A DNA stretch of 58,174 bases from Candidatus Gastranaerophilales bacterium (GTDB lineage: Bacteria; Cyanobacteriota; Vampirovibrionia; Gastranaerophilales; JAILCC01): assembly GCA_028696075.1 (NCBI GenBank), contig JAQVHS010000013.1:1-58174 (forward strand), in the 5' to 3' direction. The translations under genes and the position numbers were made by a program. Numbering within the stretch: the stretch's first letter is position 1; each line of letters starts with the position of its first letter. Of this stretch, positions 1 to 58,174 are shown piece after piece. The notes beneath the pieces were generated by a model. The model saw only the letters and a program-made list of their open reading frames with translations, had not been told where the DNA came from and made no database searches.

Positions 1-131
1 TGTTTTTTGATAATATCCGCAAGTTTCGCCACGTTAATACTGTCCAAAGATGCATCAACCTCATCAAGCGCATAAAACGGCGCCGGAGAATACCTTTGGA
101 TTGCAAATACAAATGCTAACGCCGTACGTGA
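1..131 (-). pseudogene. smc: SMC C-terminal ATPase lobe, reading on after an in-frame stop
   Basis: Read leftward in the smc frame, these codons continue the conserved SMC C-terminal ATPase domain without a frameshift: [12 protein letters not shown], then the Walker B/D-loop region [12 protein letters not shown]. The stretch runs to the window edge. It is separated from the rest of smc only by one TAA at 132-134. This part is needed to build the ATPase head, so either the stop is a base-call or assembly error or the gene is broken. Confidence 0.8.
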
Positions 132-3100
132 TTATTCGCCGCCGCTCATAGCTTCAAGCCTCTGCATTTTTTTATCCCTGTGCTGGGCTTTAATTGTAAG
201 CCCGCCGTTAAGAGGGTCAACAGGATTTTCCAAAATCAGCTCACCCGGACCGTCTGCAAGCTCGCCAAAAATTTCTTTAAAATGAAAGTTGATTTTTTCA
301 AATGCATCAAGAAAGGACTTACGCTTCAAGTCCTCATACCCCTGCATACGCTCCATAATTTGCGATTTTTCTCTTGACAGGGTTTCAAGCTTGTCCTTGA
401 GTTCGTCTTTTCTTTCGCAAACCGTATCATATTCCTTAATAGCCATCATATTAACATCCCCAAGTTCCGCCATTTTTTTGTCGATACGGGCGATGGCTTT
501 TAAAACATCTTCCGTTGAAATTTCAACAGGGATTAAGTTAGCTATTTGATAACCTGCTTGTGCAAGTTCGTTTCTTATAGCTTCAAGCTCGGGCTCCAGT
601 TCTTTTCTGCGGCCTTTCAACGCTTCTATGTTTTCTTCAAGACGCTCAAGATTCAAGTTCAAAGAATTTTTAAGTGTTTGATATTCCAAAACTCCATTTT
701 GTGCATCATCTCTTTGCTTTTGGAGTTCGGATAATTTCTCATCTATTTCTTTAACTTTAACCTGAAGTTCTTCAATCATTGATTGAATTTGGAGAATTTG
801 CCCTTCTGCAAGCTTCTTATCTTGCGCAAAATTTTCATTATCTGCTTTTAACTTTGTGATTTGATTTTTCTGAGCTTCAACAGATTGCTGCGTGAAGGTG
901 ATTTCCGTTTGGATACTTTTGATTTCGCCTTCTGCTTTGATAATACCCGACTGAAATCTTCTTATTTCAAACTCAATACTTTCTGAAAGCTCATCCAGCT
1001 TAGAAAGCTCATCTTCGGGAATGGATTTTTCCACCTGCTCGATTTCTTTGGTTAAATTTTCAATTTCCAGAGTGATTTCAGCCTGTTTAGTCTTAAGCTC
1101 CTCAAGTTCTCCCTGACTTTTTTGCAAAGCAGGTGTCATTTGAGCCAAAAGTTGTTTTTTAGAGTCGAGTGATTTTTCGGAGTTAGACATAGACTCAACA
1201 AGCGCATCCATAGCGTATTTTTTCCGGTTAAGTTCACTCATGGTTGTTGAATATTCCTGGCGAATAGTGTTCAATTTAGCTTCTATTTTAGCTTTTTCTC
1301 TGTCTAACCTGTCATATTCATCCTGAAACCCGCCTAATTTTTGTTTGCATTTTTCGAGTTCTTTATCCTGCGTACTGGAAAACTGCATTCTTGATTTTGG
1401 AACGCTGCCGCCTGTAATTGCGGCTGATTTATCGTACAAAGAACCGTCCAGACAGACCATGCGGTATTTTCCGATAAGTTTTTGCGCTGTTACTCTGTCT
1501 TCTACAATCAAAGTATCGCCCAAAGCGTGGTAGAAGGCATCTAAGTATTTATCATCAAAATCAATAAGATTAATTGCATAGTCTATGACACCGTTTTGGT
1601 TAGGTGCGCTCATTCTTGAAGGCGCACGTTTAATTTTATTTAAAGGAAGGAAGGTAGCACGGCCTGCTCTTGCACTAATCAGAGCATCCATACAAATACT
1701 TGCCGTATCTTCATCATCTACGACTATAGATGCCATCCTGCCGCCCATTGCAATCTCAAGTGCGGCTGCATAATCATTGTCGACTTTTCCAAGCTGCGCT
1801 AAAGGCGCATGAACACCTTCAATCTTAGATTTCATAATAAAATCTACCGGATAAGAAAGATTAGATTCCGCTACCGCTCTTTTATTTGCTTCAAGCTGTG
1901 CAACTTTATTGTATGCAAGCTGAATATTTCTTGCAGTTTCGTCGATTTTTCCTTTTGTATCATCAAGCGCATTAAACGAATTTTTTTGCATAAGTTCGTA
2001 GTCTTTAAGCTCTTTTGAAAGTTCTTCTATTTGAAGGGTTAATTTGTCTTTTTCATCAAGATTTTTTTGGTTGGCAGCTTCAAAATTATTTATAACTTCC
2101 TGCGCTTCTTGTATATCACGCTCTAAACGCTTGATATTTTCTTCAAGAGGAATAACCTGTTTTAACAGGGTATTTTCTTCGTCCTTCTTGCTCTCTAAAG
2201 CGCTGCGAAGCTCAGAACGCTTCTTTACATTATCGTTGCTCTCACGGCTCATTTCCGCTATTTCTTTTAAAACCCTGTCGAGTTCCTGTTTTTCATGTTC
2301 AATGTTTTTTTCAAGCGATTTGATTTCGTCTTTTTTATTGTCTATGCGCAAATTAGCATTATCTATCTTTCCTTTTAGGGTTTCTATATTTTCAAGCGCG
2401 TTTTTGGATGAAATCTCGTTGTTTTCAACTTGACGGTTAATCATATCGATAGAATTTTGTTTGGTATTAATATCACTTTTAAGAGCTTCTATTTGAGCTT
2501 TGGTTCTGAGCTGTTCGTCCTCACCCTTCTGCTTGACCAATTCAGAAAGTTCTTGCAGCTTAGCTTTTGTTTCATCAAGTTTTGTGTCAACTTTTGTGAG
2601 TTCTTTTTCCTGATTTTTCTTGTTTTTATTGGTTTCAAGGATATTTTCATGAACTCTTTCGAGTGAATTTTTTATATCAAAATATTTAACGGTAGAAAGC
2701 TTATTTTCGTATTCGGCTTTTTCTTCACGCAGCTTTTGAAACTTAAGTGCTTCTTCTTTTTGGGATTTCAAGTCTTCAAGCCTGATTTCAATCTCCTGCA
2801 ATACTATATGAGATTTTTCAACACGTTTTTCAACTATTTCAAGCTCACCTGTTGCCTGGTCAATCCTTCTGTCAAAATCCGCCACCCCGGCTATTTCATC
2901 TAAAATTCTGCGTCTGTTTAGAGGCGTATTGTTAACTATCTCCGCAACGTCATTTTGCATAATAACATTGTAACTGCCGGGCGATACGTTATAATCAAGC
3001 AGTTTTTCGTGAATTTCAGACAGGGAAGAAGACTTGCCGTCTAAATAATAAGTGCTTATAAAACCGCTTGAGGTCTTTTTAATATTTCGCTCGACGGTTA

Positions 3101-3365
3101 AGAGTTTTTCGTCCTTTTCATCACCGAAAGTAATCCTTACACTGGCATCGTTTCTGTTGTTATGGGTACTGATAAAGTCGTATAAGGTCTTTGCCCTTAG
3201 GCTTCTTGAAGAAGATAACCCAAGACAAAATAACACGCTGTCTATAACGTTGCTCTTGCCTGAACCGTTAGGTCCCGCTATGGTAGTTAAACCGTCTAAA
3301 AACGGGATTGTTACTTTATTTGCACAAGATTTGAAATTATCTAACTCTAGCTCTCTAATATGCAT
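132..3365 (-). CDS. smc: Chromosome segregation ATPase SMC, ending at an in-frame stop in the ABC signature
   Basis: SMC forms the ring-shaped condensin ATPase that compacts and segregates the chromosome. The start shows the Walker A loop (A-G-P-N-G-S-G-K-S-N) in the first 45 residues. Long Lys/Glu-rich coiled-coil arms follow, with a hinge near the middle (region around G-V-H-A-P-L-A-Q-L-G), and the ABC signature is at the very end (M-S-G-G-E). The codon after that Glu is TAA where the family has Lys, so the head domain is cut; the missing part is still encoded at 1-131. I start at 3365 because AAGG lies 6 nt upstream and the protein then opens M-H-I-R-E-L-E-L-D-N-F-K-S as SMCs do. An in-frame ATG at 3395 has no ribosome-binding site. 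Family identity is certain; integrity is doubtful. Confidence 0.9.
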   Translation of the reverse strand: MHIRELELDNFKSCANKVTIPFLDGLTTIAGPNGSGKSNVIDSVLFCLGLSSSRSLRAKTLYDFISTHNNRNDASVRITFGDEKDEKLLTVERNIKKTSSGFISTYYLDGKSSSLSEIHEKLLDYNVSPGSYNVIMQNDVAEIVNNTPLNRRRILDEIAGVADFDRRIDQATGELEIVEKRVEKSHIVLQEIEIRLEDLKSQKEEALKFQKLREEKAEYENKLSTVKYFDIKNSLERVHENILETNKNKKNQEKELTKVDTKLDETKAKLQELSELVKQKGEDEQLRTKAQIEALKSDINTKQNSIDMINRQVENNEISSKNALENIETLKGKIDNANLRIDNKKDEIKSLEKNIEHEKQELDRVLKEIAEMSRESNDNVKKRSELRSALESKKDEENTLLKQVIPLEENIKRLERDIQEAQEVINNFEAANQKNLDEKDKLTLQIEELSKELKDYELMQKNSFNALDDTKGKIDETARNIQLAYNKVAQLEANKRAVAESNLSYPVDFIMKSKIEGVHAPLAQLGKVDNDYAAALEIAMGGRMASIVVDDEDTASICMDALISARAGRATFLPLNKIKRAPSRMSAPNQNGVIDYAINLIDFDDKYLDAFYHALGDTLIVEDRVTAQKLIGKYRMVCLDGSLYDKSAAITGGSVPKSRMQFSSTQDKELEKCKQKLGGFQDEYDRLDREKAKIEAKLNTIRQEYSTTMSELNRKKYAMDALVESMSNSEKSLDSKKQLLAQMTPALQKSQGELEELKTKQAEITLEIENLTKEIEQVEKSIPEDELSKLDELSESIEFEIRRFQSGIIKAEGEIKSIQTEITFTQQSVEAQKNQITKLKADNENFAQDKKLAEGQILQIQSMIEELQVKVKEIDEKLSELQKQRDDAQNGVLEYQTLKNSLNLNLERLEENIEALKGRRKELEPELEAIRNELAQAGYQIANLIPVEISTEDVLKAIARIDKKMAELGDVNMMAIKEYDTVCERKDELKDKLETLSREKSQIMERMQGYEDLKRKSFLDAFEKINFHFKEIFGELADGPGELILENPVDPLNGGLTIKAQHRDKKMQRLEAMSGGE

Positions 3366-3395
3366 GTGATGCCTTAAATTGTGATATTCACTCAT

Positions 3396-3594
3396 TATTA
3401 AGTTTGATACAGCAAAGTCAATTTGTCAAAAAGTTTAAAGTTGCTTAATAAAAAGAGGCCGGGAACAGGTGAATAAGTTTAAGAGATGAACAGGTGAAGG
3501 ACTTAAGAGTTTGTCTTTACGAGCGGTAGCGAAGTAATTTGGCTCAACGGTCTTCAAAACAACTCTTTACCCGCTGTATTGCCATGTCCTCAAT
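3396..3594. other. Intergenic stretch with degenerate repeat words
   Basis: No gene is visible. An 11-nt word, GAACAGGTGAA, occurs twice (3463-3473 and 3488-3498). A piece at about 3515-3540 (ACGAGCGGTAGCGAAGTAAT) resembles the dispersed palindromic repeats common in many genomes. The stretch is probably debris of interspersed repeats between the smc promoter and the groEL terminator. Confidence 0.4.
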
Positions 3595-3628
3595 AAAAAA
3601 GCCCCGATTTATTCGGGGCTTTTTTTGT
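3595..3628 (-). terminator. Rho-independent terminator of groESL
   Basis: The stem GCCCCGA/TCGGGGC has a short AT loop and runs of A on the left and T on the right, so it can act in both directions. It lies 22 nt beyond the groEL stop in the leftward direction. Confidence 0.9.
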
Positions 3629-3650
3629 TTATTTTATGAAGGTAATGAGC

Positions 3651-5327
<1,677 letters not shown>

Positions 5328-5347
5328 CTATACAATTCTTAGTTTGC

Positions 5348-5447
5348 TAGGGCTTACGCCGTCTTGGATTATGCGGGTCGTTCGGAAAGCTCATCACTTA
5401 CCTCCGACTTACGGGCTGGGTTCGGCTTTGCCTAACACGGCGCCCTA
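5348..5447. repeat. GC-rich 100-nt element between groES and groEL with imperfect inverted ends
   Basis: The left end reads TAGGGC-TTAC-GCCGT and the right end reads ACGGC-GCCCTA. The ends are therefore inverted repeats, with four extra bases on the left. The interior is far richer in G and C than the surrounding AT-rich DNA and has no ORF of its own. This looks like a small non-autonomous palindromic element (MITE or REP-like) inserted into the groESL operon. Confidence 0.55.
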
Positions 5448-5458
5448 CCGCAAATCCG

Positions 5459-5755
5459 CTACTCAATAATAGCTAAAACATCTTTTTCGCTAATAATTTT
5501 AAGCTCGGTACCGTTTAATTTAACGTCTGTTCCGCTGTATTTAGCAAATAAAACGGTGTCGCCCACCTTAACGTCCATTTCCAAACGTTTTCCGTCTTTA
5601 TCTCTGGTACCCAATCCTACGGCGAGAACTTCGCCTTTTTGCGGTTTTTCTTTTGCACTATCAGGTATAAAGATACCGCCCGATGATTGTTGAGTATCAT
5701 CAATAACTTTGATAACCATTTTGTCGCCTAACGGTTTAATTTTTAATTCTGACAT
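5459..5755 (-). CDS. groES: Co-chaperonin GroES, 10 kDa
   Basis: The heptameric lid for GroEL. It begins with the GroES fold M-S-E-L-K-I-K-P-L-G-D-K, has the mobile-loop region S-S-G-G-I-F-I-P-D-S-A, and then G-T-R-D-K-D-G-K and K-Y-S-G-T-D-V-K. I place the start at 5755, where GGAGG lies 7 nt upstream. An in-frame ATG ten codons earlier would translate that ribosome-binding site itself. At 98 residues it fits the family (about 95). It is the first gene of the groES-groEL operon. Confidence 0.96.
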   Translation of the reverse strand: MSELKIKPLGDKMVIKVIDDTQQSSGGIFIPDSAKEKPQKGEVLAVGLGTRDKDGKRLEMDVKVGDTVLFAKYSGTDVKLNGTELKIISEKDVLAIIE

Positions 5756-5823
5756 GTTTTTTCCTCCAAACAATTTCTCTTTCATAATAAATGAAACATG
5801 TTAATATTGCTCACAAGTATAAT

Positions 5824-5839
5824 TTATAACAAGTTATAA
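5824..5839. promoter_or_regulatory. Perfect palindrome upstream of groES
   Basis: TTATAAC-AA-GTTATAA is a 7-bp perfect inverted repeat with a 2-nt spacer, about 70 nt upstream of the groES start in an AT-rich promoter region. It overlaps possible -10 words (TATAAT/TATACT on the minus strand). It could be an operator replacing the missing CIRCE element, but AT-rich palindromes also arise by chance. Confidence 0.35.
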
Positions 5840-5945
5840 AAAAATAAGCTTTTTTTAACAAAAAATTAATCATTCTTGCAAAAAGTAACAAATGATTTTA
5901 TATTTAGATTTAATATAAGCAATTCACTAAATCAAGGATAAAGGC

Positions 5946-6569
5946 ATGCCTATTACAAACATTCAAAACAATTTTTCTCAATTTAAAACAAATACAACAA
6001 CGCAAACCGCAGCTGAGCCAAAGGTTCAGCAACAAGCGACATCTCCTGCATCAGCAGAGATAAAAAAAGATTCGTTTGAAAAATCTACTAAATTCAAAAC
6101 AATCGGGGCGATAGGATATCCGTTATTATGTATAGCATTAGGTGCAATACAAAAAGGTGTTAAAAACGAAATGAGATATTTAGGTTCTGCCATAGGGCTT
6201 ATCGGTCTTCCCGTAACTGTGGGCATAGGCTACTTAATCGGCAAGCTTACAGACAATAATATTAACAAAGGCAGAGAGAACAAAACCACGGGAAAACCTA
6301 CTGTATTTGGTGCAATAAGTGCTATTTTGGGAGGCGGTTTAATTGGTATTTCGTCTGCTTCAACCAAGCTGGCAAAAGATGTCAAATTCGCTAAATACGT
6401 TGATAGCCCACACTTCAAAAAATTCGGTGCATTAGACCTTAAAAAGTTAAAAAATGTTAGTGCAAAAGGTGCAGCTATAGGCGCAGCAACATTAGGTGCA
6501 GCATACTTCGGTCTAAAAGCTTTACTTAAAAACTCCGCAAATAAAGCCGCCGAAACTAAGGCTGCTTAA
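5946..6569 (+). CDS. Small membrane protein with Gly/Ala-rich helices, unknown function
   Basis: I do not recognise a family. The 207 residues start with a Gln/Thr/Asn-rich leader (about 1-40) ending in [10 protein letters not shown]. Three hydrophobic Gly/Ala-rich segments follow, near residues 52-68, 72-96 and 117-140, and a fourth near 170-190 ([17 protein letters not shown]). This suggests an integral membrane protein without a classical signal peptide. The leader resembles those of the GNAT protein at 45117 and, less closely, the peptidase at 8104. Its stop overlaps that of the convergent gcvPB (shared TTAA). AAGG lies about 8 nt before the ATG. Confidence 0.7.
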
Positions 6570-7975
6570 TCCCACTTAAGATTAGGATTTCTTGCGGCAA
6601 AGGTTTCATCGACTTTTTTAACGGGAGCGTTAGACGGTGCATTGATAAAATCTTCCTGGTTTTCTTTTACATCCTGTGCCAGTTTTATCATCACATTAAT
6701 AAACTCGTCTAAAGTTGCCTTTGACTCTGTTTCTGTAGGCTCTATCATCATTGCTTCATGAACAATCAGAGGGAAATAAATTGTAGGCGGATGAAATCCG
6801 TAATCTATAAGCCTTTTAGCAAGCATAAGGGTGTTTATCCCGTATTCTTTTTGGTTATGGCTTGTCATTACGAATTCATGCATACAATGCCTGTCAAACG
6901 GCACTTCATAGTAATCCTTTAATTTTTCTTTGATATAATTAGCGTTCAAAACAGCATCTTCACTGGCTTTTTTTAAGTCTTTGCCCATCATGGTTATATA
7001 AGTATAGGCTCTGACTAAAATACCGAAATTTCCGAAGAACGAGCGGACTTTGCCTATAGAATTTGGCAGAGAATAATCACGGTAGTATTTTTTATCTTTG
7101 TAGCCTATAACAGGTACAGGCAAGAATTCTGCCAGTTTTTGCACAACACCGACGGGGCCTGCCCCGGGTCCGCCTCCGCCATGAGGGGTGGAAAAAGTTT
7201 TGTGCAAATTAACATGCACTACGTCAAAGCCCATAATAGCAGGGTTTGTAATCCCCATAATAGCGTTAAGGTTCGCTCCGTCGTAGTAAAGCAATCCGCC
7301 TGCCTGATGTACCAAAGACGAGATTTCTAAAATATCACGCTCAAACAACCCCAAAGTATTTGGGTTTGTAAGCATCAAGCCCGCGATATCATCGTCAAGA
7401 GCTTTTTTAAGTTCTTCAATATCAACCAGCCCGTCTTGGTTTGATTTTATTTCTACCACTTCAAAGCCGCACATTTTAGCGCTGGCAGGGTTTGTGCCGT
7501 GGGCTGAATCAGGTACTATAATTTTTGTCTTTTTAAGACCTTTAGTTTCAAAATAAGCTTTAATAACCATTAAACCTGCAAGTTCGCCATGCGCACCTGC
7601 TGCCGGCTGCAAACTCACCGCATCCATGCCCGTAACTGCACAAAGCTGTTTTTGTAAGTGATACATAAGAGCTAATGCGCCTTGAAGAGTATCATCACTC
7701 TGGTTAGGGTGTATATTCAAAAATCCGTCAAGATTAGCCGCCCACTCGTTAATTTTCGGGTTATATTTCATGGTACAGGAACCCAAAGGATAAAAGCCCT
7801 CGTCCAAACAAAAATTCTTTTTTGAAAGATTAAAAAAGTGCCTTACCACTTCGCCTTCGCTAAGTTCCGGCAGGTTTGGCGCCGTTTTTCTTATGTAAAC
7901 TTCATCAAGATTATCTATATCCTTCACTTCTGCTATTGCAGGTCGGTTTGATTTTTCAAAAATTGTTTTCCCCAC
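6566..7975 (-). CDS. gcvPB: Glycine dehydrogenase (decarboxylating) subunit 2, P-protein beta subunit
   Basis: The PLP-binding half of the two-subunit P-protein of the glycine cleavage system, which decarboxylates glycine and passes the aminomethyl group to the H-protein lipoyl arm. Family landmarks are [16 protein letters not shown] near residue 60, the PLP lysine in [15 protein letters not shown] near residue 258, and [11 protein letters not shown] near the C-terminus. The length (469) is normal for subunit 2. The start is GTG with GAGGGGG upstream. gcvPA, gcvT and gcvH are not in the window. A good sigma-70 promoter lies about 35 nt upstream, and no glycine riboswitch is visible. Confidence 0.95.
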
Positions 7976-8005
7976 GGGCTATCCCCCTCTTCAATACCTG
8001 GTTAA

Positions 8006-8034
8006 ATTATATAATGGCAAACATTAATTTACAA
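8006..8034 (-). promoter_or_regulatory. Sigma-70 promoter for gcvPB
   Basis: On the minus strand, -35 TTGTAA (8029-8034) and -10 TATAAT (8006-8011) are separated by 17 nt. It points at gcvPB and is arranged back to back with the peptidase promoter. Confidence 0.7.
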
Positions 8035-8052
8035 ATGCGTAAATTAAAGCAA

Positions 8053-8080
8053 TTTTGAAAGATTATTATTTTTATATAAT
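8053..8080 (+). promoter_or_regulatory. Probable promoter for the M16 peptidase gene
   Basis: A perfect -10 TATAAT (8075-8080) has a weak -35 TTTTGA at 16-nt spacing. It sits 23 nt before the peptidase start codon. Confidence 0.5.
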
Positions 8081-8103
8081 ATAAGGGTAGCAAGGTTGTA
8101 TAC

Positions 8104-10875
8104 ATGTATATTAATTCTATAGATTTTAATAATAATAAAATTAAGGCGGATAAAAATTTCAAAAGTAACGCCAGTGTGCCGTTAAGAAATGATGAAACCG
8201 TCCTGTCTAAAAGTGCTTCCGCTGCCCTTAGGAATGTAAGTTTCAGACAAAAAAACTACACTTTTTTAGAAGATGTGAAAATCCCTTATTTGGACGTCAA
8301 CGCCAAATTATTTGTACTAAAAAACGGACAAAAACTGTTGGTTATTAAAAAGGACGGACCTACTGTTGTAAAAACACACTTCAAAGTCGGTTCAATGAAC
8401 GAAAATGACAATATACGAGGTATAAGCCACTATATTGAACACAACCTGTTTAACGGTTCTAAAAATTATAAGGCCGGTGAATTCGTCGACAACGTAATAA
8501 AAATGGGCGGTAAATACAATGCCAGCACAGGTTTTAATGTAACGGACTATTTCGTTGTAAATCCTCTTTCAAGTAAAGAGGAACTGGCTAAAACAGTAAA
8601 CATGCACTCGGATATGATAGTAAACCCTGATTTTTCAGTTGACATGCTTGAAAAGGAAAAAGGCCCCGTTATATCCGAAATTCAAATGATTGGCGATAAT
8701 CCGCAAAATAAAACGTTAAATGCTCTGCTTAAAAACCTGTTCCAAATCAAAACAAACGCTCAGGATTTGGTGGGCGGCAGCGTCGAAAATATACGAAATT
8801 TAGACAGAGATACCGTTCTTAAGTTTTATAATACTTACTATACCCCGGATAATGCCATCAGTGTGGTGATTTCAAGTGAAGATGAAGAAAAAGTTGCAGC
8901 TACTATGAGCGAAGAGTTCAAGGATTTTGTAAAAACAACTAATACCCCAAAATATCACGAAGAATTAACCCCCGTAACCAAAAGCGTGAGGCAGGATTTG
9001 GTTTCAACAAACACACAATCAACAATAATTCAGCTGGGCTTTGCCGTTCCCTCGGTTAAAGAAGAAAAAATCGCTTTAACCCTTCTTCTTCAAGTGCTTG
9101 CTATGTATAAAAACTCACGGCTTCAAAAAGCAATGGATAAATACGGTGCAGATATTTCAACGGTAATAGAAAATATCGGAACTAAACCAACAGACCCTCA
9201 AGCCGTAATCTTTAACACTTCTACCCCAAAAGGAAATCAGGAAGAAATCTTAAAAGATATTTATCAAGAAATTCACAACGTAAACATAAATGGGATTTCA
9301 GAGTCCGAACTTAATATAGCAAAAGAAAAATTAAAAAACTTCATTAACCAAACAGGCGAGTCAAATATGGGGATTACTTCTCTGCTCGCTTCTACAATAC
9401 TGGATGAGGGTAATCTTGATACTTTAAAAAACCTTGATAAAATTATTGAAGGCATAAAACCGCAAGATGTTCAAAATATTTCCAAAAAATATCTCGACCT
9501 TAATAAGGTTTCCATTGCACTTACGCACCCTGCTAAAAAGAAGGATAACGTATCCTTCGGCGGAAAAGTACAAAATGCCCAAAATATAAACTTCTACCGT
9601 CTTCCGAATAATATCGAACTAACAACCGGTAATACCCATGATGCAAAAATCAGCGCAATAAAATTTGAACTGAAATGCCCTGAATTACAGGATGAAAAAC
9701 CGGGCGTGTCATCAATGCTTAGAGGCATGCTTACAAAAGGCACATCTTTAATGAGCGAGGAAGAATTCAGCAACATTAACGATATAAACAGTATCGAAAA
9801 AAACATTTCAGGAAGCTACAATTCAATAGTCTTTAATTTCAAAGCCCCTTCTGACAAAATAAAAACCGTGATTGAACAGTTCAGAAGAAATATATATGCC
9901 CCCGTACTTACACAGGAAAACTTTGACAAGGTAAAACAAGAACTGAAAAACTCATATCTAAGCAGTCCTAAGGTTGCTTTAGATAAAGGGGTAGAGCTTC
10001 TATACGGCAATCATCCCTTGGGCACCGGCTCCGGAAAAGCTTACAGAAATCTCGACAATTTAACCCTGAATGATGTAATAGAACATTATAACAAAATTCT
10101 TTACAATAGCGCATTTACAGCTACAGCAACAATGGATTTTGACAAAAATAAAGAAGCATTGGGAAATCTTTACAGCGAACTTGCTCAAATTAAACAACAA
10201 TACAAGCCTGCTACCCTCGGGCAAAAGCCTTTAATAAAAGAGCTTGATTCTGCTAAAATAGCCTTAGAAACAGTTAACAGAAGCCAGGCCGATATAGTTC
10301 AGCTATTTAGGATTGAAGAAACAGGCAATGTAAAAGATAAGGTAACAATGTCGCTTTTAAATGAAATTCTCGGCGGCAACAGCAATTCAAGATTGTTTAA
10401 CGACCTAAGAGAAACCCAAAAGCTTGCCTATAGAGTTAATTCTTTCTATGAATCATCGGACAACGAAGGAATACTTGCTCTAAATATAATGACAACAACC
10501 GATAATACACAGGTTCCGCAATATGACAACGTTAAAAAGTCATTGGAAGGGTTTAAAAAGCATATAAATCAACTGATAACAACACCTGTTTCACAAGAAG
10601 AATTAAACGCTGCAAAACGCCAGCTGAAAAGCAAAATAGCATTCTTAAAAGAATCCACTCAGGGCAAAAATCAAATCACAAGTATTTCGATGAAAAGCCC
10701 CTATAAAAAAGAGTACCCGGATGAAATGCTTAAAGCAATAGACAGCGCAACGGCAGAAGATATTCAAAAAATTGCCGGACATTATTTGACCAAGCCTTCC
10801 GTTGTTTCAATCGTTGCAAGCAAGGCTACCATTGATAATAATGCGGATTATCTTCAATCATTTGCAGGAAAATAA
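8104..10875 (+). CDS. M16-family zinc metallopeptidase, two-lobed (pitrilysin/insulinase type)
   Basis: The inverted zinc motif H-x-x-E-H is present as H-Y-I-E-H at residues 109-113, with the third ligand Glu in G-P-V-I-S-E-I-Q near residue 192. This marks the catalytic N-terminal lobe (about 65-460). A second lobe (about 490-920) repeats the fold without the zinc motif and has the usual R-x-Y-type C-terminal signature region (E-T-Q-K-L-A-Y-R-V-N). The two lobes are joined by a linker containing N-V-S-F-G-G. The first 60 residues are an Asn/Ser/Lys-rich leader, not a classical signal peptide, ending L-R-N-V-S-F-R. M16 enzymes cleave peptides inside a closed clamshell. The location is unclear; no neighbour suggests a substrate. 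Confidence 0.9.
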   Translation: MYINSIDFNNNKIKADKNFKSNASVPLRNDETVLSKSASAALRNVSFRQKNYTFLEDVKIPYLDVNAKLFVLKNGQKLLVIKKDGPTVVKTHFKVGSMNENDNIRGISHYIEHNLFNGSKNYKAGEFVDNVIKMGGKYNASTGFNVTDYFVVNPLSSKEELAKTVNMHSDMIVNPDFSVDMLEKEKGPVISEIQMIGDNPQNKTLNALLKNLFQIKTNAQDLVGGSVENIRNLDRDTVLKFYNTYYTPDNAISVVISSEDEEKVAATMSEEFKDFVKTTNTPKYHEELTPVTKSVRQDLVSTNTQSTIIQLGFAVPSVKEEKIALTLLLQVLAMYKNSRLQKAMDKYGADISTVIENIGTKPTDPQAVIFNTSTPKGNQEEILKDIYQEIHNVNINGISESELNIAKEKLKNFINQTGESNMGITSLLASTILDEGNLDTLKNLDKIIEGIKPQDVQNISKKYLDLNKVSIALTHPAKKKDNVSFGGKVQNAQNINFYRLPNNIELTTGNTHDAKISAIKFELKCPELQDEKPGVSSMLRGMLTKGTSLMSEEEFSNINDINSIEKNISGSYNSIVFNFKAPSDKIKTVIEQFRRNIYAPVLTQENFDKVKQELKNSYLSSPKVALDKGVELLYGNHPLGTGSGKAYRNLDNLTLNDVIEHYNKILYNSAFTATATMDFDKNKEALGNLYSELAQIKQQYKPATLGQKPLIKELDSAKIALETVNRSQADIVQLFRIEETGNVKDKVTMSLLNEILGGNSNSRLFNDLRETQKLAYRVNSFYESSDNEGILALNIMTTTDNTQVPQYDNVKKSLEGFKKHINQLITTPVSQEELNAAKRQLKSKIAFLKESTQGKNQITSISMKSPYKKEYPDEMLKAIDSATAEDIQKIAGHYLTKPSVVSIVASKATIDNNADYLQSFAGK

Positions 10876-10890
10876 AATTAAGAACCTTGT

Positions 10891-10919
10891 TTGCATAACT
10901 GCTAAAAAATTTGTATTAT
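10891..10919 (+). promoter_or_regulatory. Strong promoter whose start point falls at the downstream start codon
   Basis: -35 TTGCAT (10891-10896), a 17-nt spacer and -10 TATTAT (10914-10919). The ATG of the oxidoreductase at 10927 is only 7 nt after the -10, which is where transcription should begin, and there is no ribosome-binding site. This predicts a leaderless mRNA. Confidence 0.6.
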
Positions 10920-10926
10920 ATATAAT

Positions 10927-12219
10927 ATGAAAAACAAAACATACGATGTAATAATCTTTGGCGGCGGTTTGTCCGGGTGTGCCTGCGCTTTTGGTGCGGC
11001 AGAAAAAGGGCTTAAAGTATTAATAGTGGAAAAACTCACATTTTTAGGCGGCAGCGCTACAGGCGGACTGGTTTTCCCCATGATGAAAAATCAGCTTCAG
11101 GACGGAACTGACTTAAACTCCGGTTTTTTCAAAGAGCTGACGGAAAGATTACAAAAAAACAACGGCGGTATTACTTTCAAAGACGGCAATAAAGGCTGGT
11201 TTAACCCTGAAGTCTTAAAATACACGCTCGATGAATATTGTGAAGAGCTGGGGGTAGAAGTTCTTTTCGACAGCGTGGTAACATCTGCCGAAACTACGGG
11301 GAAACAAGTATTAAGCGCAGAAATTTTCACCTGCGGGCAAAAATTTTCTTTAAAATCAAAATATTTTGTTGACGCAACAGGCAACGCTGATTTTTCATCA
11401 TTATGCGGTGTTGATTTTGAAAACGGCGACAACGGTAAAAATCAGGCTTTTACCCTGCGTTTTATAATGTCAAATATTGATATGGAAGAATTTGCGCAAT
11501 TTTTAGAATCACTTGATGATGAAAAAGTTTCTCCGGTTTATCGCCTTGATAACGGCGAGATACATCTTTCTACGGCATATACTTATGACGATAAAGATTG
11601 GAAGCTTAAACCTTTTTTTGAAGAAGCAGTAAAAAACGGGGATTTAACGTTTGAAGACACCGCTTATTTTCAGATTTTTACAATCCCGGCGCAGCCTGCA
11701 AGCATAGGCTTTAACTGCCCCAGGATTTCAAGCAGCCGTCAGCTGAACCCTCTAAATCCCGATGATATAAGCTTTGCACTTATGCAAGGGCGGTCTCAGA
11801 TAAGAAGGTTGGAGCGGTTTTGCAAAAAATATCTTCCGGGCTTTAAAAAAGCCTACGTATCTCAAAGCGCACCCATGCTAGGGGTTAGAGATTCAAGAAG
11901 GATAAAAGGCAGCTACATTTTAAACGAGGAAGATATTTTAAACTGTACCAAGTTCAAAGATGCCGTTGCAAAATCCAATTACCCTATAGATGTTCATTCT
12001 TACCATAAAAACAAGGGTGAATTACGCTTTGTAAAAGAAAACGATTACTACGAAATCCCTGTTGAATGTACTTTAAACCCTAAATATACGAATTTGCTTA
12101 CTTTAGGCAGAGCAATCAGCGCAACATTTCTGGCACAGGCTTCCTTGCGAATAATGCCAAACTGCATTTCAACAGGTGAAAATGCGGCCGATTATATATG
12201 TAAAAAGTTACAAAGCTAA
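10927..12219 (+). CDS. FAD-dependent oxidoreductase (FAD_oxidored family)
   Basis: The N-terminal Rossmann ADP-binding motif G-G-G-L-S-G-C-A-C-A is followed by E-K at the end of strand 2 (V-L-I-V-E-K). The family signature G-G-S-A-T-G-G-L-V-F-P comes next, and Y-F-V-D-A-T-G-N-A-D lies near residue 145. The C-terminal part has the second FAD contact L-L-T-L-G-R-A-I-S-A. Relatives oxidise or reduce unknown small substrates and often bind an Fe-S partner; no partner is obvious here. Length 430 is normal. The start codon lies directly behind a -10 box without ribosome-binding site (see the promoter entry). thiC follows 58 nt later, so co-transcription is possible. Confidence 0.85.
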   Translation: MKNKTYDVIIFGGGLSGCACAFGAAEKGLKVLIVEKLTFLGGSATGGLVFPMMKNQLQDGTDLNSGFFKELTERLQKNNGGITFKDGNKGWFNPEVLKYTLDEYCEELGVEVLFDSVVTSAETTGKQVLSAEIFTCGQKFSLKSKYFVDATGNADFSSLCGVDFENGDNGKNQAFTLRFIMSNIDMEEFAQFLESLDDEKVSPVYRLDNGEIHLSTAYTYDDKDWKLKPFFEEAVKNGDLTFEDTAYFQIFTIPAQPASIGFNCPRISSSRQLNPLNPDDISFALMQGRSQIRRLERFCKKYLPGFKKAYVSQSAPMLGVRDSRRIKGSYILNEEDILNCTKFKDAVAKSNYPIDVHSYHKNKGELRFVKENDYYEIPVECTLNPKYTNLLTLGRAISATFLAQASLRIMPNCISTGENAADYICKKLQS

Positions 12220-12277
12220 CCACTAATAATCTTTACGATGTATAATTATAAGCGTACTTGAAATATAGGGGAGCCTT

Positions 12278-13537
12278 ATGACACAATTATTAAAAGCCCA
12301 AAAGGGCATTTTAACTCCTGAAATGGAATATATACTTGAAAAAGAACAAGTTTCATCATCGTTTTTGCTCGAAAAAACCGCAAGCGGCGAAATTGTTATT
12401 CTGAAAAATATCAACCATAAAAATACAATCCCTGTTGCCATAGGAACAGGCATGAGCATAAAAGTTAATGCCAATATAGGAACATCCAAGGAAAGAAGCG
12501 GACTGGATTTAGAGCTTGAAAAACTTCAAACGATTATAGCCACAAACTGTGATACGGTCATGGATTTATCTACAGGTGCTGATTTGGACGAAGTAAGAAA
12601 CATTATCATAAAAAATTCAACAATTCCCGTAGGTACAGTGCCAATTTATCAGGCAGGTAAAGAAGCCATTGATGAAAAACACGATATTGCTCAAATGAGT
12701 AAAGATAAATTGTTTTCTGACATAGAAAAACACTGCAAAGACGGGGTGGATTTTATCACGGTACACTGCGGAGTAACAAAACAAGTAATAAAGGCTTTAA
12801 AAGAACAAGGCAGAATTACGGGTATAGTAAGCCGGGGCGGTTCAATGACAGCGGCATGGATGGAAGCAAACGGCTGTGAAAATCCCCTTTATGAGTTTTA
12901 TGATGATTTACTTGATATTGCAAGAACTTACGATTGTACATTATCTTTAGGCGACGGGCTAAGACCCGGCTGCGGAGCTGATGCTGGCGACAGAGCGCAA
13001 GTATCGGAAACCATTGTTTTAGGCGAGCTTGTAAACAGAGCAAGAAAAGCAGGGGTGCAATCAATGGTAGAAGGACCCGGGCATGTACCTTTAAATATGA
13101 TTCCTTCTATGATTCAAACTATCAAAGAATTAACCCGTAACGCTCCTTTGTACGTTTTAGGTCCATTGGTCACCGATATAGCGCCGGGATATGACCATAT
13201 TACAGGCGCTATAGGCGCAACTTTAGCGGGAGTGAACGGAGCGGATTTTTTATGCTACGTAACGCCAAGCGAGCATTTAGGCTTGCCGAATAACGAACAG
13301 GTAAGACAAGGGGTTATAACTTCTAAAATTGCAGCCCATGCCATTGACGTTGCAAAAGGGAATAAATACGCTATTGAGCAAGACCGACTAATGTCTGTTG
13401 CAAGAAAAGAGCTTGATTGGTGCAAACAGCGCGAATACTCTATTGATAAAACAGTGTTTGAAAATATAGACAACGGTACGCCTTGCACAATGTGCGGCGA
13501 ATATTGCAGCATGAAACTTATTAATAATTATTTATAG
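12278..13537 (+). CDS. thiC: Phosphomethylpyrimidine synthase ThiC, short form
   Basis: The radical-SAM enzyme that rearranges aminoimidazole ribotide into the HMP pyrimidine of thiamine. Landmarks are the N-terminal region V-A-I-G-T-G-M-S-I-K-V-N-A-N-I-G, D-L-S-T-G-A-D-L, V-E-G-P-G-H-V-P-L-N, G-P-L-V-T-D-I-A-P-G-Y-D-H-I, and the C-terminal Cys cluster C-T-M-C-G-E-Y-C. The cluster reads CX2CX3C here, one residue tighter than the CX2CX4C of the long proteobacterial enzyme. At 419 residues it lacks the long N-terminal extension. GGGG precedes the ATG by 7 nt. No TPP riboswitch fits in the 58-nt gap upstream. A small secreted Cys protein follows after 3 nt. Confidence 0.95.
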   Translation: MTQLLKAQKGILTPEMEYILEKEQVSSSFLLEKTASGEIVILKNINHKNTIPVAIGTGMSIKVNANIGTSKERSGLDLELEKLQTIIATNCDTVMDLSTGADLDEVRNIIIKNSTIPVGTVPIYQAGKEAIDEKHDIAQMSKDKLFSDIEKHCKDGVDFITVHCGVTKQVIKALKEQGRITGIVSRGGSMTAAWMEANGCENPLYEFYDDLLDIARTYDCTLSLGDGLRPGCGADAGDRAQVSETIVLGELVNRARKAGVQSMVEGPGHVPLNMIPSMIQTIKELTRNAPLYVLGPLVTDIAPGYDHITGAIGATLAGVNGADFLCYVTPSEHLGLPNNEQVRQGVITSKIAAHAIDVAKGNKYAIEQDRLMSVARKELDWCKQREYSIDKTVFENIDNGTPCTMCGEYCSMKLINNYL

Positions 13538-13540
13538 AAG

Positions 13541-13822
13541 ATGAAATTATTTATAACTATACTTGTCTATATGATTTTTTGTTCATGTTCTTATGCGCAT
13601 GACGGGCATGCCGTTTTAAATGCAAATATAAATAAAAGTTATATTACGCCTGAAACAGCTGTTTATAATACAAAGACAAAAAAAGCACATAAAGCCGATT
13701 GTATTTGGGCGCTTTTATGTACAAAAAACTGCATCTTTATAACAAAAGACGAACTGCTCGAACGCTACTATATTCCCTGTTTTAACTGCGGCGGAGTGTA
13801 TTTTACAGAAAAAGATAAGTAA
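13541..13822 (+). CDS. Small secreted Cys-rich protein, Ada-like metal-binding fold suspected
   Basis: A signal peptide is clear (M-K-L-F-I-T-I-L-V-Y-M-I-F, then C-S-Y-A before H-D-G-H-A). The mature part has the spacing Y-N-T-K-T-K-K-A-H...C...C...C...E-L-L...I-P-C-F-N-C. It resembles the small zinc modules (Ada N-terminal-like) that read as K-x-Y/F-H-x-x-C ... G-Y-x-P-C-x-x-C. With two or three Cys pairs in the periplasm, it may bind a metal or a disulfide partner. It starts 3 nt after thiC, so it is translated from the same message; a link to thiamine synthesis is not otherwise shown. Function unknown. Confidence 0.7.
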   Translation: MKLFITILVYMIFCSCSYAHDGHAVLNANINKSYITPETAVYNTKTKKAHKADCIWALLCTKNCIFITKDELLERYYIPCFNCGGVYFTEKDK

Positions 13823-13824
13823 CC

Positions 13825-13901
13825 CCTCTTACTAAATTAGCTGAATAGAGGTTGATTATTTTTTAAAAATCCGTTTAATTAGTAAATAGAAAAATAACCT
13901 C
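13825..13901 (+). promoter_or_regulatory. Two mutually exclusive short hairpins before the 53-residue gene
   Basis: AGAGG (13847-13851) can pair with CCTCT (13825-13829) on its left, or, as GAGGTT (13848-13853), with AACCTC (13896-13901) on its right. The two pairings exclude each other, as in attenuators. Stems are short, so this is a weak prediction. Confidence 0.25.
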
Positions 13902-13920
13902 AGTGAGAAAGGGATTAAAT

Positions 13921-14082
13921 ATGCTTAAACAATTATTTTCATTACTTGGTTTTAGTTCAACAGAAAATTATGTAGGACTTTTTCAGCTTAAAGAAGGTGA
14001 AGTTAAGGAATTGCAGCCTGTTGAAATAAAGGTAAACAAAGAAATCAAGCTGTCAGACCTTATGAAAGGCAGCGTTGATTAG
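13921..14082 (+). CDS. 53-residue protein of unknown function upstream of the flagellins
   Basis: A short reading frame, M-L-K-Q-L-F-S-L-L-G-F ... L-S-D-L-M-K-G-S-V-D, preceded by AAGGG at 8 nt. The N-terminus is a short amphipathic helix; the rest is charged (E-G-E-V-K-E-L-Q-P-V-E-I-K-V). It lies alone between the thiC-linked small gene and two flagellin genes on the same strand. Codon choice matches the neighbours and the ribosome-binding site is good, which is why I call it real. I recognise no family. Confidence 0.55.
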   Translation: MLKQLFSLLGFSSTENYVGLFQLKEGEVKELQPVEIKVNKEIKLSDLMKGSVD

Positions 14083-14262
14083 ATAAAAGTTCTCTTTGAT
14101 AACTAACCATAAAAATACAACTTTAGTATGGGATTATTACAGCTTTTTTTGAATAGGAATAAGCTCTAAATACGAATAATATATGAATATACTAAGGGAT
14201 AAAGTAAAAATTCTTATATTTTTATATCAAGGATGTGTGTTAGTTAGATAAGGAGAATCACT

Positions 14263-15111
14263 ATGGCACTAGTAGTCAACACAAATGTTACATCAAACTT
14301 GGTTCAAGCTAAATTGAACAAGGCAAACGCAGGCGTTAATCAATCTATTGAACGCTTGTCAACAGGTTACAAAATCAACAAAGCGGCAGATGACGCTGCA
14401 GGATTAGCAATTTCAGAAGGCTTCAAATCTCAAGCAAGCGGCTCTTTAGTTGCAAAAGACAACATTCAACACGGTACTAACTTGCTTCAATCAGCAGAAG
14501 GAGATCTTGCGGTTATTCAAGAAAACCTTCAAAGAGTAAGAGACCTTTCAGTTCAGGCAGCTAACGGTACTTATTCAACCGCTGAAAGAACCATGATTGG
14601 TCAAGAAGTAAAAGCTCGTATGGATGAAATCAGCAGAATCGCAAACATTTCAAAATTCAGCGGTATCGACCTTTTGAAAAATGCTTCAACAAGCGTTACT
14701 CTTCAAATCGGTACAAACAGCGGTGACGACAACAGATTAAACATCGGTGATGCGTTAATTAAAGCAACAGCAACAGCTTTGAGCGACAAATTCACGGCTG
14801 CAAACATCAAAACCGCATTTGGTGCTGGCTCGGCAAAAGCATCGGAATTCCTTGACGATGTTGATGCAGCGATTATAAAAGTATCAGAATCCAGAGCTAA
14901 AATGGGTGCTTATCAAAACAGACTTGATTCAGCAATGGACAGTTTAGATACTAAATATCAAAACATGTCAGCTTCATTATCTACAATTAAAGATACTGAC
15001 GTTGCAGCTGAATCAGCAAACTTGACGAAGAACCAAATTCTTCAACAAGCTTCAGCAAGTTTGTTATCTCAAGCAAATCAAAACCCATCAATTGCTTTAA
15101 GCTTAATCTAA
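14263..15111 (+). CDS. Flagellin, short form, first of two tandem copies
   Basis: The filament subunit, exported by the flagellar type III system. It has the conserved N-terminal D0/D1 helices (V-N-T-N-V-T-S-N-L..., I-E-R-L-S-T-G-Y-K-I-N-K-A-A-D-D-A-A-G-L-A-I) and the C-terminal D1/D0 helices ending Q-A-N-Q-N-P-S-I-A-L. Between them is only a short bridge, with no D2/D3 outer domains; at 282 residues it is a minimal flagellin. The start has a perfect AAGGAG 8 nt upstream, with the same 16-nt leader sequence as the second copy. A terminator follows directly, so each flagellin is its own transcript. No other flagellar gene is in the window. Confidence 0.96.
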   Translation: MALVVNTNVTSNLVQAKLNKANAGVNQSIERLSTGYKINKAADDAAGLAISEGFKSQASGSLVAKDNIQHGTNLLQSAEGDLAVIQENLQRVRDLSVQAANGTYSTAERTMIGQEVKARMDEISRIANISKFSGIDLLKNASTSVTLQIGTNSGDDNRLNIGDALIKATATALSDKFTAANIKTAFGAGSAKASEFLDDVDAAIIKVSESRAKMGAYQNRLDSAMDSLDTKYQNMSASLSTIKDTDVAAESANLTKNQILQQASASLLSQANQNPSIALSLI

Positions 15112-15133
15112 AATTAAATAAAAGCATGGTAAA

Positions 15134-15166
15134 AAGAGTCTGCGAGTTTCGCAGGCTCTTTTTTCA
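15134..15166 (+). terminator. Terminator after the first flagellin gene
   Basis: The stem GAGTCTGCGA/TCGCAGGCTC (one G-T pair) is followed by a run of T, 24 nt after the stop codon. Confidence 0.9.
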
Positions 15167-15220
15167 TACTTAAGTATAATAAAGTTTAAACTTTTTCCGT
15201 ATCCAGACAAGCTCAAATCT

Positions 15221-15228
15221 GCCGAATA
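15221..15228 (+). promoter_or_regulatory. Possible flagellar sigma-28 -10 box of the second flagellin
   Basis: GCCGAATA resembles the sigma-28 -10 consensus GCCGATAA, 53 nt before the ATG. The expected TAAA -35 box is not found 15 nt upstream and the first flagellin lacks any match, so the call is weak. Confidence 0.2.
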
Positions 15229-15280
15229 TAGCTAATGTGGAAGGATCCACAGAGTTAATTAGAGATTAAGGAGAATCACT

Positions 15281-16129
15281 ATGGCACTAGTAATCAACAC
15301 AAATGTTACCTCAAACATGGTACAAAGAAACCTAAACAACGCAAATGCGGGTGTTAACCAATCAATTGAACGTTTGTCAACAGGTTTCAAAATCAACAAA
15401 GCATCAGATGATGCAGCGGGATTATCAATTGCAGAAGGCTTTAAAGCACAGGTAAGCGGCAGTCAAATTGCTAAATCCAACACTGAACACGGTATTAATC
15501 TGCTTCAAACTGCTGAAGGTGATATGTCCGTTATTCAGGAAAACCTTCAAAGAGTCAGAGATTTGACTGTCCAGGCAGCAAACGGAACTTATTCTACTTC
15601 AGAAAGAACAATGCTTCTATCAGAAGTTAAAGCTCGTTTCCAGGAAATCACAAGGCTTGCTAATGTATCTTCATTCAGTGAAATACCTTTACTAAGCAAT
15701 AACGGTACAAATTTAACACTTCAAATCGGTGCAAACACAGGAGCTGACAACAGATTAGCAATAGGTGATGCTCTTATTAAAATGACAGCTACCGCATTGA
15801 GCGCTCAATTTTCTGGCGCAAATTTAGACACTAACTTCAAAACATCAGTAAGCGCATCTGACTTTATCACTACCATTGATGAAGCCATATCCAAAGTTAC
15901 AGATGCAAGAGCTAAAATCGGCGCTTATCAAAACAGACTGGAATCTGCTCTTGAGAGTTTAGACATTAAGTATGAAAACCTATCATCCTCATTATCACAA
16001 ATCAGGGATGCAGACGTAGCTAAGGAGTCTGCTACATTAACCAAGGAACAAATCTTGCAACAAGCATCCGCAAGTTTGTTATCTCAAGCAAATCAAAACC
16101 CATCAATTGCTTTACAACTTATCGGTTAG
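15281..16129 (+). CDS. Flagellin, short form, second of two tandem copies
   Basis: Paralogue of the gene at 14263 with the same length (282), the same leader (ATTAAGGAGAATCACT before the ATG) and the same C-terminal signature Q-A-S-A-S-L-L-S-Q-A-N-Q-N-P-S-I-A-L. The N-terminal D0/D1 helix (G-V-N-Q-S-I-E-R-L-S-T-G-F-K-I-N-K-A) is nearly identical. The middle has diverged (T-N-F-K-T-S-V-S-A-S-D-F-I-T-T-I-D versus the first copy), as expected for the surface-exposed part. It has its own promoter region and terminator. Two differentially expressed or mixed filament subunits are the simplest reading. Confidence 0.96.
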   Translation: MALVINTNVTSNMVQRNLNNANAGVNQSIERLSTGFKINKASDDAAGLSIAEGFKAQVSGSQIAKSNTEHGINLLQTAEGDMSVIQENLQRVRDLTVQAANGTYSTSERTMLLSEVKARFQEITRLANVSSFSEIPLLSNNGTNLTLQIGANTGADNRLAIGDALIKMTATALSAQFSGANLDTNFKTSVSASDFITTIDEAISKVTDARAKIGAYQNRLESALESLDIKYENLSSSLSQIRDADVAKESATLTKEQILQQASASLLSQANQNPSIALQLIG

Positions 16130-16145
16130 TGTTTTTAGCAAAATC

Positions 16146-16177
16146 AAAGAGCCGGAATAATTTCGGCTCTTTTTTTC
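16146..16177 (+). terminator. Terminator after the second flagellin gene
   Basis: The stem AAAGAGCCG/CGGCTCTTT is followed by seven T, 17 nt after the stop codon. Confidence 0.9.
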
Positions 16178-16293
16178 ATGCTATGGTAAATGTAAAAATT
16201 GTAACGATTTTGTTATATTAAGCAATTTTCCGAGAGAAATTTTCTTTATTAATATGGATGGAAAGCTCTCTCTTCTTATTAATTTAACCAAAC

Positions 16294-16316
16294 GGATCTG
16301 GCAACAGGTCCTTTTT
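16294..16316 (+). terminator. Terminator hairpin inside the noncoding stretch
   Basis: GGATCTG and CAGGTCC pair over seven positions with a GCAA tetraloop, followed by TTTTT. It has no coding gene immediately upstream, as the flagellin terminator already lies at 16146. Confidence 0.6.
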
Positions 16317-16421
16317 CTTTGCATACATATGCAGAGTGTGGAAGCAGTAATCATAAAATTTTCCAACTGTATGGGGTTGAAAAACCCAAAATGTCTGTTA
16401 TTATAATAATAGGTTACAAAT

Positions 16422-16433
16422 CCATCCGGATGG
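16422..16433. promoter_or_regulatory. Perfect 12-bp palindrome in front of a start codon
   Basis: CCATCC-GGATGG ends 10 nt before the ATG at 16444, where the ribosome-binding site would be. It could be a repressor site or fold in the mRNA to hide the start. Confidence 0.35.
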
Positions 16434-16443
16434 CGGCTTTTCC

Positions 16444-16764
16444 ATGAAAGATGAGTTGAAAATCGATTATAAAGAACATAAAATTAACTTTCCGCTCACA
16501 TACGGGTATTTAGACGGAATTGACGAAGTATTTAATTTTAAAACCAACAAAAGCGAATCGTTAGAAAAGTTTAAGTTAAACCTTGATAACGATGAAATGG
16601 AAATGAACCAGTATCTTTTACTTGAAGAAATGGCAAAAAAAGCTAATGAAGTTGACGTGGAACTCAACCTTGACGGGCTTGAATACAAGGGCAAGGGTAA
16701 AGTTTCACACTTCTTTAGTGTCAATGGCTTGAACATTAACTTAATCCTAAAAGAAATAATTTAG
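16444..16764 (+). CDS. 106-residue protein of unknown function
   Basis: A soluble, acidic protein without signal peptide or membrane segment. The N-terminal half is predicted helical (N-K-S-E-S-L-E-K-F-K-L-N-L-D-N-D-E-M). The C-terminal half reads like alternating beta strands (V-D-V-E-L-N-L-D-G-L, then G-K-G-K-V-S-H-F-F-S-V-N-G-L-N-I-N-L-I-L). I recognise no family. No clear Shine-Dalgarno is present; the perfect palindrome CCATCCGGATGG lies in its place. The gene stands alone, convergent with the prfA operon. Confidence 0.6.
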   Translation: MKDELKIDYKEHKINFPLTYGYLDGIDEVFNFKTNKSESLEKFKLNLDNDEMEMNQYLLLEEMAKKANEVDVELNLDGLEYKGKGKVSHFFSVNGLNINLILKEII

Positions 16765-16779
16765 AAGCTAAGGTTTTAA

Positions 16780-16866
16780 GAAGCTTGGAGGCTAGGCTTT
16801 CGCATAGATTTTTGCTGCTTACTGATTTTCCGCAATAACTATTAAGCTTCCAGCCGCTCCCGGCTT
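16780..16866. repeat. Imperfect inverted repeat between convergent genes
   Basis: GAAGCTTGGAG on the left faces a right arm that reads GAAGCCGGGAG on the opposite strand, with AAGCTT words nearby. This could end transcription from both sides. The same AGCTT/AGCTG-type words recur upstream of nusB and inside ftsY. Confidence 0.4.
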
Positions 16867-17058
16867 CTATTTACTATCGCACTTGTCTTTGATAACAATC
16901 AGGTTATTCATAATCTTCATAGTGGTAGTAGGAAGAACAACATTATCCAAGCCGCCTGCTATACTAAGAATTTTACCCGCAGGAAGAACAACTTCTTCTC
17001 CGTTGTACGTAAAAACATAATCAGTATCTCTGTCTGAACGAATAGTAATTTTGTCCAT
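16867..17058 (-). CDS. 63-residue protein of unknown function, last gene of the prfA operon
   Basis: Starts M-D-K-I-T-I-R-S-D-R-D-T-D-Y-V-F-T-Y-N-G and continues with short strand-like segments (E-E-V-V-L-P-A-G-K-I-L-S-I). It is probably a small beta-rich soluble protein. AAGGAG lies 6 nt before the ATG and the gene begins 10 nt after the prfA stop, so it is co-transcribed. I recognise no family. A small beta barrel binding RNA or the ribosome would suit the context, but this is a guess. Confidence 0.6.
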   Translation of the reverse strand: MDKITIRSDRDTDYVFTYNGEEVVLPAGKILSIAGGLDNVVLPTTTMKIMNNLIVIKDKCDSK

Positions 17059-17068
17059 TTTTGTCTCC

Positions 17069-18154
17069 TTAATTACCGGATTGTGCTAACAATTCTAATT
17101 TCTTCTGTTGGTCATAATTAATAAGCAAATTAATTAACTCTTCGATTTCACCTTCAATAACTGTCCATACATTAAGGTTTTGCCCTATTCTATGGTCTGT
17201 GAGTCTGCCTTGAGGGAAGTTATAAGTTCTGATTCTTTCGCTTCTGTCTCCTGAACCAACCTGTGAACGTCTTAAATCAGTTATTTCCTGCATTTGTTTT
17301 TGAACTTCTATATCATAAAGTTTTGCCTTAAGAATTTGCATGGCACGTTCTTTATTTTGCAATTGGCTGCGCTCCTCCGTGCAAAAAACCATAATACCCG
17401 AAGGCTTATGAACTATTCTTACGGCAGTTTCAACCTTATTAACATTTTGTCCGCCGGCGCCGCCCGAGCGTGCTGTTGATATTTCTAAATCGGTAGGGTT
17501 GATATCAATTTCAACATCTTCTACCTCAGGCATAACTGCCACTGTTGCAGTACTTGTATGAATACGCCCCTGAGATTCTGTTTGCGGAACACGCTGAACT
17601 CTGTGGACTCCTGACTCATACTTTAATTTGCTGTAAACACTGTCGCCCTGTATAGAAATAACAACCTCGCTGATTCCGCCGACATCACATTCGTTGATGC
17701 TCAAAACCTGAGTTTTCCAACCTTGTTTTTCAGCATAGCGCATATACATTCTCATTAAATCGCCTGCAAAGATATTAGCTTCATCTCCGCCTGCACTGCC
17801 TCTGATTTCAAGCATAATATCCTTATCATCCATAGGGTCTCTGGGCAGCAGCAAAACCTTCATTTCCTGGGAATAAATTTCCATTTTTTCTTGTGCGCCT
17901 TCAGCTTCAGCATCTAAAAACACCCTCATCTCAGGGTCATTTTCTTCTCTAAGCATCTGCACAGACTCACTGTAAACTTTAGATGCTTCCTGCCATTTTT
18001 TATAAAGTTCAACGGTTTCTTCCATTGATTTTCTTAATCTGGACAAGGTTGTAAACTCTTTATAATCAGCAATTACATTAGGGTCAGAAAGTTTTTCTCC
18101 CAATTCGTTATATGATTTTTCAATGCTTATAATTTTATCAAGCATTTTTTCCAT
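17069..18154 (-). CDS. prfA: Peptide chain release factor 1
   Basis: Reads UAA and UAG stop codons in the ribosomal A site and triggers peptide release. The catalytic G-G-Q is in [13 protein letters not shown]. The codon-reading tripeptide is P-Q-T in [13 protein letters not shown], the RF1-type P-x-T and not the RF2 S-P-F. It has a four-part domain layout and normal length (361). It lies third in a leftward operon after the arnT-like and eda-like genes (59 nt gap) and before the 63-residue gene. RF2 is not in the window. Confidence 0.97.
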
Positions 18155-18213
18155 TGATGTATCCTCTATCGTCTATAAGCTAATGATATAACAAAAAACA
18201 AGAATTATCATCA

Positions 18214-18846
18214 TTATTGTGCTAAATATTTATCAAGTTTTTCTCTTACAAGTAAAGCTCTTTGTGTGATTTCTTCCAAAGATTTTGCATTCTCGAACAA
18301 AGATTTTCCCAATCCCACAGCAATGGCACCTGCTTCTATATAATCAAGGAAATCATCAATCTCAACACCGCTTGTAGCAATTAATTTCAAGAAAGGCATA
18401 GCTCTCATAATATCACTGATATATTCAGCTCCGCCCATATCTTTGGCAGGGAAAATCTTAGTCAAGAGCGTATTAAGTTTCCAGCTTTCATAAGCCTCAT
18501 TAGCGGTAGAAGCACCCATTATAAGAGGAACATCCACTCCTTTGGCAAACTTGACTATACTCATTTCAATTACCGGAGTATCTAAAAACTGCGCACCTGC
18601 ATCAACTGCCGCCTGGGCCTGACATGTCGTAATAATAGAGCATGCTCCTAAGAGAACTTTGTTGTCTTTGGACATTTCCCGAATAATTTCAATTGCATTC
18701 GGAATATCCATCGATATTTCTATAGTTGTTAAATGACCTTTTACCAATGCTTTTACAACATCAAGCGTCTTAAAGTTCTTACTTTCTCTTATTACGGTAA
18801 AAACTTTACTTTTCTCAAGATGAGCCAATACATTTTGTTTTTTCAT
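18214..18846 (-). CDS. KDPG/KHG-aldolase family protein (Eda-like)
   Basis: A class I TIM-barrel aldolase of the 2-keto-3-deoxy-6-phosphogluconate type, which splits KDPG or related keto-acid phosphates. The early Arg is in V-I-R-E-S; the catalytic Glu in T-T-I-E-I-S; the Schiff-base Lys in T-K-I-F-P-A-K; and the phosphate-binding end is A-V-G-L-G-K-S-L-F. The usual G-A-G-T-V segment reads G-A-C-S-I here. At 210 residues it fits the family. It starts 3 nt after the arnT-like gene stops. Because no Entner-Doudoroff neighbours are present, the true substrate is open. Confidence 0.8.
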   Translation of the reverse strand: MKKQNVLAHLEKSKVFTVIRESKNFKTLDVVKALVKGHLTTIEISMDIPNAIEIIREMSKDNKVLLGACSIITTCQAQAAVDAGAQFLDTPVIEMSIVKFAKGVDVPLIMGASTANEAYESWKLNTLLTKIFPAKDMGGAEYISDIMRAMPFLKLIATSGVEIDDFLDYIEAGAIAVGLGKSLFENAKSLEEITQRALLVREKLDKYLAQ

Positions 18847-18849
18847 ATT

Positions 18850-20514
18850 CTAATTCCTATAAAGTGAGTACTTATTACCTTGTTTAACTTGTGTAAGCGA
18901 AAATGCTTCAATATTATTATCTTCATTACTATTTTTTATTATAACAAATACATTGTTTTTATCTGAAAGAATTTTTTGCAGCCGCAGTTTATCAGGTTCT
19001 GTAATAAATACCATTCCCGCAGGAAAATGCAAATACGCGGACGGTCTTATCCCGAAATTATAAGTAACAAGCTCTGCGGCTTTTTGCTCATTTGCCACAG
19101 AAGAATATTCCGCAAGTTCATTTTGCCCTCCTTTATGGATTAAATCAAAAACATAATGCACGGCAATAATCGAAACACCCGCCATAAACAGAACATGCAT
19201 TGCAAAAACCAAATATTTTTTCTTCATTCCTATGAAAGCAAGTAAAAGAAAAGAGGTTAAAAGAAACCAAACAGCAACAATAATTTTCATAGGGGCTACT
19301 AAATCAGCAACATCTTGAGGCAGCAAATAACTTGACGCCAAAGCAAACATACCGCCAATAAACAAAGTAAACGCCAGAAACATACTTGAAAATTTTATAA
19401 GATATTTGTTCTCATCTTTAATCAAATAATCACACCAAAAATTCCCAAGCAATATGGCAACAGCAGGAAACATAGGCAAAATATAAGTGGGCAGCTTTCC
19501 GCTTGAAATACTGAAAAAACCAAAAACACAAACCGCATATACAAGAGCAAATATATTCAGTTTTTTTGAATTATCAAGTTCAACAAACCAGTCTTGTATT
19601 TTGCCAAAAACCTCCCCGCCTAAAAGTACAGCATTTTTTGTCTGTTTGATAATTAAAGCCAAAAAATTAAACACATAAGGGAAAATCCCGATTAACAAAA
19701 CCGGTATAAAATACCACACGGGTTCTTTTTCCTTAAGTCCGCCCGAATCTATAAACCTTCCGAAATGATGTCTTATAATATGCTCTTCGATGAATATCAT
19801 GCCATGTTTTTGATACATAGCCACGTACCACGGCATACTAACCAGCAGCATAATTATAAAGGAAGGGATAATGTTCACAGGGTTAAAAAAGTTTTTTAAC
19901 CTCTTTGTAAAAACTGCAAATACAAACAGAATTCCAAAAGGAAGAACAAATCCCACCAAACCTTTGGCTAAAATCGCAAGCCCCATAAGTGCATAAGAAA
20001 CATACCAGTAGAACTTCTCATTTTTTTCTTCGCAAAAGTTTGTCAAAGCGCCGCTATAAACACTAAGCGTCAAAATTGCGGCAAAAACCATATCAATTAT
20101 AGAAATCCTTGCAAGTACTGTAAACTCAAGCATAGTGAGTAAAATCAAAGCGCTTACAAGTCCTGATATATTAGATTTAACACGTTTAACAAAATAATAG
20201 GTAGCGAAAACACTCACCGCCGCCAGCAATGCCACAGGCAAACGTGCCGCAAAGCTGCTCATCACGCCAAAAATCTTATACGATATTGCCACCAGCCAAA
20301 AATACAAAGGCGGCTTGTCAAAAAACGGTTCAAAGTTAAACTGCATTGTAACCCAATCATGGCTCAGCAAAATTTCTCTCGCCATAATTGCATATCTTGT
20401 TTCATCAACATCGATAAAAGGATATGAACCCAAACCGTAAAATAATACGAAAAAACAAGCCAAAAGTAATATAAGAACAGCTGATAATACTGAATGTTTT
20501 TTTATAAATTCCAT
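18850..20514 (-). CDS. ArnT-like membrane glycosyltransferase (PMT superfamily)
   Basis: A polytopic GT-C enzyme that moves a sugar from a polyprenyl-phosphate carrier to lipid A, glycan or protein on the outer face of the inner membrane. The first membrane helix is followed by the catalytic acidic loop F-I-D-V-D-E-T-R-Y-A-I-M-A-R-E, then F-F-D-K-P-P-L-Y-F-W-L, both typical of the ArnT/PMT group. About eleven further hydrophobic segments follow and a periplasmic C-terminal domain (about 440-554). Length 554 is normal. It leads a leftward operon with the eda-like gene and prfA. The acceptor cannot be told from the sequence. Confidence 0.85.
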   Translation of the reverse strand: MEFIKKHSVLSAVLILLLACFFVLFYGLGSYPFIDVDETRYAIMAREILLSHDWVTMQFNFEPFFDKPPLYFWLVAISYKIFGVMSSFAARLPVALLAAVSVFATYYFVKRVKSNISGLVSALILLTMLEFTVLARISIIDMVFAAILTLSVYSGALTNFCEEKNEKFYWYVSYALMGLAILAKGLVGFVLPFGILFVFAVFTKRLKNFFNPVNIIPSFIIMLLVSMPWYVAMYQKHGMIFIEEHIIRHHFGRFIDSGGLKEKEPVWYFIPVLLIGIFPYVFNFLALIIKQTKNAVLLGGEVFGKIQDWFVELDNSKKLNIFALVYAVCVFGFFSISSGKLPTYILPMFPAVAILLGNFWCDYLIKDENKYLIKFSSMFLAFTLFIGGMFALASSYLLPQDVADLVAPMKIIVAVWFLLTSFLLLAFIGMKKKYLVFAMHVLFMAGVSIIAVHYVFDLIHKGGQNELAEYSSVANEQKAAELVTYNFGIRPSAYLHFPAGMVFITEPDKLRLQKILSDKNNVFVIIKNSNEDNNIEAFSLTQVKQGNKYSLYRN

Positions 20515-20619
20515 AACTAACCCTCTGTAGCGTTAAAACAATTATAACAAACTCAAAAATAAATTGATATTAAATAATAATCATCCATGGTAAACTAAAA
20601 TTACGGGTAATATATATTT

Positions 20620-21732
20620 ATGAAATTTGCATTTATAACAAGAAAACTTGAAGATAACAATTTTTACGGCGGCGGCGAAAAAATGAACTACAGGCTCATT
20701 ACAGAGCTGATAAAAAAAGGGCATACCGTTCACATTTTTTGCAATGAAGTCAATTTAAAATATGATAATCAAATCGACAAAGAAGGGATTTTCATAGTTC
20801 CTGAGCCGTTTGTACTTACACAAGAGCGCAGAAATACCGAATTAAAAGAATATGATATAGTTTTCTCTGAAAATTTAGGAGTAGCAAACTGCGATGCCGT
20901 ATATGTACACGGACACAGTACACTATACAGGCTTAAAGAGGTAAGGCACCCTCTTGAAAACTTTGTGAATAAACTATTCCAGCCAAAAAGATTTTCTACC
21001 CTTACAACGGATTCTATCGGCGCAATGTCCATAATTGAAACAACAAATCTTGTATTTGTGCCGTCAGAGTTGTTGAAATATGACTTTAAAAAGTATTTAG
21101 AAACGCCGGCTGAAAAAATACACGTCCTGTATCCCGGGATTGATATACCTGCCGAATACAAAGAATTTAAAAGAGCGGATGAGAAAAATATTGTATTCGG
21201 GATGAGTGCGGTAGGATTTGATATAAAAGGCGGGTACATATTTTTAGCGGCGCTGCACCATTTAAAGAAAAAGTTTAAAAACTTCAAAGCCCGCATTATA
21301 TACCCCGGAGCAGAAAAGAACTCTCTCACAAAAGCCTTCACCTTTTTGCTTGGAATACACAGCAATGTAGAATTTTTGCCTTTCCAGGAGGATATGTCAG
21401 AATTTTATAATTCTATAGATGCAATTGTGATGTCTTCAAGACAAGAAGCCTTCGGGCTTGTAGCGCCTGAGGCGATGAGCTACGGCAAAATAGTAATCAC
21501 CACAGAAAGATGCGGCGCCTGTGAAATAGTGCAAGACGGGGTTTCAGGCTTTGTAGCTCCTTACGGTAAAACCCCCGCTAAAAACCTCGCCGTTAAAATG
21601 CTTGAAATGGTAAAAAGTGAAAACAGATTTGATGAAATAGCAACAAAAGGCTATGAAAAAGTTCAAACGCTAAGCTGGCAAAATTTCACGGAAGAGTTCT
21701 TAAAAGCCGCAGAATCCAAAATATCAATCTAA
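20620..21732 (+). CDS. Glycosyltransferase family 4 (GT-B)
   Basis: A retaining GT-B enzyme that uses an NDP-sugar, probably in surface glycan or lipopolysaccharide synthesis. The N-terminal domain starts with the Gly-rich acceptor loop Y-G-G-G-E-K-M-N. The C-terminal domain has I-Y-P-G-A-E-K-N and the E-x7-E motif E-A-F-G-L-V-A-P-E, followed by S-Y-G-K-I-V-I-T-T. Length 370 is usual. It is divergent from the arnT-like gene, with about 100 nt of shared promoter DNA; a -10-like TAATAT ends only 6 nt before the ATG and no Shine-Dalgarno is visible, so it may be another nearly leaderless gene. Confidence 0.88.
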   Translation: MKFAFITRKLEDNNFYGGGEKMNYRLITELIKKGHTVHIFCNEVNLKYDNQIDKEGIFIVPEPFVLTQERRNTELKEYDIVFSENLGVANCDAVYVHGHSTLYRLKEVRHPLENFVNKLFQPKRFSTLTTDSIGAMSIIETTNLVFVPSELLKYDFKKYLETPAEKIHVLYPGIDIPAEYKEFKRADEKNIVFGMSAVGFDIKGGYIFLAALHHLKKKFKNFKARIIYPGAEKNSLTKAFTFLLGIHSNVEFLPFQEDMSEFYNSIDAIVMSSRQEAFGLVAPEAMSYGKIVITTERCGACEIVQDGVSGFVAPYGKTPAKNLAVKMLEMVKSENRFDEIATKGYEKVQTLSWQNFTEEFLKAAESKISI

Positions 21733-21794
21733 TATATGAACACTAAACCGCAAAAAAAGTGTATCATCTAAGTAAGGATTGGTGTGCAATCGCT

Positions 21795-22334
21795 ATGTTT
21801 GAGCAAAAACAACAAAAAGAAAATGTATTTAATAACGCTTTTGTTTTCAAAGGCGAATCCCCTTTTGTTGCCAAACCGCCGCAGGAAAAAATCAAAAAGA
21901 AACCGCATAAATCCATAGATGATTTGGATACCAGCCTGATTTTATCCACGGTAAACAAGAATGTTACCAATAAATCAGTACTCCTGAAAATCAAAATAAA
22001 TACTCTTGAAAAAGAGTTAAAAGTCATTGACGAAAAAATCGAATACGGGAAATTATTAAAACTGCCAAAAGAAGACAAAAAACTGGAACATTTAAAAGAC
22101 TTAAAAAAACAAATGGAAACACAGCTTACAACGATAAAAAAAGAAGCAAGAGAGTTGAATATTCTGTACAGTTACTATGGATTTTTGGCGGAAAAATTCA
22201 AATTCGTAGTTGTAGATAAAATTTTTAAATTCTGCAAAAACAAATGTATAGAAGGCTTCAAATTTTTGGCACAAAAAACAGATAACTTTAAAATAATAAA
22301 AAAGCTGCCTGAAATTTTACTGAAAAAATTATAA
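21795..22334 (+). CDS. Coiled-coil protein of unknown function
   Basis: The start is low-complexity (F-E-Q-K-Q-Q-K-E-N-V-F-N-N-A-F-V-F-K-G), and a Lys/Glu/Leu-rich coiled coil covers about residues 60-140. The tail has K-I-F-K-F-C-K-N-K-C-I-E-G-F-K-F-L and hydrophobic-basic repeats. No signal peptide or membrane helix is seen. The words V-F-K-G in the leader recall the F-K-G words of other proteins here. I start at the ATG 21795; a GTG at 21759 is also in frame and neither has a good ribosome-binding site. It follows the GT4 gene on the same strand and its end overlaps that of convergent hisD by six bases. Confidence 0.6.
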   Translation: MFEQKQQKENVFNNAFVFKGESPFVAKPPQEKIKKKPHKSIDDLDTSLILSTVNKNVTNKSVLLKIKINTLEKELKVIDEKIEYGKLLKLPKEDKKLEHLKDLKKQMETQLTTIKKEARELNILYSYYGFLAEKFKFVVVDKIFKFCKNKCIEGFKFLAQKTDNFKIIKKLPEILLKKL

Positions 22335-23579
22335 ATCCAATCTTATATCACATGCCATTTTATGTGCGGATAAACCTTCAATATGCGCTAAATGAGAGGC
22401 AACTTTTGTTATATCCCGCGATGAACTTGAACCGGTAAACTTCTGCCAGGTTTGAATTTTAAGGAAATCAAACACGCTTAAACCGGCGCTGTACCTTGCA
22501 ACTCCGTTAGTAGGCAAAATATGGTTAGTACCCGAGCAATAATCCCCAAGCGCCTCAAGGGAATAATTGCCTATAAACAGAGAGCCGTAATTAGTCAATT
22601 TGTCTATATAATCACCTTCATTTTTTACTATAAGCTCAAGGTGTTCGGGGGCTTTTCTGTTAGCAATTTCTACAGCCATAGACAAATCATCAACCATAAT
22701 TATGTAAGAATTTTCCAGTGCAGCCTGCGCAATTTTACCTGTTTTTAACTTAGGCAAAAATTCGTTAATCTTATCACTTACCCTGTAAGCCAAAAGCTCT
22801 GAATTTGTGATTAAAATAGCGCTGGCATCAGCATCATGTTCACACTGTGCAAGCATATCGGCTGCAATAAAATCAGGTTTTGCACTATCATCGGCTATAA
22901 TTAAAACCTCTGAAGGACCTGCCAAAAAATCTATGCCGCAATCACCGTAAACAAGCTTTTTCGCCATAGTAACAAATTTATTGCCCGGACCTGTTATCTT
23001 ATCTACTTTAGGTATAGTTTCGGTACCATAAGCCATAGCAGCTATAGCCTGAACTCCGCCAACCCTGAAAATCCTGTCCGCTCCTGCCAAAGAAGCTGCA
23101 ACAACAGTAACATCCTGTATCTTAGGAGAACATACAACAACCTCCTGTACACCTGCAACTTTTGCAGGAACTACAGACATAATCGCAGAAGACGGCAAAG
23201 GATAATTCCCGCCCGGAACATAGGCGCCTGTTATTCGCAGCGGAATGATTTTTTGTCCTAATGTTCCGCCGTTAGAGAATAATTCCACTTCTTTTATGGA
23301 AGCTCTTTGTGTATGAGCAAAGCGTTTTACGTTCTCTATAGCTATTTTTATCGCACAAATAGTATTGTCATGAACTTTTTTAAAAGCAGCATCAATTTCA
23401 GCCTGCGTAAGTTCGATGTTTTTAATATCACCATCGCCAAATTGCCTTGAATAATCTATTAATGCTTCATCTTTGCGTTTTTTTACATCTTCAATAATTG
23501 CATGTACGGAGGGCAATTTATTAAAAAGTTTAAACTCAAAAAATTCAGCAGGTAATTCACTATAACTGACTATCTGCAT
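22329..23579 (-). CDS. hisD: Histidinol dehydrogenase
   Basis: Catalyses the last two oxidations of histidine synthesis, L-histidinol to L-histidine, with NAD and zinc. Family signatures present are I-T-G-P-G-N-K-F-V-T-M-A-K, D-F-L-A-G-P-S-E-V-L-I-I-A-D, the zinc-ligand stretch Q-C-E-H-D-A-D-A and the catalytic-region E-H-L-E-L. Length 416 is close to the usual 430. It begins 5 nt after the hisA-hisI-hisE fusion gene, so the two form a four-activity histidine operon together with the decarboxylase gene upstream. Confidence 0.96.
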   Translation of the reverse strand: MQIVSYSELPAEFFEFKLFNKLPSVHAIIEDVKKRKDEALIDYSRQFGDGDIKNIELTQAEIDAAFKKVHDNTICAIKIAIENVKRFAHTQRASIKEVELFSNGGTLGQKIIPLRITGAYVPGGNYPLPSSAIMSVVPAKVAGVQEVVVCSPKIQDVTVVAASLAGADRIFRVGGVQAIAAMAYGTETIPKVDKITGPGNKFVTMAKKLVYGDCGIDFLAGPSEVLIIADDSAKPDFIAADMLAQCEHDADASAILITNSELLAYRVSDKINEFLPKLKTGKIAQAALENSYIIMVDDLSMAVEIANRKAPEHLELIVKNEGDYIDKLTNYGSLFIGNYSLEALGDYCSGTNHILPTNGVARYSAGLSVFDFLKIQTWQKFTGSSSSRDITKVASHLAHIEGLSAHKMACDIRLDL

Positions 23580-23584
23580 AAAAA

Positions 23585-24808
23585 CTATTTTCTCCTTGAT
23601 GCCAAATTAGCTAACACATCGTTAATATCAACGTTATTTTTTACCATAAAGGCAAGTAAGAAATAAGTTAAATCTGCCATTTCCCAAGGCAAACCGTCCC
23701 CTTCTTTAAAGCTTACAACTTCAAAAGCTTCTTCCATAATCTTACGTTTCAAATAAAATTCATCGTTAAATAATTTTGTTGTAAAAGAACCTTCCGGCAA
23801 GTCTTTTAGTCTATCTTCAAGCACGGCGACAAGGTCATGTATGACAAATTCTCTTTCTCCGAAACAGGAATACGCACCCGTATGGCAGGCAACCCCCTTT
23901 TGTTCTACGGTGAAAAGCAAGGCGTCTTTGTCGCAGTCATATTTCACATTAACGAGTCTTTGGGTATTTCCCGAAGTTTCACCTTTTGTCCAAAGCTCTT
24001 CTCTTGAACGTGAATAGTAAGTTGCCAACCCGTCTTCAAAAGACTTTTTCAATGACTCTGCATTGGAATATGCAAGCATAAGTACTTGCTTAGAGTATAA
24101 ATCTTGAACTATTGTCGGCATAAGCGGAGTTTTCTCAAAATCTAGCAAATTTGCAAAAGCTTCTTTTAAATCCAAGGAACCGTTATAAATACACATTCCA
24201 AGTTGAGAGTTGGCGCCTATTTCATCAAGCAGTTTTATCTCATCGATAGCACAAATCCCGCCTGCAGCAGTCAAATCATGTTCTGTTAATTCCCTTATTT
24301 TTCGTATGGCATCAACATCCGTACCGGACATCATGCCTTCTTTTTCAACTATGGTGTACAAATATCCCGAACAAAAGTTATTGAAACGATTGACGTATTC
24401 TTCGGGTTTAAACTCGGTAGTTTTCATCCAACCTTCTGTAACAACTTTGCCGTTTTTTGTATCAATTGCAACTATAAGCCTTTCTTTTGGCAGCTGGCTG
24501 AGCAGATTTTCGCATGCTGCTGTGCCTATAATAATTCTTTTAGCGCCGGAAGCAATTAAATCCAAAGCTTTTTCATGGGTTCTTATCCCTCCGCCAACTC
24601 TTGCAGGGTATTTTTTTATCAACTGTTTAATAAGGTCAAGGTTATCGCCCTTGCCCATGGCAGCATCCAAGTCGATTATTGCTATTTCACCGAAACGTGA
24701 AAAATATTCGGCAAGTTCAAAGACATTATCTTTTTCTATAACCTTGTCTGCACCTTGTCTTAACTGAACGGCCTTACCATCCATAATATCAATACTGGGA
24801 ATAATCAT
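23585..24808 (-). CDS. Trifunctional histidine enzyme: HisA isomerase fused to HisI cyclohydrolase and HisE pyrophosphohydrolase
   Basis: Residues 1 to about 230 are a HisA TIM barrel: the first catalytic Asp is in I-P-S-I-D-I-M-D-G-K-A-V, the second in V-A-I-D-T-K-N-G, and phosphate binding in V-G-G-G-I-R-T. Residues about 240-325 are HisI: L-M-L-A-Y-S-N-A-E-S, W-T-K-G-E-T-S-G-N, then D-C-D-K-D-A-L and the zinc Cys residues of G-V-A-C-H-T-G-A-Y-S-C-F. Residues about 326-407 are HisE: R-K-I-M-E-E-A-F-E-V with the metal-binding acidic residues and E-M-A-D-L-T-Y-F-L-L. There is no frameshift between domains. The chain covers steps 2, 3 and 4 of the pathway. HisIE fusions are common; HisA in front of HisIE is not one I recall as common. 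Confidence 0.93.
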   Translation of the reverse strand: MIIPSIDIMDGKAVQLRQGADKVIEKDNVFELAEYFSRFGEIAIIDLDAAMGKGDNLDLIKQLIKKYPARVGGGIRTHEKALDLIASGAKRIIIGTAACENLLSQLPKERLIVAIDTKNGKVVTEGWMKTTEFKPEEYVNRFNNFCSGYLYTIVEKEGMMSGTDVDAIRKIRELTEHDLTAAGGICAIDEIKLLDEIGANSQLGMCIYNGSLDLKEAFANLLDFEKTPLMPTIVQDLYSKQVLMLAYSNAESLKKSFEDGLATYYSRSREELWTKGETSGNTQRLVNVKYDCDKDALLFTVEQKGVACHTGAYSCFGEREFVIHDLVAVLEDRLKDLPEGSFTTKLFNDEFYLKRKIMEEAFEVVSFKEGDGLPWEMADLTYFLLAFMVKNNVDINDVLANLASRRK

Positions 24809-24843
24809 AATAAATTACCTCAAAAGCATGTAACTGACTATAA

Positions 24844-26286
24844 TTATTTTAACACCTTTATAGATTTATAGTTCGCCAAGTAAGGTAAATGTTTATTACT
24901 AATTAATTCGCCGGGAGCTAATACAAAAATACCCGGCGGGCATTCCGCTATCAAATCAGCGGAAATTCTTCCTACACAGTCTGGTGTATCAACCATTTCA
25001 AACTCTTTATAGAATGCTTCTCTCGGAGTCATCACAATTTCAGGCTCAAGAAGAGGCATGAATTTATAATCCTCCAAATATGAAATATCCGAATGCTCTT
25101 TTGCAGCTATTTCTTTTACAGCTTTTACAAAATAAAGTGCATCTTCAAAACTCCCGCCTATATTGGAAAGCGCTAAAATTCCGTTATCGGTGGAAGCTTC
25201 AATTTCTATGTTGTATTCAATTTTGAGAATATTTTCCAACCGTCTTCCGCATAAATCTTCCAGCATTAAATAAACCCTTGCCGGTTCTAAAAGAAATCCG
25301 TCTTCTTTTGTCAAAACACGAACTTTAGGAACATTTTTCAGTTCATTTTTTATATAATTTGCATTTTTAACGGCATTTTCAATTGCGTCTTTGCCTTCCA
25401 AGCTTGAAAGATAGGCTCTTGCCGCATCCAAACTGGCTAAAAGCAAAACGGAAGGGCTTGTTGTATGGAGCAGCCTTAAGTTATTTTCAATAACCTTAGG
25501 GTTTATTCTTGAATTATGGGATAGGGTTAAAACAGAACTTTGCGAAAAGCTTCCGGCAGTTTTGTGCATAGAATGCACAACCGCATCAGCGCCGAGATGA
25601 AGCGCGCCTTGCGGCATATTATCACTAAAATTCCACAAAGCCCCATGTGCCTCATCAACTACAAAAGTTACATTGTACTTCCTGCAAACTTGGGCAATAG
25701 CTTCAACATCGCTGACAATACCTTCATAAGTCGGACTTGTTACCCAAACCATTGAAACGTCATTATTTTCACGTAAAGTTTTTTCTACATCAGACGGATT
25801 TACACCGCCCCAGACGCTCCAGTTTTCATGCTTTTGAGGGGTTAACCATAAAGGCTGAGCGCCGGTCATCACCAGCCCTGTAATAACAGAACGGTGGCAG
25901 TTTCTGCCGATTATAACCTTGGAGTCAGGCTTTGTACATGTAAGAGCCAACGCAAAATTACCCACAGACGAGCCGTTCAAAAGAAAATACGAGTGTGCGC
26001 CGCCCAATGCTTCCGCGCATAATTCCTGGGATTTTTGCACAGAACCTGTAGCAGGGTGCAATGTTCCTATGTTATTAAATTCATCAGTCGTATCTAAGAA
26101 GCATGCTCCCTTGTCTACTATTTCTTTGAATCTTTTATATAAACCGGCACCTTTTGTATGACCCGGGATATGAAACTGCACCATAGGATGATTTTGGATA
26201 TATTCCAACGCATCAACCAACGGTGTTTCTATTTTTTCTGTTATTATTCCCTCTACGCTAAGGGACTTTACAATATCTTCTTCCAA
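24844..26286 (-). CDS. Orn/Lys/Arg decarboxylase, group I short form (SpeA-like)
   Basis: A PLP enzyme that decarboxylates a basic amino acid, probably arginine to agmatine or lysine to cadaverine. The N-terminal signature is F-H-I-P-G-H-T-K-G; the PLP lysine is in H-S-M-H-K-T-A-G-S-F-S-Q-S-S; the cofactor-contact Asp is in V-V-D-E-A-H-G-A; and the C-terminal domain has L-I-A-E-C-P-P-G-I-F-V-L-A-P-G-E. At 480 residues it matches the short Bacillus/cyanobacterial type and lacks the wing domain of the enterobacterial inducible enzymes. It lies 35 nt upstream of hisAIE on the same strand. Substrate preference cannot be read from the sequence. Confidence 0.9.
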   Translation of the reverse strand: MEEDIVKSLSVEGIITEKIETPLVDALEYIQNHPMVQFHIPGHTKGAGLYKRFKEIVDKGACFLDTTDEFNNIGTLHPATGSVQKSQELCAEALGGAHSYFLLNGSSVGNFALALTCTKPDSKVIIGRNCHRSVITGLVMTGAQPLWLTPQKHENWSVWGGVNPSDVEKTLRENNDVSMVWVTSPTYEGIVSDVEAIAQVCRKYNVTFVVDEAHGALWNFSDNMPQGALHLGADAVVHSMHKTAGSFSQSSVLTLSHNSRINPKVIENNLRLLHTTSPSVLLLASLDAARAYLSSLEGKDAIENAVKNANYIKNELKNVPKVRVLTKEDGFLLEPARVYLMLEDLCGRRLENILKIEYNIEIEASTDNGILALSNIGGSFEDALYFVKAVKEIAAKEHSDISYLEDYKFMPLLEPEIVMTPREAFYKEFEMVDTPDCVGRISADLIAECPPGIFVLAPGELISNKHLPYLANYKSIKVLK

Positions 26287-26383
26287 ACATGGAGCCTCCT
26301 AAAAATAATTTAATAATTATATAAAAGCATAAATTGCAATAAATTGCTATTATTTTTTTTGCATTGTAAATTATTATTTCACA

Positions 26384-26418
26384 TAAAAAAACGCCCGTTT
26401 TTTAAAATCGGACGTTTC
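26384..26418 (-). terminator. Terminator of pnp
   Basis: On the minus strand the stem AAACGTCCG/CGGGCGTTT (one G-T pair) is followed by a T run, 20 nt past the pnp stop codon. Confidence 0.85.
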
Positions 26419-26437
26419 TTTTATTTTTATTTAAAAA

Positions 26438-28573
26438 CTAGCCTAAAGCTGCTTTTTCTTCATCGGTTACACCTTTGATAGTCATTTTTGTACGACCTCT
26501 GTCGTCGACTTCGGTAACTTTAACAATTACTCTATCGCCAAGTTTAATATAATCTTCAACTTGATTTACTCTTTCTTGTGCAATTTGAGAAATGTGAACC
26601 ATACCGTCTTTACCCGGGGCAATTTCAACAATCGCACCGATAGGAAGTATCCTTGTTACCACACCTTTTGAAACCAATCCGGGAACTAATTTCAATGCCA
26701 AAGCATCAACCATTGATTTTGCTATATTAGCTCCTTCCTGGTCCACACTTGTAATTGTAACTGTGCCGTCATCAACTATATCAATAGTAGCACCTGAGCT
26801 GTCAATAATATTCCTGATGGTCTTACCGCCGGGTCCTATTACACCGCCTATGCAGTCAACAGGGATTTTGAACGTCATAATTTTTGGCGCCCAATCAGAC
26901 ATTTCTTCTCTTGGAGCCGATATAACTTCTTTCATTTTACTCAAAATATGCAGTCTGCCGTCTTTTGCCTGATAAAGGGCATTGGTTAAGGTTTCTCTTG
27001 AAATACCTTTTATCTTCATATCCATTTGAAGAGCGGTAATTCCTGTTTCGTTGCCTGTAACTTTGAAGTCCATATCGCCTAAGAAGTCTTCAATGCCTTG
27101 AATATCTGTCAACACAGTAATTTTTGATGATTCCTGAATAAGACCCATAGCCACTCCGCCAATCATAGTCTTAACGGGAATACCAGCGTCCATAAGCGCT
27201 AAGGAACTTCCGCAAGTACTTGCCATACTTGTTGAACCGTTAGATTCAATAACATCAGACGTAACTCTTATTGCATAACCGCATTCTTCTTCTGAAGGAA
27301 GAGAAGGGATAATGGCTCTTTCAGCCAGCGCGCCGTGCCCGATTTCTCTTCTGCCGGCACCTCTAAGAGGCTTAGCTTCACCTACGGAATAGCCCGGGAA
27401 AGCGTAGCTGTGCATATATCTCTTTTTAGTTTGAGGGTCAATGCCGTCAAGCTCTTGTGCCATACTCGGACCTGCCACCGTACATACGGAAAGTACCTGG
27501 GTTTGACCTCTTGTGAAAACCGCACTTCCGTGCGCTCTTGGAAGAACACCAACTTCAACCCAGATAGGACGAACTTCCTGCGGATTTCTGCCGTCAGCTC
27601 TTGTACCTTCATCGGTAATCATTTTGCGCATTATTTTCTTTTCTAAAGATTTAAATTCTTCCGAAACAAAATCCAACGGACTTGAAGCGATGAAAACTTT
27701 AATTGAATGTTCTTCAGGCAGCTCTTCCAATTTAGCAGCCACAAGTTCTTTTGCTTCTTTAAGCTTATTGCGTCTGTAATCATTATCAAAGTTATGATAT
27801 GCATCAGAAACTATATCATAAGCCAAGTTTGAAATAAATTCAGCCAGCTCTGTTGTATCATAAGGGTTTACAAACTCAACGGGAGCTTTGCCGCATTCCT
27901 GCATAAATTGCTTTTGCATTGCAACCTGTTTTTTAATTTCTGCCTGAGCTAAATCAACAGCAGCCATAATATCATCTTCCGATACAAAATCGAGCCCTGC
28001 TTCAACCATAATAACAGAATCTTCCGTTCCTGCTATCACGATATTCATATCGCTTTTATCAACCTGGTTGTAAGTAGGGTTAACAACCATATTACCGTCA
28101 ATTCTTCCTATTCTTGCTGCGCCGATAGGTCCTTCAAAAGGGGCTCCGCTCAACGATAAAGCGAAAGAAGCCGCTAATATTGCCAATACATCAGGTTGTT
28201 CGGATTGGTCTGAACTAAACACCTGTGCTGTTATCTGAACATCGTTCCTAAAGCCTTTAGGGAATAAAGGTCTGATAGGTCTGTCTATTAATCTGCTTGC
28301 TAAAATAGCTTTATCACCGGGTCTGCCCTCTTTTCTTAAAAATCCGCCGGGAATTTTGCCTACCGCAGACATTTTTTCTTCATAATCAACTGTTAACGGG
28401 AAGAAATCTATACCCGGTCTTGGGTTTTCGCTAACTGTAGCTGTTACCAATAACAAAGTATCTCCGACCCTTATAGTCACTGCTCCGCTGGCTTGCTTAG
28501 CCAACTTTCCTGTTTCAACGACAACTTCTTTGCCGCCGATTTCAAATCTGCAAGATTTTACATTTTCATTCAT
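26438..28573 (-). CDS. pnp: Polyribonucleotide nucleotidyltransferase (PNPase)
   Basis: A phosphorolytic 3'-5' exoribonuclease of RNA decay. Two RNase PH-like domains are visible: the first begins near residue 10, and the second has R-A-H-G-S-A-V-F-T-R-G-Q-T-Q near residue 350 and the active-site G-D-M-D-F-K-V-T-G near 480. A KH domain (I-G-G-V-I-G-P-G-G-K-T-I-R) follows near 560-615 and an S1 domain (V-V-T-R-I-L-P-I-G-A-I-V-E, H-I-S-Q-I-A) near 620-700. Length 711 is normal. It is a single-gene unit with its own terminator and does not follow rpsO, unlike in many bacteria. Confidence 0.98.
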   Translation of the reverse strand: MNENVKSCRFEIGGKEVVVETGKLAKQASGAVTIRVGDTLLLVTATVSENPRPGIDFFPLTVDYEEKMSAVGKIPGGFLRKEGRPGDKAILASRLIDRPIRPLFPKGFRNDVQITAQVFSSDQSEQPDVLAILAASFALSLSGAPFEGPIGAARIGRIDGNMVVNPTYNQVDKSDMNIVIAGTEDSVIMVEAGLDFVSEDDIMAAVDLAQAEIKKQVAMQKQFMQECGKAPVEFVNPYDTTELAEFISNLAYDIVSDAYHNFDNDYRRNKLKEAKELVAAKLEELPEEHSIKVFIASSPLDFVSEEFKSLEKKIMRKMITDEGTRADGRNPQEVRPIWVEVGVLPRAHGSAVFTRGQTQVLSVCTVAGPSMAQELDGIDPQTKKRYMHSYAFPGYSVGEAKPLRGAGRREIGHGALAERAIIPSLPSEEECGYAIRVTSDVIESNGSTSMASTCGSSLALMDAGIPVKTMIGGVAMGLIQESSKITVLTDIQGIEDFLGDMDFKVTGNETGITALQMDMKIKGISRETLTNALYQAKDGRLHILSKMKEVISAPREEMSDWAPKIMTFKIPVDCIGGVIGPGGKTIRNIIDSSGATIDIVDDGTVTITSVDQEGANIAKSMVDALALKLVPGLVSKGVVTRILPIGAIVEIAPGKDGMVHISQIAQERVNQVEDYIKLGDRVIVKVTEVDDRGRTKMTIKGVTDEEKAALG

Positions 28574-28687
28574 AATTTTTTCCTCTACATTGTCAACTTA
28601 TAGTATACAACAAAAAGTTTACAAATCGTCAAAAAGTTTTTATTTTGGTACAATTAAACTCAAGAGCAAGAAAAGTAAGAGAGAGCC

Positions 28688-30700
28688 ATGAGAAAGTATT
28701 CTATATTATTTCTGGCGCTGCTGATAGCATTCCATGTTAATTCAAGCGCTGATGCAATGTCAAAGAAAGCTTTTAAATATTATCAAAACGGCAATAAACT
28801 ATATCAAATAAAAGACTATGAAGGTGCAAAAACCCAGTATGAAAAAGCCGTTAACATAGACCCTGTTGAATCAATTCTGTATATCAAACTTGCGGGAGTG
28901 CAGGTTGAGCTTGGAGAAAAACGCGAAGCCCTGGAAAATTATAAGACGGCTTTAAGATACACTCCGAATGACAGCTCTATATACACAAGCATAGGCAACA
29001 TTTACCAGGAACTAAACGAGTATGAAAATGCTTACGCTGCGTACAAAAAAGCACTGGAACTTGCCCCTGACTATAAATATAATTACTTTAATATTGCAAT
29101 AGTACAAAATTCTTTAGGTAATTATCAGGCGGCTATAGAAAATTATAAAATATTTTTAAATACCTATCCCGAGCATATAATTGCTCACAAAAATATTGCC
29201 ACAACGTATCTGAACGCAAACCTTCCTCAGGGAGCAATAAAAGAGTATGAACAGCTTATTAAAAATCATCCTGCTGATTTTGATGATTGGACGAATTACG
29301 GCAGAGCTTTTTTAATGGACGGCAACTACAAAAAAGCCGTAACTATCCTAAAATCAGCCTGCGAAAAAGAACCTGAAAATGCTCTTAGCAGGTTATATCT
29401 GGCTCAGGCATATCAGGCTGTCGATAACAAACAGTCAGCAATAAAATATTATAAAGAAGCAATTATGATGGACCCTCGTTTTGTTAATGCAAAATTTGAC
29501 CTCGCCAACCTGCTTTTTGATGAAAAAAATTACGACGATGCCATAGAATTTTATGTAGCTTATTTAAGAGATATGCCCAATAATTCTGATGCCTATTATA
29601 ATTTAGGAATTGCTTATGAAGCAAAAAATGATGTAAATAGTGCCTTAAGCGCTTTTACAAAAGCGCTGGCGCTCAAACCCGATGACCCTAATATAACTCA
29701 GGAGATAGGCAGATGCTACCATCTTGCAAAAGACTACGAAAAAGCAATCGACTACTACTTAAAAGCATTGCAAGCCAAGCCTGATGATGCTTCGTTGCTT
29801 TACAACATAGCTTTAGCCTACTCCCAAAACAGCGATACAGATAATTCCATTATTTACCTGAATAAATCTTTAAAAATAAAAGACAACCGCCAGGTAAAAC
29901 AGGATTTGGCAAAAGCTTATACAAAAAAAGGGCAGGAAGCTTATTCACAAAACAATTATGCACAGGCGGTAGAACTTTATAAAAAGGCTATCACCACTGA
30001 TGTAAATTATGCACAAGCTTACCAGAATTTAGCCGATATAGTTTTTGCTTCAAAGACTTCTGAAGAAATTATTAATAATATGAAAGAAAATGTTGAAAAA
30101 GAGCCTGATAATCCTGATTTAAAAGTTGTTTACGGTGAAATGCTTCTGCAAAAAGACATGAAGGAAGAAGCAAAAGAACAATTTTCTAAAGCAATTGAAC
30201 TGGACGAAAACAACACTATAGCAAAAGGTTATATGGCCGATATTTTCTACGGGGAAAAAAAATACAATGAGAGTCTGGTATACTACTCGGATGTGCTGAA
30301 AGCTCAACCCTATAACTCAGATGTTATGGTAAAGCTCGGTAATATTTACAAAGAAAAAAATGATAATGCAAACGCTGTCAAATATTATCAAAATGCCTTG
30401 ACGGCAGACCCTCAAAATATTACGGCAAACTTTAACCTTGCCGTAATCTATATGGAGAGCAAAAATAATGCCAAGGCAAAAGAATTATTAGGCGCTATAA
30501 TAAAAGAAAAACCAGAATTTCCTTCTTCTTATTATTTGTATGGCATAATATTGGATAATGAGAAAAAATATAATGAAGCTATCAAAAATTATGAGAAATT
30601 TTTAACCTTAGCACCAAAAGACGAAAATGCCCCCATAATAAAAAAGAGAACGGCAGAGTTAAAAAACTATATTAAACAGTTGAGCGGACGAAAAAAATGA
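28688..30700 (+). CDS. Secreted tetratricopeptide-repeat protein
   Basis: A signal peptide (M-R-K-Y-S-I-L-F-L-A-L-L-I-A-F-H-V, cleavage near S-A-D-A) precedes about sixteen TPR units of 34 residues from residue 29 to the end, for example Y-Y-N-L-G-I-A-Y-E-A-K-N-D-V and Y-Y-Q-N-A-L-T-A-D-P-Q-N. TPR solenoids bind partner proteins, and the signal places it in the periplasm or on the outer membrane. Its last four bases overlap the start of the TonB/TolA-like gene, so the two are translationally coupled and likely interact. GAGAG lies 5 nt before the ATG. Confidence 0.9.
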   Translation: MRKYSILFLALLIAFHVNSSADAMSKKAFKYYQNGNKLYQIKDYEGAKTQYEKAVNIDPVESILYIKLAGVQVELGEKREALENYKTALRYTPNDSSIYTSIGNIYQELNEYENAYAAYKKALELAPDYKYNYFNIAIVQNSLGNYQAAIENYKIFLNTYPEHIIAHKNIATTYLNANLPQGAIKEYEQLIKNHPADFDDWTNYGRAFLMDGNYKKAVTILKSACEKEPENALSRLYLAQAYQAVDNKQSAIKYYKEAIMMDPRFVNAKFDLANLLFDEKNYDDAIEFYVAYLRDMPNNSDAYYNLGIAYEAKNDVNSALSAFTKALALKPDDPNITQEIGRCYHLAKDYEKAIDYYLKALQAKPDDASLLYNIALAYSQNSDTDNSIIYLNKSLKIKDNRQVKQDLAKAYTKKGQEAYSQNNYAQAVELYKKAITTDVNYAQAYQNLADIVFASKTSEEIINNMKENVEKEPDNPDLKVVYGEMLLQKDMKEEAKEQFSKAIELDENNTIAKGYMADIFYGEKKYNESLVYYSDVLKAQPYNSDVMVKLGNIYKEKNDNANAVKYYQNALTADPQNITANFNLAVIYMESKNNAKAKELLGAIIKEKPEFPSSYYLYGIILDNEKKYNEAIKNYEKFLTLAPKDENAPIIKKRTAELKNYIKQLSGRKK

Positions 30701-31782
30701 AAATGAACGAAATATTTATTACAAAAACAAATAATCCGTTTTCTTCCATAAAACATGGTCTATCCCTATTTATGGAAGAATCGAAAGAAAAAATGTCATT
30801 AACAAAATCGTTGTTTATATCATTCTTTTTGCACATTTTATTTTTTGTTCTGGGCTTTTTTATACTGCAGGCAATTATCATTTTGCTTATGTATTTGGGC
30901 TTTGATTTATCACTTTTTGACCGGCCTAAAGCAAAAATAAGAGATATAGAATTTGTACTGCTTAACCCTGAAAAATACAACGTCAAAAAATCTTTCACAA
31001 AAAAAACTACGGCTCAAAATAATCGGGCTTTGGCAGGACCAAGACCTGATAAAAGAATGTACAGCGATGATGAGGGCGGACTTAAAAGTATAAAAAAGTC
31101 AAAAATTACAGCCGCATCCAACGTGGTTAATGAAACTCCTCAAAAAAACACACGCAAAGCTGTTTCTCAGGCAAATATCCCGCTTGCAAAAACCCCTAAA
31201 AAGGGTTCAAGCGCACCTATATTAAATATGCCCAGCCCGTTTGCAATTAATATGCCAAAAGTAAAAACCATATCCGACGATGTAGGTTTTGGCGCGGGAA
31301 GCAAACAAGGCTACCACTCACCTTCAGCGGGTTCAACCTCTGTTATCTCTGACGGTGAAGGCGCAGGCGGAAGCGGAAAAGGCGACAGTGTGGGGACAGG
31401 AGAAAGAAAAGGCGGCGGCGGTTATTATTACGGTACAGCAGGAACACCAAAACCCGGAAGTGCCAATCAATACGGTAACGATGCCAATGATGTTGATTTA
31501 AGACCTTATGTAACAGAACTCCAAAGAAAAATAGTAAGAAACTGGGCAATGCCAAGCTCCGGTAATAATAAGAAAACTGTCTTGTTCTTGAGAATTTCAA
31601 AATCAGGCTCGTTGATGGTTTTAAATATCAGAACTCCTTCAGGAGACCCTGTTACCGACAACAGCGCTATTGCCGCCGTAAAAAAAGCCCAGCCGTTTAA
31701 TGCTTTGCCTGCGGGTTATAAAAATTCTTACGCTGATGTAATTTTAACATTTGACTATAATGTAAGCGCCAGACAAAACTAA
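30697..31782 (+). CDS. TonB/TolA-like envelope protein
   Basis: An inner-membrane protein reaching across the periplasm. One long hydrophobic segment (about residues 41-70, L-F-I-S-F-F-L-H-I-L-F-F-V-L-G-F-F) anchors it. A Pro/Gly/Ser-rich spacer of about 180 residues follows, with a Gly run (G-G-G-Y-Y-Y-G-T). The C-terminal domain Y-V-T-E-L-Q-R-K-I-V-R-N-W-A-M-P ... A-I-A-A-V-K-K-A-Q-P-F is the TonB_C/TolA C-terminal fold. The cytoplasmic N-terminal 40 residues are unusually long for TonB. No exbB/exbD or tolQ/tolR is next to it. It overlaps the TPR gene by 4 nt. Confidence 0.82.
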   Translation: MKMNEIFITKTNNPFSSIKHGLSLFMEESKEKMSLTKSLFISFFLHILFFVLGFFILQAIIILLMYLGFDLSLFDRPKAKIRDIEFVLLNPEKYNVKKSFTKKTTAQNNRALAGPRPDKRMYSDDEGGLKSIKKSKITAASNVVNETPQKNTRKAVSQANIPLAKTPKKGSSAPILNMPSPFAINMPKVKTISDDVGFGAGSKQGYHSPSAGSTSVISDGEGAGGSGKGDSVGTGERKGGGGYYYGTAGTPKPGSANQYGNDANDVDLRPYVTELQRKIVRNWAMPSSGNNKKTVLFLRISKSGSLMVLNIRTPSGDPVTDNSAIAAVKKAQPFNALPAGYKNSYADVILTFDYNVSARQN

Positions 31783-31789
31783 GTTTTCC

Positions 31790-31818
31790 TTGCTTTAATA
31801 TTTATAATATCAGATAAT
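31790..31818 (+). promoter_or_regulatory. Probable promoter of the DUF475 gene
   Basis: -35 TTGCTT (31790-31795) and -10 GATAAT (31813-31818) are 17 nt apart and 38 nt before the start codon. Confidence 0.45.
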
Positions 31819-31856
31819 ATTTTTGTATGGTTGAATAGCAAGAAGAGAGCAGGCTT

Positions 31857-32897
31857 ATGTTACGTTACTATAAATCTTCTATAATATTAACAATTATAGG
31901 TATTATTTGTGCATATTTATGGGGTGAATACCGGACGCCGGGCGCCGGGCTGTTATCTGTTTTTATCGTAGCGGTACTGAGTATTCTTGAAGTCAGCTTA
32001 TCATTTGACAATGCCGTAGTAAATGCTATGAGATTAGAAAAAATGACCCCTGAATGGCAGCATAGATTCTTAACCTGGGGGATTGTTATTGCGGTATTTG
32101 GGATGAGATTGGTGTTTCCGGTTATAATTGTATCTGTGTTTGCAAATATTTCCATTCTTGAAACAATGTATATAACAATAAACGATGTAGATAAATATAA
32201 ACACTACCTTGAACTAAGTCATATCGCAGTATTGACTTTCGGGGGAAGTTTCCTTCTAATGCTCTTTCTTCACTATTTCTTTAATGAAAAAAAAGTAATC
32301 CACTGGTTAAAACCTATCGAAGAAAAACTATCCCATGTCGGTCATATTAGCGGTATTGAAACAGTTGCCACACTGCTTGGTATTTCGATTTTACAATCCT
32401 TTGTACCTGAAGCGGAAAGAATGCATGCTATTTTAGCAGGTCTGGCGGGAGTTATTTTATACATAGTAATCCATGGGTTAAGTGAATTTATGGAAGAAAA
32501 AGCAAATCATACAGAAGCGCTGACCTGCCCTAAACAGTCGTTTAAGGCGGGTTTTATTGCTTTTATGTACCTTGAATTAATAGATGCATCCTTCTCGTTA
32601 GACGGCGTACTCGGGGCTTTTGCACTAAGCAAAGATGTAATAATTATCACAATAGGTCTTGCTATAGGGGCAATGTTTGTCCGTTCATTTACTATTATGA
32701 TGGTAGAGAAAAAGACACTAAAACAATTTTTATATTTAGAACACGGCGCACACTGGGCAATAGGCGCTTTGGCGGTAATCATGCTTATAGCAACCGTAAA
32801 ACCCGTACCGGAAGCCATTACAGGGCTTATTGGTCTTGTTTTTATCGTTGCCGCTTATATTTCTTCCATTAAACACAACGATAAAAAATCCGTATAA
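31857..32897 (+). CDS. DUF475 family integral membrane protein (TerC-like)
   Basis: A polytopic protein with about nine membrane helices. Characteristic are I-L-E-V-S-L-S-F-D-N-A-V-V-N-A near residue 45 and, mirrored in the second half, Y-L-E-L-I-D-A-S-F-S-L-D-G-V-L-G-A-F-A near 240. These acid-bearing repeats relate it to TerC, whose members are linked to metal-ion handling and co-translational metalation. The conserved Asp/Asn and Asp residues in the helices could bind a cation. The gene stands alone between two convergent and divergent neighbours; the substrate is unknown. Confidence 0.85.
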   Translation: MLRYYKSSIILTIIGIICAYLWGEYRTPGAGLLSVFIVAVLSILEVSLSFDNAVVNAMRLEKMTPEWQHRFLTWGIVIAVFGMRLVFPVIIVSVFANISILETMYITINDVDKYKHYLELSHIAVLTFGGSFLLMLFLHYFFNEKKVIHWLKPIEEKLSHVGHISGIETVATLLGISILQSFVPEAERMHAILAGLAGVILYIVIHGLSEFMEEKANHTEALTCPKQSFKAGFIAFMYLELIDASFSLDGVLGAFALSKDVIIITIGLAIGAMFVRSFTIMMVEKKTLKQFLYLEHGAHWAIGALAVIMLIATVKPVPEAITGLIGLVFIVAAYISSIKHNDKKSV

Positions 32898-32905
32898 ATT
32901 TGAAA

Positions 32906-34489
32906 TTATTTTGCAACCAGCTTTGAACCGATTACTTTTTCAAGACTCGCTGCTGATACATTATAGTTCACTAAAGCATTCAAATAATCTAATCTGGCAC
33001 TTCTGTAGGTGTTTTCTGCATCTTTAAATTCAATGGCGTCACCGACTCCGGCTTTATATCTGCCGCTTGCCAACTTATACTGCTCCTCTGCTTTTTTAAC
33101 GGCAAGAGCAGAAACAGGAACACTTTCTTTTGCATTTTTTAAATTAATATAAGCTTCTCTTACTTCCAAATACAGGTCGTTTTCCTCCACCGCTAAATCA
33201 GCCAAGTCTCTTTGATATGTGGCTTTTGCTTCATCCACCTGTTTTTTAAGCAGGTAAAAATTAGTGGTCTTGTATGCCATTTGAGCGCCCACTTTAAACC
33301 CGTAATCATCAGTAAAAGAAGTACCGCCGCCGGCTTGGATTTGACCTACAAATTCAATGTCAGGATAAAATGCTCTCTTGCTGTATCTTACGTTAAGTTT
33401 TGAGGCCAAAGCTTTTTTTCTGAAAGACTCAAGCTCGGGTCTTGATTCAAAAGCAGCTCTTGCCAAAAAATCAAAATCACAAACGTAATCCTGCACTTTT
33501 AATTTATCAAGAAGTTTATAATCAACCTCTTTGGGAATACCCATGGCATTATTTAATTTCGCATACGCAATCTGGGTTTCATTGGAAGCTTTAATATATC
33601 CCAACCTTGCATTACCTAAATTATATTCTGCATTAACCACGTCGATTTTAGGTTTTGTACCTATTGTATAAAAAGCGGATGCCTGTTTATATTGCAATGA
33701 ATACGCATCAATAGCATCCAAATAAACATTCTGCTTTTCCATAGAATAAAGCAACTGATAATAAGCTTCTTTTACATTATAAATAGTGTTATTTATGGTT
33801 TCATTTAAAGTAGCAACAGACGCTTCATAAACTTTTTTAGATGCATCTGCCTTTGCCTTTGTCTTACCGAAGTCAAAAATCAACTGCGTAGTACTGGCGT
33901 CAATAGCATTATAAAAAGTATAATATTGCTGCGGAACAGGGAAGTTAATTGTCAAAAACCTGTTTCTTGTTGCGCCGTTTGTCATAGAAAAAGTAGGCAA
34001 ATATTTAGACCAGGCCTGACCTATTTTAGTTTTGTCAATTTCGCTGTTACTAAAAGCTGAACGTATAATGGGATTTGTTTGCAGAGCCTTTGCTATACAA
34101 TCATCAAGAGATAAAATAAAGGTTTCCTGCACATAACCTTCTACTACTTTAGCATCCGACTTTGTAGGGCTAATATTTTCCTGCTTAATAACATTATCTA
34201 CGACATTACCGAATTGCTCCGCCTGTTTTTTATCAACAAAATGAGTTTGGGTCATCTTAACATCCTGTTCAACCTTTTTTTCTTGTTTTTTTGCACACTT
34301 TATCCGTTCTTTTTCGGCTTTTTCTTCTGCTTTTAGTTTTTTCTCAAGCGCTTTAATCTCTTTTTTGGAAGGAGCGGGTTTCATTTGCATATTACCTGTT
34401 TCTTCTATAGATTGGGCTTTGCCGATAAAAGCAGCTTGCGTAGCAGCCATCGTCATAATTAACAGTATTATTAAAATTTTATTTTTCAT
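32906..34489 (-). CDS. TolC-family outer-membrane efflux channel
   Basis: The third gene of a leftward efflux operon. A signal peptide (M-K-N-K-I-L-I-I-L-L-I-M-T-M-A-A) is followed by an unusual Lys/Glu-rich stretch (about 40-90, A-L-E-K-K-L-K-A-E-E-K-A-E-K-E). The two OEP repeats come next, the first starting L-S-L-D-D-C-I-A-K-A-L-Q-T-N-P near residue 130, the second near 330 with A-F-E-S-R-P-E-L. The repeats form the coiled barrel that docks with the adaptor protein. The charged extension before the barrel, about 100 residues, is not typical of TolC. It begins 1 nt after the RND gene stops. Confidence 0.92.
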   Translation of the reverse strand: MKNKILIILLIMTMAATQAAFIGKAQSIEETGNMQMKPAPSKKEIKALEKKLKAEEKAEKERIKCAKKQEKKVEQDVKMTQTHFVDKKQAEQFGNVVDNVIKQENISPTKSDAKVVEGYVQETFILSLDDCIAKALQTNPIIRSAFSNSEIDKTKIGQAWSKYLPTFSMTNGATRNRFLTINFPVPQQYYTFYNAIDASTTQLIFDFGKTKAKADASKKVYEASVATLNETINNTIYNVKEAYYQLLYSMEKQNVYLDAIDAYSLQYKQASAFYTIGTKPKIDVVNAEYNLGNARLGYIKASNETQIAYAKLNNAMGIPKEVDYKLLDKLKVQDYVCDFDFLARAAFESRPELESFRKKALASKLNVRYSKRAFYPDIEFVGQIQAGGGTSFTDDYGFKVGAQMAYKTTNFYLLKKQVDEAKATYQRDLADLAVEENDLYLEVREAYINLKNAKESVPVSALAVKKAEEQYKLASGRYKAGVGDAIEFKDAENTYRSARLDYLNALVNYNVSAASLEKVIGSKLVAK

Positions 34490-34490
34490 A

Positions 34491-37400
34491 TTATGCCTCT
34501 CTCTTAGCTTTATTCATAAATCTATCTGTGGTGGATTGAATAATTACATAAAAAGCGGGAACCAAGAGAGTCCCAAATATACAAGCCGCACTCATGCCGC
34601 CAAATACCGTAACACCAACAGCTACCCTGCTTTCAGAACCTGCACCATGTGCAAACACCAACGGTAATACACCTACAATAAAAGCAACGGATGTCATAAT
34701 TACAGCCCTAAATCTAAGATGCCCCGCTCGCATAGCAGCTTCTTCTACAGAAAGCCCGTCTCTTTCATGCAGCTCCTTTGCAAATTCCACAATCAAAATA
34801 GCTTGTTTTGTTGCCAAACCGATAAGCATAATCATACCAACCTGCGAATACAGGTTAAAAGACTGCCCCGTAATATACTGAAGTGCCAAAGCACCAATAG
34901 CTGCCACCGGCGAAATCAAAAGTACGGCAACAGGAATAGTCCAGCTTTCATATAATGCAACCAGAAATAAATATACAAACAAAAGCGCCAAAGCTATAAC
35001 AATAGTCGTCATACCTGCAGATTCCAGTTCCTGAGCAGACTGCCCCGACCATGAATAGCTGATATCGGCAGGAAGTGTTTTTGTAATAACCTCTTCCATA
35101 GCTTTCATTGCCTGACCTGAACTGTAACCTTCGTTAGGACTGCCGTTAAACTGTACTGAACGGTATAAGTTAAAACGATTAATAGTTAAAGCTCCTACTA
35201 TCGGTTCAAGTTCTACCATAGTATTTATAGGAACCATTTTGCCATGATTATTTTTGACGTATAAGCTTTGCAAATCATCGGGTTTTGCCCTGAATTCATC
35301 ATCAGCCTGAATATAAACCCTGAACACTCTGTCAAATTTGTTAAAGTCATTAACATAATAACTCCCGAATTGTGCAGCAAGTGTATTATATAAATCGCTT
35401 ATTGACACACCCTGAGCCATAGTTTTTTGCACATCAACATTGGCTACATATTGAGGCAAATTGGCTTGGAATGTTGTAAACACACCCTTTAATCTAGGGT
35501 CTTGGTTAGCGGCTATCATCAGCTGCCTTGCATATTGAGCCATTTGTTGGGGAGAATTTTCACCCTTATTAAGCATTTGAAACTCAAACCCGCCCATCAT
35601 ACTCATACCGGAAATTGACGGCGGCGAAATACAATAAATACTGGCTTCAGGTATCATTGTATAAAACTTTTTATTTAATGCAGATTGCATAGCAAATGCA
35701 TTCTCATCTTTGTTTTTTCTGTCTTTAAATTCTTCAAGTTGAATAACAATGAACGCTGTATTAGAACCGCTAATACCAACAAATGCTATTGTTCTTTTCA
35801 CGCCTTCAGTTTGTTTTAATATGCTCTCGACTTTTTCAACTACTTTGGTAGATCTGGCTAAAGCTGCGCCGTCAGGAAGCGTTACCTGTGCAAATAATAC
35901 CCCCTGGTCTTCATCAGGCAGAAACCCTGTTGGTATAATTTTGAATAAGAACAGTGCAAACAAACATAAACCGATAAAGGTTAATGCTGTTATTTTTTTA
36001 TGGTAAACAAAGAATTTTGTTATGTGCATATAAAAGTCGGTAAATTGCTGGAATTTCTTGTCAAACCAAGCCAGAACACCTATTTTTGCTTCGTGGTCTT
36101 TTAATATAACAGCGCTGATTGCAGGAGACAAAGTTAATGCCACTATTGCCGAAATAGCAATAGAAGTAGCAATACAAACAGCGAACTGTTTATACATCAG
36201 ACCGCTTAATCCGGGGATAAAAGCAGACGGCACAAATACCGCCATTAAAACAAGAGCAATTGCAATAAGCGCCCCGCCAACTTCCTGCATTGAAATAATT
36301 GCGGCTTCTCTTTTATCCTTGCCTTCCGCCATGTGCCGTTCAATATTTTCAATTACAACGATAGCATCGTCCACTACCGTCCCGACCGCCAGAACCATAG
36401 CGAACAATGTTAATGTATTCACTGACATTCCAAGTACGGGAAGTATTGAAAGCGCACCTATCAAAGAAATAGGAATAGCAAGAATAGGAATAACCGTTGC
36501 TCTTAAGGAACCTATAAATATATAGGTAAGGAAAACCACGATAATGCAGGCTTCAAAGATTGTATTTAATACTTCTGACATAGACTCTTTAATATATTCG
36601 GTTTCATCTCTTACAATATTTAACTCCATACCCACGGGTAAAGTTTCAGATGTTTTAGATAAAAGTTTACGGGCATTTTTAGCTACATCAATAATATTTG
36701 CATTAGGAAGCTGTATAACCTGAATTAATGCGGCAGGCGCACCATTTACACGTCCGGTATAAGTATAATTTTGAGAACCAAGTTCCACCCTTGCAACATC
36801 TTTAATTCTGATATTAGAGCCGTCAATATTAGACTTGATAATAATATTTTCAAACTCTTCCGCTTCAACAAGTCTGCCTTTTGTACGCAAAGTAAACTGC
36901 ATCTTTTGTTTATCTACCATAGGTTCTAAACCTAAAGCACCGGCGGGAACTTGTGTATTTTGAGCTTTAACGGCGGCAATAATATCTGTAGGCGTTACAT
37001 TTAAACTTGCCATTTTTTCGGGATTCATCCAAATCCTCATCCCGAAATCACCCGCACCAAAAACGTTCACTTCACCGACACCCGGAACACGAAGAAGCTC
37101 ATCTCTTATGTATATTGAAGCATAGTTACTCAGATATAAGGTATCATAGGTGTTATCAGGCGAAGTTAAGGCCGCGATTAGTACTCCTGAACCGCTGACC
37201 TTGCTTTTAACAATTAAACCCTGCCTGGTTACATCTTCAGGTAATCTTGACATTACTTGCTGTAAACGGTTTTGGACTTTAACAAGAGCAATATCTTTAT
37301 CTGTACCGACCTCGAAATATATTGTTAAACTATAAGAACCGTCGGTTGAAACAGACATCATGTACGTCATGTTTTCTACACCGTTTACCTGCTGTTCAAC

Positions 37401-37595
37401 AACAGTGGCGACGGTAGATTCTATAACATCTGCACTTGCACCCGGATATGTAGCCGTTACATTAATTTGCACAGGCGTAATGTCGGGATATTTTTCAAGT
37501 TTCAAAGCACCCAAAGACAAAAGACCCAATAAAGTTATAAAAATAGATAAAACAATAGCAAAACGCGGACGGGCTATGAAGAAATTACTGTTCAT
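34491..37595 (-). CDS. RND multidrug efflux pump, HAE-1 type inner-membrane subunit
   Basis: A proton-driven trimeric pump of the AcrB/MexB group that exports drugs, bile salts or dyes through the TolC-like channel. It has twelve membrane helices in the usual 1 + 5 / 1 + 5 layout and two large periplasmic loops. The proton-relay Asp pair is in A-V-G-T-V-V-D-D-A-I-V-V-I-E-N near residue 405. The relay Lys is in L-I-G-L-A-T-K-Q-A-I-L-I-V-E-F near 935. Length 1034 matches AcrB. It overlaps the adaptor gene by 11 nt and is followed directly by the channel gene, so all three are made together. Confidence 0.97.
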   Translation of the reverse strand: MNSNFFIARPRFAIVLSIFITLLGLLSLGALKLEKYPDITPVQINVTATYPGASADVIESTVATVVEQQVNGVENMTYMMSVSTDGSYSLTIYFEVGTDKDIALVKVQNRLQQVMSRLPEDVTRQGLIVKSKVSGSGVLIAALTSPDNTYDTLYLSNYASIYIRDELLRVPGVGEVNVFGAGDFGMRIWMNPEKMASLNVTPTDIIAAVKAQNTQVPAGALGLEPMVDKQKMQFTLRTKGRLVEAEEFENIIIKSNIDGSNIRIKDVARVELGSQNYTYTGRVNGAPAALIQVIQLPNANIIDVAKNARKLLSKTSETLPVGMELNIVRDETEYIKESMSEVLNTIFEACIIVVFLTYIFIGSLRATVIPILAIPISLIGALSILPVLGMSVNTLTLFAMVLAVGTVVDDAIVVIENIERHMAEGKDKREAAIISMQEVGGALIAIALVLMAVFVPSAFIPGLSGLMYKQFAVCIATSIAISAIVALTLSPAISAVILKDHEAKIGVLAWFDKKFQQFTDFYMHITKFFVYHKKITALTFIGLCLFALFLFKIIPTGFLPDEDQGVLFAQVTLPDGAALARSTKVVEKVESILKQTEGVKRTIAFVGISGSNTAFIVIQLEEFKDRKNKDENAFAMQSALNKKFYTMIPEASIYCISPPSISGMSMMGGFEFQMLNKGENSPQQMAQYARQLMIAANQDPRLKGVFTTFQANLPQYVANVDVQKTMAQGVSISDLYNTLAAQFGSYYVNDFNKFDRVFRVYIQADDEFRAKPDDLQSLYVKNNHGKMVPINTMVELEPIVGALTINRFNLYRSVQFNGSPNEGYSSGQAMKAMEEVITKTLPADISYSWSGQSAQELESAGMTTIVIALALLFVYLFLVALYESWTIPVAVLLISPVAAIGALALQYITGQSFNLYSQVGMIMLIGLATKQAILIVEFAKELHERDGLSVEEAAMRAGHLRFRAVIMTSVAFIVGVLPLVFAHGAGSESRVAVGVTVFGGMSAACIFGTLLVPAFYVIIQSTTDRFMNKAKREA

Positions 37596-38802
37596 TCTTT
37601 GCCCCTTTTTGGAATATTTTCTTTATTTTAGTTATAACTTTTTGACCAAAATCTTTTCTTCTGTCTAATTCCTGCTCTGCAGACTGCTGTTTTTTAGAAG
37701 CTTTCAATTCACCTGAAGTAATAACCGGAATATCAGGCTGCAACTGCTGCAAACCCCTAACCGCAACAACATCGCCCTCTTGCAGCCCGCCGGTAACAAT
37801 CCAGTTGCCGTCATAAGAATCGCTCACTTCAATAAATGCAATGTCAGCTTTTTTATCTTTATTTACAGTATAAACGTACTTTCCTTTAGCGCTTTCCAAA
37901 ACTGCTTCCTGCGGAACGGTAATAACATTTCTGGGTTGTGCCAGATAACAAACTACTTTTACATAATCACCCTGTACCAAAAGATTGTTGGGATTGTCAA
38001 AAGTAGCCCTAACCAAAACAGTACCGGTGCTTGGGTCTAATTGATTATCTACAAATTTTATTTTGCCGGGTATAGGGTAAATAGTATCATCGGCAAGTTT
38101 AATTTTAACTTTTATATCATCAAATTCTTTCATTTGGGATGCTTTTTTAACGGCTAAAAACTCTTTGCTTTTCAAATTAAAATCAACCTGAATAGGGTTA
38201 GTACTCACAACAGTGGCTAATGTGCCAACAGAAGGACCTACAAGATTTCCTTCCGTAATAAGAATTTTTCCTATTTTACCGTCTATAGGAGAGTATATTT
38301 TAGTGTAGCCGTAATTAATTCCGGCTTGGACAACACTTGCCCTATTTGAATCTACAGCAGCTTTGTCCATATCTCTTGCCGCCAGTTTCTCATCATATTC
38401 GGCTTTGCTTATATAATCATCTTTTACCAATTGTGCCGCTCTTTTCAGATTAATTTGTGCGTTTTTTAAAGATGCCTGAGAATTTCTTAAATTTGCACCT
38501 GCTTCATTAAGTCTTGCAGCATAGGTTTGAGGCTCTATTTGAAAAAGCAGGGCGCCCTTTTTTACATCGGCTCCTTCTTTAAAAAACCTTTTTTGAAGAT
38601 AGCCGTCTATTCTGGCTACGATATCAACGCTATAAGTAGAATTAATTCTGCCCGTTGATTCTATGGAGTCTATTATATTTTCTCTTGCTATAGTTTTAAC
38701 ATCAACTATAGCAATCTTCTTGACAGGTTCTTGCTTATTGCACCCGGATGCAAACACCACGAAGGACATTGCCAAAATTAGCATATATTTTTTATCGAAC
38801 AT
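37585..38802 (-). CDS. RND efflux adaptor, membrane-fusion lipoprotein (AcrA-like)
   Basis: The first gene of the efflux operon. A lipoprotein signal with lipobox F-A-S-G-C puts the mature N-terminal Cys in the membrane. The lipoyl/barrel-sandwich halves surround a coiled-coil hairpin (about 90-160, A-G-A-N-L-R-N-S-Q-A-S-L-K-N-A-Q). A beta-barrel domain follows (T-G-T-V-L-V-R-A-T-F-D-N-P-N). Conserved N-terminal V-D-G-Y-L-type motif is present as I-D-G-Y-L-Q-K-R-F-F. The C-terminal 30 residues are Lys/Gln-rich and overlap the pump gene. No dedicated regulator gene lies beside the operon. Confidence 0.94.
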   Translation of the reverse strand: MFDKKYMLILAMSFVVFASGCNKQEPVKKIAIVDVKTIARENIIDSIESTGRINSTYSVDIVARIDGYLQKRFFKEGADVKKGALLFQIEPQTYAARLNEAGANLRNSQASLKNAQINLKRAAQLVKDDYISKAEYDEKLAARDMDKAAVDSNRASVVQAGINYGYTKIYSPIDGKIGKILITEGNLVGPSVGTLATVVSTNPIQVDFNLKSKEFLAVKKASQMKEFDDIKVKIKLADDTIYPIPGKIKFVDNQLDPSTGTVLVRATFDNPNNLLVQGDYVKVVCYLAQPRNVITVPQEAVLESAKGKYVYTVNKDKKADIAFIEVSDSYDGNWIVTGGLQEGDVVAVRGLQQLQPDIPVITSGELKASKKQQSAEQELDRRKDFGQKVITKIKKIFQKGAKNEQ

Positions 38803-38923
38803 TCTATTTTTCCCTCTCGCATAATCTCTTTATTTTTTATTTTAGCACCAATAAAAACAATCGACTAATTTGTAAATCAAATTGTTCGATTATTTACTTC
38901 ATCTATTGTTTCAAAGCTTTCTT

Positions 38924-40879
38924 TCATATAAAAGCATACTCTTCAAGTTTTTTAACTAAGTCATAATTACCGGCATCAAGCCCTTTGACCTTAAGCGCAT
39001 AAATAAGAATTTGAGCTAAATTAGCGGCTTTACCTTTTGCTAATTGATTAAAATAAAACCACTCAAAGTTATTAGGCAGCCTTAACGACCAATTTTGCTC
39101 TCCCGATGTTCCGGGTTTATTATAAACATCTTCTATTCCGAAAAAGTCAGTGAAAAAGAGCTGAATATTTTGAGAATTTGCGGTAAATAATTCAACAAGT
39201 TTCGCCTTGGTGAGTTCCTGTGCATTCTTGGATAACTCTACAGCATAAGAATCTATATAATTTTTATCCAAACATAAATCCGCCGATAAATTTTTGGCAT
39301 GCAAGTATCCTTCTGCCGTGTTAATCATTGATTTTGCCCACATAGAAACAGGTTCATTGTCGTGAGTACCAACCATTATCCAGCTGTTAGCATCTGTATT
39401 AATGCCTCTGTAGGGATGTTCGGGTTTCTCAGGCTTAACGAACTGGGTTAATCTCATACCGCTAAGCTCAAACTGCTCCATAACTTTTTCAACGGGATAT
39501 GTCAAAGTACCCAAGTCTTCACATATAATGGAATCTTTACCTATACCTTCCGCTTTTGCCGCTGCCATAACTATTTTTTCAATTAAAGCGGCGTATCTTG
39601 AGATTTGTTCTTTGGTAAGAGATTTAACTCGGTATTCGCTGTCTGAATCAAATTCCAAATTCAAATCACTTTCTTTTGCTATTGCATATCGGGAAAGCTC
39701 CGGATGTTCGGGAGAAGAATAAAGTCTTCCTGCTCCTTCCTGAGCTTTTGGCTTAAATCCTTCTTTGTAAACCCAAGGGTCGACCAATCCCACAAAGTGG
39801 TCAATCCTGACACCGCCGGGGTTTTCTTTAAACATCTTCCTGTAAAGGTTAAACATTAGTTTGCCGCCTTCACCCAAAGAGCCGTTTTTGTTAAACATTT
39901 TCTCAGGGTTCATAACACTAAAACCCCATGCCTGACCGTCTTTTGAAAAATAATCCGGAGGACAGCCCAAACACCAGCCTTTTAAGAACAATGCCTGATT
40001 AGCCCAGCAATCTCTGTCTGAAAAAGCCACTTGCCTGTCCGCTATCATTTTTATGCCTTTAGAAAGCGCATAATTCTTCATTTCTTCTTTTTGTTTTGCC
40101 GCTATGAACTGGCAGAAATTATAAAACTCAATTTCGTTAACATATTTGGATTGAATTTCTTTAATTCTTTGTGCTGAGGCAATTTGACCTTCCTTTGTAT
40201 TCATATTGAAAAGATTTCTGTCAATTTCATCATCCCATGCAGGCCAGTAATCATTGTTATGCTTTACCGATAATGCTTCATAAAGAGCATCCTTTTCAAG
40301 CCAGTCATTATTTTGGGCAGTAAATTTATCAAGCTCTTTTTTCATTGCAACAGCCTGCTTATCCTTTTTAACAAGTTTAAGGTTGAACGAGCTGAAAGCT
40401 TCTTTCAGGGCCGTCATTTGATTTGTAAAGATATAAGAGTAAGCTACTTTGTTAACTCCTTTGTTAGGGTTGTTTTCAACTATTGAGTTAAAAGTTTCGC
40501 TGCTCAAAAGGTTTGCATAATTATCCTGCGTTAATTCATATAAGTCTATAAACAAAGGATTATTCGAAAAAACTGTCCCCGTATAAGGTGAAGCATCGAT
40601 AGCTTTTGTTTTTCCGGCAGGTCCAAGCTGAATGCTTGTGAAAATTCCTTGCGCAAAATCAACCAGTTTCTTGGCTCCTTCCGAGCAAAAAGACCCCATG
40701 CCTGTATCTTGAAATTCAACAGAAGGGAAACTTGCACCATGGATAATCAATGAAAATTGTTTCTTATTAAGCAATTCCAGTGCTTTTCTAATCGTTTGTT
40801 TATAGTCTTGTCCAAGCTTTAAAATAGTTTGAGTTTCAGGCATGTTTTGCGTACCTATATAGTCTAATCGTAAAAACAT
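38924..40879 (-). CDS. malQ: 4-alpha-glucanotransferase (amylomaltase, GH77)
   Basis: Transfers alpha-1,4-glucan segments in glycogen or maltodextrin metabolism. Catalytic residues are recognisable: the nucleophile Asp in G-V-R-I-D-H-F-V-G-L, the acid/base Glu in I-I-C-E-D-L-G-T-L, and the third Asp in G-T-H-D-N-E-P. The N-terminal S-P-Y ... N-P-L-F-I-D-L-Y-E-L stretch is also typical. At 651 residues it is longer than the 500-residue standard enzyme, with extra sequence in the first half. The start is uncertain: the ATG at 40879 follows a -10-like TATAAT with almost no leader, and the in-frame ATG at 40843 begins M-P-E-T-Q-T with only a weak AGG upstream. Confidence 0.9.
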   Translation of the reverse strand: MFLRLDYIGTQNMPETQTILKLGQDYKQTIRKALELLNKKQFSLIIHGASFPSVEFQDTGMGSFCSEGAKKLVDFAQGIFTSIQLGPAGKTKAIDASPYTGTVFSNNPLFIDLYELTQDNYANLLSSETFNSIVENNPNKGVNKVAYSYIFTNQMTALKEAFSSFNLKLVKKDKQAVAMKKELDKFTAQNNDWLEKDALYEALSVKHNNDYWPAWDDEIDRNLFNMNTKEGQIASAQRIKEIQSKYVNEIEFYNFCQFIAAKQKEEMKNYALSKGIKMIADRQVAFSDRDCWANQALFLKGWCLGCPPDYFSKDGQAWGFSVMNPEKMFNKNGSLGEGGKLMFNLYRKMFKENPGGVRIDHFVGLVDPWVYKEGFKPKAQEGAGRLYSSPEHPELSRYAIAKESDLNLEFDSDSEYRVKSLTKEQISRYAALIEKIVMAAAKAEGIGKDSIICEDLGTLTYPVEKVMEQFELSGMRLTQFVKPEKPEHPYRGINTDANSWIMVGTHDNEPVSMWAKSMINTAEGYLHAKNLSADLCLDKNYIDSYAVELSKNAQELTKAKLVELFTANSQNIQLFFTDFFGIEDVYNKPGTSGEQNWSLRLPNNFEWFYFNQLAKGKAANLAQILIYALKVKGLDAGNYDLVKKLEEYAFI

Positions 40880-40965
40880 TATATTATTTAAAAAAAAATT
40901 ATAAAAGGGCTTGAATGATATCTTTTACAATACTAAATAATATCCCGGCTTCACCCCAATCCCGA

Positions 40966-41046
40966 CCTCTCAACTTCCCAGCTTCTCAACTTCCCAGCTT
41001 CTCAACTTCCCAGCTTCTCAACTTCCCAGCTTCCCAGCTGCTTAGC
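40966..41046. repeat. 16-nt tandem repeat upstream of nusB
   Basis: The unit CTTCTCAACTTCCCAG repeats nearly perfectly about four times, then grades into CTTCCCAGCTGCTTAGCTGC. It lies in the gap between malQ and nusB. Read on the other strand it resembles the AAGCTGAGCAGCTGGGCAGC words that form the in-frame repeat of ftsY 800 nt away. Confidence 0.85.
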
Positions 41047-41115
41047 TGCAAACTCTTCACCTCAATTAATCTTTGTGATTTAATATTTAACAGATACTGG
41101 AAAGAGGTAAAAAAA

Positions 41116-41769
41116 GTGAACGCAAGAAGAGCTTCAAGAGAACTTATAATTATGGTTCTTTCTCAAATAAAACTTGAAAAGAAAGACTTTGATATAGATG
41201 AAATATTATTAAACTCGGTAAGAACACTGGTAAGTAACGCTAACGATGATTTAAAAACGACTACAACAAGTCTTATAAATGTAAAAGAATATATTCAAAA
41301 CCTTGAATTAAACGCGGACGTAAATAAAACAAGACCAATCGGCGTAAAAAATATCGCCGTACAACTGCCTATGACAAAAGATTTTGAAGAAAAGATAGAT
41401 ATACTTTTAGATGTTGTAGAAAAATGCTATCAGGCAACGGAAATATCCGAGCTGGCGCTTTTGGAGGAAGTAAACGAAGTTAAATCTTACGCAAGAGGAA
41501 TAGTGGAATTAATAAGGGATAACCGCCAAAAGATTGACGATGCAATAAGTGAATCCGCTATAGGCTGGGACATTAAAAGAATGGTGGCAATAGACCTTTC
41601 TATTTTAAGAATGGCTGCTTGCGAACTGTTCTTTTCAAAAGACGTTCCGGTTAAAGTCATTGTAGATGAAGCCGTAGAGATAGCAAAAAAATACTCCACG
41701 GATGAAAGCACGTCTTTTATCCACGGAATTTTGGGCAAAATCGCAGAAGTTAACAAAATAAAGAAATAA
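41116..41769 (+). CDS. nusB: NusB-type transcription antitermination/ribosome-assembly factor
   Basis: NusB pairs with NusE (S10) on the boxA of rRNA leaders. The all-helical fold begins N-A-R-R-A-S-R-E-L-I-I-M-V-L-S-Q. The C-terminal signature I-G-W-D-I-K-R-M-V-A-I-D-L-S-I-L-R-M-A, with V-P-V-K-V-I-V-D-E-A-V-E-I-A-K-K-Y-S, is classic. I use the GTG at 41116, with AGAGG 8 nt upstream. A longer frame from 40915 is open only because the tandem repeat upstream lacks stops. At 217 residues it is longer than the usual 140-160, with the extra part in the first half. It starts the nusB-ftsY-ffh group. Confidence 0.9.
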   Translation: MNARRASRELIIMVLSQIKLEKKDFDIDEILLNSVRTLVSNANDDLKTTTTSLINVKEYIQNLELNADVNKTRPIGVKNIAVQLPMTKDFEEKIDILLDVVEKCYQATEISELALLEEVNEVKSYARGIVELIRDNRQKIDDAISESAIGWDIKRMVAIDLSILRMAACELFFSKDVPVKVIVDEAVEIAKKYSTDESTSFIHGILGKIAEVNKIKK

Positions 41770-41774
41770 AGTTT

Positions 41775-42947
41775 ATGTTTAATTTTTTCAGAAAAAAAGA
41801 AAAACCCGTTAAGGAAGCTGAGCAGCTGGGCAGCTTAGAAGCTGAGAATACCAACGAGAAGGAAGCTGAGCAGCTGGGCAGCTCGGAAGCTGAGAATACC
41901 AACGAGAAGGAAGCTGAGCAGCTGGGCGGCTTAGAAGCTGAGAATACCAACGAGAAAGAAGCTAAGCAGCTGGGCGGCTCGGAAGCTGAGAATGCTGTTG
42001 AAGAAATTATTGAAGAAACGAAAGAAGAGCCGCAAAAAAATGATTTCTCTTTCTCATTTTTTCATCTGAAAGAAACCATAGAAAAAACGGGTAAAACCCT
42101 TGTTGAAAGTTTTGTAGCAAACTTATCCAACGAAGAAAAAATTGATGAGGACACTCTCGATGAAATGGAAGAAACGCTTATCAAAGCTGACTTAGGGGTT
42201 GAAACTTCCGCTTACATAATAGACAACCTGAGAGCGCAAAGGGATAAAATAACACAATCAAACTTAAGAGAATTTTTAAAAAATCAATTTATGGCAATTT
42301 TAAATCAGACCCCTTCGGACAAAATCCACCTCACACCCAATCAGCTTAACATATTTCTCGTAACAGGCGTAAATGGGGCGGGCAAAACAACCCTTATAGG
42401 CAAAATGGCATACAAATTCAAGCAGGAGGGCAAAAAAGTCCTTATTGCCGCAGGTGATACATTCAGAGCCGCAGCGGAAGAACAGCTTGATATTTGGTCA
42501 AAAAGAGCAGGTGCCGACATTATCAGAAATGACGGAGCTGACAGTGCCTCGGTTGTTTTTGATGCCATAAAACAAGCTAAAGAAAAAAACTACGACATAC
42601 TTTTAATAGACACGGCAGGGCGTTTGCAAAATAAATTCAACCTGATGGAAGAACTTGGAAAAATCAAAAAGGTTATAGATAATCAGGCGCCTGAAAATCT
42701 CGCCGAAAGTATGCTTGTAATAGATGCTTCCACCGGTCAAAATGCGCTCAAACAGGCAGAAGTATTCTCACAAACCGTGGATTTAACCTCCGTGGGTTTG
42801 ACAAAACTTGACGGAAGTTCAAAAGGCGCCATAGTTGTAGCCATAGCAAAAGAACTCAAAATTCCCGTCAAACTCGTCGGGGTCGGAGAAAAACTTGAAG
42901 ATATAAGAGAATTTTCGTCGGCAAAATTCATAGAAGCTTTATTTTAA
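41775..42947 (+). CDS. ftsY: Signal-recognition-particle receptor FtsY with a repeated acidic leader
   Basis: The membrane receptor GTPase that docks SRP-ribosome complexes. After a short basic start (M-F-N-F-F-R-K-K-E-K) comes an acidic region of 75 residues built from four 16-residue repeats beginning E-A-E-Q-L-G, then the NG domain: P-loop G-V-N-G-A-G-K-T-T near residue 200, D-T-A-G-R-L-Q-N-K near 278, T-K-L-D-G-S-S-K-G near 340, ending at L-F. FtsY acidic leaders are variable, so the repeat may be tolerated. The gene follows nusB by 5 nt and precedes ffh by 20 nt, putting the receptor and its partner together. Confidence 0.96.
   Translation: MFNFFRKKEKPVKEAEQLGSLEAENTNEKEAEQLGSSEAENTNEKEAEQLGGLEAENTNEKEAKQLGGSEAENAVEEIIEETKEEPQKNDFSFSFFHLKETIEKTGKTLVESFVANLSNEEKIDEDTLDEMEETLIKADLGVETSAYIIDNLRAQRDKITQSNLREFLKNQFMAILNQTPSDKIHLTPNQLNIFLVTGVNGAGKTTLIGKMAYKFKQEGKKVLIAAGDTFRAAAEEQLDIWSKRAGADIIRNDGADSASVVFDAIKQAKEKNYDILLIDTAGRLQNKFNLMEELGKIKKVIDNQAPENLAESMLVIDASTGQNALKQAEVFSQTVDLTSVGLTKLDGSSKGAIVVAIAKELKIPVKLVGVGEKLEDIREFSSAKFIEALF
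41814..42005 (+). repeat. Four 48-nt in-frame repeats inside ftsY
   Basis: Each unit encodes E-A-[EK]-Q-L-G-[SG]-[LS]-E-A-E-N and four more residues (N-terminal copies T-N-E-K). The units differ mainly at a few bases (AGC/GGC, TTA/TCG). The DNA words match, in reverse, the noncoding 16-nt repeat upstream of nusB. Confidence 0.9.
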
Positions 42948-42967
42948 TAATTATTCAGGAGTTATAA

Positions 42968-44335
42968 ATGTTTGAATCACTATCCGAAAGACTGCAAAAT
43001 ATTATAAAGAACACCAGCCAATCCAAGCTGACAGATGAAAATATGCAAGAGGCTTTTCGTGAAATTCGCCGTGCGTTTCTTGAGGCTGACGTAAGCTTAA
43101 AAGTTGTTAAAGCTTTTATCTCAAATATAAGAGAAAAAGCGGAAGGGCAGGAAGTTTTAAAAAGTATTTCCCCGTCGCAGCAGCTCATCAAAATAGTAAA
43201 CGATGAGCTTGTCGAGCTTTTAGGACATGAAAACAAACCTTTGATTTTTAGTGGACATCCAAGCCTTATAATGATGCTCGGACTGCAAGGTTCGGGTAAA
43301 ACAACCTCAGCGGCAAAACTTGCTGTTAAATTAAGAAAAGACGGCAAAAAACCTCTTCTCGTAGCTTGTGACGTCTATAGACCTGCTGCGATTAAACAGC
43401 TTCAAACCTTGGGTAAACAAATAGGCGCAGAGGTTTTCACCATTGACGGCAATACAAATGTCAGTGAAATAGTAGCTCAATCCATTGAACACGCAAAAAA
43501 TAATAATTTCGACACATTAATTATAGACACAGCCGGACGTTTGCAGATAGACACTCAAATGATGGCGGAGCTTTTGCTGATAGACAGAGCTTTTGAGCCT
43601 GCCGAAAAACTCCTTGTAATAGACGCTATGACAGGTCAAGAGGCCGTGAATGTGGCACAATCATTTAATGAGCAGCTTGAGGTTACAGGTATCGTATTAT
43701 CAAAACTTGACGGCGATGCCAGAGGCGGTGCCGCACTGAGTGTTGTATATTCTACCCAAAAACCCATCAAATTCACAGGCACCGGCGAAAAACTAGATGC
43801 GCTTGATGTTTTCTACCCTGAGCGTATGGCTCAAAGAATTTTAGGTATGGGAGATATTGTATCTTTAGTGGAAAAAGCACAGGAAAACTTCGACATAGAG
43901 CAGGCAAAAGACCTTGAAAAGAAAATGCGTAAGAAAGAATTTACGCTGGAAGATTTTTTAGGTTTGCAAAAACAAATGAAAATGCTCGGTTCTATGGGAC
44001 AAATTCTGAATATGCTGCCCATCCCCGGGATTGATAAAAATACAAAAGACCTGATTGCAAATCAGAGTGAAGCTCAAATGAAAAAAATCGAAGCCTGCAT
44101 TAAAAGTATGACTTCAAAAGAGCGAAAAAAGCCCGAAATTATAAACATAAGCAGAAGAGAAAGAATAGCAAAAGGCTGCGGAATGGAAGTTGCTGACGTC
44201 ACGGCTTTTCTAAAACAGTTTGAGCAAATGCGCCAAATGATGCAAAACATGTCAAAAATGACCCAAAATTTACGCAAAAATCCTCATATGGCCCGCAATA
44301 TGATGCGCAATATGAAGAACTTCCGCAAAAAGTAG
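42968..44335 (+). CDS. ffh: Signal recognition particle protein Ffh (SRP54)
   Basis: The GTPase that binds signal peptides on ribosomes and 4.5S RNA. N domain: M-F-E-S-L-S-E-R-L. G domain: P-loop G-L-Q-G-S-G-K-T-T near 105, D-T-A-G-R-L-Q-I-D near 190, S-K-L-D-G-D-A-R-G-G near 247. The M domain is Met-rich with G-M-G-D-I and the RNA-binding I-S-R-R-E-R-I-A-K-G-C-G-M near residue 395. It ends in a Met/Asn/Lys tail. The last 28 bases, up to and including the stop, recur at 45032 with two mismatches. Confidence 0.97.
   Translation: MFESLSERLQNIIKNTSQSKLTDENMQEAFREIRRAFLEADVSLKVVKAFISNIREKAEGQEVLKSISPSQQLIKIVNDELVELLGHENKPLIFSGHPSLIMMLGLQGSGKTTSAAKLAVKLRKDGKKPLLVACDVYRPAAIKQLQTLGKQIGAEVFTIDGNTNVSEIVAQSIEHAKNNNFDTLIIDTAGRLQIDTQMMAELLLIDRAFEPAEKLLVIDAMTGQEAVNVAQSFNEQLEVTGIVLSKLDGDARGGAALSVVYSTQKPIKFTGTGEKLDALDVFYPERMAQRILGMGDIVSLVEKAQENFDIEQAKDLEKKMRKKEFTLEDFLGLQKQMKMLGSMGQILNMLPIPGIDKNTKDLIANQSEAQMKKIEACIKSMTSKERKKPEIINISRRERIAKGCGMEVADVTAFLKQFEQMRQMMQNMSKMTQNLRKNPHMARNMMRNMKNFRKK
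44308..44335 (+). repeat. Left copy of a 28-nt direct repeat: 3' end of ffh
   Basis: The final codons of ffh (encoding N-M-K-N-F-R-K-K and the stop). 26 of 28 bases are repeated at 45032-45059, on the other side of a two-gene cassette. Confidence 0.9.
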
Positions 44336-44340
44336 TCCAA

Positions 44341-44646
44341 TTAGCGCTTTACAGTAAAGTAATAAAAATATTTGTCTAAACAACTATACTGAGTTAAATC
44401 TAAAAACATTTCACAAAAATGTTCTCTTAGCCTTGATAGCTCTTTGACTGCAGAGGGTTTTTGGGCTGTTTTAATAGTTAAATCTATTAATTCTAAAGCT
44501 CTTTCAAATGAACGCTGTGAAAGTTCTTCCCTGCCTTTTTCTTTCCATTTAAAGGTTCTACCAACCTCTGCCCCGATATTTGCCATTTGTTCAAAAAAAC
44601 TCATTTCACGCCAACGGCCTTGTGCTAAATTTTCGTGTGAAATCAT
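44341..44646 (-). CDS. 101-residue helical protein paired with DUF5674, unknown function
   Basis: Contains W-R-E-M-S-F-F-E-Q-M-A-N-I-G-A-E-V-G-R and S-F-E-R-A-L-E-L-I-D-L-T-I. These features recall a widespread uncharacterised bacterial/archaeal helical family (w..m.f.eQlaNigsEv.Ra), often next to other small genes. No signal peptide; probably all helical, and a HEPN-like RNA-targeting fold is only a guess. It overlaps DUF5674 by 4 nt and lies second in that operon. Five nt separate its stop from the ffh stop, and both genes are enclosed by the duplicated ffh end. A toxin-antitoxin type pair is possible. Confidence 0.7.
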   Translation of the reverse strand: MISHENLAQGRWREMSFFEQMANIGAEVGRTFKWKEKGREELSQRSFERALELIDLTIKTAQKPSAVKELSRLREHFCEMFLDLTQYSCLDKYFYYFTVKR

Positions 44647-44978
44647 ATCGAAATCCTAGCATTTACGATAGAAATTATTTTACTTCTTATAGCTTCATTT
44701 TCTACGCTTCTTGAGCGATTATTTTGAGAAGGTCTGATATTTATCATTGAATCAAATTCTATAAAATCGTCCTCATCCGGATACAGGTTAATACCCCATA
44801 AAGATGCTTGCGCGCTACCTTGTTGTAATAATTCGGCTTCTATATCCGCATGTAATTCAGCATCTATGGCTAAAATTCCTTTATCAACATCAACAACGCC
44901 CTTAACCATTTCTCCAAAAATATTTTTTGCAATACTTCGCAGTTCCTCTAAGGTCAATTTCTCCGTCAATATCAGCAT
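44643..44978 (-). CDS. DUF5674 family protein
   Basis: Matches the pattern of DUF5674: M-V-K-G-V-V-D-V-D-K-G-I-L-A-I-D-A-E-L-H-A-D near the middle, L-L-Q-Q-G-S-A-Q-A-S-L-W-G-I-N-L-Y-P, and D-S-M-I-N-I-R-P-S-Q-N-N-R-S-R. The family is small, of unknown function, with conserved His/Asp and Asn/Arg positions that look catalytic or binding. TAGGG lies 8 nt before the start. The gene leads a leftward two-gene unit with the 101-residue protein, inserted behind ffh. Confidence 0.75.
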   Translation of the reverse strand: MLILTEKLTLEELRSIAKNIFGEMVKGVVDVDKGILAIDAELHADIEAELLQQGSAQASLWGINLYPDEDDFIEFDSMINIRPSQNNRSRSVENEAIRSKIISIVNARISI

Positions 44979-45031
44979 ATTATTACCCTATTGTGCCAAA
45001 CTAAACTTCATATATTCTAACACAAAACCTA

Positions 45032-45059
45032 CAATATGAAAAACTTCCGCAGAAAGTAG
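45032..45059 (+). repeat. Right copy of the ffh 3' end, beyond the two-gene cassette
   Basis: 26 of 28 bases match the end of ffh, including the stop codon. One mismatch is synonymous and the other changes Lys to Arg, so the fragment still spells a good ffh C-terminus (N-M-K-N-F-R-R-K). It may be the original gene end, displaced when the cassette came in. Confidence 0.85.
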
Positions 45060-45116
45060 CAAAAATTTTTTTTCCCGGTATTTAATAACTTCGTTGATGT
45101 AGCTATTGAGGTTTCA

Positions 45117-45773
45117 ATGCTTAACTCTGTAAGTTTTTTAAACGGTATTGCCCATACACCCGGTCAAAAAGTTTCAACATTCCCTAAACAAAGTGTTGGC
45201 TTAGATAGGGATGTTTTTCAAAAAACATCGAATATAGCGTTTAAAGGTTTACCAAGTCTGGAACCGCCCGTAAAAACAACCATTATTGCTAAAAGAACCG
45301 GCGAGCAGCTTGATGCGGTTATAAAATTTTGTGATGATGAAGGCAAAGATAAGTTAAAGCTCGTTGCAAATAAGCTTCTTATGGGTGAAGTTACTTTTAT
45401 CAATATGCCAAAACATCCGTATTACGGTCTTTTTGAAAATAAAGACTACGTATCTAAGGGCTGTATATTTGTAACTTTAATAGACTCAAATTTCCGCAAA
45501 AAATACGCTCAGGTTGGAACAAGATTAATGCAGGAAATTGTAAGAAGAAGCCTGAAAGAAGGGCATGAAGGCAGGGTAATACTGCAGTCAACAAACGGTT
45601 CATCTCCGTTTTATCACAAATTAGGCTTCAAACCTTACTTGGACCCCGAAGGCAGATGCACAAAGGCGATAATTGATAAAATAAACAACCCCAAAAAGTA
45701 TTCGTTTTTAGATAATGCCATTGTAGAAATGTATTTACCCGAAGAAAACGCAGCTAAATTATTAGCTAAATAA
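45117..45773 (+). CDS. GNAT-type acetyltransferase-like protein
   Basis: The first 60 residues are a Ser/Pro/Phe-rich leader (M-L-N-S-V-S-F-L-N-G ... D-V-F-Q-K-T-S-N-I-A-F-K-G). A GNAT-like fold follows. The acetyl-CoA loop Q-V-G-T-R-L-M-Q-E-I-V corresponds to motif A (Q/R-x-x-G-x-G/A). The late part S-S-P-F-Y-H-K-L-G-F-K-P is the typical end of motif B. The substrate is unknown. Its leader shares D-x-F-x-K-[ST] and F-K-x words with the protein at 5946. No operon partners; about 80 nt to the next gene. Confidence 0.75.
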   Translation: MLNSVSFLNGIAHTPGQKVSTFPKQSVGLDRDVFQKTSNIAFKGLPSLEPPVKTTIIAKRTGEQLDAVIKFCDDEGKDKLKLVANKLLMGEVTFINMPKHPYYGLFENKDYVSKGCIFVTLIDSNFRKKYAQVGTRLMQEIVRRSLKEGHEGRVILQSTNGSSPFYHKLGFKPYLDPEGRCTKAIIDKINNPKKYSFLDNAIVEMYLPEENAAKLLAK

Positions 45774-45855
45774 CCAAGTCTTTACATATTTTTTATTTGC
45801 CCTCGTTGGAATTTTTAATTATTATTAGAAAGATATTGAAAAAAAGAGAACAAAC

Positions 45856-46860
45856 ATGCAAGAAAAAACAGCAGCAATAGTAGGATGCGGAATATGGGGA
45901 AGAAATCTGGTGCGTAATTTTTACGCTTTAGGCGCCCTTCATACAGTATGCGACCTAGATTTTGAAAATTTAAAAATAGTGAAGGAAAATTACGAAGGAG
46001 TTTGTTTAACATCAGACTTCGAAAGTTTACTTAACTCAAAAGAAATACAGGCTATTATAATTGCTACCCCGAGCCATACCCACTACCATCTTGTTAAAAA
46101 AGCGCTTCTTGCAGGAAAACACGTCTATGTGGAAAAACCAATTGCAACAAGCGCGAAGGAAGCGTTTGAACTTAATAAACTGGCACAAAAAAACGACCTG
46201 ACTTTAATGGTAGGACACTTGCTGCTTTATCATCCTGCCGTAAACAGGCTTAGAGAAATTGTACAAAGCGGAGCTTTAGGCGAAGTTAGTTATGCACAAA
46301 GCGACCGTTTAAATGTAAATTACTTTAAAAACGACCGCAGCGTAATGTGGGATTTAGCTCCGCATGATTTGTCTATGATGTCCTACGTTGTGGGCAAAGA
46401 CCCTATTAATGTAATTTCGGCAGTCGGCTGCTCTTCGGATAAAAACGATATTATGGATATAGTTCACCTTGGTATCAAATTTGAGGATGGCGTAACGGCA
46501 CATATTTCAAACAGCTGGATTACGCCTGCGAAGCACGTTCGCCTTATGGTCAGGGGTACAAAGGCAACTGCGATTTTGGATGACACTCTTCAGGAAAACA
46601 AGTTGATAATATTTGACAACTTTGCACCGGGTCAACAAAATGTAGAATATCCCGATTATCTTGAAATTGAACCCTTAAAGCTTGAGTGTCAACATTTCTT
46701 ATCCTGTATTAAAACAGGTCAAACGCCCAGAACAGACGGTGAAAACGGCTACAAGGTGGTGAAAATACTTGAGCAGGCTGACAAAATTATGTTGGGCGCA
46801 AAATTAAAAGAACTTGATAAAGTCAAATTTTCCTCTTCAAGAAGTAAAGCCAACGTTTAA
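45856..46860 (+). CDS. Gfo/Idh/MocA-family NAD(P)-dependent oxidoreductase
   Basis: The N-terminal Rossmann fold begins A-A-I-V-G-C-G-I-W-G-R-N-L. The family signature K-H-V-Y-V-E-K-P-I-A (catalytic Lys) lies near residue 95 and is followed by a C-terminal alpha/beta domain with W-D-L-A-P-H-D-L near 170, the pattern of sugar-nucleotide 3-dehydrogenases such as WbpB/WlbA. The role is probably oxidation of a sugar or UDP-sugar for surface polysaccharide. Length 334 is normal. The next gene (Cys cluster) begins 3 nt after its stop, so the two are co-transcribed. Confidence 0.88.
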   Translation: MQEKTAAIVGCGIWGRNLVRNFYALGALHTVCDLDFENLKIVKENYEGVCLTSDFESLLNSKEIQAIIIATPSHTHYHLVKKALLAGKHVYVEKPIATSAKEAFELNKLAQKNDLTLMVGHLLLYHPAVNRLREIVQSGALGEVSYAQSDRLNVNYFKNDRSVMWDLAPHDLSMMSYVVGKDPINVISAVGCSSDKNDIMDIVHLGIKFEDGVTAHISNSWITPAKHVRLMVRGTKATAILDDTLQENKLIIFDNFAPGQQNVEYPDYLEIEPLKLECQHFLSCIKTGQTPRTDGENGYKVVKILEQADKIMLGAKLKELDKVKFSSSRSKANV

Positions 46861-46863
46861 TTA

Positions 46864-47259
46864 ATGTTAATAAAATACCTTAAAGTTTTATATTACGAAT
46901 TTTTATCGAACTTTGTTATTCAAAAAGTCCGCTACAAGGTTACGGGCGAATGCAAAAAATGCGGCAAATGCTGCAATTATATGTATTCAAAAGATACTTA
47001 TACAGAAAAAGAGTTTAAAATAATGCAATTTTTATATCCTGCATATAAAAGGTTTGAGGTCAGAGGTTGGGATGAAGACGGGAATATAATTATAGGCTGT
47101 AAACTGGTAAACAAAGACGGTACGTGCAGCGTCTATAACAAACGATTAAGAATGTGCAGGCGATATCCCGAAAAAATTATCTATTTCAGAGGCGAACTTC
47201 ATGAAGGCTGCGGGTATAAAATAGAACCCGAAAAGAGTTTTGAGGATTACCTTAATTAA
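46864..47259 (+). CDS. YkgJ-like Cys-cluster protein (putative Fe/Zn-binding)
   Basis: The signature G-E-C-K-K-C-G-K-C-C, then a later C (I-I-G-C-K-L) and the pair G-T-C-S-V-Y ... R-M-C-R-R-Y-P and G-C-G-Y-K, is that of the YkgJ/CxxCxxCC family, which binds a metal cluster. An N-terminal stretch (Y-L-K-V-L-Y-Y-E-F-L-S-N-F-V-I-Q) may touch the membrane. The precise role is unknown. It is coupled to the oxidoreductase gene (3 nt gap) and is the last protein gene before tRNA-Ser. Confidence 0.85.
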   Translation: MLIKYLKVLYYEFLSNFVIQKVRYKVTGECKKCGKCCNYMYSKDTYTEKEFKIMQFLYPAYKRFEVRGWDEDGNIIIGCKLVNKDGTCSVYNKRLRMCRRYPEKIIYFRGELHEGCGYKIEPEKSFEDYLN

Positions 47260-47267
47260 TAATAATT

Positions 47268-47295
47268 TTGGAAATAAAGATTTTTGTCGTATAAT
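47268..47295 (+). promoter_or_regulatory. Promoter of tRNA-Ser
   Basis: -35 TTGGAA (47268-47273) and perfect -10 TATAAT (47290-47295), 16 nt apart. The start point would be a few bases before the tRNA. Confidence 0.75.
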
Positions 47296-47309
47296 TTTTT
47301 TAAGCCAAT

Positions 47310-47394
47310 GGAGAGATGTCCGAGTGGTTGAAGGTGCAGACCTGGAACGTCTGTGTATCGCAAGGTACCGAGGGTTCGAATCCCTCTCTCTCCG
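47310..47394 (+). tRNA. tRNA-Ser (anticodon GGA)
   Basis: The acceptor stem GGAGAGA/TCTCTCC with discriminator G encloses a class II tRNA with a long variable arm (about 14 nt). The anticodon stem CAGAC/GTCTG carries loop CTGGAAC, so the anticodon is GGA (reads UCC/UCU). The T arm has GGTTCGAATCC. CCA is not encoded. A strong terminator follows, and accessory DNA begins about 10 nt beyond it. Confidence 0.97.
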
Positions 47395-47403
47395 GTTTTA
47401 AGT

Positions 47404-47431
47404 CCACCATTCAGAGAATGGTGGCTTTTTT
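47404..47431 (+). terminator. Terminator of tRNA-Ser
   Basis: The perfect 9-bp stem CCACCATTC/GAATGGTGG with an AGA loop is followed by C and six T. Confidence 0.92.
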
Positions 47432-47440
47432 GTTTGCTAT

Positions 47441-47581
47441 AATGCCAGACGGGTGGGGCTTATGACTGCTTTTTCAGAAAAGAGAATTTTTTAAGCACAA
47501 TTTTTTAAGAATTTTAGAGCAATTTTTTGCAAAATTCTCTTTTGGAAATTTTCGTGGTGCCCAACATTCAAATCTGGCATT
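47441..47581. repeat. 141-nt nested inverted-repeat element at the core/accessory border
   Basis: The ends are AATGCCAGA (47441-47449) and TCTGGCATT (47573-47581), a perfect 9-bp inverted repeat. Inside, GGGC on the left faces GCCC on the right, and AAAAGAGAATTTT (47478-47490) faces AAAATTCTCTTTT (47531-47543), a perfect 13-bp inverted repeat. No ORF is inside. It looks like a small non-autonomous element or a recombination/attachment structure; it lies between tRNA-Ser and the recombinase-bearing block. The rest of this 270-nt gap (to 47665) is featureless AT-rich DNA. Confidence 0.65.
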
Positions 47582-47665
47582 TCTATATTACCCAAAATAC
47601 CATTGCAAATTGGCACGGCAATTTATGTCATATAAAATGTTAAATAATTTTGATAGTAAACATCC

Positions 47666-47869
47666 TTAATTTAAATGCTTACTATCAATAAACATATTAT
47701 TTAAAATATCGGCATTTTTTCGTAAAAATTGAACAACCGGTGTAATATTATCAAGCTCTTCAATTTCTCTATGACCTGAGCAAAAATAATCTATAACAAT
47801 GCTCGTATTATAAATATCATCAACTAATTTGTGAAGTTGTTTAAATTCATCCTGTGTAAAATTGTACAT
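47666..47869 (-). CDS. 67-residue protein of unknown function
   Basis: A small acidic, helical protein: M-Y-N-F-T-Q-D-E-F-K-Q-L-H-K-L-V-D ... V-V-Q-F-L-R-K-N-A-D-I-L-N-N-M-F. AGGAG is 6 nt before the ATG. It follows the recombinase gene after 12 nt on the same strand, so it is the last gene of that unit. It may be a recombination directionality factor or simply cargo; I recognise no family. Confidence 0.6.
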   Translation of the reverse strand: MYNFTQDEFKQLHKLVDDIYNTSIVIDYFCSGHREIEELDNITPVVQFLRKNADILNNMFIDSKHLN

Positions 47870-47881
47870 ATTAATCTCCTG

Positions 47882-49519
47882 TTAAAGTTTAGCCATTTTA
47901 TACAATTCTTTGAGTGTCAAACCTAGATCTTGAGTACCATTTAGTATGGCTTCAATAATATTTGGCGGTAAAAATCTCAACCTCATTAATCTTTTAATAT
48001 AGCTGTCAGTTCTTAGTTCCTTTGAAAGCTTCTCTTCTTTAAGGAGCTTATGATAATAAAAACCTTTTGTAATAGCTCGAATTAAAGTGAAATTATACTC
48101 AACTTTATTATGCCCAATAACAATCTTTGTACCTTTTTGATGACAGGGCGAAAGATTTACCTCATAACTAAATTCCAATAAACAATTGTCTTTAGTTTCA
48201 AAATTCATCAATTGACCATACGTTACAGCTTCTACAGCCTTTACAAGTAAATCATTATACAGAGAAATATGTACTTTGTTTTCAGAAACTATAGCCTTAT
48301 TTAAAACGGTACGTATAAATACATTATCAGGATTGTAAGTTTCTAAAAAATTCAAAACGGCTTTTTGCTTTTTTAATGTCATACCCGATAAATATTTAAT
48401 CATCTGAGCTTTGTTTTTAACAAGCTCTGCGAATTTTAACCTTATAAAATCCTCAATTTCTCCTGCAGGAATTTTGGATATATTTCCGGCTTCATGCTGG
48501 CGGTTTTGTAGTAATGCTTGGCTTATATAATATCTGTAACAAGCACCGTGACGATTTCTACTATGTGATGGTGACATAACATTACCCTTGTCATCATAAA
48601 TTTTACCTGCTAACAAAGATACATGTTTTGCACCGATGGAATGTTTTTGGCGAATAGTATTTTCATCTAAAATGTTCTGCACCTTTTCAAAAACTTTTTC
48701 GTCAACAATACCATCATGCAGCCCCTCATAAACCTCATTTTTATGTGTAATTTTACCAATATATATTTTATTTCTAAGCAACTTATGCAGATGACCTTTA
48801 TAAAAAATTTTGTCTGTTTTAGTATGAATTTCATTTTCGATTAGGTAATCGTGCAGTTTAGAAACGCTTCTAAGTTCAATGTATTTTTCAAATATATGCC
48901 TGATTTTGGAGGATTGTTCCTTATCTTCAAGCAGAACACCATCTTTTTTTATGTATCCAATAGAAGGATTGCCATGCATAAACATTCCTTTTTTACGTGA
49001 TGCTGCAAACTTGTCGCGAATTCTTTCGCCTGTAACTTCCCTTTCAAATTGTGCAAAAGAAAGCAGAATATTTAATGTAAGTCTTCCCATAGATGTCGTT
49101 GTATTAAATTGCTGCGTTATAGATACAAAAAAAGTTTCGTGCTTGTCTAAAACATCTACTATTTTTGCAAAATCCATTAATGAACGGGTAAGCCTGTCTA
49201 CTTTATAAACAACCACGATATCAATTTCATCGTTTTCGATATCATTCAATAACTCTTTAAAAGCAGGACGTTCCATTGTTCCGCCTGAAAACCCGCCGTC
49301 ATTATATTGTTTTTCTACCAAAACCCAACCCTCATGCATTTGGGATTTAATGTAGGCTTCTCCAGCTTCACGCTGAGCATCAAGGGAATTGAAATCTTGC
49401 TCCAAGCCTTCTTCCGAAGATTTTCTTGTGTAAACAGCACAGCGATATTTGCGAGTTGATAAATATTCGGTTTTTGTGGTGACGGTACTATTACCTGATT
49501 TAATCTGTTTCTTGTTCAT
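47882..49519 (-). CDS. Large serine recombinase (site-specific integrase type)
   Basis: The N-terminal resolvase catalytic domain has the nucleophile Ser in Y-T-R-K-S-S-E-E-G-L near residue 35, and the partners V-Y-K-V-D-R-L-T-R-S near 108. The Recombinase domain follows (about 190-290, I-G-Y-I-K-K-D-G). A zinc-ribbon/coiled-coil part covers about 300-420, and a long C-terminal part about 450-545. At 545 residues it is of the large type used by phages and integrative elements. It is on the leftward strand after DUF2924 and the DUF2779 nuclease. It probably inserted or excised this accessory block; the attachment sites are not identified. Confidence 0.93.
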   Translation of the reverse strand: MNKKQIKSGNSTVTTKTEYLSTRKYRCAVYTRKSSEEGLEQDFNSLDAQREAGEAYIKSQMHEGWVLVEKQYNDGGFSGGTMERPAFKELLNDIENDEIDIVVVYKVDRLTRSLMDFAKIVDVLDKHETFFVSITQQFNTTTSMGRLTLNILLSFAQFEREVTGERIRDKFAASRKKGMFMHGNPSIGYIKKDGVLLEDKEQSSKIRHIFEKYIELRSVSKLHDYLIENEIHTKTDKIFYKGHLHKLLRNKIYIGKITHKNEVYEGLHDGIVDEKVFEKVQNILDENTIRQKHSIGAKHVSLLAGKIYDDKGNVMSPSHSRNRHGACYRYYISQALLQNRQHEAGNISKIPAGEIEDFIRLKFAELVKNKAQMIKYLSGMTLKKQKAVLNFLETYNPDNVFIRTVLNKAIVSENKVHISLYNDLLVKAVEAVTYGQLMNFETKDNCLLEFSYEVNLSPCHQKGTKIVIGHNKVEYNFTLIRAITKGFYYHKLLKEEKLSKELRTDSYIKRLMRLRFLPPNIIEAILNGTQDLGLTLKELYKMAKL

Positions 49520-49578
49520 GCTGTATCTATCACTCTAAGAAGGAATTAAATCAAGCTTTTATATCCAAATTGAAAAAA

Positions 49579-51042
49579 TCAAGATAGTTTCTTGCTTGAA
49601 TATTCATTTAAAACATCCAGCAATTTAACCATAGCCAAGGTATCCTGACCGCAATATTCCAATAAATTTTCGAATAAATCATCAGATTCCGGCACAAGCC
49701 CTTTCAAAAAATCCAAATACTGACTTGAAGCATCACTCCCGTTATTAATTGCTAAATTTGCGTAACTTATATCGGTGAATGCAGGAAGTGTCTTCTTAAT
49801 AGATGATGAACCATATTGTTCATAGTTATATAGCATACGTTTGCGAAACGGCACAATCAAGTCAACTACACGATTATTAATCTCAAAAAGCTCTTGAGCA
49901 TATACAGAGAAACTCTCTGCCAGCTTCTTATTGACCGTCTTTTCAAACCCCTGATTATAAACAACTATGGAGCCGTTAGTAGAGCAAGATGTTATAAGTT
50001 TTTTGATTAACTCTTCTCTCGGGTCAGTTTGTTTTTCATGCAAAAATTCAACGTGCTCAAGCTGAGAATCAGGAGAATTTAAAATATGCAGAGAAAATTG
50101 AAAGGGAATTTGCTGATATGGGGAAGTCCCTTCAAATAAAGGTATAGCACTGCATATCGTTTCATAATCTAAAAAGTAAAGCGGATATTCTAATGCAGCA
50201 AGGAAATCTGCTATTTTATCAACTTCAACAATAGTTCTTTCATCCAAAAAACAGTTAATCTCTTCGCTTTTTCTCTCGTTTAAAAACAATTCTCTTGGCA
50301 GTTTTTGCAAGTCAGCAGTTTTATATTTGCGAAAGATTTCTACTGCCTTTTCCATTTTCATCACATCAAAAACAGAATAATCTGGAATATTTTGCCAGCA
50401 ATGGTCAATATATTGACAATCGAAGAAATATGAGCAAGCACCTCCTATTTCACAAGCAGGTTCTGCAGCCGTTTGCATATCTCTGACTAACTCTAATCCT
50501 TGAGGAAGATTCTTCGCCAATTTAACAACATCCTCTGTCACTTCGTTGTAGTTGAAGAATTCAAACGGGTCAATATCACCTTTGCGTACATACTGGTTAT
50601 TTACAGTTACAATATAGCAGGATTTAATATTGTAGCCAGCGTTTGTAAAAACATAATACTGAAAGGATAAATCAATTAAATGGTACTCTTTGACTTTTGT
50701 AGAAGATTTTACCTCAATAATATTCCACGAACCATCTTCATTCCGTTTAAGAATATCGGCTGCACAGTATTCTCCTGTTTCGGTTTTAGCAACAGCTTCA
50801 AAAATAGCAGTTACGCCATCTTCCACAAATTTTCCTGTTTGAACAATTGCAGCATCTTCCCAAGGTTTATGGTGAACTAATTTCCCGTCCTTATAAAGTT
50901 TATGGGCTAAGAGTCCTACTTCATTACCCTGGCTTAAAATTCCATCATTAAATTCGGAGCACAAATCAGGTCTATGCTTTTTATACCAAAGTGCCAACGG
51001 ACATTTTAAACCTAAAATATAATCTGATTTTGATATTTTCAT
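49579..51042 (-). CDS. DUF2779 protein: Cas4/PD-(D/E)XK-like plus DEDD-exonuclease-like domains
   Basis: The N-terminal half looks like a RecB/Cas4-type nuclease: L-G-L-K-C-P-L-A-L-W (Cys 14), A-A-D-I-L ... I-I-E-V-K-S-S (D ... E-x-K), and then a Cys group C-E-I-G-G-A-C-S-Y-F-F-D-C ... H-C-W near residues 196-215, fitting an Fe-S cluster tied to Cys 14. The C-terminal half has the DEDD exonuclease signs L-D-Y-E-T near 300 and C-G-Q-D-T near 470. Both halves fit DUF2779. It likely degrades DNA; a role in recombination or defence of the element is inferred from its place between the recombinase and DUF2924 genes. Confidence 0.85.
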   Translation of the reverse strand: MKISKSDYILGLKCPLALWYKKHRPDLCSEFNDGILSQGNEVGLLAHKLYKDGKLVHHKPWEDAAIVQTGKFVEDGVTAIFEAVAKTETGEYCAADILKRNEDGSWNIIEVKSSTKVKEYHLIDLSFQYYVFTNAGYNIKSCYIVTVNNQYVRKGDIDPFEFFNYNEVTEDVVKLAKNLPQGLELVRDMQTAAEPACEIGGACSYFFDCQYIDHCWQNIPDYSVFDVMKMEKAVEIFRKYKTADLQKLPRELFLNERKSEEINCFLDERTIVEVDKIADFLAALEYPLYFLDYETICSAIPLFEGTSPYQQIPFQFSLHILNSPDSQLEHVEFLHEKQTDPREELIKKLITSCSTNGSIVVYNQGFEKTVNKKLAESFSVYAQELFEINNRVVDLIVPFRKRMLYNYEQYGSSSIKKTLPAFTDISYANLAINNGSDASSQYLDFLKGLVPESDDLFENLLEYCGQDTLAMVKLLDVLNEYSSKKLS

Positions 51043-51161
51043 AAAAACCTTTCTCTATTATTTTATTATATTACAGGATGATTAGACTACAAGACTACTT
51101 GTAAAATCATCTGCAACAATTAGGTTTATTATAATTTATCCGTACGACAATTTCGAGCATA

Positions 51162-51485
51162 TTAATTATTTACCCCGAAGAAGACTTTACCGTTCCAACG
51201 GGTACCTGTGATTTTGTTTGCAATAGCAGAAAGACTTCTATAATTTTCACCTTTGTATTCAAAACCTTTTTCGGTTGAAATAACTTCATGTTTTTTACCT
51301 TTAAATTCACGAATCAGTTTGACACCCGTAGAAATTTTTACTGCTTTTTCTCCCATTATTTTAAAATTCTGCGTTTTTTCATACTGTTCAATCATCTTAT
51401 TTAATTTGCGTTTTGTTTTGGGTGATAAATCATCATATTTTTCATGCCAAGCTTTTAATTTTTGTCCAACAGTTTGTTTTTTCAT
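51162..51485 (-). CDS. DUF2924 protein, recombinase-associated
   Basis: Matches DUF2924: T-G-V-K-L-I-R-E-F-K-G-K-K-H-E-V near the middle and F-E-Y-K-G-E-N-Y-R-S-L-S-A-I-A-N-K-I-T-G-T-R-W-N-G at the end. The family is regularly found next to serine recombinases in prophages, and it is here too, upstream of the recombinase and the DUF2779 gene. The start is 51485, with a perfect AAGGAGG 5 nt upstream; an in-frame ATG 16 codons earlier would translate the ribosome-binding site. The protein is basic at the N-terminus and probably binds DNA. Confidence 0.85.
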   Translation of the reverse strand: MKKQTVGQKLKAWHEKYDDLSPKTKRKLNKMIEQYEKTQNFKIMGEKAVKISTGVKLIREFKGKKHEVISTEKGFEYKGENYRSLSAIANKITGTRWNGKVFFGVNN

Positions 51486-51618
51486 AGAACCTCCTTTTTT
51501 TATATTTATCACTTTTCTAAATAAAAATATCAAGCTACAAAAGGATTTCCCGACATAATTTGTATCAAGAAAAGAAATTATTTTTCAAACATTCAACCTT
51601 TTTCCTAATTTTTATATA

Positions 51619-51638
51619 GATGCATTTTTGCATGCATC
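51619..51638. promoter_or_regulatory. Inverted repeat in the divergent DUF2924/methyltransferase promoter
   Basis: GATGCAT ... ATGCATC, a perfect 7-bp inverted repeat with a 6-nt gap, lies next to a TATATA word and 50 nt before the methyltransferase start. It is a likely repressor or control-protein site for one or both divergent genes. Confidence 0.4.
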
Positions 51639-51687
51639 AAAACTCAAAGAAAAATATATGTAATAGAAAAACAGAAAGGAGATTCTT

Positions 51688-52986
51688 ATGAAAGAATTTT
51701 TAAAAAGGTTAGAAATTACCTACAAAAAACCAGGTGATTTAAAACCAAACCCAAAAAATGCAAGGACACACAGCAAGAAGCAGGTGCACCAGATTGCCAA
51801 CTCTATAAAGCAGCTTGGTTTTAACAATCCCATTTTAATTGAATCAGATGGCACAATAATGGCCGGACACGGAAGATTTGAAGCCGCAAAAGAGCTAGGA
51901 CTTGAAGTTATACCAACTATTTGTCTATCTCATATGACACCTGAACAAATACGAGCATACATCATAGCGGATAATCGCTTGGCAGAACAAGCTGGTTGGG
52001 ATAATGATATTTTAAAAATTGAACTGGATTTTTTAATGAATCTTGATTGTGGTTTTGATTTTGATGCAACAATTACCGGATTTGATATTCCGGACATAGA
52101 TTTAATTCTTAACACTGAAGCTATTGAAGAAACTAAGTCAGAAGCAGATGTAGAAGATGAGTTTTTCAAAACCACAATAGAAATCCCAAAGCGTGTAAAT
52201 AAAGACGACTTGTATCAGCTAGGCAAAAATTTCCTTTACTGTGGTGATGCACTTGATGAAACAAGTCTTCAAAAGTTAATGGGACAAGACAGAGCAGAAA
52301 TGATTTTTTGCGATAGCCCTTATAATCTCAAAATTCAAGGCAATGTAACAAAGCAAAAACATCACACAGAGTTTAAACAAGCCTCAGGCGAACTTAGTAG
52401 ATGTGAATTTACAGATTTTCTAAAAACTACAATGACATTGCAGGCAAAATACTCCATTGACGGTGCAATTCATTTCCAATGCATGGATTTTCGCCATATG
52501 GGTGAAATGCTTGAAAGTGGCAGACAAATTTACTCCCAACTCAAAAACCTTTGTATTTGGGATAAAGGAACCGGTGGAATGGGCAGTTTATATCGTTCAC
52601 AGCACGAACTTGTATTTGTGTTCAAAAACGGTACAGCTCCACACATAAACAATGTTGAATTAGGCGTTCATGGGCGTTATCGAACAAACGTCTGGAAATA
52701 TCGTGGTATGCACGCTTGTAATCCTCAATCTAAGACTTTATCCAAACTTCATCCAACAGTCAAGCCTGTTTCAATGATTATGGATGCTATTTTAGATTGC
52801 TCATCACCTGGAGGAATTATCCTGGATGTATTTGGAGGTTCTGGCTCTACGCTTATTGCAGCCGAACGAACAAAGAGAAAAGCCCGTGTAATAGAAATTG
52901 AACCCAAATACTGCGATGTAATTCTTTATCGGTGGGAGCAACTTACAGGTCAAAAAGCCTTATTAGTCAGAAAAACAGGAGATTAA
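51688..52986 (+). CDS. ParB-domain DNA methyltransferase, phage type, with a variant catalytic motif
   Basis: Residues 8-105 are a ParB/sulfiredoxin-like domain (L-K-P-N-P-K-N-A-R-T-H-S, M-A-G-H-G-R-F-E-A-A-K). Residues about 165-420 are an N4/N6 amino-methyltransferase, with motif IV F-C-D-S-P-Y-N-L near residue 210 and the SAM motif V-F-G-G-S-G-S-T-L-I-A-A near 390, i.e. beta-type order. Motif IV reads D-S-P-Y in place of the usual D-P-P-Y, an unusual change at the catalytic loop. The C-terminal L-H-P-T-V-K-P is intact. It starts the rightward DUF5681/terminase unit, 3 nt before the next gene. No restriction enzyme is adjacent. Confidence 0.93.
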   Translation: MKEFLKRLEITYKKPGDLKPNPKNARTHSKKQVHQIANSIKQLGFNNPILIESDGTIMAGHGRFEAAKELGLEVIPTICLSHMTPEQIRAYIIADNRLAEQAGWDNDILKIELDFLMNLDCGFDFDATITGFDIPDIDLILNTEAIEETKSEADVEDEFFKTTIEIPKRVNKDDLYQLGKNFLYCGDALDETSLQKLMGQDRAEMIFCDSPYNLKIQGNVTKQKHHTEFKQASGELSRCEFTDFLKTTMTLQAKYSIDGAIHFQCMDFRHMGEMLESGRQIYSQLKNLCIWDKGTGGMGSLYRSQHELVFVFKNGTAPHINNVELGVHGRYRTNVWKYRGMHACNPQSKTLSKLHPTVKPVSMIMDAILDCSSPGGIILDVFGGSGSTLIAAERTKRKARVIEIEPKYCDVILYRWEQLTGQKALLVRKTGD

Positions 52987-52989
52987 ATT

Positions 52990-53367
52990 ATGACAGAATT
53001 TAACGCAAAAGATTATGAGGTTGGCTATAAGCGCCCACCAACAGAACATCAATTCAAACCTGGACAATCCGGTAATCCCAAAGGTCGCCCGAAATTAATT
53101 AAAGACTTCAAAACCGACCTGCGCGAAGAAATGGAAGAAATTATCACCATAAATAATGGTGAAAAAATCACAAAACAACGCGCTTTACTCAAAAAATTAC
53201 TGGTTAAAGCCCTTAGTGGTGAACTCGGGGCACTAAAAACCCTCACAAATTTGATAGCTCTGCATTTGGGAGGGGAAGAAACAGAGCTTCAAGAATTATC
53301 TGAGGAAGATAAACAGTTATTAAATAAATATATTTACAAAAATACAAAGGAGATAAACCATGAGTAA
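52990..53367 (+). CDS. DUF5681 protein, putative small terminase subunit
   Basis: The signature F-K-P-G-Q-S-G-N-P-K-G-R-P near residue 22 marks DUF5681, commonly found directly before the large terminase in phages. The remainder is helical and charged. It overlaps the large-subunit gene by 8 nt, which supports coupled synthesis. A DNA-recognition role for packaging is inferred from position. Confidence 0.85.
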   Translation: MTEFNAKDYEVGYKRPPTEHQFKPGQSGNPKGRPKLIKDFKTDLREEMEEIITINNGEKITKQRALLKKLLVKALSGELGALKTLTNLIALHLGGEETELQELSEEDKQLLNKYIYKNTKEINHE

Positions 53368-54886
53368 TTTTAAAAGAAAACTTTTATCAGCTGCACTAGC
53401 ACAAGACTTCAACATGTTTTTAGAAAAATGCTACAACGAAATTGATGGCGGAGAAAAATATACTGAAACTATTGCTACAGAGCTAATTATTGACAAACTG
53501 AATTATGTTAGCAATGGAAATACAAAGAGACTTATTATCAACGTACCACCAAGAACACTCAAAACGACCATTGTTTCGATTGCATATACAGCTTGGTTGC
53601 TGGGGCATAACCCAACACTCAAGATTTTATGCATAAGTTACGGGGATGATTTGGCAAAAGATTTCTCATTCAAAACTAAACAAATTATGCGAAGTAAATG
53701 GTATAAAGAAGCTTTTCCTAAAACAAGACTTAAACAAAATCGTCAGCAAGATGACTTTTTTGAAACGACAAGAAATGGATTTAGAAAAGCGGCCTCCCTG
53801 GGTGGAACATTGACTGGATATGGAGCAGATATAATCATTATTGATGACCCACAAAAATCACAGGATATCTGCTCGGAAAAAACCAGAAAAAGTTCAAATG
53901 AAATATTTTCTAACACAATCATTTCACGCCTAAACAATAAAAACGAAGGCAAAATTATTGTAGTTGCACAGAGATTGCACCCAGATGACTTTTCAAACTA
54001 TGTTCAAAAATTTGGCAAGTGGGACGTTCTCTCAATACCTGCAATAGAAGAATCAGATAAATCTTATACTCTTTCTGATGGTAGTATTATTAATCGAAAA
54101 ACCGATGATGTAATAAATTCCGAGCTTGAACCACTAGAAAAACTTAAAGAAATAAAGTCGGGGATGGGTGAGTTTAACTTTTCTGCACAATATCAACAGA
54201 TGCCTATTCCACCTCAAGGCAATATTATAAAATATAAGGACTTTGCTTTTTACGATATACTTCCGCCTTCGGAGAAAATATATATTCAAAGCTGGGATGT
54301 AGCTGCTAAAACGGGTGAAAATAATGACTACTCTGTATGTGTAACAGCTGCTGTTTGCAATAATATTGTATATATTGTCGATATTTTACGTTATAAACTT
54401 GATTTTCCTGACCTTTTGAACAAAGTAAAAGAAATGTATAAAATTTATAATGCGCAAAGAGTCATTATTGAAAATAGTAGCATTGGCCCTGCTTTGATTA
54501 GTCATCTAAGAAAAGAGCTTGTTATCATACCGTATAATCCTACTGAATCTAAGGCTGATAGAGCTATAACCAAAACATACCTTATACGTTCAAGAAACGT
54601 TCTCTTGCCTAAAAATGCCCATTGGCTTGAGCATTTTAAGGATGAGATCCAATCTTTCCCTTATGGAAAACATGATGATCAGGTGGATGCTTTTACTCAA
54701 CTGTTGGACGAGATAGAAAAAGAAAGGCAATCTCCTACATTGAAAAATATGGCTGAAGCAATAAACACACAAAAACAAAAAGAATGGGAAGAAAGTCAAC
54801 ATCCTGAACAATTGAAAAATTTTATGGATATGATAATCAAAAATTATAAAAAGAGGCCTAGAGGCTGGATACCACCACGCTGGTAA
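53360..54886 (+). CDS. Phage terminase large subunit
   Basis: The packaging motor ATPase/nuclease. The ATPase domain has a P-loop N-V-P-P-R-T-L-K-T-T near residue 63 and Walker B I-I-I-I-D-D-P near 160. The nuclease domain is RNase H-like, with Asp in Q-S-W-D-V-A-A-K-T near 310 and the late H-D-D-Q-V-D-A-F near 440. Length 508 is normal. It follows DUF5681 but no portal, protease or capsid gene comes next: 16 nt on, an XRE gene faces the other way. Confidence 0.93.
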   Translation: MSNFKRKLLSAALAQDFNMFLEKCYNEIDGGEKYTETIATELIIDKLNYVSNGNTKRLIINVPPRTLKTTIVSIAYTAWLLGHNPTLKILCISYGDDLAKDFSFKTKQIMRSKWYKEAFPKTRLKQNRQQDDFFETTRNGFRKAASLGGTLTGYGADIIIIDDPQKSQDICSEKTRKSSNEIFSNTIISRLNNKNEGKIIVVAQRLHPDDFSNYVQKFGKWDVLSIPAIEESDKSYTLSDGSIINRKTDDVINSELEPLEKLKEIKSGMGEFNFSAQYQQMPIPPQGNIIKYKDFAFYDILPPSEKIYIQSWDVAAKTGENNDYSVCVTAAVCNNIVYIVDILRYKLDFPDLLNKVKEMYKIYNAQRVIIENSSIGPALISHLRKELVIIPYNPTESKADRAITKTYLIRSRNVLLPKNAHWLEHFKDEIQSFPYGKHDDQVDAFTQLLDEIEKERQSPTLKNMAEAINTQKQKEWEESQHPEQLKNFMDMIIKNYKKRPRGWIPPRW

Positions 54887-54902
54887 AATACCGGAGCTAT
54901 TT

Positions 54903-55115
54903 TTAAAAATCAAATAAATCTTTAACAGGTATTTCGAGTGCTTCGGAAAGTTTTATAATAGTACGAAGGTTAGGAGACTTTTCACATCTTTCGATTTTAC
55001 CTATATAAGATATATCAAGACCAGCCAAAGTGGATAATTTACTTTTAGTAAAACCTTTGGCTTGTCTTATTTCTTGTACTTTTGTTGCAAATTGCTTACA
55101 TATACCATCTTTCAT
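54903..55115 (-). CDS. XRE-family HTH regulator, intact copy
   Basis: A 70-residue helix-turn-helix protein (F-A-T-K-V-Q-E-I-R-Q-A-K-G-F-T-K-S-K-L-S ... D-I-S-Y-I-G-K-I-E-R), a single Cro/C1-type DNA-binding domain. It is divergent from the GIY-YIG gene, and the shared promoter region carries a palindrome (TAGACC-AAA-GGTCTA) that is a plausible operator. A shortened copy of the same gene lies at 56242-56397. It probably represses both itself and the cargo, as in defence or toxin-antitoxin units. Confidence 0.9.
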   Translation of the reverse strand: MKDGICKQFATKVQEIRQAKGFTKSKLSTLAGLDISYIGKIERCEKSPNLRTIIKLSEALEIPVKDLFDF

Positions 55116-55236
55116 TATTTTATTGTGCTATACTCGTTTTAGAAGCGTATAGACCAAAGGTCTAGTTAAAATAAATTGTTACGTCAGGAAATGACGCAGG
55201 CATATGATAAGTTAGGTAATTAAGAAAAACGAAAGG
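55015..55236. repeat. Module copy 1: XRE 5' part plus promoter/leader
   Basis: This segment is repeated in direct orientation at 56297-56525. The first 100 nt are nearly identical (a handful of differences). After the -10 box the two diverge but keep hairpins, the words TATGATAAG and A-rich spacers at matching positions. Confidence 0.85.
55126..55196 (+). promoter_or_regulatory. Promoter and two-hairpin leader of cargo A
   Basis: Extended -10 TGCTATACT (55126-55134) is followed by hairpin 1, TAGACC-AAA-GGTCTA (55150-55164), and hairpin 2, CGTCA-GGAAA-TGACG (55182-55196). The equivalent leader of cargo B has the same order, with changed bases that keep most pairs. Hairpin 1 also overlaps the likely promoter of the divergent XRE gene, so it may be the operator. 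Confidence 0.55.
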
Positions 55237-55244
55237 ATAAAATT

Positions 55245-56024
55245 ATGAAAATGTTAGAAATTACAAAAAAACAAGATAATTTGGAAAAATTTAGTCCGGA
55301 AGTAGCAGCAGAATTAAAATACTACGTATATAGATTAATTGACCCGAGAAATGGACAAACTTTTTATGTGGGAAAGGGTAAAAATAATAGAGTATTTGCT
55401 CATGCTCTTGATGCTTTAAAATCTTATGAGAATGAAAAATATTTTAATAATGAAGGTGATGAAGATGATATATCTATAAAAATTAAAACTGTACGCGAGA
55501 TTCGCAATGCAGGATTGAATGTACTTCATGTTATTCATCGCTGGGGGCTGGAAGAAAAAGAAGCTTTTGAGGTTGAAAGTGCTGTAATAGACTGTTATCC
55601 CGGGCTAACAAATTTACAGAGTGGTCATAATAGTGATAGGGGTGTTGCCAATGCAATCACAATAGAAAGTACAATTTCCAGAAAATGTTATGATGAACCT
55701 GAAGACATTAACTATATAATAATTAAAACATCCCAACAGCGAGTTGAGGATTGTGGTGGCAGTTTATATGATGCAACTCGTGGTTGTTGGAAAATCAATA
55801 AAGCAAATGCCGAAAAATGTAAATATATTTTAAGTGTTATAGATGGAATAGTTAAAGAAGTATATGAAGTTCACGGATGGCATAAGAGCCCATCTTGTGA
55901 CAACAGGTCTGAATTTGATGGCATAAAAGCTCCTGATAATATACGCAATATTTTTATTGAAAAACGTATTCCTGCTAAATATAGAATGAAAGGCAGTGCA
56001 AATCCTGTAACTTATAAGAAATAA
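55245..56024 (+). CDS. GIY-YIG nuclease-like protein with a C-terminal accessory domain (cargo A)
   Basis: Residues about 26-130 form a GIY-YIG domain of the COG3680/LEM-3-like type: Y-Y-V-Y-R-L-I-D-P near 28, F-Y-V-G-K-G-K-N-N-R-V-F-A-H near 41, and later E-K-E-A-F-E-V-E with the catalytic-type Glu. Residues about 155-259 are a second domain, L-Y-D-A-T-R-G-C-W-K-I ... I-V-K-E-V-Y-E-V-H-G-W, ending G-S-A-N-P-V-T-Y. I remember similar C-terminal pieces in several restriction-type proteins, but have not checked. Likely a DNA-cutting effector. AAAGGA precedes the ATG by 8 nt. It sits between the XRE gene and remnants of the WYL gene. Confidence 0.85.
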   Translation: MKMLEITKKQDNLEKFSPEVAAELKYYVYRLIDPRNGQTFYVGKGKNNRVFAHALDALKSYENEKYFNNEGDEDDISIKIKTVREIRNAGLNVLHVIHRWGLEEKEAFEVESAVIDCYPGLTNLQSGHNSDRGVANAITIESTISRKCYDEPEDINYIIIKTSQQRVEDCGGSLYDATRGCWKINKANAEKCKYILSVIDGIVKEVYEVHGWHKSPSCDNRSEFDGIKAPDNIRNIFIEKRIPAKYRMKGSANPVTYKK

Positions 56025-56046
56025 CATATAAGTATGATAAGTCCAA

Positions 56047-56079
56047 CCATAACTGCATCGATTTATGACGCAGTTATGG
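56047..56079. promoter_or_regulatory. 10-bp hairpin downstream of cargo A
   Basis: CCATAACTGC and GCAGTTATGG pair perfectly across a 13-nt loop containing GAC. The equivalent hairpin after cargo B (57863-57891) keeps AACT/AGTT and the word GACGCAGTT. No T run follows, so it is not a standard terminator; it may be a recombination or processing site. Confidence 0.5.
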
Positions 56080-56096
56080 TAATAAAAATGGAAAAG

Positions 56097-56201
56097 ATGA
56101 ACGAACAAATGCACATATTTATCCCATATCAGAAAAATAATGAGCATCACGAAGACCTCTTAACAAGAGCGTTTTTGCAAATTGTCGATAGTAAATTGTG
56201 A
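56097..56201 (+). pseudogene. 34-codon ORF, probable start of a lost gene (copy 1)
   Basis: The frame reads M-N-E-Q-M-H-I-F-I-P-Y ... H-E-D-L-L-T-R-A-F-L-Q-I-V-D-S-K-L and stops. Its start region aligns with the ORF at 57912 (M-N-K-Y-M-N-I-F), and the final I-V-D-S-K-L matches out-of-frame I-V-N-G-K-L codons in the second copy. L-L-T-R-A-F-L is the type of N-terminal motif seen in larger proteins. This looks like the stump of a third gene that once lay in the module. Confidence 0.35.
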
Positions 56202-56241
56202 AAATACATTTAATAATATGTTGATACCTCAATTCAGGATT

Positions 56242-56397
56242 TCAGAAGAAAATGTCAAGATTAACTAAAGCAGAACAAATATAGTGTGCCCATTTGTCAA
56301 GACCAGCCAAAGTAGACAATTTACTTTTAGTAAAACCTTTGGCTTGTCTTATTTCTTGTACTTTTGTTGCAAATTGCTTACAGATATCCTCTTTCAT
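56242..56397 (-). pseudogene. Truncated XRE regulator, fused to antisense WYL remnant
   Basis: The first 34 codons match the intact XRE gene at 54903 with two changes (M-K-E-D-I-C versus M-K-D-G-I-C). Identity ends abruptly after A-G-L-D at about 56297. The frame then runs 17 codons through the reverse of the WYL-start remnant to a TGA. The second helix of the HTH and the whole C-terminal half are gone, so it should not bind DNA as a normal repressor. It marks the deletion joint between two module copies. Confidence 0.8.
56252..56284 (+). pseudogene. Remnant of the WYL regulator gene start
   Basis: The words ATGTCAAGATTA and the following codons (M-S-R-L-T-K-A-E-Q-I, then TAG) match the opening of the WYL gene at 58051 (M-S-R-L-A-K-T-E-E-I). 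The upstream 60-70 nt, with GAAGAAAATG and ATACATTTAATAATATGTTG, also align. Homology stops at about 56281 where the XRE remnant begins. Confidence 0.75.
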
Positions 56398-56525
56398 TAC
56401 CTTATTGTGCTATACTTGCTTTATAATGTTATAGACTTGCAGTCCAATAAAAACAATTTGTTACGACAAGAACTGTCGCAACGGTATGATAAGATGAGCA
56501 AGTAATAGAAATAAAAGGAGTAATA
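56297..56525. repeat. Module copy 2: XRE 5' part plus promoter/leader
   Basis: Direct repeat of 55015-55236; see that entry. It carries the same extended -10 box and two hairpins, and drives a different cargo. Confidence 0.85.
56408..56478 (+). promoter_or_regulatory. Promoter and two-hairpin leader of cargo B
   Basis: Extended -10 TGCTATACT (56408-56416) is followed by hairpin 1, AGACT-TGC-AGTCC (56433-56445, four pairs kept), and hairpin 2, CGACA-AGAAC-TGTCG (56464-56478, five pairs). Compared with copy 1, a C-G pair of hairpin 1 has become T-A, and a T-A pair of hairpin 2 has become A-T: pairing is kept while the bases change. Confidence 0.55.
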
Positions 56526-56527
56526 TT

Positions 56528-56695
56528 ATGGCCGAAAAAAAATTTTATGCAAAAATTTACATTAAAACAGTTGCTAATCCTGTTATCGTTGAGGTATTTG
56601 CTGAAAACTCTCTAATAGCTAAAAAAATTATTGAGGCGAGATCCGAGTTTAAATCTTTTTATATTATGCCCCAAGCACGTGATTTCTTTTCATAA
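56528..56695 (+). CDS. 55-residue protein preceding the PD-(D/E)XK gene (cargo B)
   Basis: Reads M-A-E-K-K-F-Y-A-K-I-Y-I-K-T-V-A-N-P-V-I-V-E-V-F and on to Q-A-R-D-F-F-S. It is strand-rich at the start with a helix (N-S-L-I-A-K-K-I-I-E-A-R). AAAGGAG lies 8 nt before the ATG. It is too short for an enzyme; an antitoxin, inhibitor or nuclease partner would fit its place 57 nt ahead of the nuclease gene. I recognise no family. Confidence 0.65.
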   Translation: MAEKKFYAKIYIKTVANPVIVEVFAENSLIAKKIIEARSEFKSFYIMPQARDFFS

Positions 56696-56752
56696 TGAAC
56701 AAACTTAAAATAAAAATCAAAGTTTAAGTGAAATATTAACAAAGGAGAAACA

Positions 56753-57877
56753 ATGGAAGTAATTACAAAAGATTCAAATACAGTAAAAATAGTCGAAACC
56801 TTGTTGAAAAAAGCAGCTGACATTAAGAAAAAATACGATACAATTGCTCAAGCAACAGGTAGTAACTTTAATATATTTGAATTGATAAATGTTGCCGACG
56901 ACGAAGTGCGTATGTGTCGAGTCTTGGCAGATTTACTTAATCCCAATGGTACCCATCGCCAAGGACGCATATATCTTGATTTGTTTTTTGATATTGTTTT
57001 GGGGATAAAAAGACCTAATACTAATCATATAGAAATTAAAAGAGAGGATGTAATAGATAACAATAGAAGAATTGATATTGTTATTAAATACGACAAGAAT
57101 ATTATTCCAATAGAAGTCAAAATTAACGCAGGTGATCAGCATAATCAGCTGTACGATTATGCTCAAAAAAGTAAAGGTTCAGGGATACCAAAAGTTTATT
57201 ATCTTACAAAGTTTGGGACAAGACCGTCATATGAGAGCTGCTGCAACAGTTTAAAAAATAAGCAGCTAAAAGATGACGATATTTGTTGTATTTCTTGGTC
57301 TCAAGACATTTTAAAATGGCTTAATGTATGTTTATCTCACTATAATTCATATACAAAAGCATCAATACGCGAAATATTAATCCAATTTATTGCAGTAATA
57401 CGAAAGTTTACAGAACAATTAGAGGAGAATGAAAAAATGGAAATTCAAGAATTACTATTAAAAACACCTGAAAATATGAAAAGCGCAAATGATATAGCAA
57501 TAGCTTTAGATAGCCTAAAAATTGATTTATTAGAAAAATTTCGGTCAAAACTTGAAGCAAACCTTACTGAAAAAATAAAAAAACCTGATGAAGTCAATGG
57601 AAACAGAAATTCTTGGAATCTTGGATACAAATTAAGCTCTATTGATGGAAATATTCGTGTAGTTAGAATAAGTTATGAAAATAAAGCAGTGCGGAAACTC
57701 TTGCAAATCTTAAGTAATGATTGGAAAACTTACTATAAAACAGAAGAAACAAATGAGATTTTTTCTCTGTCAAATGATTCTTTTTATGAATTAGTAATCG
57801 ATGAACAGTTAAATATAATTATTCAAGATTGTACAAAATGGATTGCTGATAAATTAAATGACACAACTAAGTCATAA
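56753..57877 (+). CDS. PD-(D/E)XK nuclease-superfamily protein (cargo B)
   Basis: The pattern F-N-I-F-E-L-I-N-V-A-D-D-E-V-R-M-C-R-V-L-A-D-L-L-N-P-N-G-T-H near residues 40-70, then R-R-I-D-I-V-I near 110 (catalytic Asp) and P-I-E-V-K-I-N-A-G-D-Q-H-N-Q-L near 122 (E-x-K), is that of the PD-(D/E)XK family PF14281. The C-terminal half (about 230-374) is helical, with N-R-N-S-W-N-L-G-Y. GGAGAA precedes the ATG by 6 nt. Effectors of this type occur in phage-defence islands. The stop codon lies inside the downstream hairpin. Confidence 0.88.
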   Translation: MEVITKDSNTVKIVETLLKKAADIKKKYDTIAQATGSNFNIFELINVADDEVRMCRVLADLLNPNGTHRQGRIYLDLFFDIVLGIKRPNTNHIEIKREDVIDNNRRIDIVIKYDKNIIPIEVKINAGDQHNQLYDYAQKSKGSGIPKVYYLTKFGTRPSYESCCNSLKNKQLKDDDICCISWSQDILKWLNVCLSHYNSYTKASIREILIQFIAVIRKFTEQLEENEKMEIQELLLKTPENMKSANDIAIALDSLKIDLLEKFRSKLEANLTEKIKKPDEVNGNRNSWNLGYKLSSIDGNIRVVRISYENKAVRKLLQILSNDWKTYYKTEETNEIFSLSNDSFYELVIDEQLNIIIQDCTKWIADKLNDTTKS

Positions 57878-57891
57878 ATTGACGCAGTTGT
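57863..57891. promoter_or_regulatory. Hairpin overlapping the end of the PD-(D/E)XK gene
   Basis: ACAACT-AA-GTC-loop-GAC-GC-AGTTGT: two stems with a symmetric 2-nt internal loop. It corresponds to the hairpin after cargo A (56047-56079) and shares the word TGACGCAGTT. It contains the gene's stop codon. Confidence 0.45.
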
Positions 57892-57911
57892 ACTGTATAA
57901 TAAAAATAAAG

Positions 57912-57986
57912 ATGAACAAATACATGAACATATTTTTTAATATGCTTAAAGAAGAATTTATTAAAAAATCCTGCGAAGGATTGTAA
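57912..57986 (+). pseudogene. 24-codon ORF, probable start of a lost gene (copy 2)
   Basis: Reads M-N-K-Y-M-N-I-F-F-N-M-L-K-E-E-F and stops at TAA. The start region is homologous to the ORF at 56097, but the rest has been shifted and shortened. Together the two suggest that a third gene once occupied this slot of the module. Confidence 0.3.
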
Positions 57987-58050
57987 ATGGTAAATTGTAC
58001 AAATGTATTTAATAATCTGTTGCAACCTCAGTTAAATATTTTGGAGGAAA

Positions 58051-58174
58051 ATGTCAAGATTAGCTAAAACTGAAGAAATAATTCAGCTGGCAATGCTTTT
58101 TCAGAATAGTTATTGCGGCCTTTCTATTGATAATATTAAAGAACATTTTGAATGTTCTCGCCGCAGTGCCGAGC
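58051..58174 (+). CDS. WYL-type transcriptional regulator, N-terminal HTH part (runs off the window)
   Basis: The first 41 codons are M-S-R-L-A-K-T-E-E-I-I-Q-L-A-M-L-F-Q ... G-L-S-I-D-N-I ... C-S-R-R-S-A-E, the winged-helix start typical of WYL-domain regulators. GGAGG lies 5 nt before the ATG. WYL proteins often sense nucleic acids or ligands and control phage-defence genes. The WYL domain itself would lie outside the window, so the family call rests on the HTH pattern. The remnant at 56252 shows that this gene once followed cargo A as well. Confidence 0.75.
   Translation, partial: MSRLAKTEEIIQLAMLFQNSYCGLSIDNIKEHFECSRRSAE

What the first reader, a model, noticed from the sequence alone, without database searches (positions are those of the whole stretch)
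56242..56397. Deletion joint: truncated XRE fused tail-to-tail with a truncated WYL start
Within 15 nt (56281-56297) the sequence changes from WYL-gene start (plus strand) to XRE interior (minus strand). This is the scar expected if two complete modules stood in tandem and the regulators between them were deleted, or if a new module was inserted into an old one. It gives the order of events. The 51-codon chimeric ORF could still make a short N-terminal XRE peptide.
Basis: seen in the sequence. Interest (0 to 1): 0.5.

Follow-up and report, generated by a model that had tools for sequence, protein, structure and literature searches.

The report
Scar joining two phage-defence gene slots
At this spot two defence-gene slots of a phage-like element lie in tandem, separated by cut-down remains of two regulator genes while the control sites survive, so one outer pair of regulators can probably run both defence genes.

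Summary
The joint is real in the contig: a 10-codon WYL start (56252-56281), about 15 nt of unplaced sequence, then the first 34 codons of an XRE gene on the minus strand (to 56397). Relatives show the parent unit: XRE(-) | promoter | cargo nuclease(s) | WYL(+), seen in 18 of 51 loci examined, most of them picked for their WYL. Cargo 1 matches PD-T4-3, cargo 2 PDC-S26. Both slots keep differently deleted remains of a third gene. Two operators were deduced: op1 goes with XRE, op2 occurs with and without XRE and has the half-sites and 7-nt spacing of the published site of DriD, a WYL activator. The promoter behind the joint keeps both, so regulator genes were lost but control sites were not; the outer XRE and WYL can probably act on both slots. 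One tandem duplication of the slot plus a cargo swap gives the same structure with one joint and fits the mosaic (XRE stub 94% identical, promoter 73%). Among 33 WYL starts in 383 genomes one other is a stub. A new variant of known WYL-regulated defence islands. Expression, binding and read support are untested.

The parts
54903..55115 (-). XRE1, intact 70-aa Cro/CI-type regulator, left bracket of the array
   Evidence: HTH_3 E 3e-11; relatives in the same place and orientation in 18 of 51 loci
55150..55164 (.). op1 of promoter P1 (TAGAC-N5-GTCTA, 10/10), assigned to XRE
55182..55196. op2 of P1 (CGTC-N7-GACG, 9/9 by the score), assigned to WYL
55245..56024 (+). cargo 1, GIY-YIG protein of the PD-T4-3 type
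   Evidence: PADLOC PD-T4-3 E 8e-67; Pfam LEM-3_GIY-YIG E 4e-13
56097..56177 (+). N-terminal remnant (27 codons) of a third cargo gene
   Evidence: tblastn to the full-length G013 gene, 81%, E 2e-8
56182..56262 (+). C-terminal remnant (codons 416-442) of the same gene
   Evidence: 67%, E 3e-5
56252..56281 (+). WYL1 stub, first 10 codons, then TAG
56282..56296 (.). about 15 nt of sequence of unknown origin at the joint
   Evidence: unique in the genome with up to 1 mismatch; no match of 9 nt or more within 53000-58174 for the 26 nt around the joint
56297..56397 (-). XRE2 stub, first 34 codons
   Evidence: 94% aa identity to XRE1, E 3e-16
56242..56397 (-). 51-codon chimeric ORF (34 XRE codons + 17 others)
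56432..56446 (.). op1 of promoter P2 (9/10), kept after the joint
56464..56478 (.). op2 of P2 (CGACAAGAACTGTCG = CGAC-N7-GTCG), kept; same core and spacing as the DriD consensus
56528..56695 (+). 55-aa ORF, first gene behind P2; 80% identical homologue in the G013 cassette
   Evidence: no family match
56753..57877 (+). cargo 2, PD-(D/E)XK nuclease of the PDC-S26 type
   Evidence: PADLOC PDC-S26 E 8e-68; PDDEXK_4 E 5e-30
57870..57884 (.). op2-like site before the second remnant and WYL2 (8/9)
57942..58061 (+). C-terminal remnant (codons 403-442) of the third cargo in slot 2, with an interior stop; deletion end points differ from slot 1
58051..58174 (+). WYL2 start (41 codons), right bracket, cut by the contig end; codons 235-322 of a WYL of this family begin contig C21 of the same genome

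Best explanation
The joint is the scar between two slots of one defence cassette type carried by a prophage-like element of Candidatus Gastranaerophilales. The parent unit is XRE(-) | divergent promoter with two operators | exchangeable defence cargo | WYL(+). Inferred regulation: XRE binds op1 and represses; the WYL protein, a full-length relative of the ssDNA-responsive activator DriD, binds op2 at the -35 side of the cargo promoters and switches the nucleases on when ssDNA appears. Most economical origin (inferred): one illegitimate tandem duplication of the segment from XRE codon 34 to WYL codon 10 made XRE-slot-WYL stub | XRE stub-slot-WYL in one step; later recombination with a diverged cassette replaced promoter, cargo and tail of one copy; the shared third cargo was then deleted separately in each copy. 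The outer XRE is intact, the outer WYL intact as far as the contig goes, and both promoters keep both operators, so the two slots probably remain one regulon.
For: XRE(-) and WYL(+) bracket cargo in 18 of 51 loci; the commonest PDC-S26 model matches 26 of 39 cargo proteins of these 18 loci. op1 scores 9-10 of 10 in 20 of 20 XRE-type promoters (18 loci + P1 + P2), 34-35 nt from the XRE start (mean 9.85, shuffles 6.51), and is at shuffle level in 10 XRE-less promoters (6.60 against 6.59) and before 32 WYL genes (6.19 against 6.45). In 10 further XRE loci where no WYL of this family was found in the stretch fetched, op1 stands at the same spot at 9/10 or better in 8. op2 is above shuffles in all three sets (7.95/5.36, 7.10/5.35, 6.19/5.18). 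Half-site spacing 7 is singled out: 19 of 20 XRE-type promoters reach 7/8, against at most 3 of 20 at any other spacing from 3 to 12. WYL matches PDB 8tp8/9pfq over its whole length (E 5e-42), with RRSAERM against RRTAERM; the DriD consensus is ATACGAC(X)7GTCGTAT (PMC12340889, passages). P2 keeps op1 (9/10) and op2 (9/9). Mosaic: XRE1 and XRE2 stub differ at 6 of 102 sites, the adjacent promoters at 26 of 96 (Fisher p 7e-5); the ratio 0.22 is the lowest of 205 pairs (next 0.53, median 1.14).
Against: No binding or expression data. Neither a simple duplicated slot nor an intact complete tandem was found, so the origin rests on parsimony. Across all 210 pairs the W1-W2 residual in a straight-line fit is only about -1.1 SD, 27th lowest; only three other pairs have coding identity of 0.94 or more (their promoters are 0.93-0.97 identical). 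Gene conversion after a deletion would give the same mosaic. The 20 promoters are not independent (some loci are near-identical), and shuffles were mononucleotide. The bracket is not universal: XRE relatives stand beside PDC-S26-like genes without a WYL of this family in the stretches fetched (L129-L132, L135), and one XRE locus, L134, has no op1 while L135 has 8/10. op2 is weak or absent before many WYL genes and in 5 of 10 XRE-less promoters. DriD is an activator, but BrxR and CapW are repressors (CapW recalled), so the sign of op2 is open. WYL2 is broken by a contig gap; C21 is linked only by inference.
Confidence: 0.5

Rival explanations
1. Two complete modules stood in tandem and a deletion from WYL1 codon 10 to XRE2 codon 34 removed the inner regulators; the outer copies made them redundant.
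For: Same final structure. A WYL start stub between two cargos exists in a second genome (L094 = G360:C90), and a 46%-identical homologue of the cargo behind that stub follows an intact WYL directly in L165, so inner WYLs can be lost by deletion.
Against: Needs two illegitimate joints instead of one. No intact WYL-XRE tail-to-tail pair in the fetched stretches of the 18 XRE-type loci. If module 2 came from elsewhere, the XRE stub should be as diverged as its promoter, which it is not, unless gene conversion followed.
Confidence: 0.3
2. A circularised cassette fragment (XRE codon 34 to WYL codon 10, ends ligated with filler) integrated by a single crossover into a resident cassette.
For: Predicts both stubs, the joint and the mosaic in one step; XRE stub and XRE1 share a 65-nt identical run.
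Against: No circular donor or free joint was seen; the joint 29-mer is absent from viral contigs and genome contigs.
Confidence: 0.1
3. Assembly chimera: two cassettes of different strains or elements were joined by the assembler.
For: The genome is a 21-contig assembly and the contig breaks inside the next WYL.
Against: The filler has no close match in the 49 sequences scanned, and chimeras normally form at shared sequence (general knowledge); a WYL stub recurs in another genome.
Confidence: 0.07
4. The stubs are functional: the 51-aa peptide or an antisense transcript from the XRE2 promoter controls slot 1.
For: ATG and 34 XRE codons are kept, and the frame stays open for 17 more codons.
Against: No Pfam HTH match; the stub ends before the recognition helix (recalled); the joint was found in no relative, so conservation cannot be tested.
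Confidence: 0.03

Closest known systems
BrxR/CapW-type WYL regulators of defence islands (PMC9122601 passages seen; PMC9122588 listing and start of abstract only)
   Same: WYL protein with a helix-turn-helix beside defence genes; palindromic sites at promoters
   Different: A second regulator (XRE) with its own operator brackets the cargo here; cargo is exchangeable between the two; the main text of PMC9122601 holds neither 'XRE' nor 'tandem'
DriD of Caulobacter (PMC12340889 passages seen)
   Same: Full-length sequence relationship, nearly identical recognition-helix motif, same half-site and 7-nt spacing
   Different: DriD acts on DNA-damage genes; here the sites head defence cargo in a phage-like element; ssDNA response untested
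Prophage and satellite defence hotspots of P2/P4 (PMC9122126, listing and start of abstract only)
   Same: Variable defence genes at a fixed place of a phage-like element
   Different: Here the hotspot is bracketed by its own regulators, and two slots are joined by regulator stubs
PD-T4-3 and PDC-S26 (PADLOC models)
   Same: Cargo 1 and 2 match with E 8e-67 and 8e-68
   Different: Activity of these proteins untested; a search for the name PDC-S26 found no paper

Membership tests
DriD-type homodimeric WYL regulator | HTH + WYL + WCX over the whole length | tested here: met
   WYL and WCX Pfam matches for the G013 relative P0001; profile positions 3-316 match 8tp8/9pfq, E 5e-42. The window holds only the first 41 codons. 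That 8tp8/9pfq are DriD is recalled.
DriD-type homodimeric WYL regulator | Target site ACGAC-N7-GTCGT near the -35 element | tested here: met
   CGWC-N7-GWCG at 7/8 or better in 19 of 20 XRE-type and 5 of 10 other promoters, and in 5 of 10 further XRE loci without this WYL in the stretch fetched; binding itself not tested
DriD-type homodimeric WYL regulator | Activation by ssDNA | not testable with these tools
   needs biochemistry
PD-T4-3 defence protein | Match to the PADLOC model over full length | tested here: met
   residues 13-258 on 3-253 of 256, E 8e-67
PDC-S26 candidate defence protein | Match to the PADLOC model / PDDEXK_4 | tested here: met
   E 8e-68, residues 13-369; PDDEXK_4 E 5e-30
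Deletion scar between complete tandem modules | A relative with both inner regulators intact at the same place | tested here: not met
   none in the fetched stretches of 18 XRE-type loci; no genome of the same genus among the 60 relatives
Deletion scar between complete tandem modules | Short homology at the breakpoints | tested here: inconclusive
   about 15 nt of filler instead; TGTCAAGA occurs at the WYL start and at the XRE edge, but matches of 8 nt or more are common by chance

The most novel reading that the evidence does not exclude
XRE and WYL act both as regulators and as homology arms of a cargo slot that is swapped and multiplied by recombination. In the window the stubs are direct repeats of the intact outer genes: recombination between XRE1 and the XRE2 stub would pop out cargo 1, and between the WYL1 stub and WYL2 would pop out cargo 2, each time leaving one intact regulated cassette. 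The array would be a reversible two-shot defence locus driven by one ssDNA-responsive WYL switch. The XRE repeat (65-nt identical run) is a plausible substrate; the WYL repeat (79%) is a poorer one.
Probability: 0.2. Interest if true: 0.7.

Novelty: new variant of a known kind. Interest (0 to 1): 0.45.

Why it matters
It shows a concrete route by which defence genes pile up under one control: the operators are kept and surplus regulators are lost. The two operator assignments give short, testable DNA sites for an unexplored regulator pair in an uncultured, mostly gut-associated lineage, and suggest that ssDNA could be the trigger for these nucleases.

Tried and rejected
Close WYL relatives in viral contigs: none with one query, one 44% relative with the alignment; phage records: three matches of 24-30% identity, none covering 80% of the query. 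Exact joint in viral contigs and genome contigs: none. Templated filler: no match of 9 nt or more in 53000-58174 for the 26 nt around the joint, whereas 183 of 300 shuffles have one. A first WYL-start regex was mis-spaced and missed true WYL starts, so its result was discarded and replaced by a profile. att repeats between window 46801-47900 and the first 1700 nt of C21: longest exact match 12 nt, not convincing. Structure of the third cargo (four-row alignment): mean pLDDT 38, not used; no PDB sequence relative at E 1. L088 looked like a tandem of two WYL modules, but unrelated genes lie between them. The XRE search in 383 genomes at E 1e-15 does not list even the window's own stub, so it says nothing on XRE stubs elsewhere. 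Considered and rejected: the conserved stretch before the third-cargo remnant of slot 2 as a terminator hairpin; an op2-like site lies there at 57870.

Full report
WHAT WAS CHECKED. The window is the whole contig C13 of a 21-contig genome assembly. Of the 47 named relatives found with the WYL alignment, the titles are of metagenome-type assemblies, many named Candidatus Gastranaerophilales or Melainabacteria. At the reported place a WYL start (ATG 56252) runs for ten codons and stops at a TAG. About 15 nt later the minus-strand coding sequence of an XRE gene begins and runs to its ATG at 56397. Both sides are far above chance: 79% over 101 nt to the second WYL start region (E 4e-20) and 82% over 234 nt to the first XRE and its promoter (E 5e-63). 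The 15-mer at the joint has no other match with up to one mismatch in the genome; the 16-mer has none with up to two mismatches elsewhere in the 49 sequences.

THE PARENT UNIT. One search was given 51 loci, most of them fetched because of a WYL hit. 48 hold a WYL of this family, and in 18 (17 genomes) an XRE relative lies upstream on the opposite strand with cargo genes in between. The G013 locus L023 has MTase, a DUF5681-like gene (by eye), terminase, XRE, 97-aa ORF, 55-aa ORF, PDC-S26 nuclease and WYL in much the order seen in the window. Of 39 cargo proteins of 130 aa or more from the 18 loci, 26 match the commonest PDC-S26 model; 2 match UzuA, and one each mad3 and PtuA models. In the window cargo 1 is PD-T4-3-like and cargo 2 PDC-S26-like. 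Many cassettes hold several cargo genes before one WYL, so multi-cargo arrays are normal; what is unusual in the window is the regulator debris between them. The bracket is not universal: five XRE loci (L129-L132, L135) hold PDC-S26-like genes beside XRE but no WYL of this family in the stretches fetched.

HOW RARE IS THE DEBRIS. A profile of WYL starts run on 49 sequences found only two starts (E below 0.01) without the rest of a WYL: the window (E 4e-5) and L094 = G360:C90 (E 2e-8). A degenerate pattern run on 383 genomes of the order found 33 starts in 29 genomes, none with the reversed control pattern. Compared with the WYL positions belong to a WYL (one of them, WYL2 of the window, cut by the contig end) and two are stubs, the same two. 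In L094 a 16-codon ORF, of which 13 codons are clearly WYL, lies between two PDC-S26-like cargos, and an intact WYL follows later. A 46%-identical homologue of the cargo behind that stub sits 14 nt after an intact WYL in L165, so there a deletion inside an inner WYL is a natural reading. XRE stubs were looked for only in the 49 sequences; none as close as the window's was seen.

A THIRD CARGO, TWICE LOST. Left of the WYL stub lie 27 N-terminal and 27 C-terminal codons of a gene that is complete (443 aa) in G013:C195, where it overlaps the WYL start. Slot 2 of the window keeps codons 403-442 with an interior stop, and a few codons resembling the N-terminus. The end points differ, so the two losses look independent. 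Relatives of about 50% identity exist in G224, G325 and (incomplete) G059. The protein matches no Pfam, PADLOC, PHROG or NCBIfam family. Its invariant D116, E130 and K132 recall a PD-(D/E)XK centre; that is recalled, not tested, and the structure model was too poor to use.

OPERATORS. Aligned promoters show two palindromes. op1, TAGAC-N5-GTCTA, scores 9 or 10 of 10 in 20 of 20 XRE-type promoters at 34-35 nt from the XRE start. In 10 promoters of modules without XRE, and before 32 WYL genes, it is at shuffle level. op2 is above shuffles in all three sets. In 10 XRE loci outside that set, without a WYL of this family in the stretch fetched, op1 stands at the same spot at 9/10 or better in 8, at 8/10 in L135 and is absent in L134, while op2 at 7/8 or better is found in 5 of 10 (one of the ten, G008, had been in the alignment). 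By association op1 belongs to XRE and op2 to WYL. Independent support: half-sites CGWC and GWCG stand out only at spacing 7 (19 of 20 at 7/8 or better, other spacings at most 3 of 20; in XRE-less promoters 5 of 10 against at most 1). The published DriD site is ATACGAC(X)7GTCGTAT (PMC12340889, passages). The WYL family matches 8tp8/9pfq over its whole length, with RRSAERM against RRTAERM; that these entries are DriD is recalled. The promoter behind the joint, P2, has op1 at 9/10 and op2 as CGACAAGAACTGTCG, with matching arms, where P1 has CGTCAGGAAATGACG: the change is compensated on both arms. Some relatives have op2-like sites before inner cargos, for example L076 at 8812 and L024 at 930.

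ORIGIN. XRE1 and the XRE2 stub differ at 6 of 102 positions (two amino-acid changes, four silent) with a 65-nt identical run, while the adjacent promoter differs at 26 of 96 (Fisher p 7e-5). Among 205 pairs with promoter divergence of at least 0.15 this ratio, 0.22, is the lowest (next 0.53, median 1.14). Against this, a straight-line fit over all 210 pairs gives a residual of only about -1.1 SD, 27th lowest. The pattern says that the stub and its promoter have different histories. A single tandem duplication from XRE codon 34 to WYL codon 10 yields XRE-slot-WYL stub | XRE stub-slot-WYL with one new joint; a later cargo swap explains the diverged promoter (73%) and tail (79%). Deletion between complete modules needs one more joint plus gene conversion. 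I therefore rank duplication plus swap first, without claiming to have excluded deletion.

FUNCTION. Shown: intact outer XRE, start of the outer WYL, two promoters with both operators, two cargo genes of defence-type families. Inferred: XRE represses at op1; WYL acts at op2 in a DriD-like, ssDNA-responsive way; both slots form one regulon; loss of inner regulators is therefore tolerated. Not known: the sign of WYL action, the phages met, and whether the 51-aa ORF is expressed. The rest of WYL2 is not on this contig; contig C21 begins with WYL codons 235-322, which suggests a gap of roughly 580 nt.

NOVELTY. WYL regulators in defence islands are known (PMC9122601, passages), as are phage and satellite hotspots (PMC9122126, listing only). 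In the listings I saw no title or abstract start describing an XRE/WYL-bracketed cassette with both operators or regulator stubs between slots; those lists were capped, and the library lacks most subscription papers. I file it as a new variant of a known kind.

Noticed in passing
window 47309-54886; L126 (C21): Element context: tRNA-Ser(gga), serine integrase, DUF2779 gene, ParB-MTase, DUF5681, terminase, then the defence array; if C21 follows, HydF-like and aspartase-like genes (names recalled from sequence) come soon after WYL, so the element may be a short prophage remnant or satellite without capsid genes.
   Followed up: partly
L063 1688-3368; L088 4496-6191 and 13407-15170 (oriented coordinates): In other cassettes the XRE is replaced by minus-strand genes: a DnaB_C-like ATPase (scanned in L063) and a reverse transcriptase (RVT_1, scanned in L063 and L088; PADLOC retron-type RT models), with op2-like sites but no op1 at the cargo promoter.
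   Followed up: partly
L081 (G001:C20), oriented 6804-10824: A same-family genome has a type IIG restriction-modification-like gene (1090 aa) directly before a WYL that lacks its N-terminal DNA-binding part.
   Followed up: partly
L165 1995-3910: A PDC-S26-like cargo homologue lies 14 nt behind an intact WYL, outside the usual bracket.
   Followed up: partly
G132:C6, G159:C39, G380:C83, G000:C13/C21: Several assemblies break inside or within about 35 nt of this WYL gene, which may reflect strain-variable or repeated cassettes.
   Followed up: no
window 56528-56695; L023 8809-8973: A 55-aa ORF between promoter and nuclease is kept in G013 (80%) and more distantly in L072, L076 and L103; no family match.
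   Followed up: no
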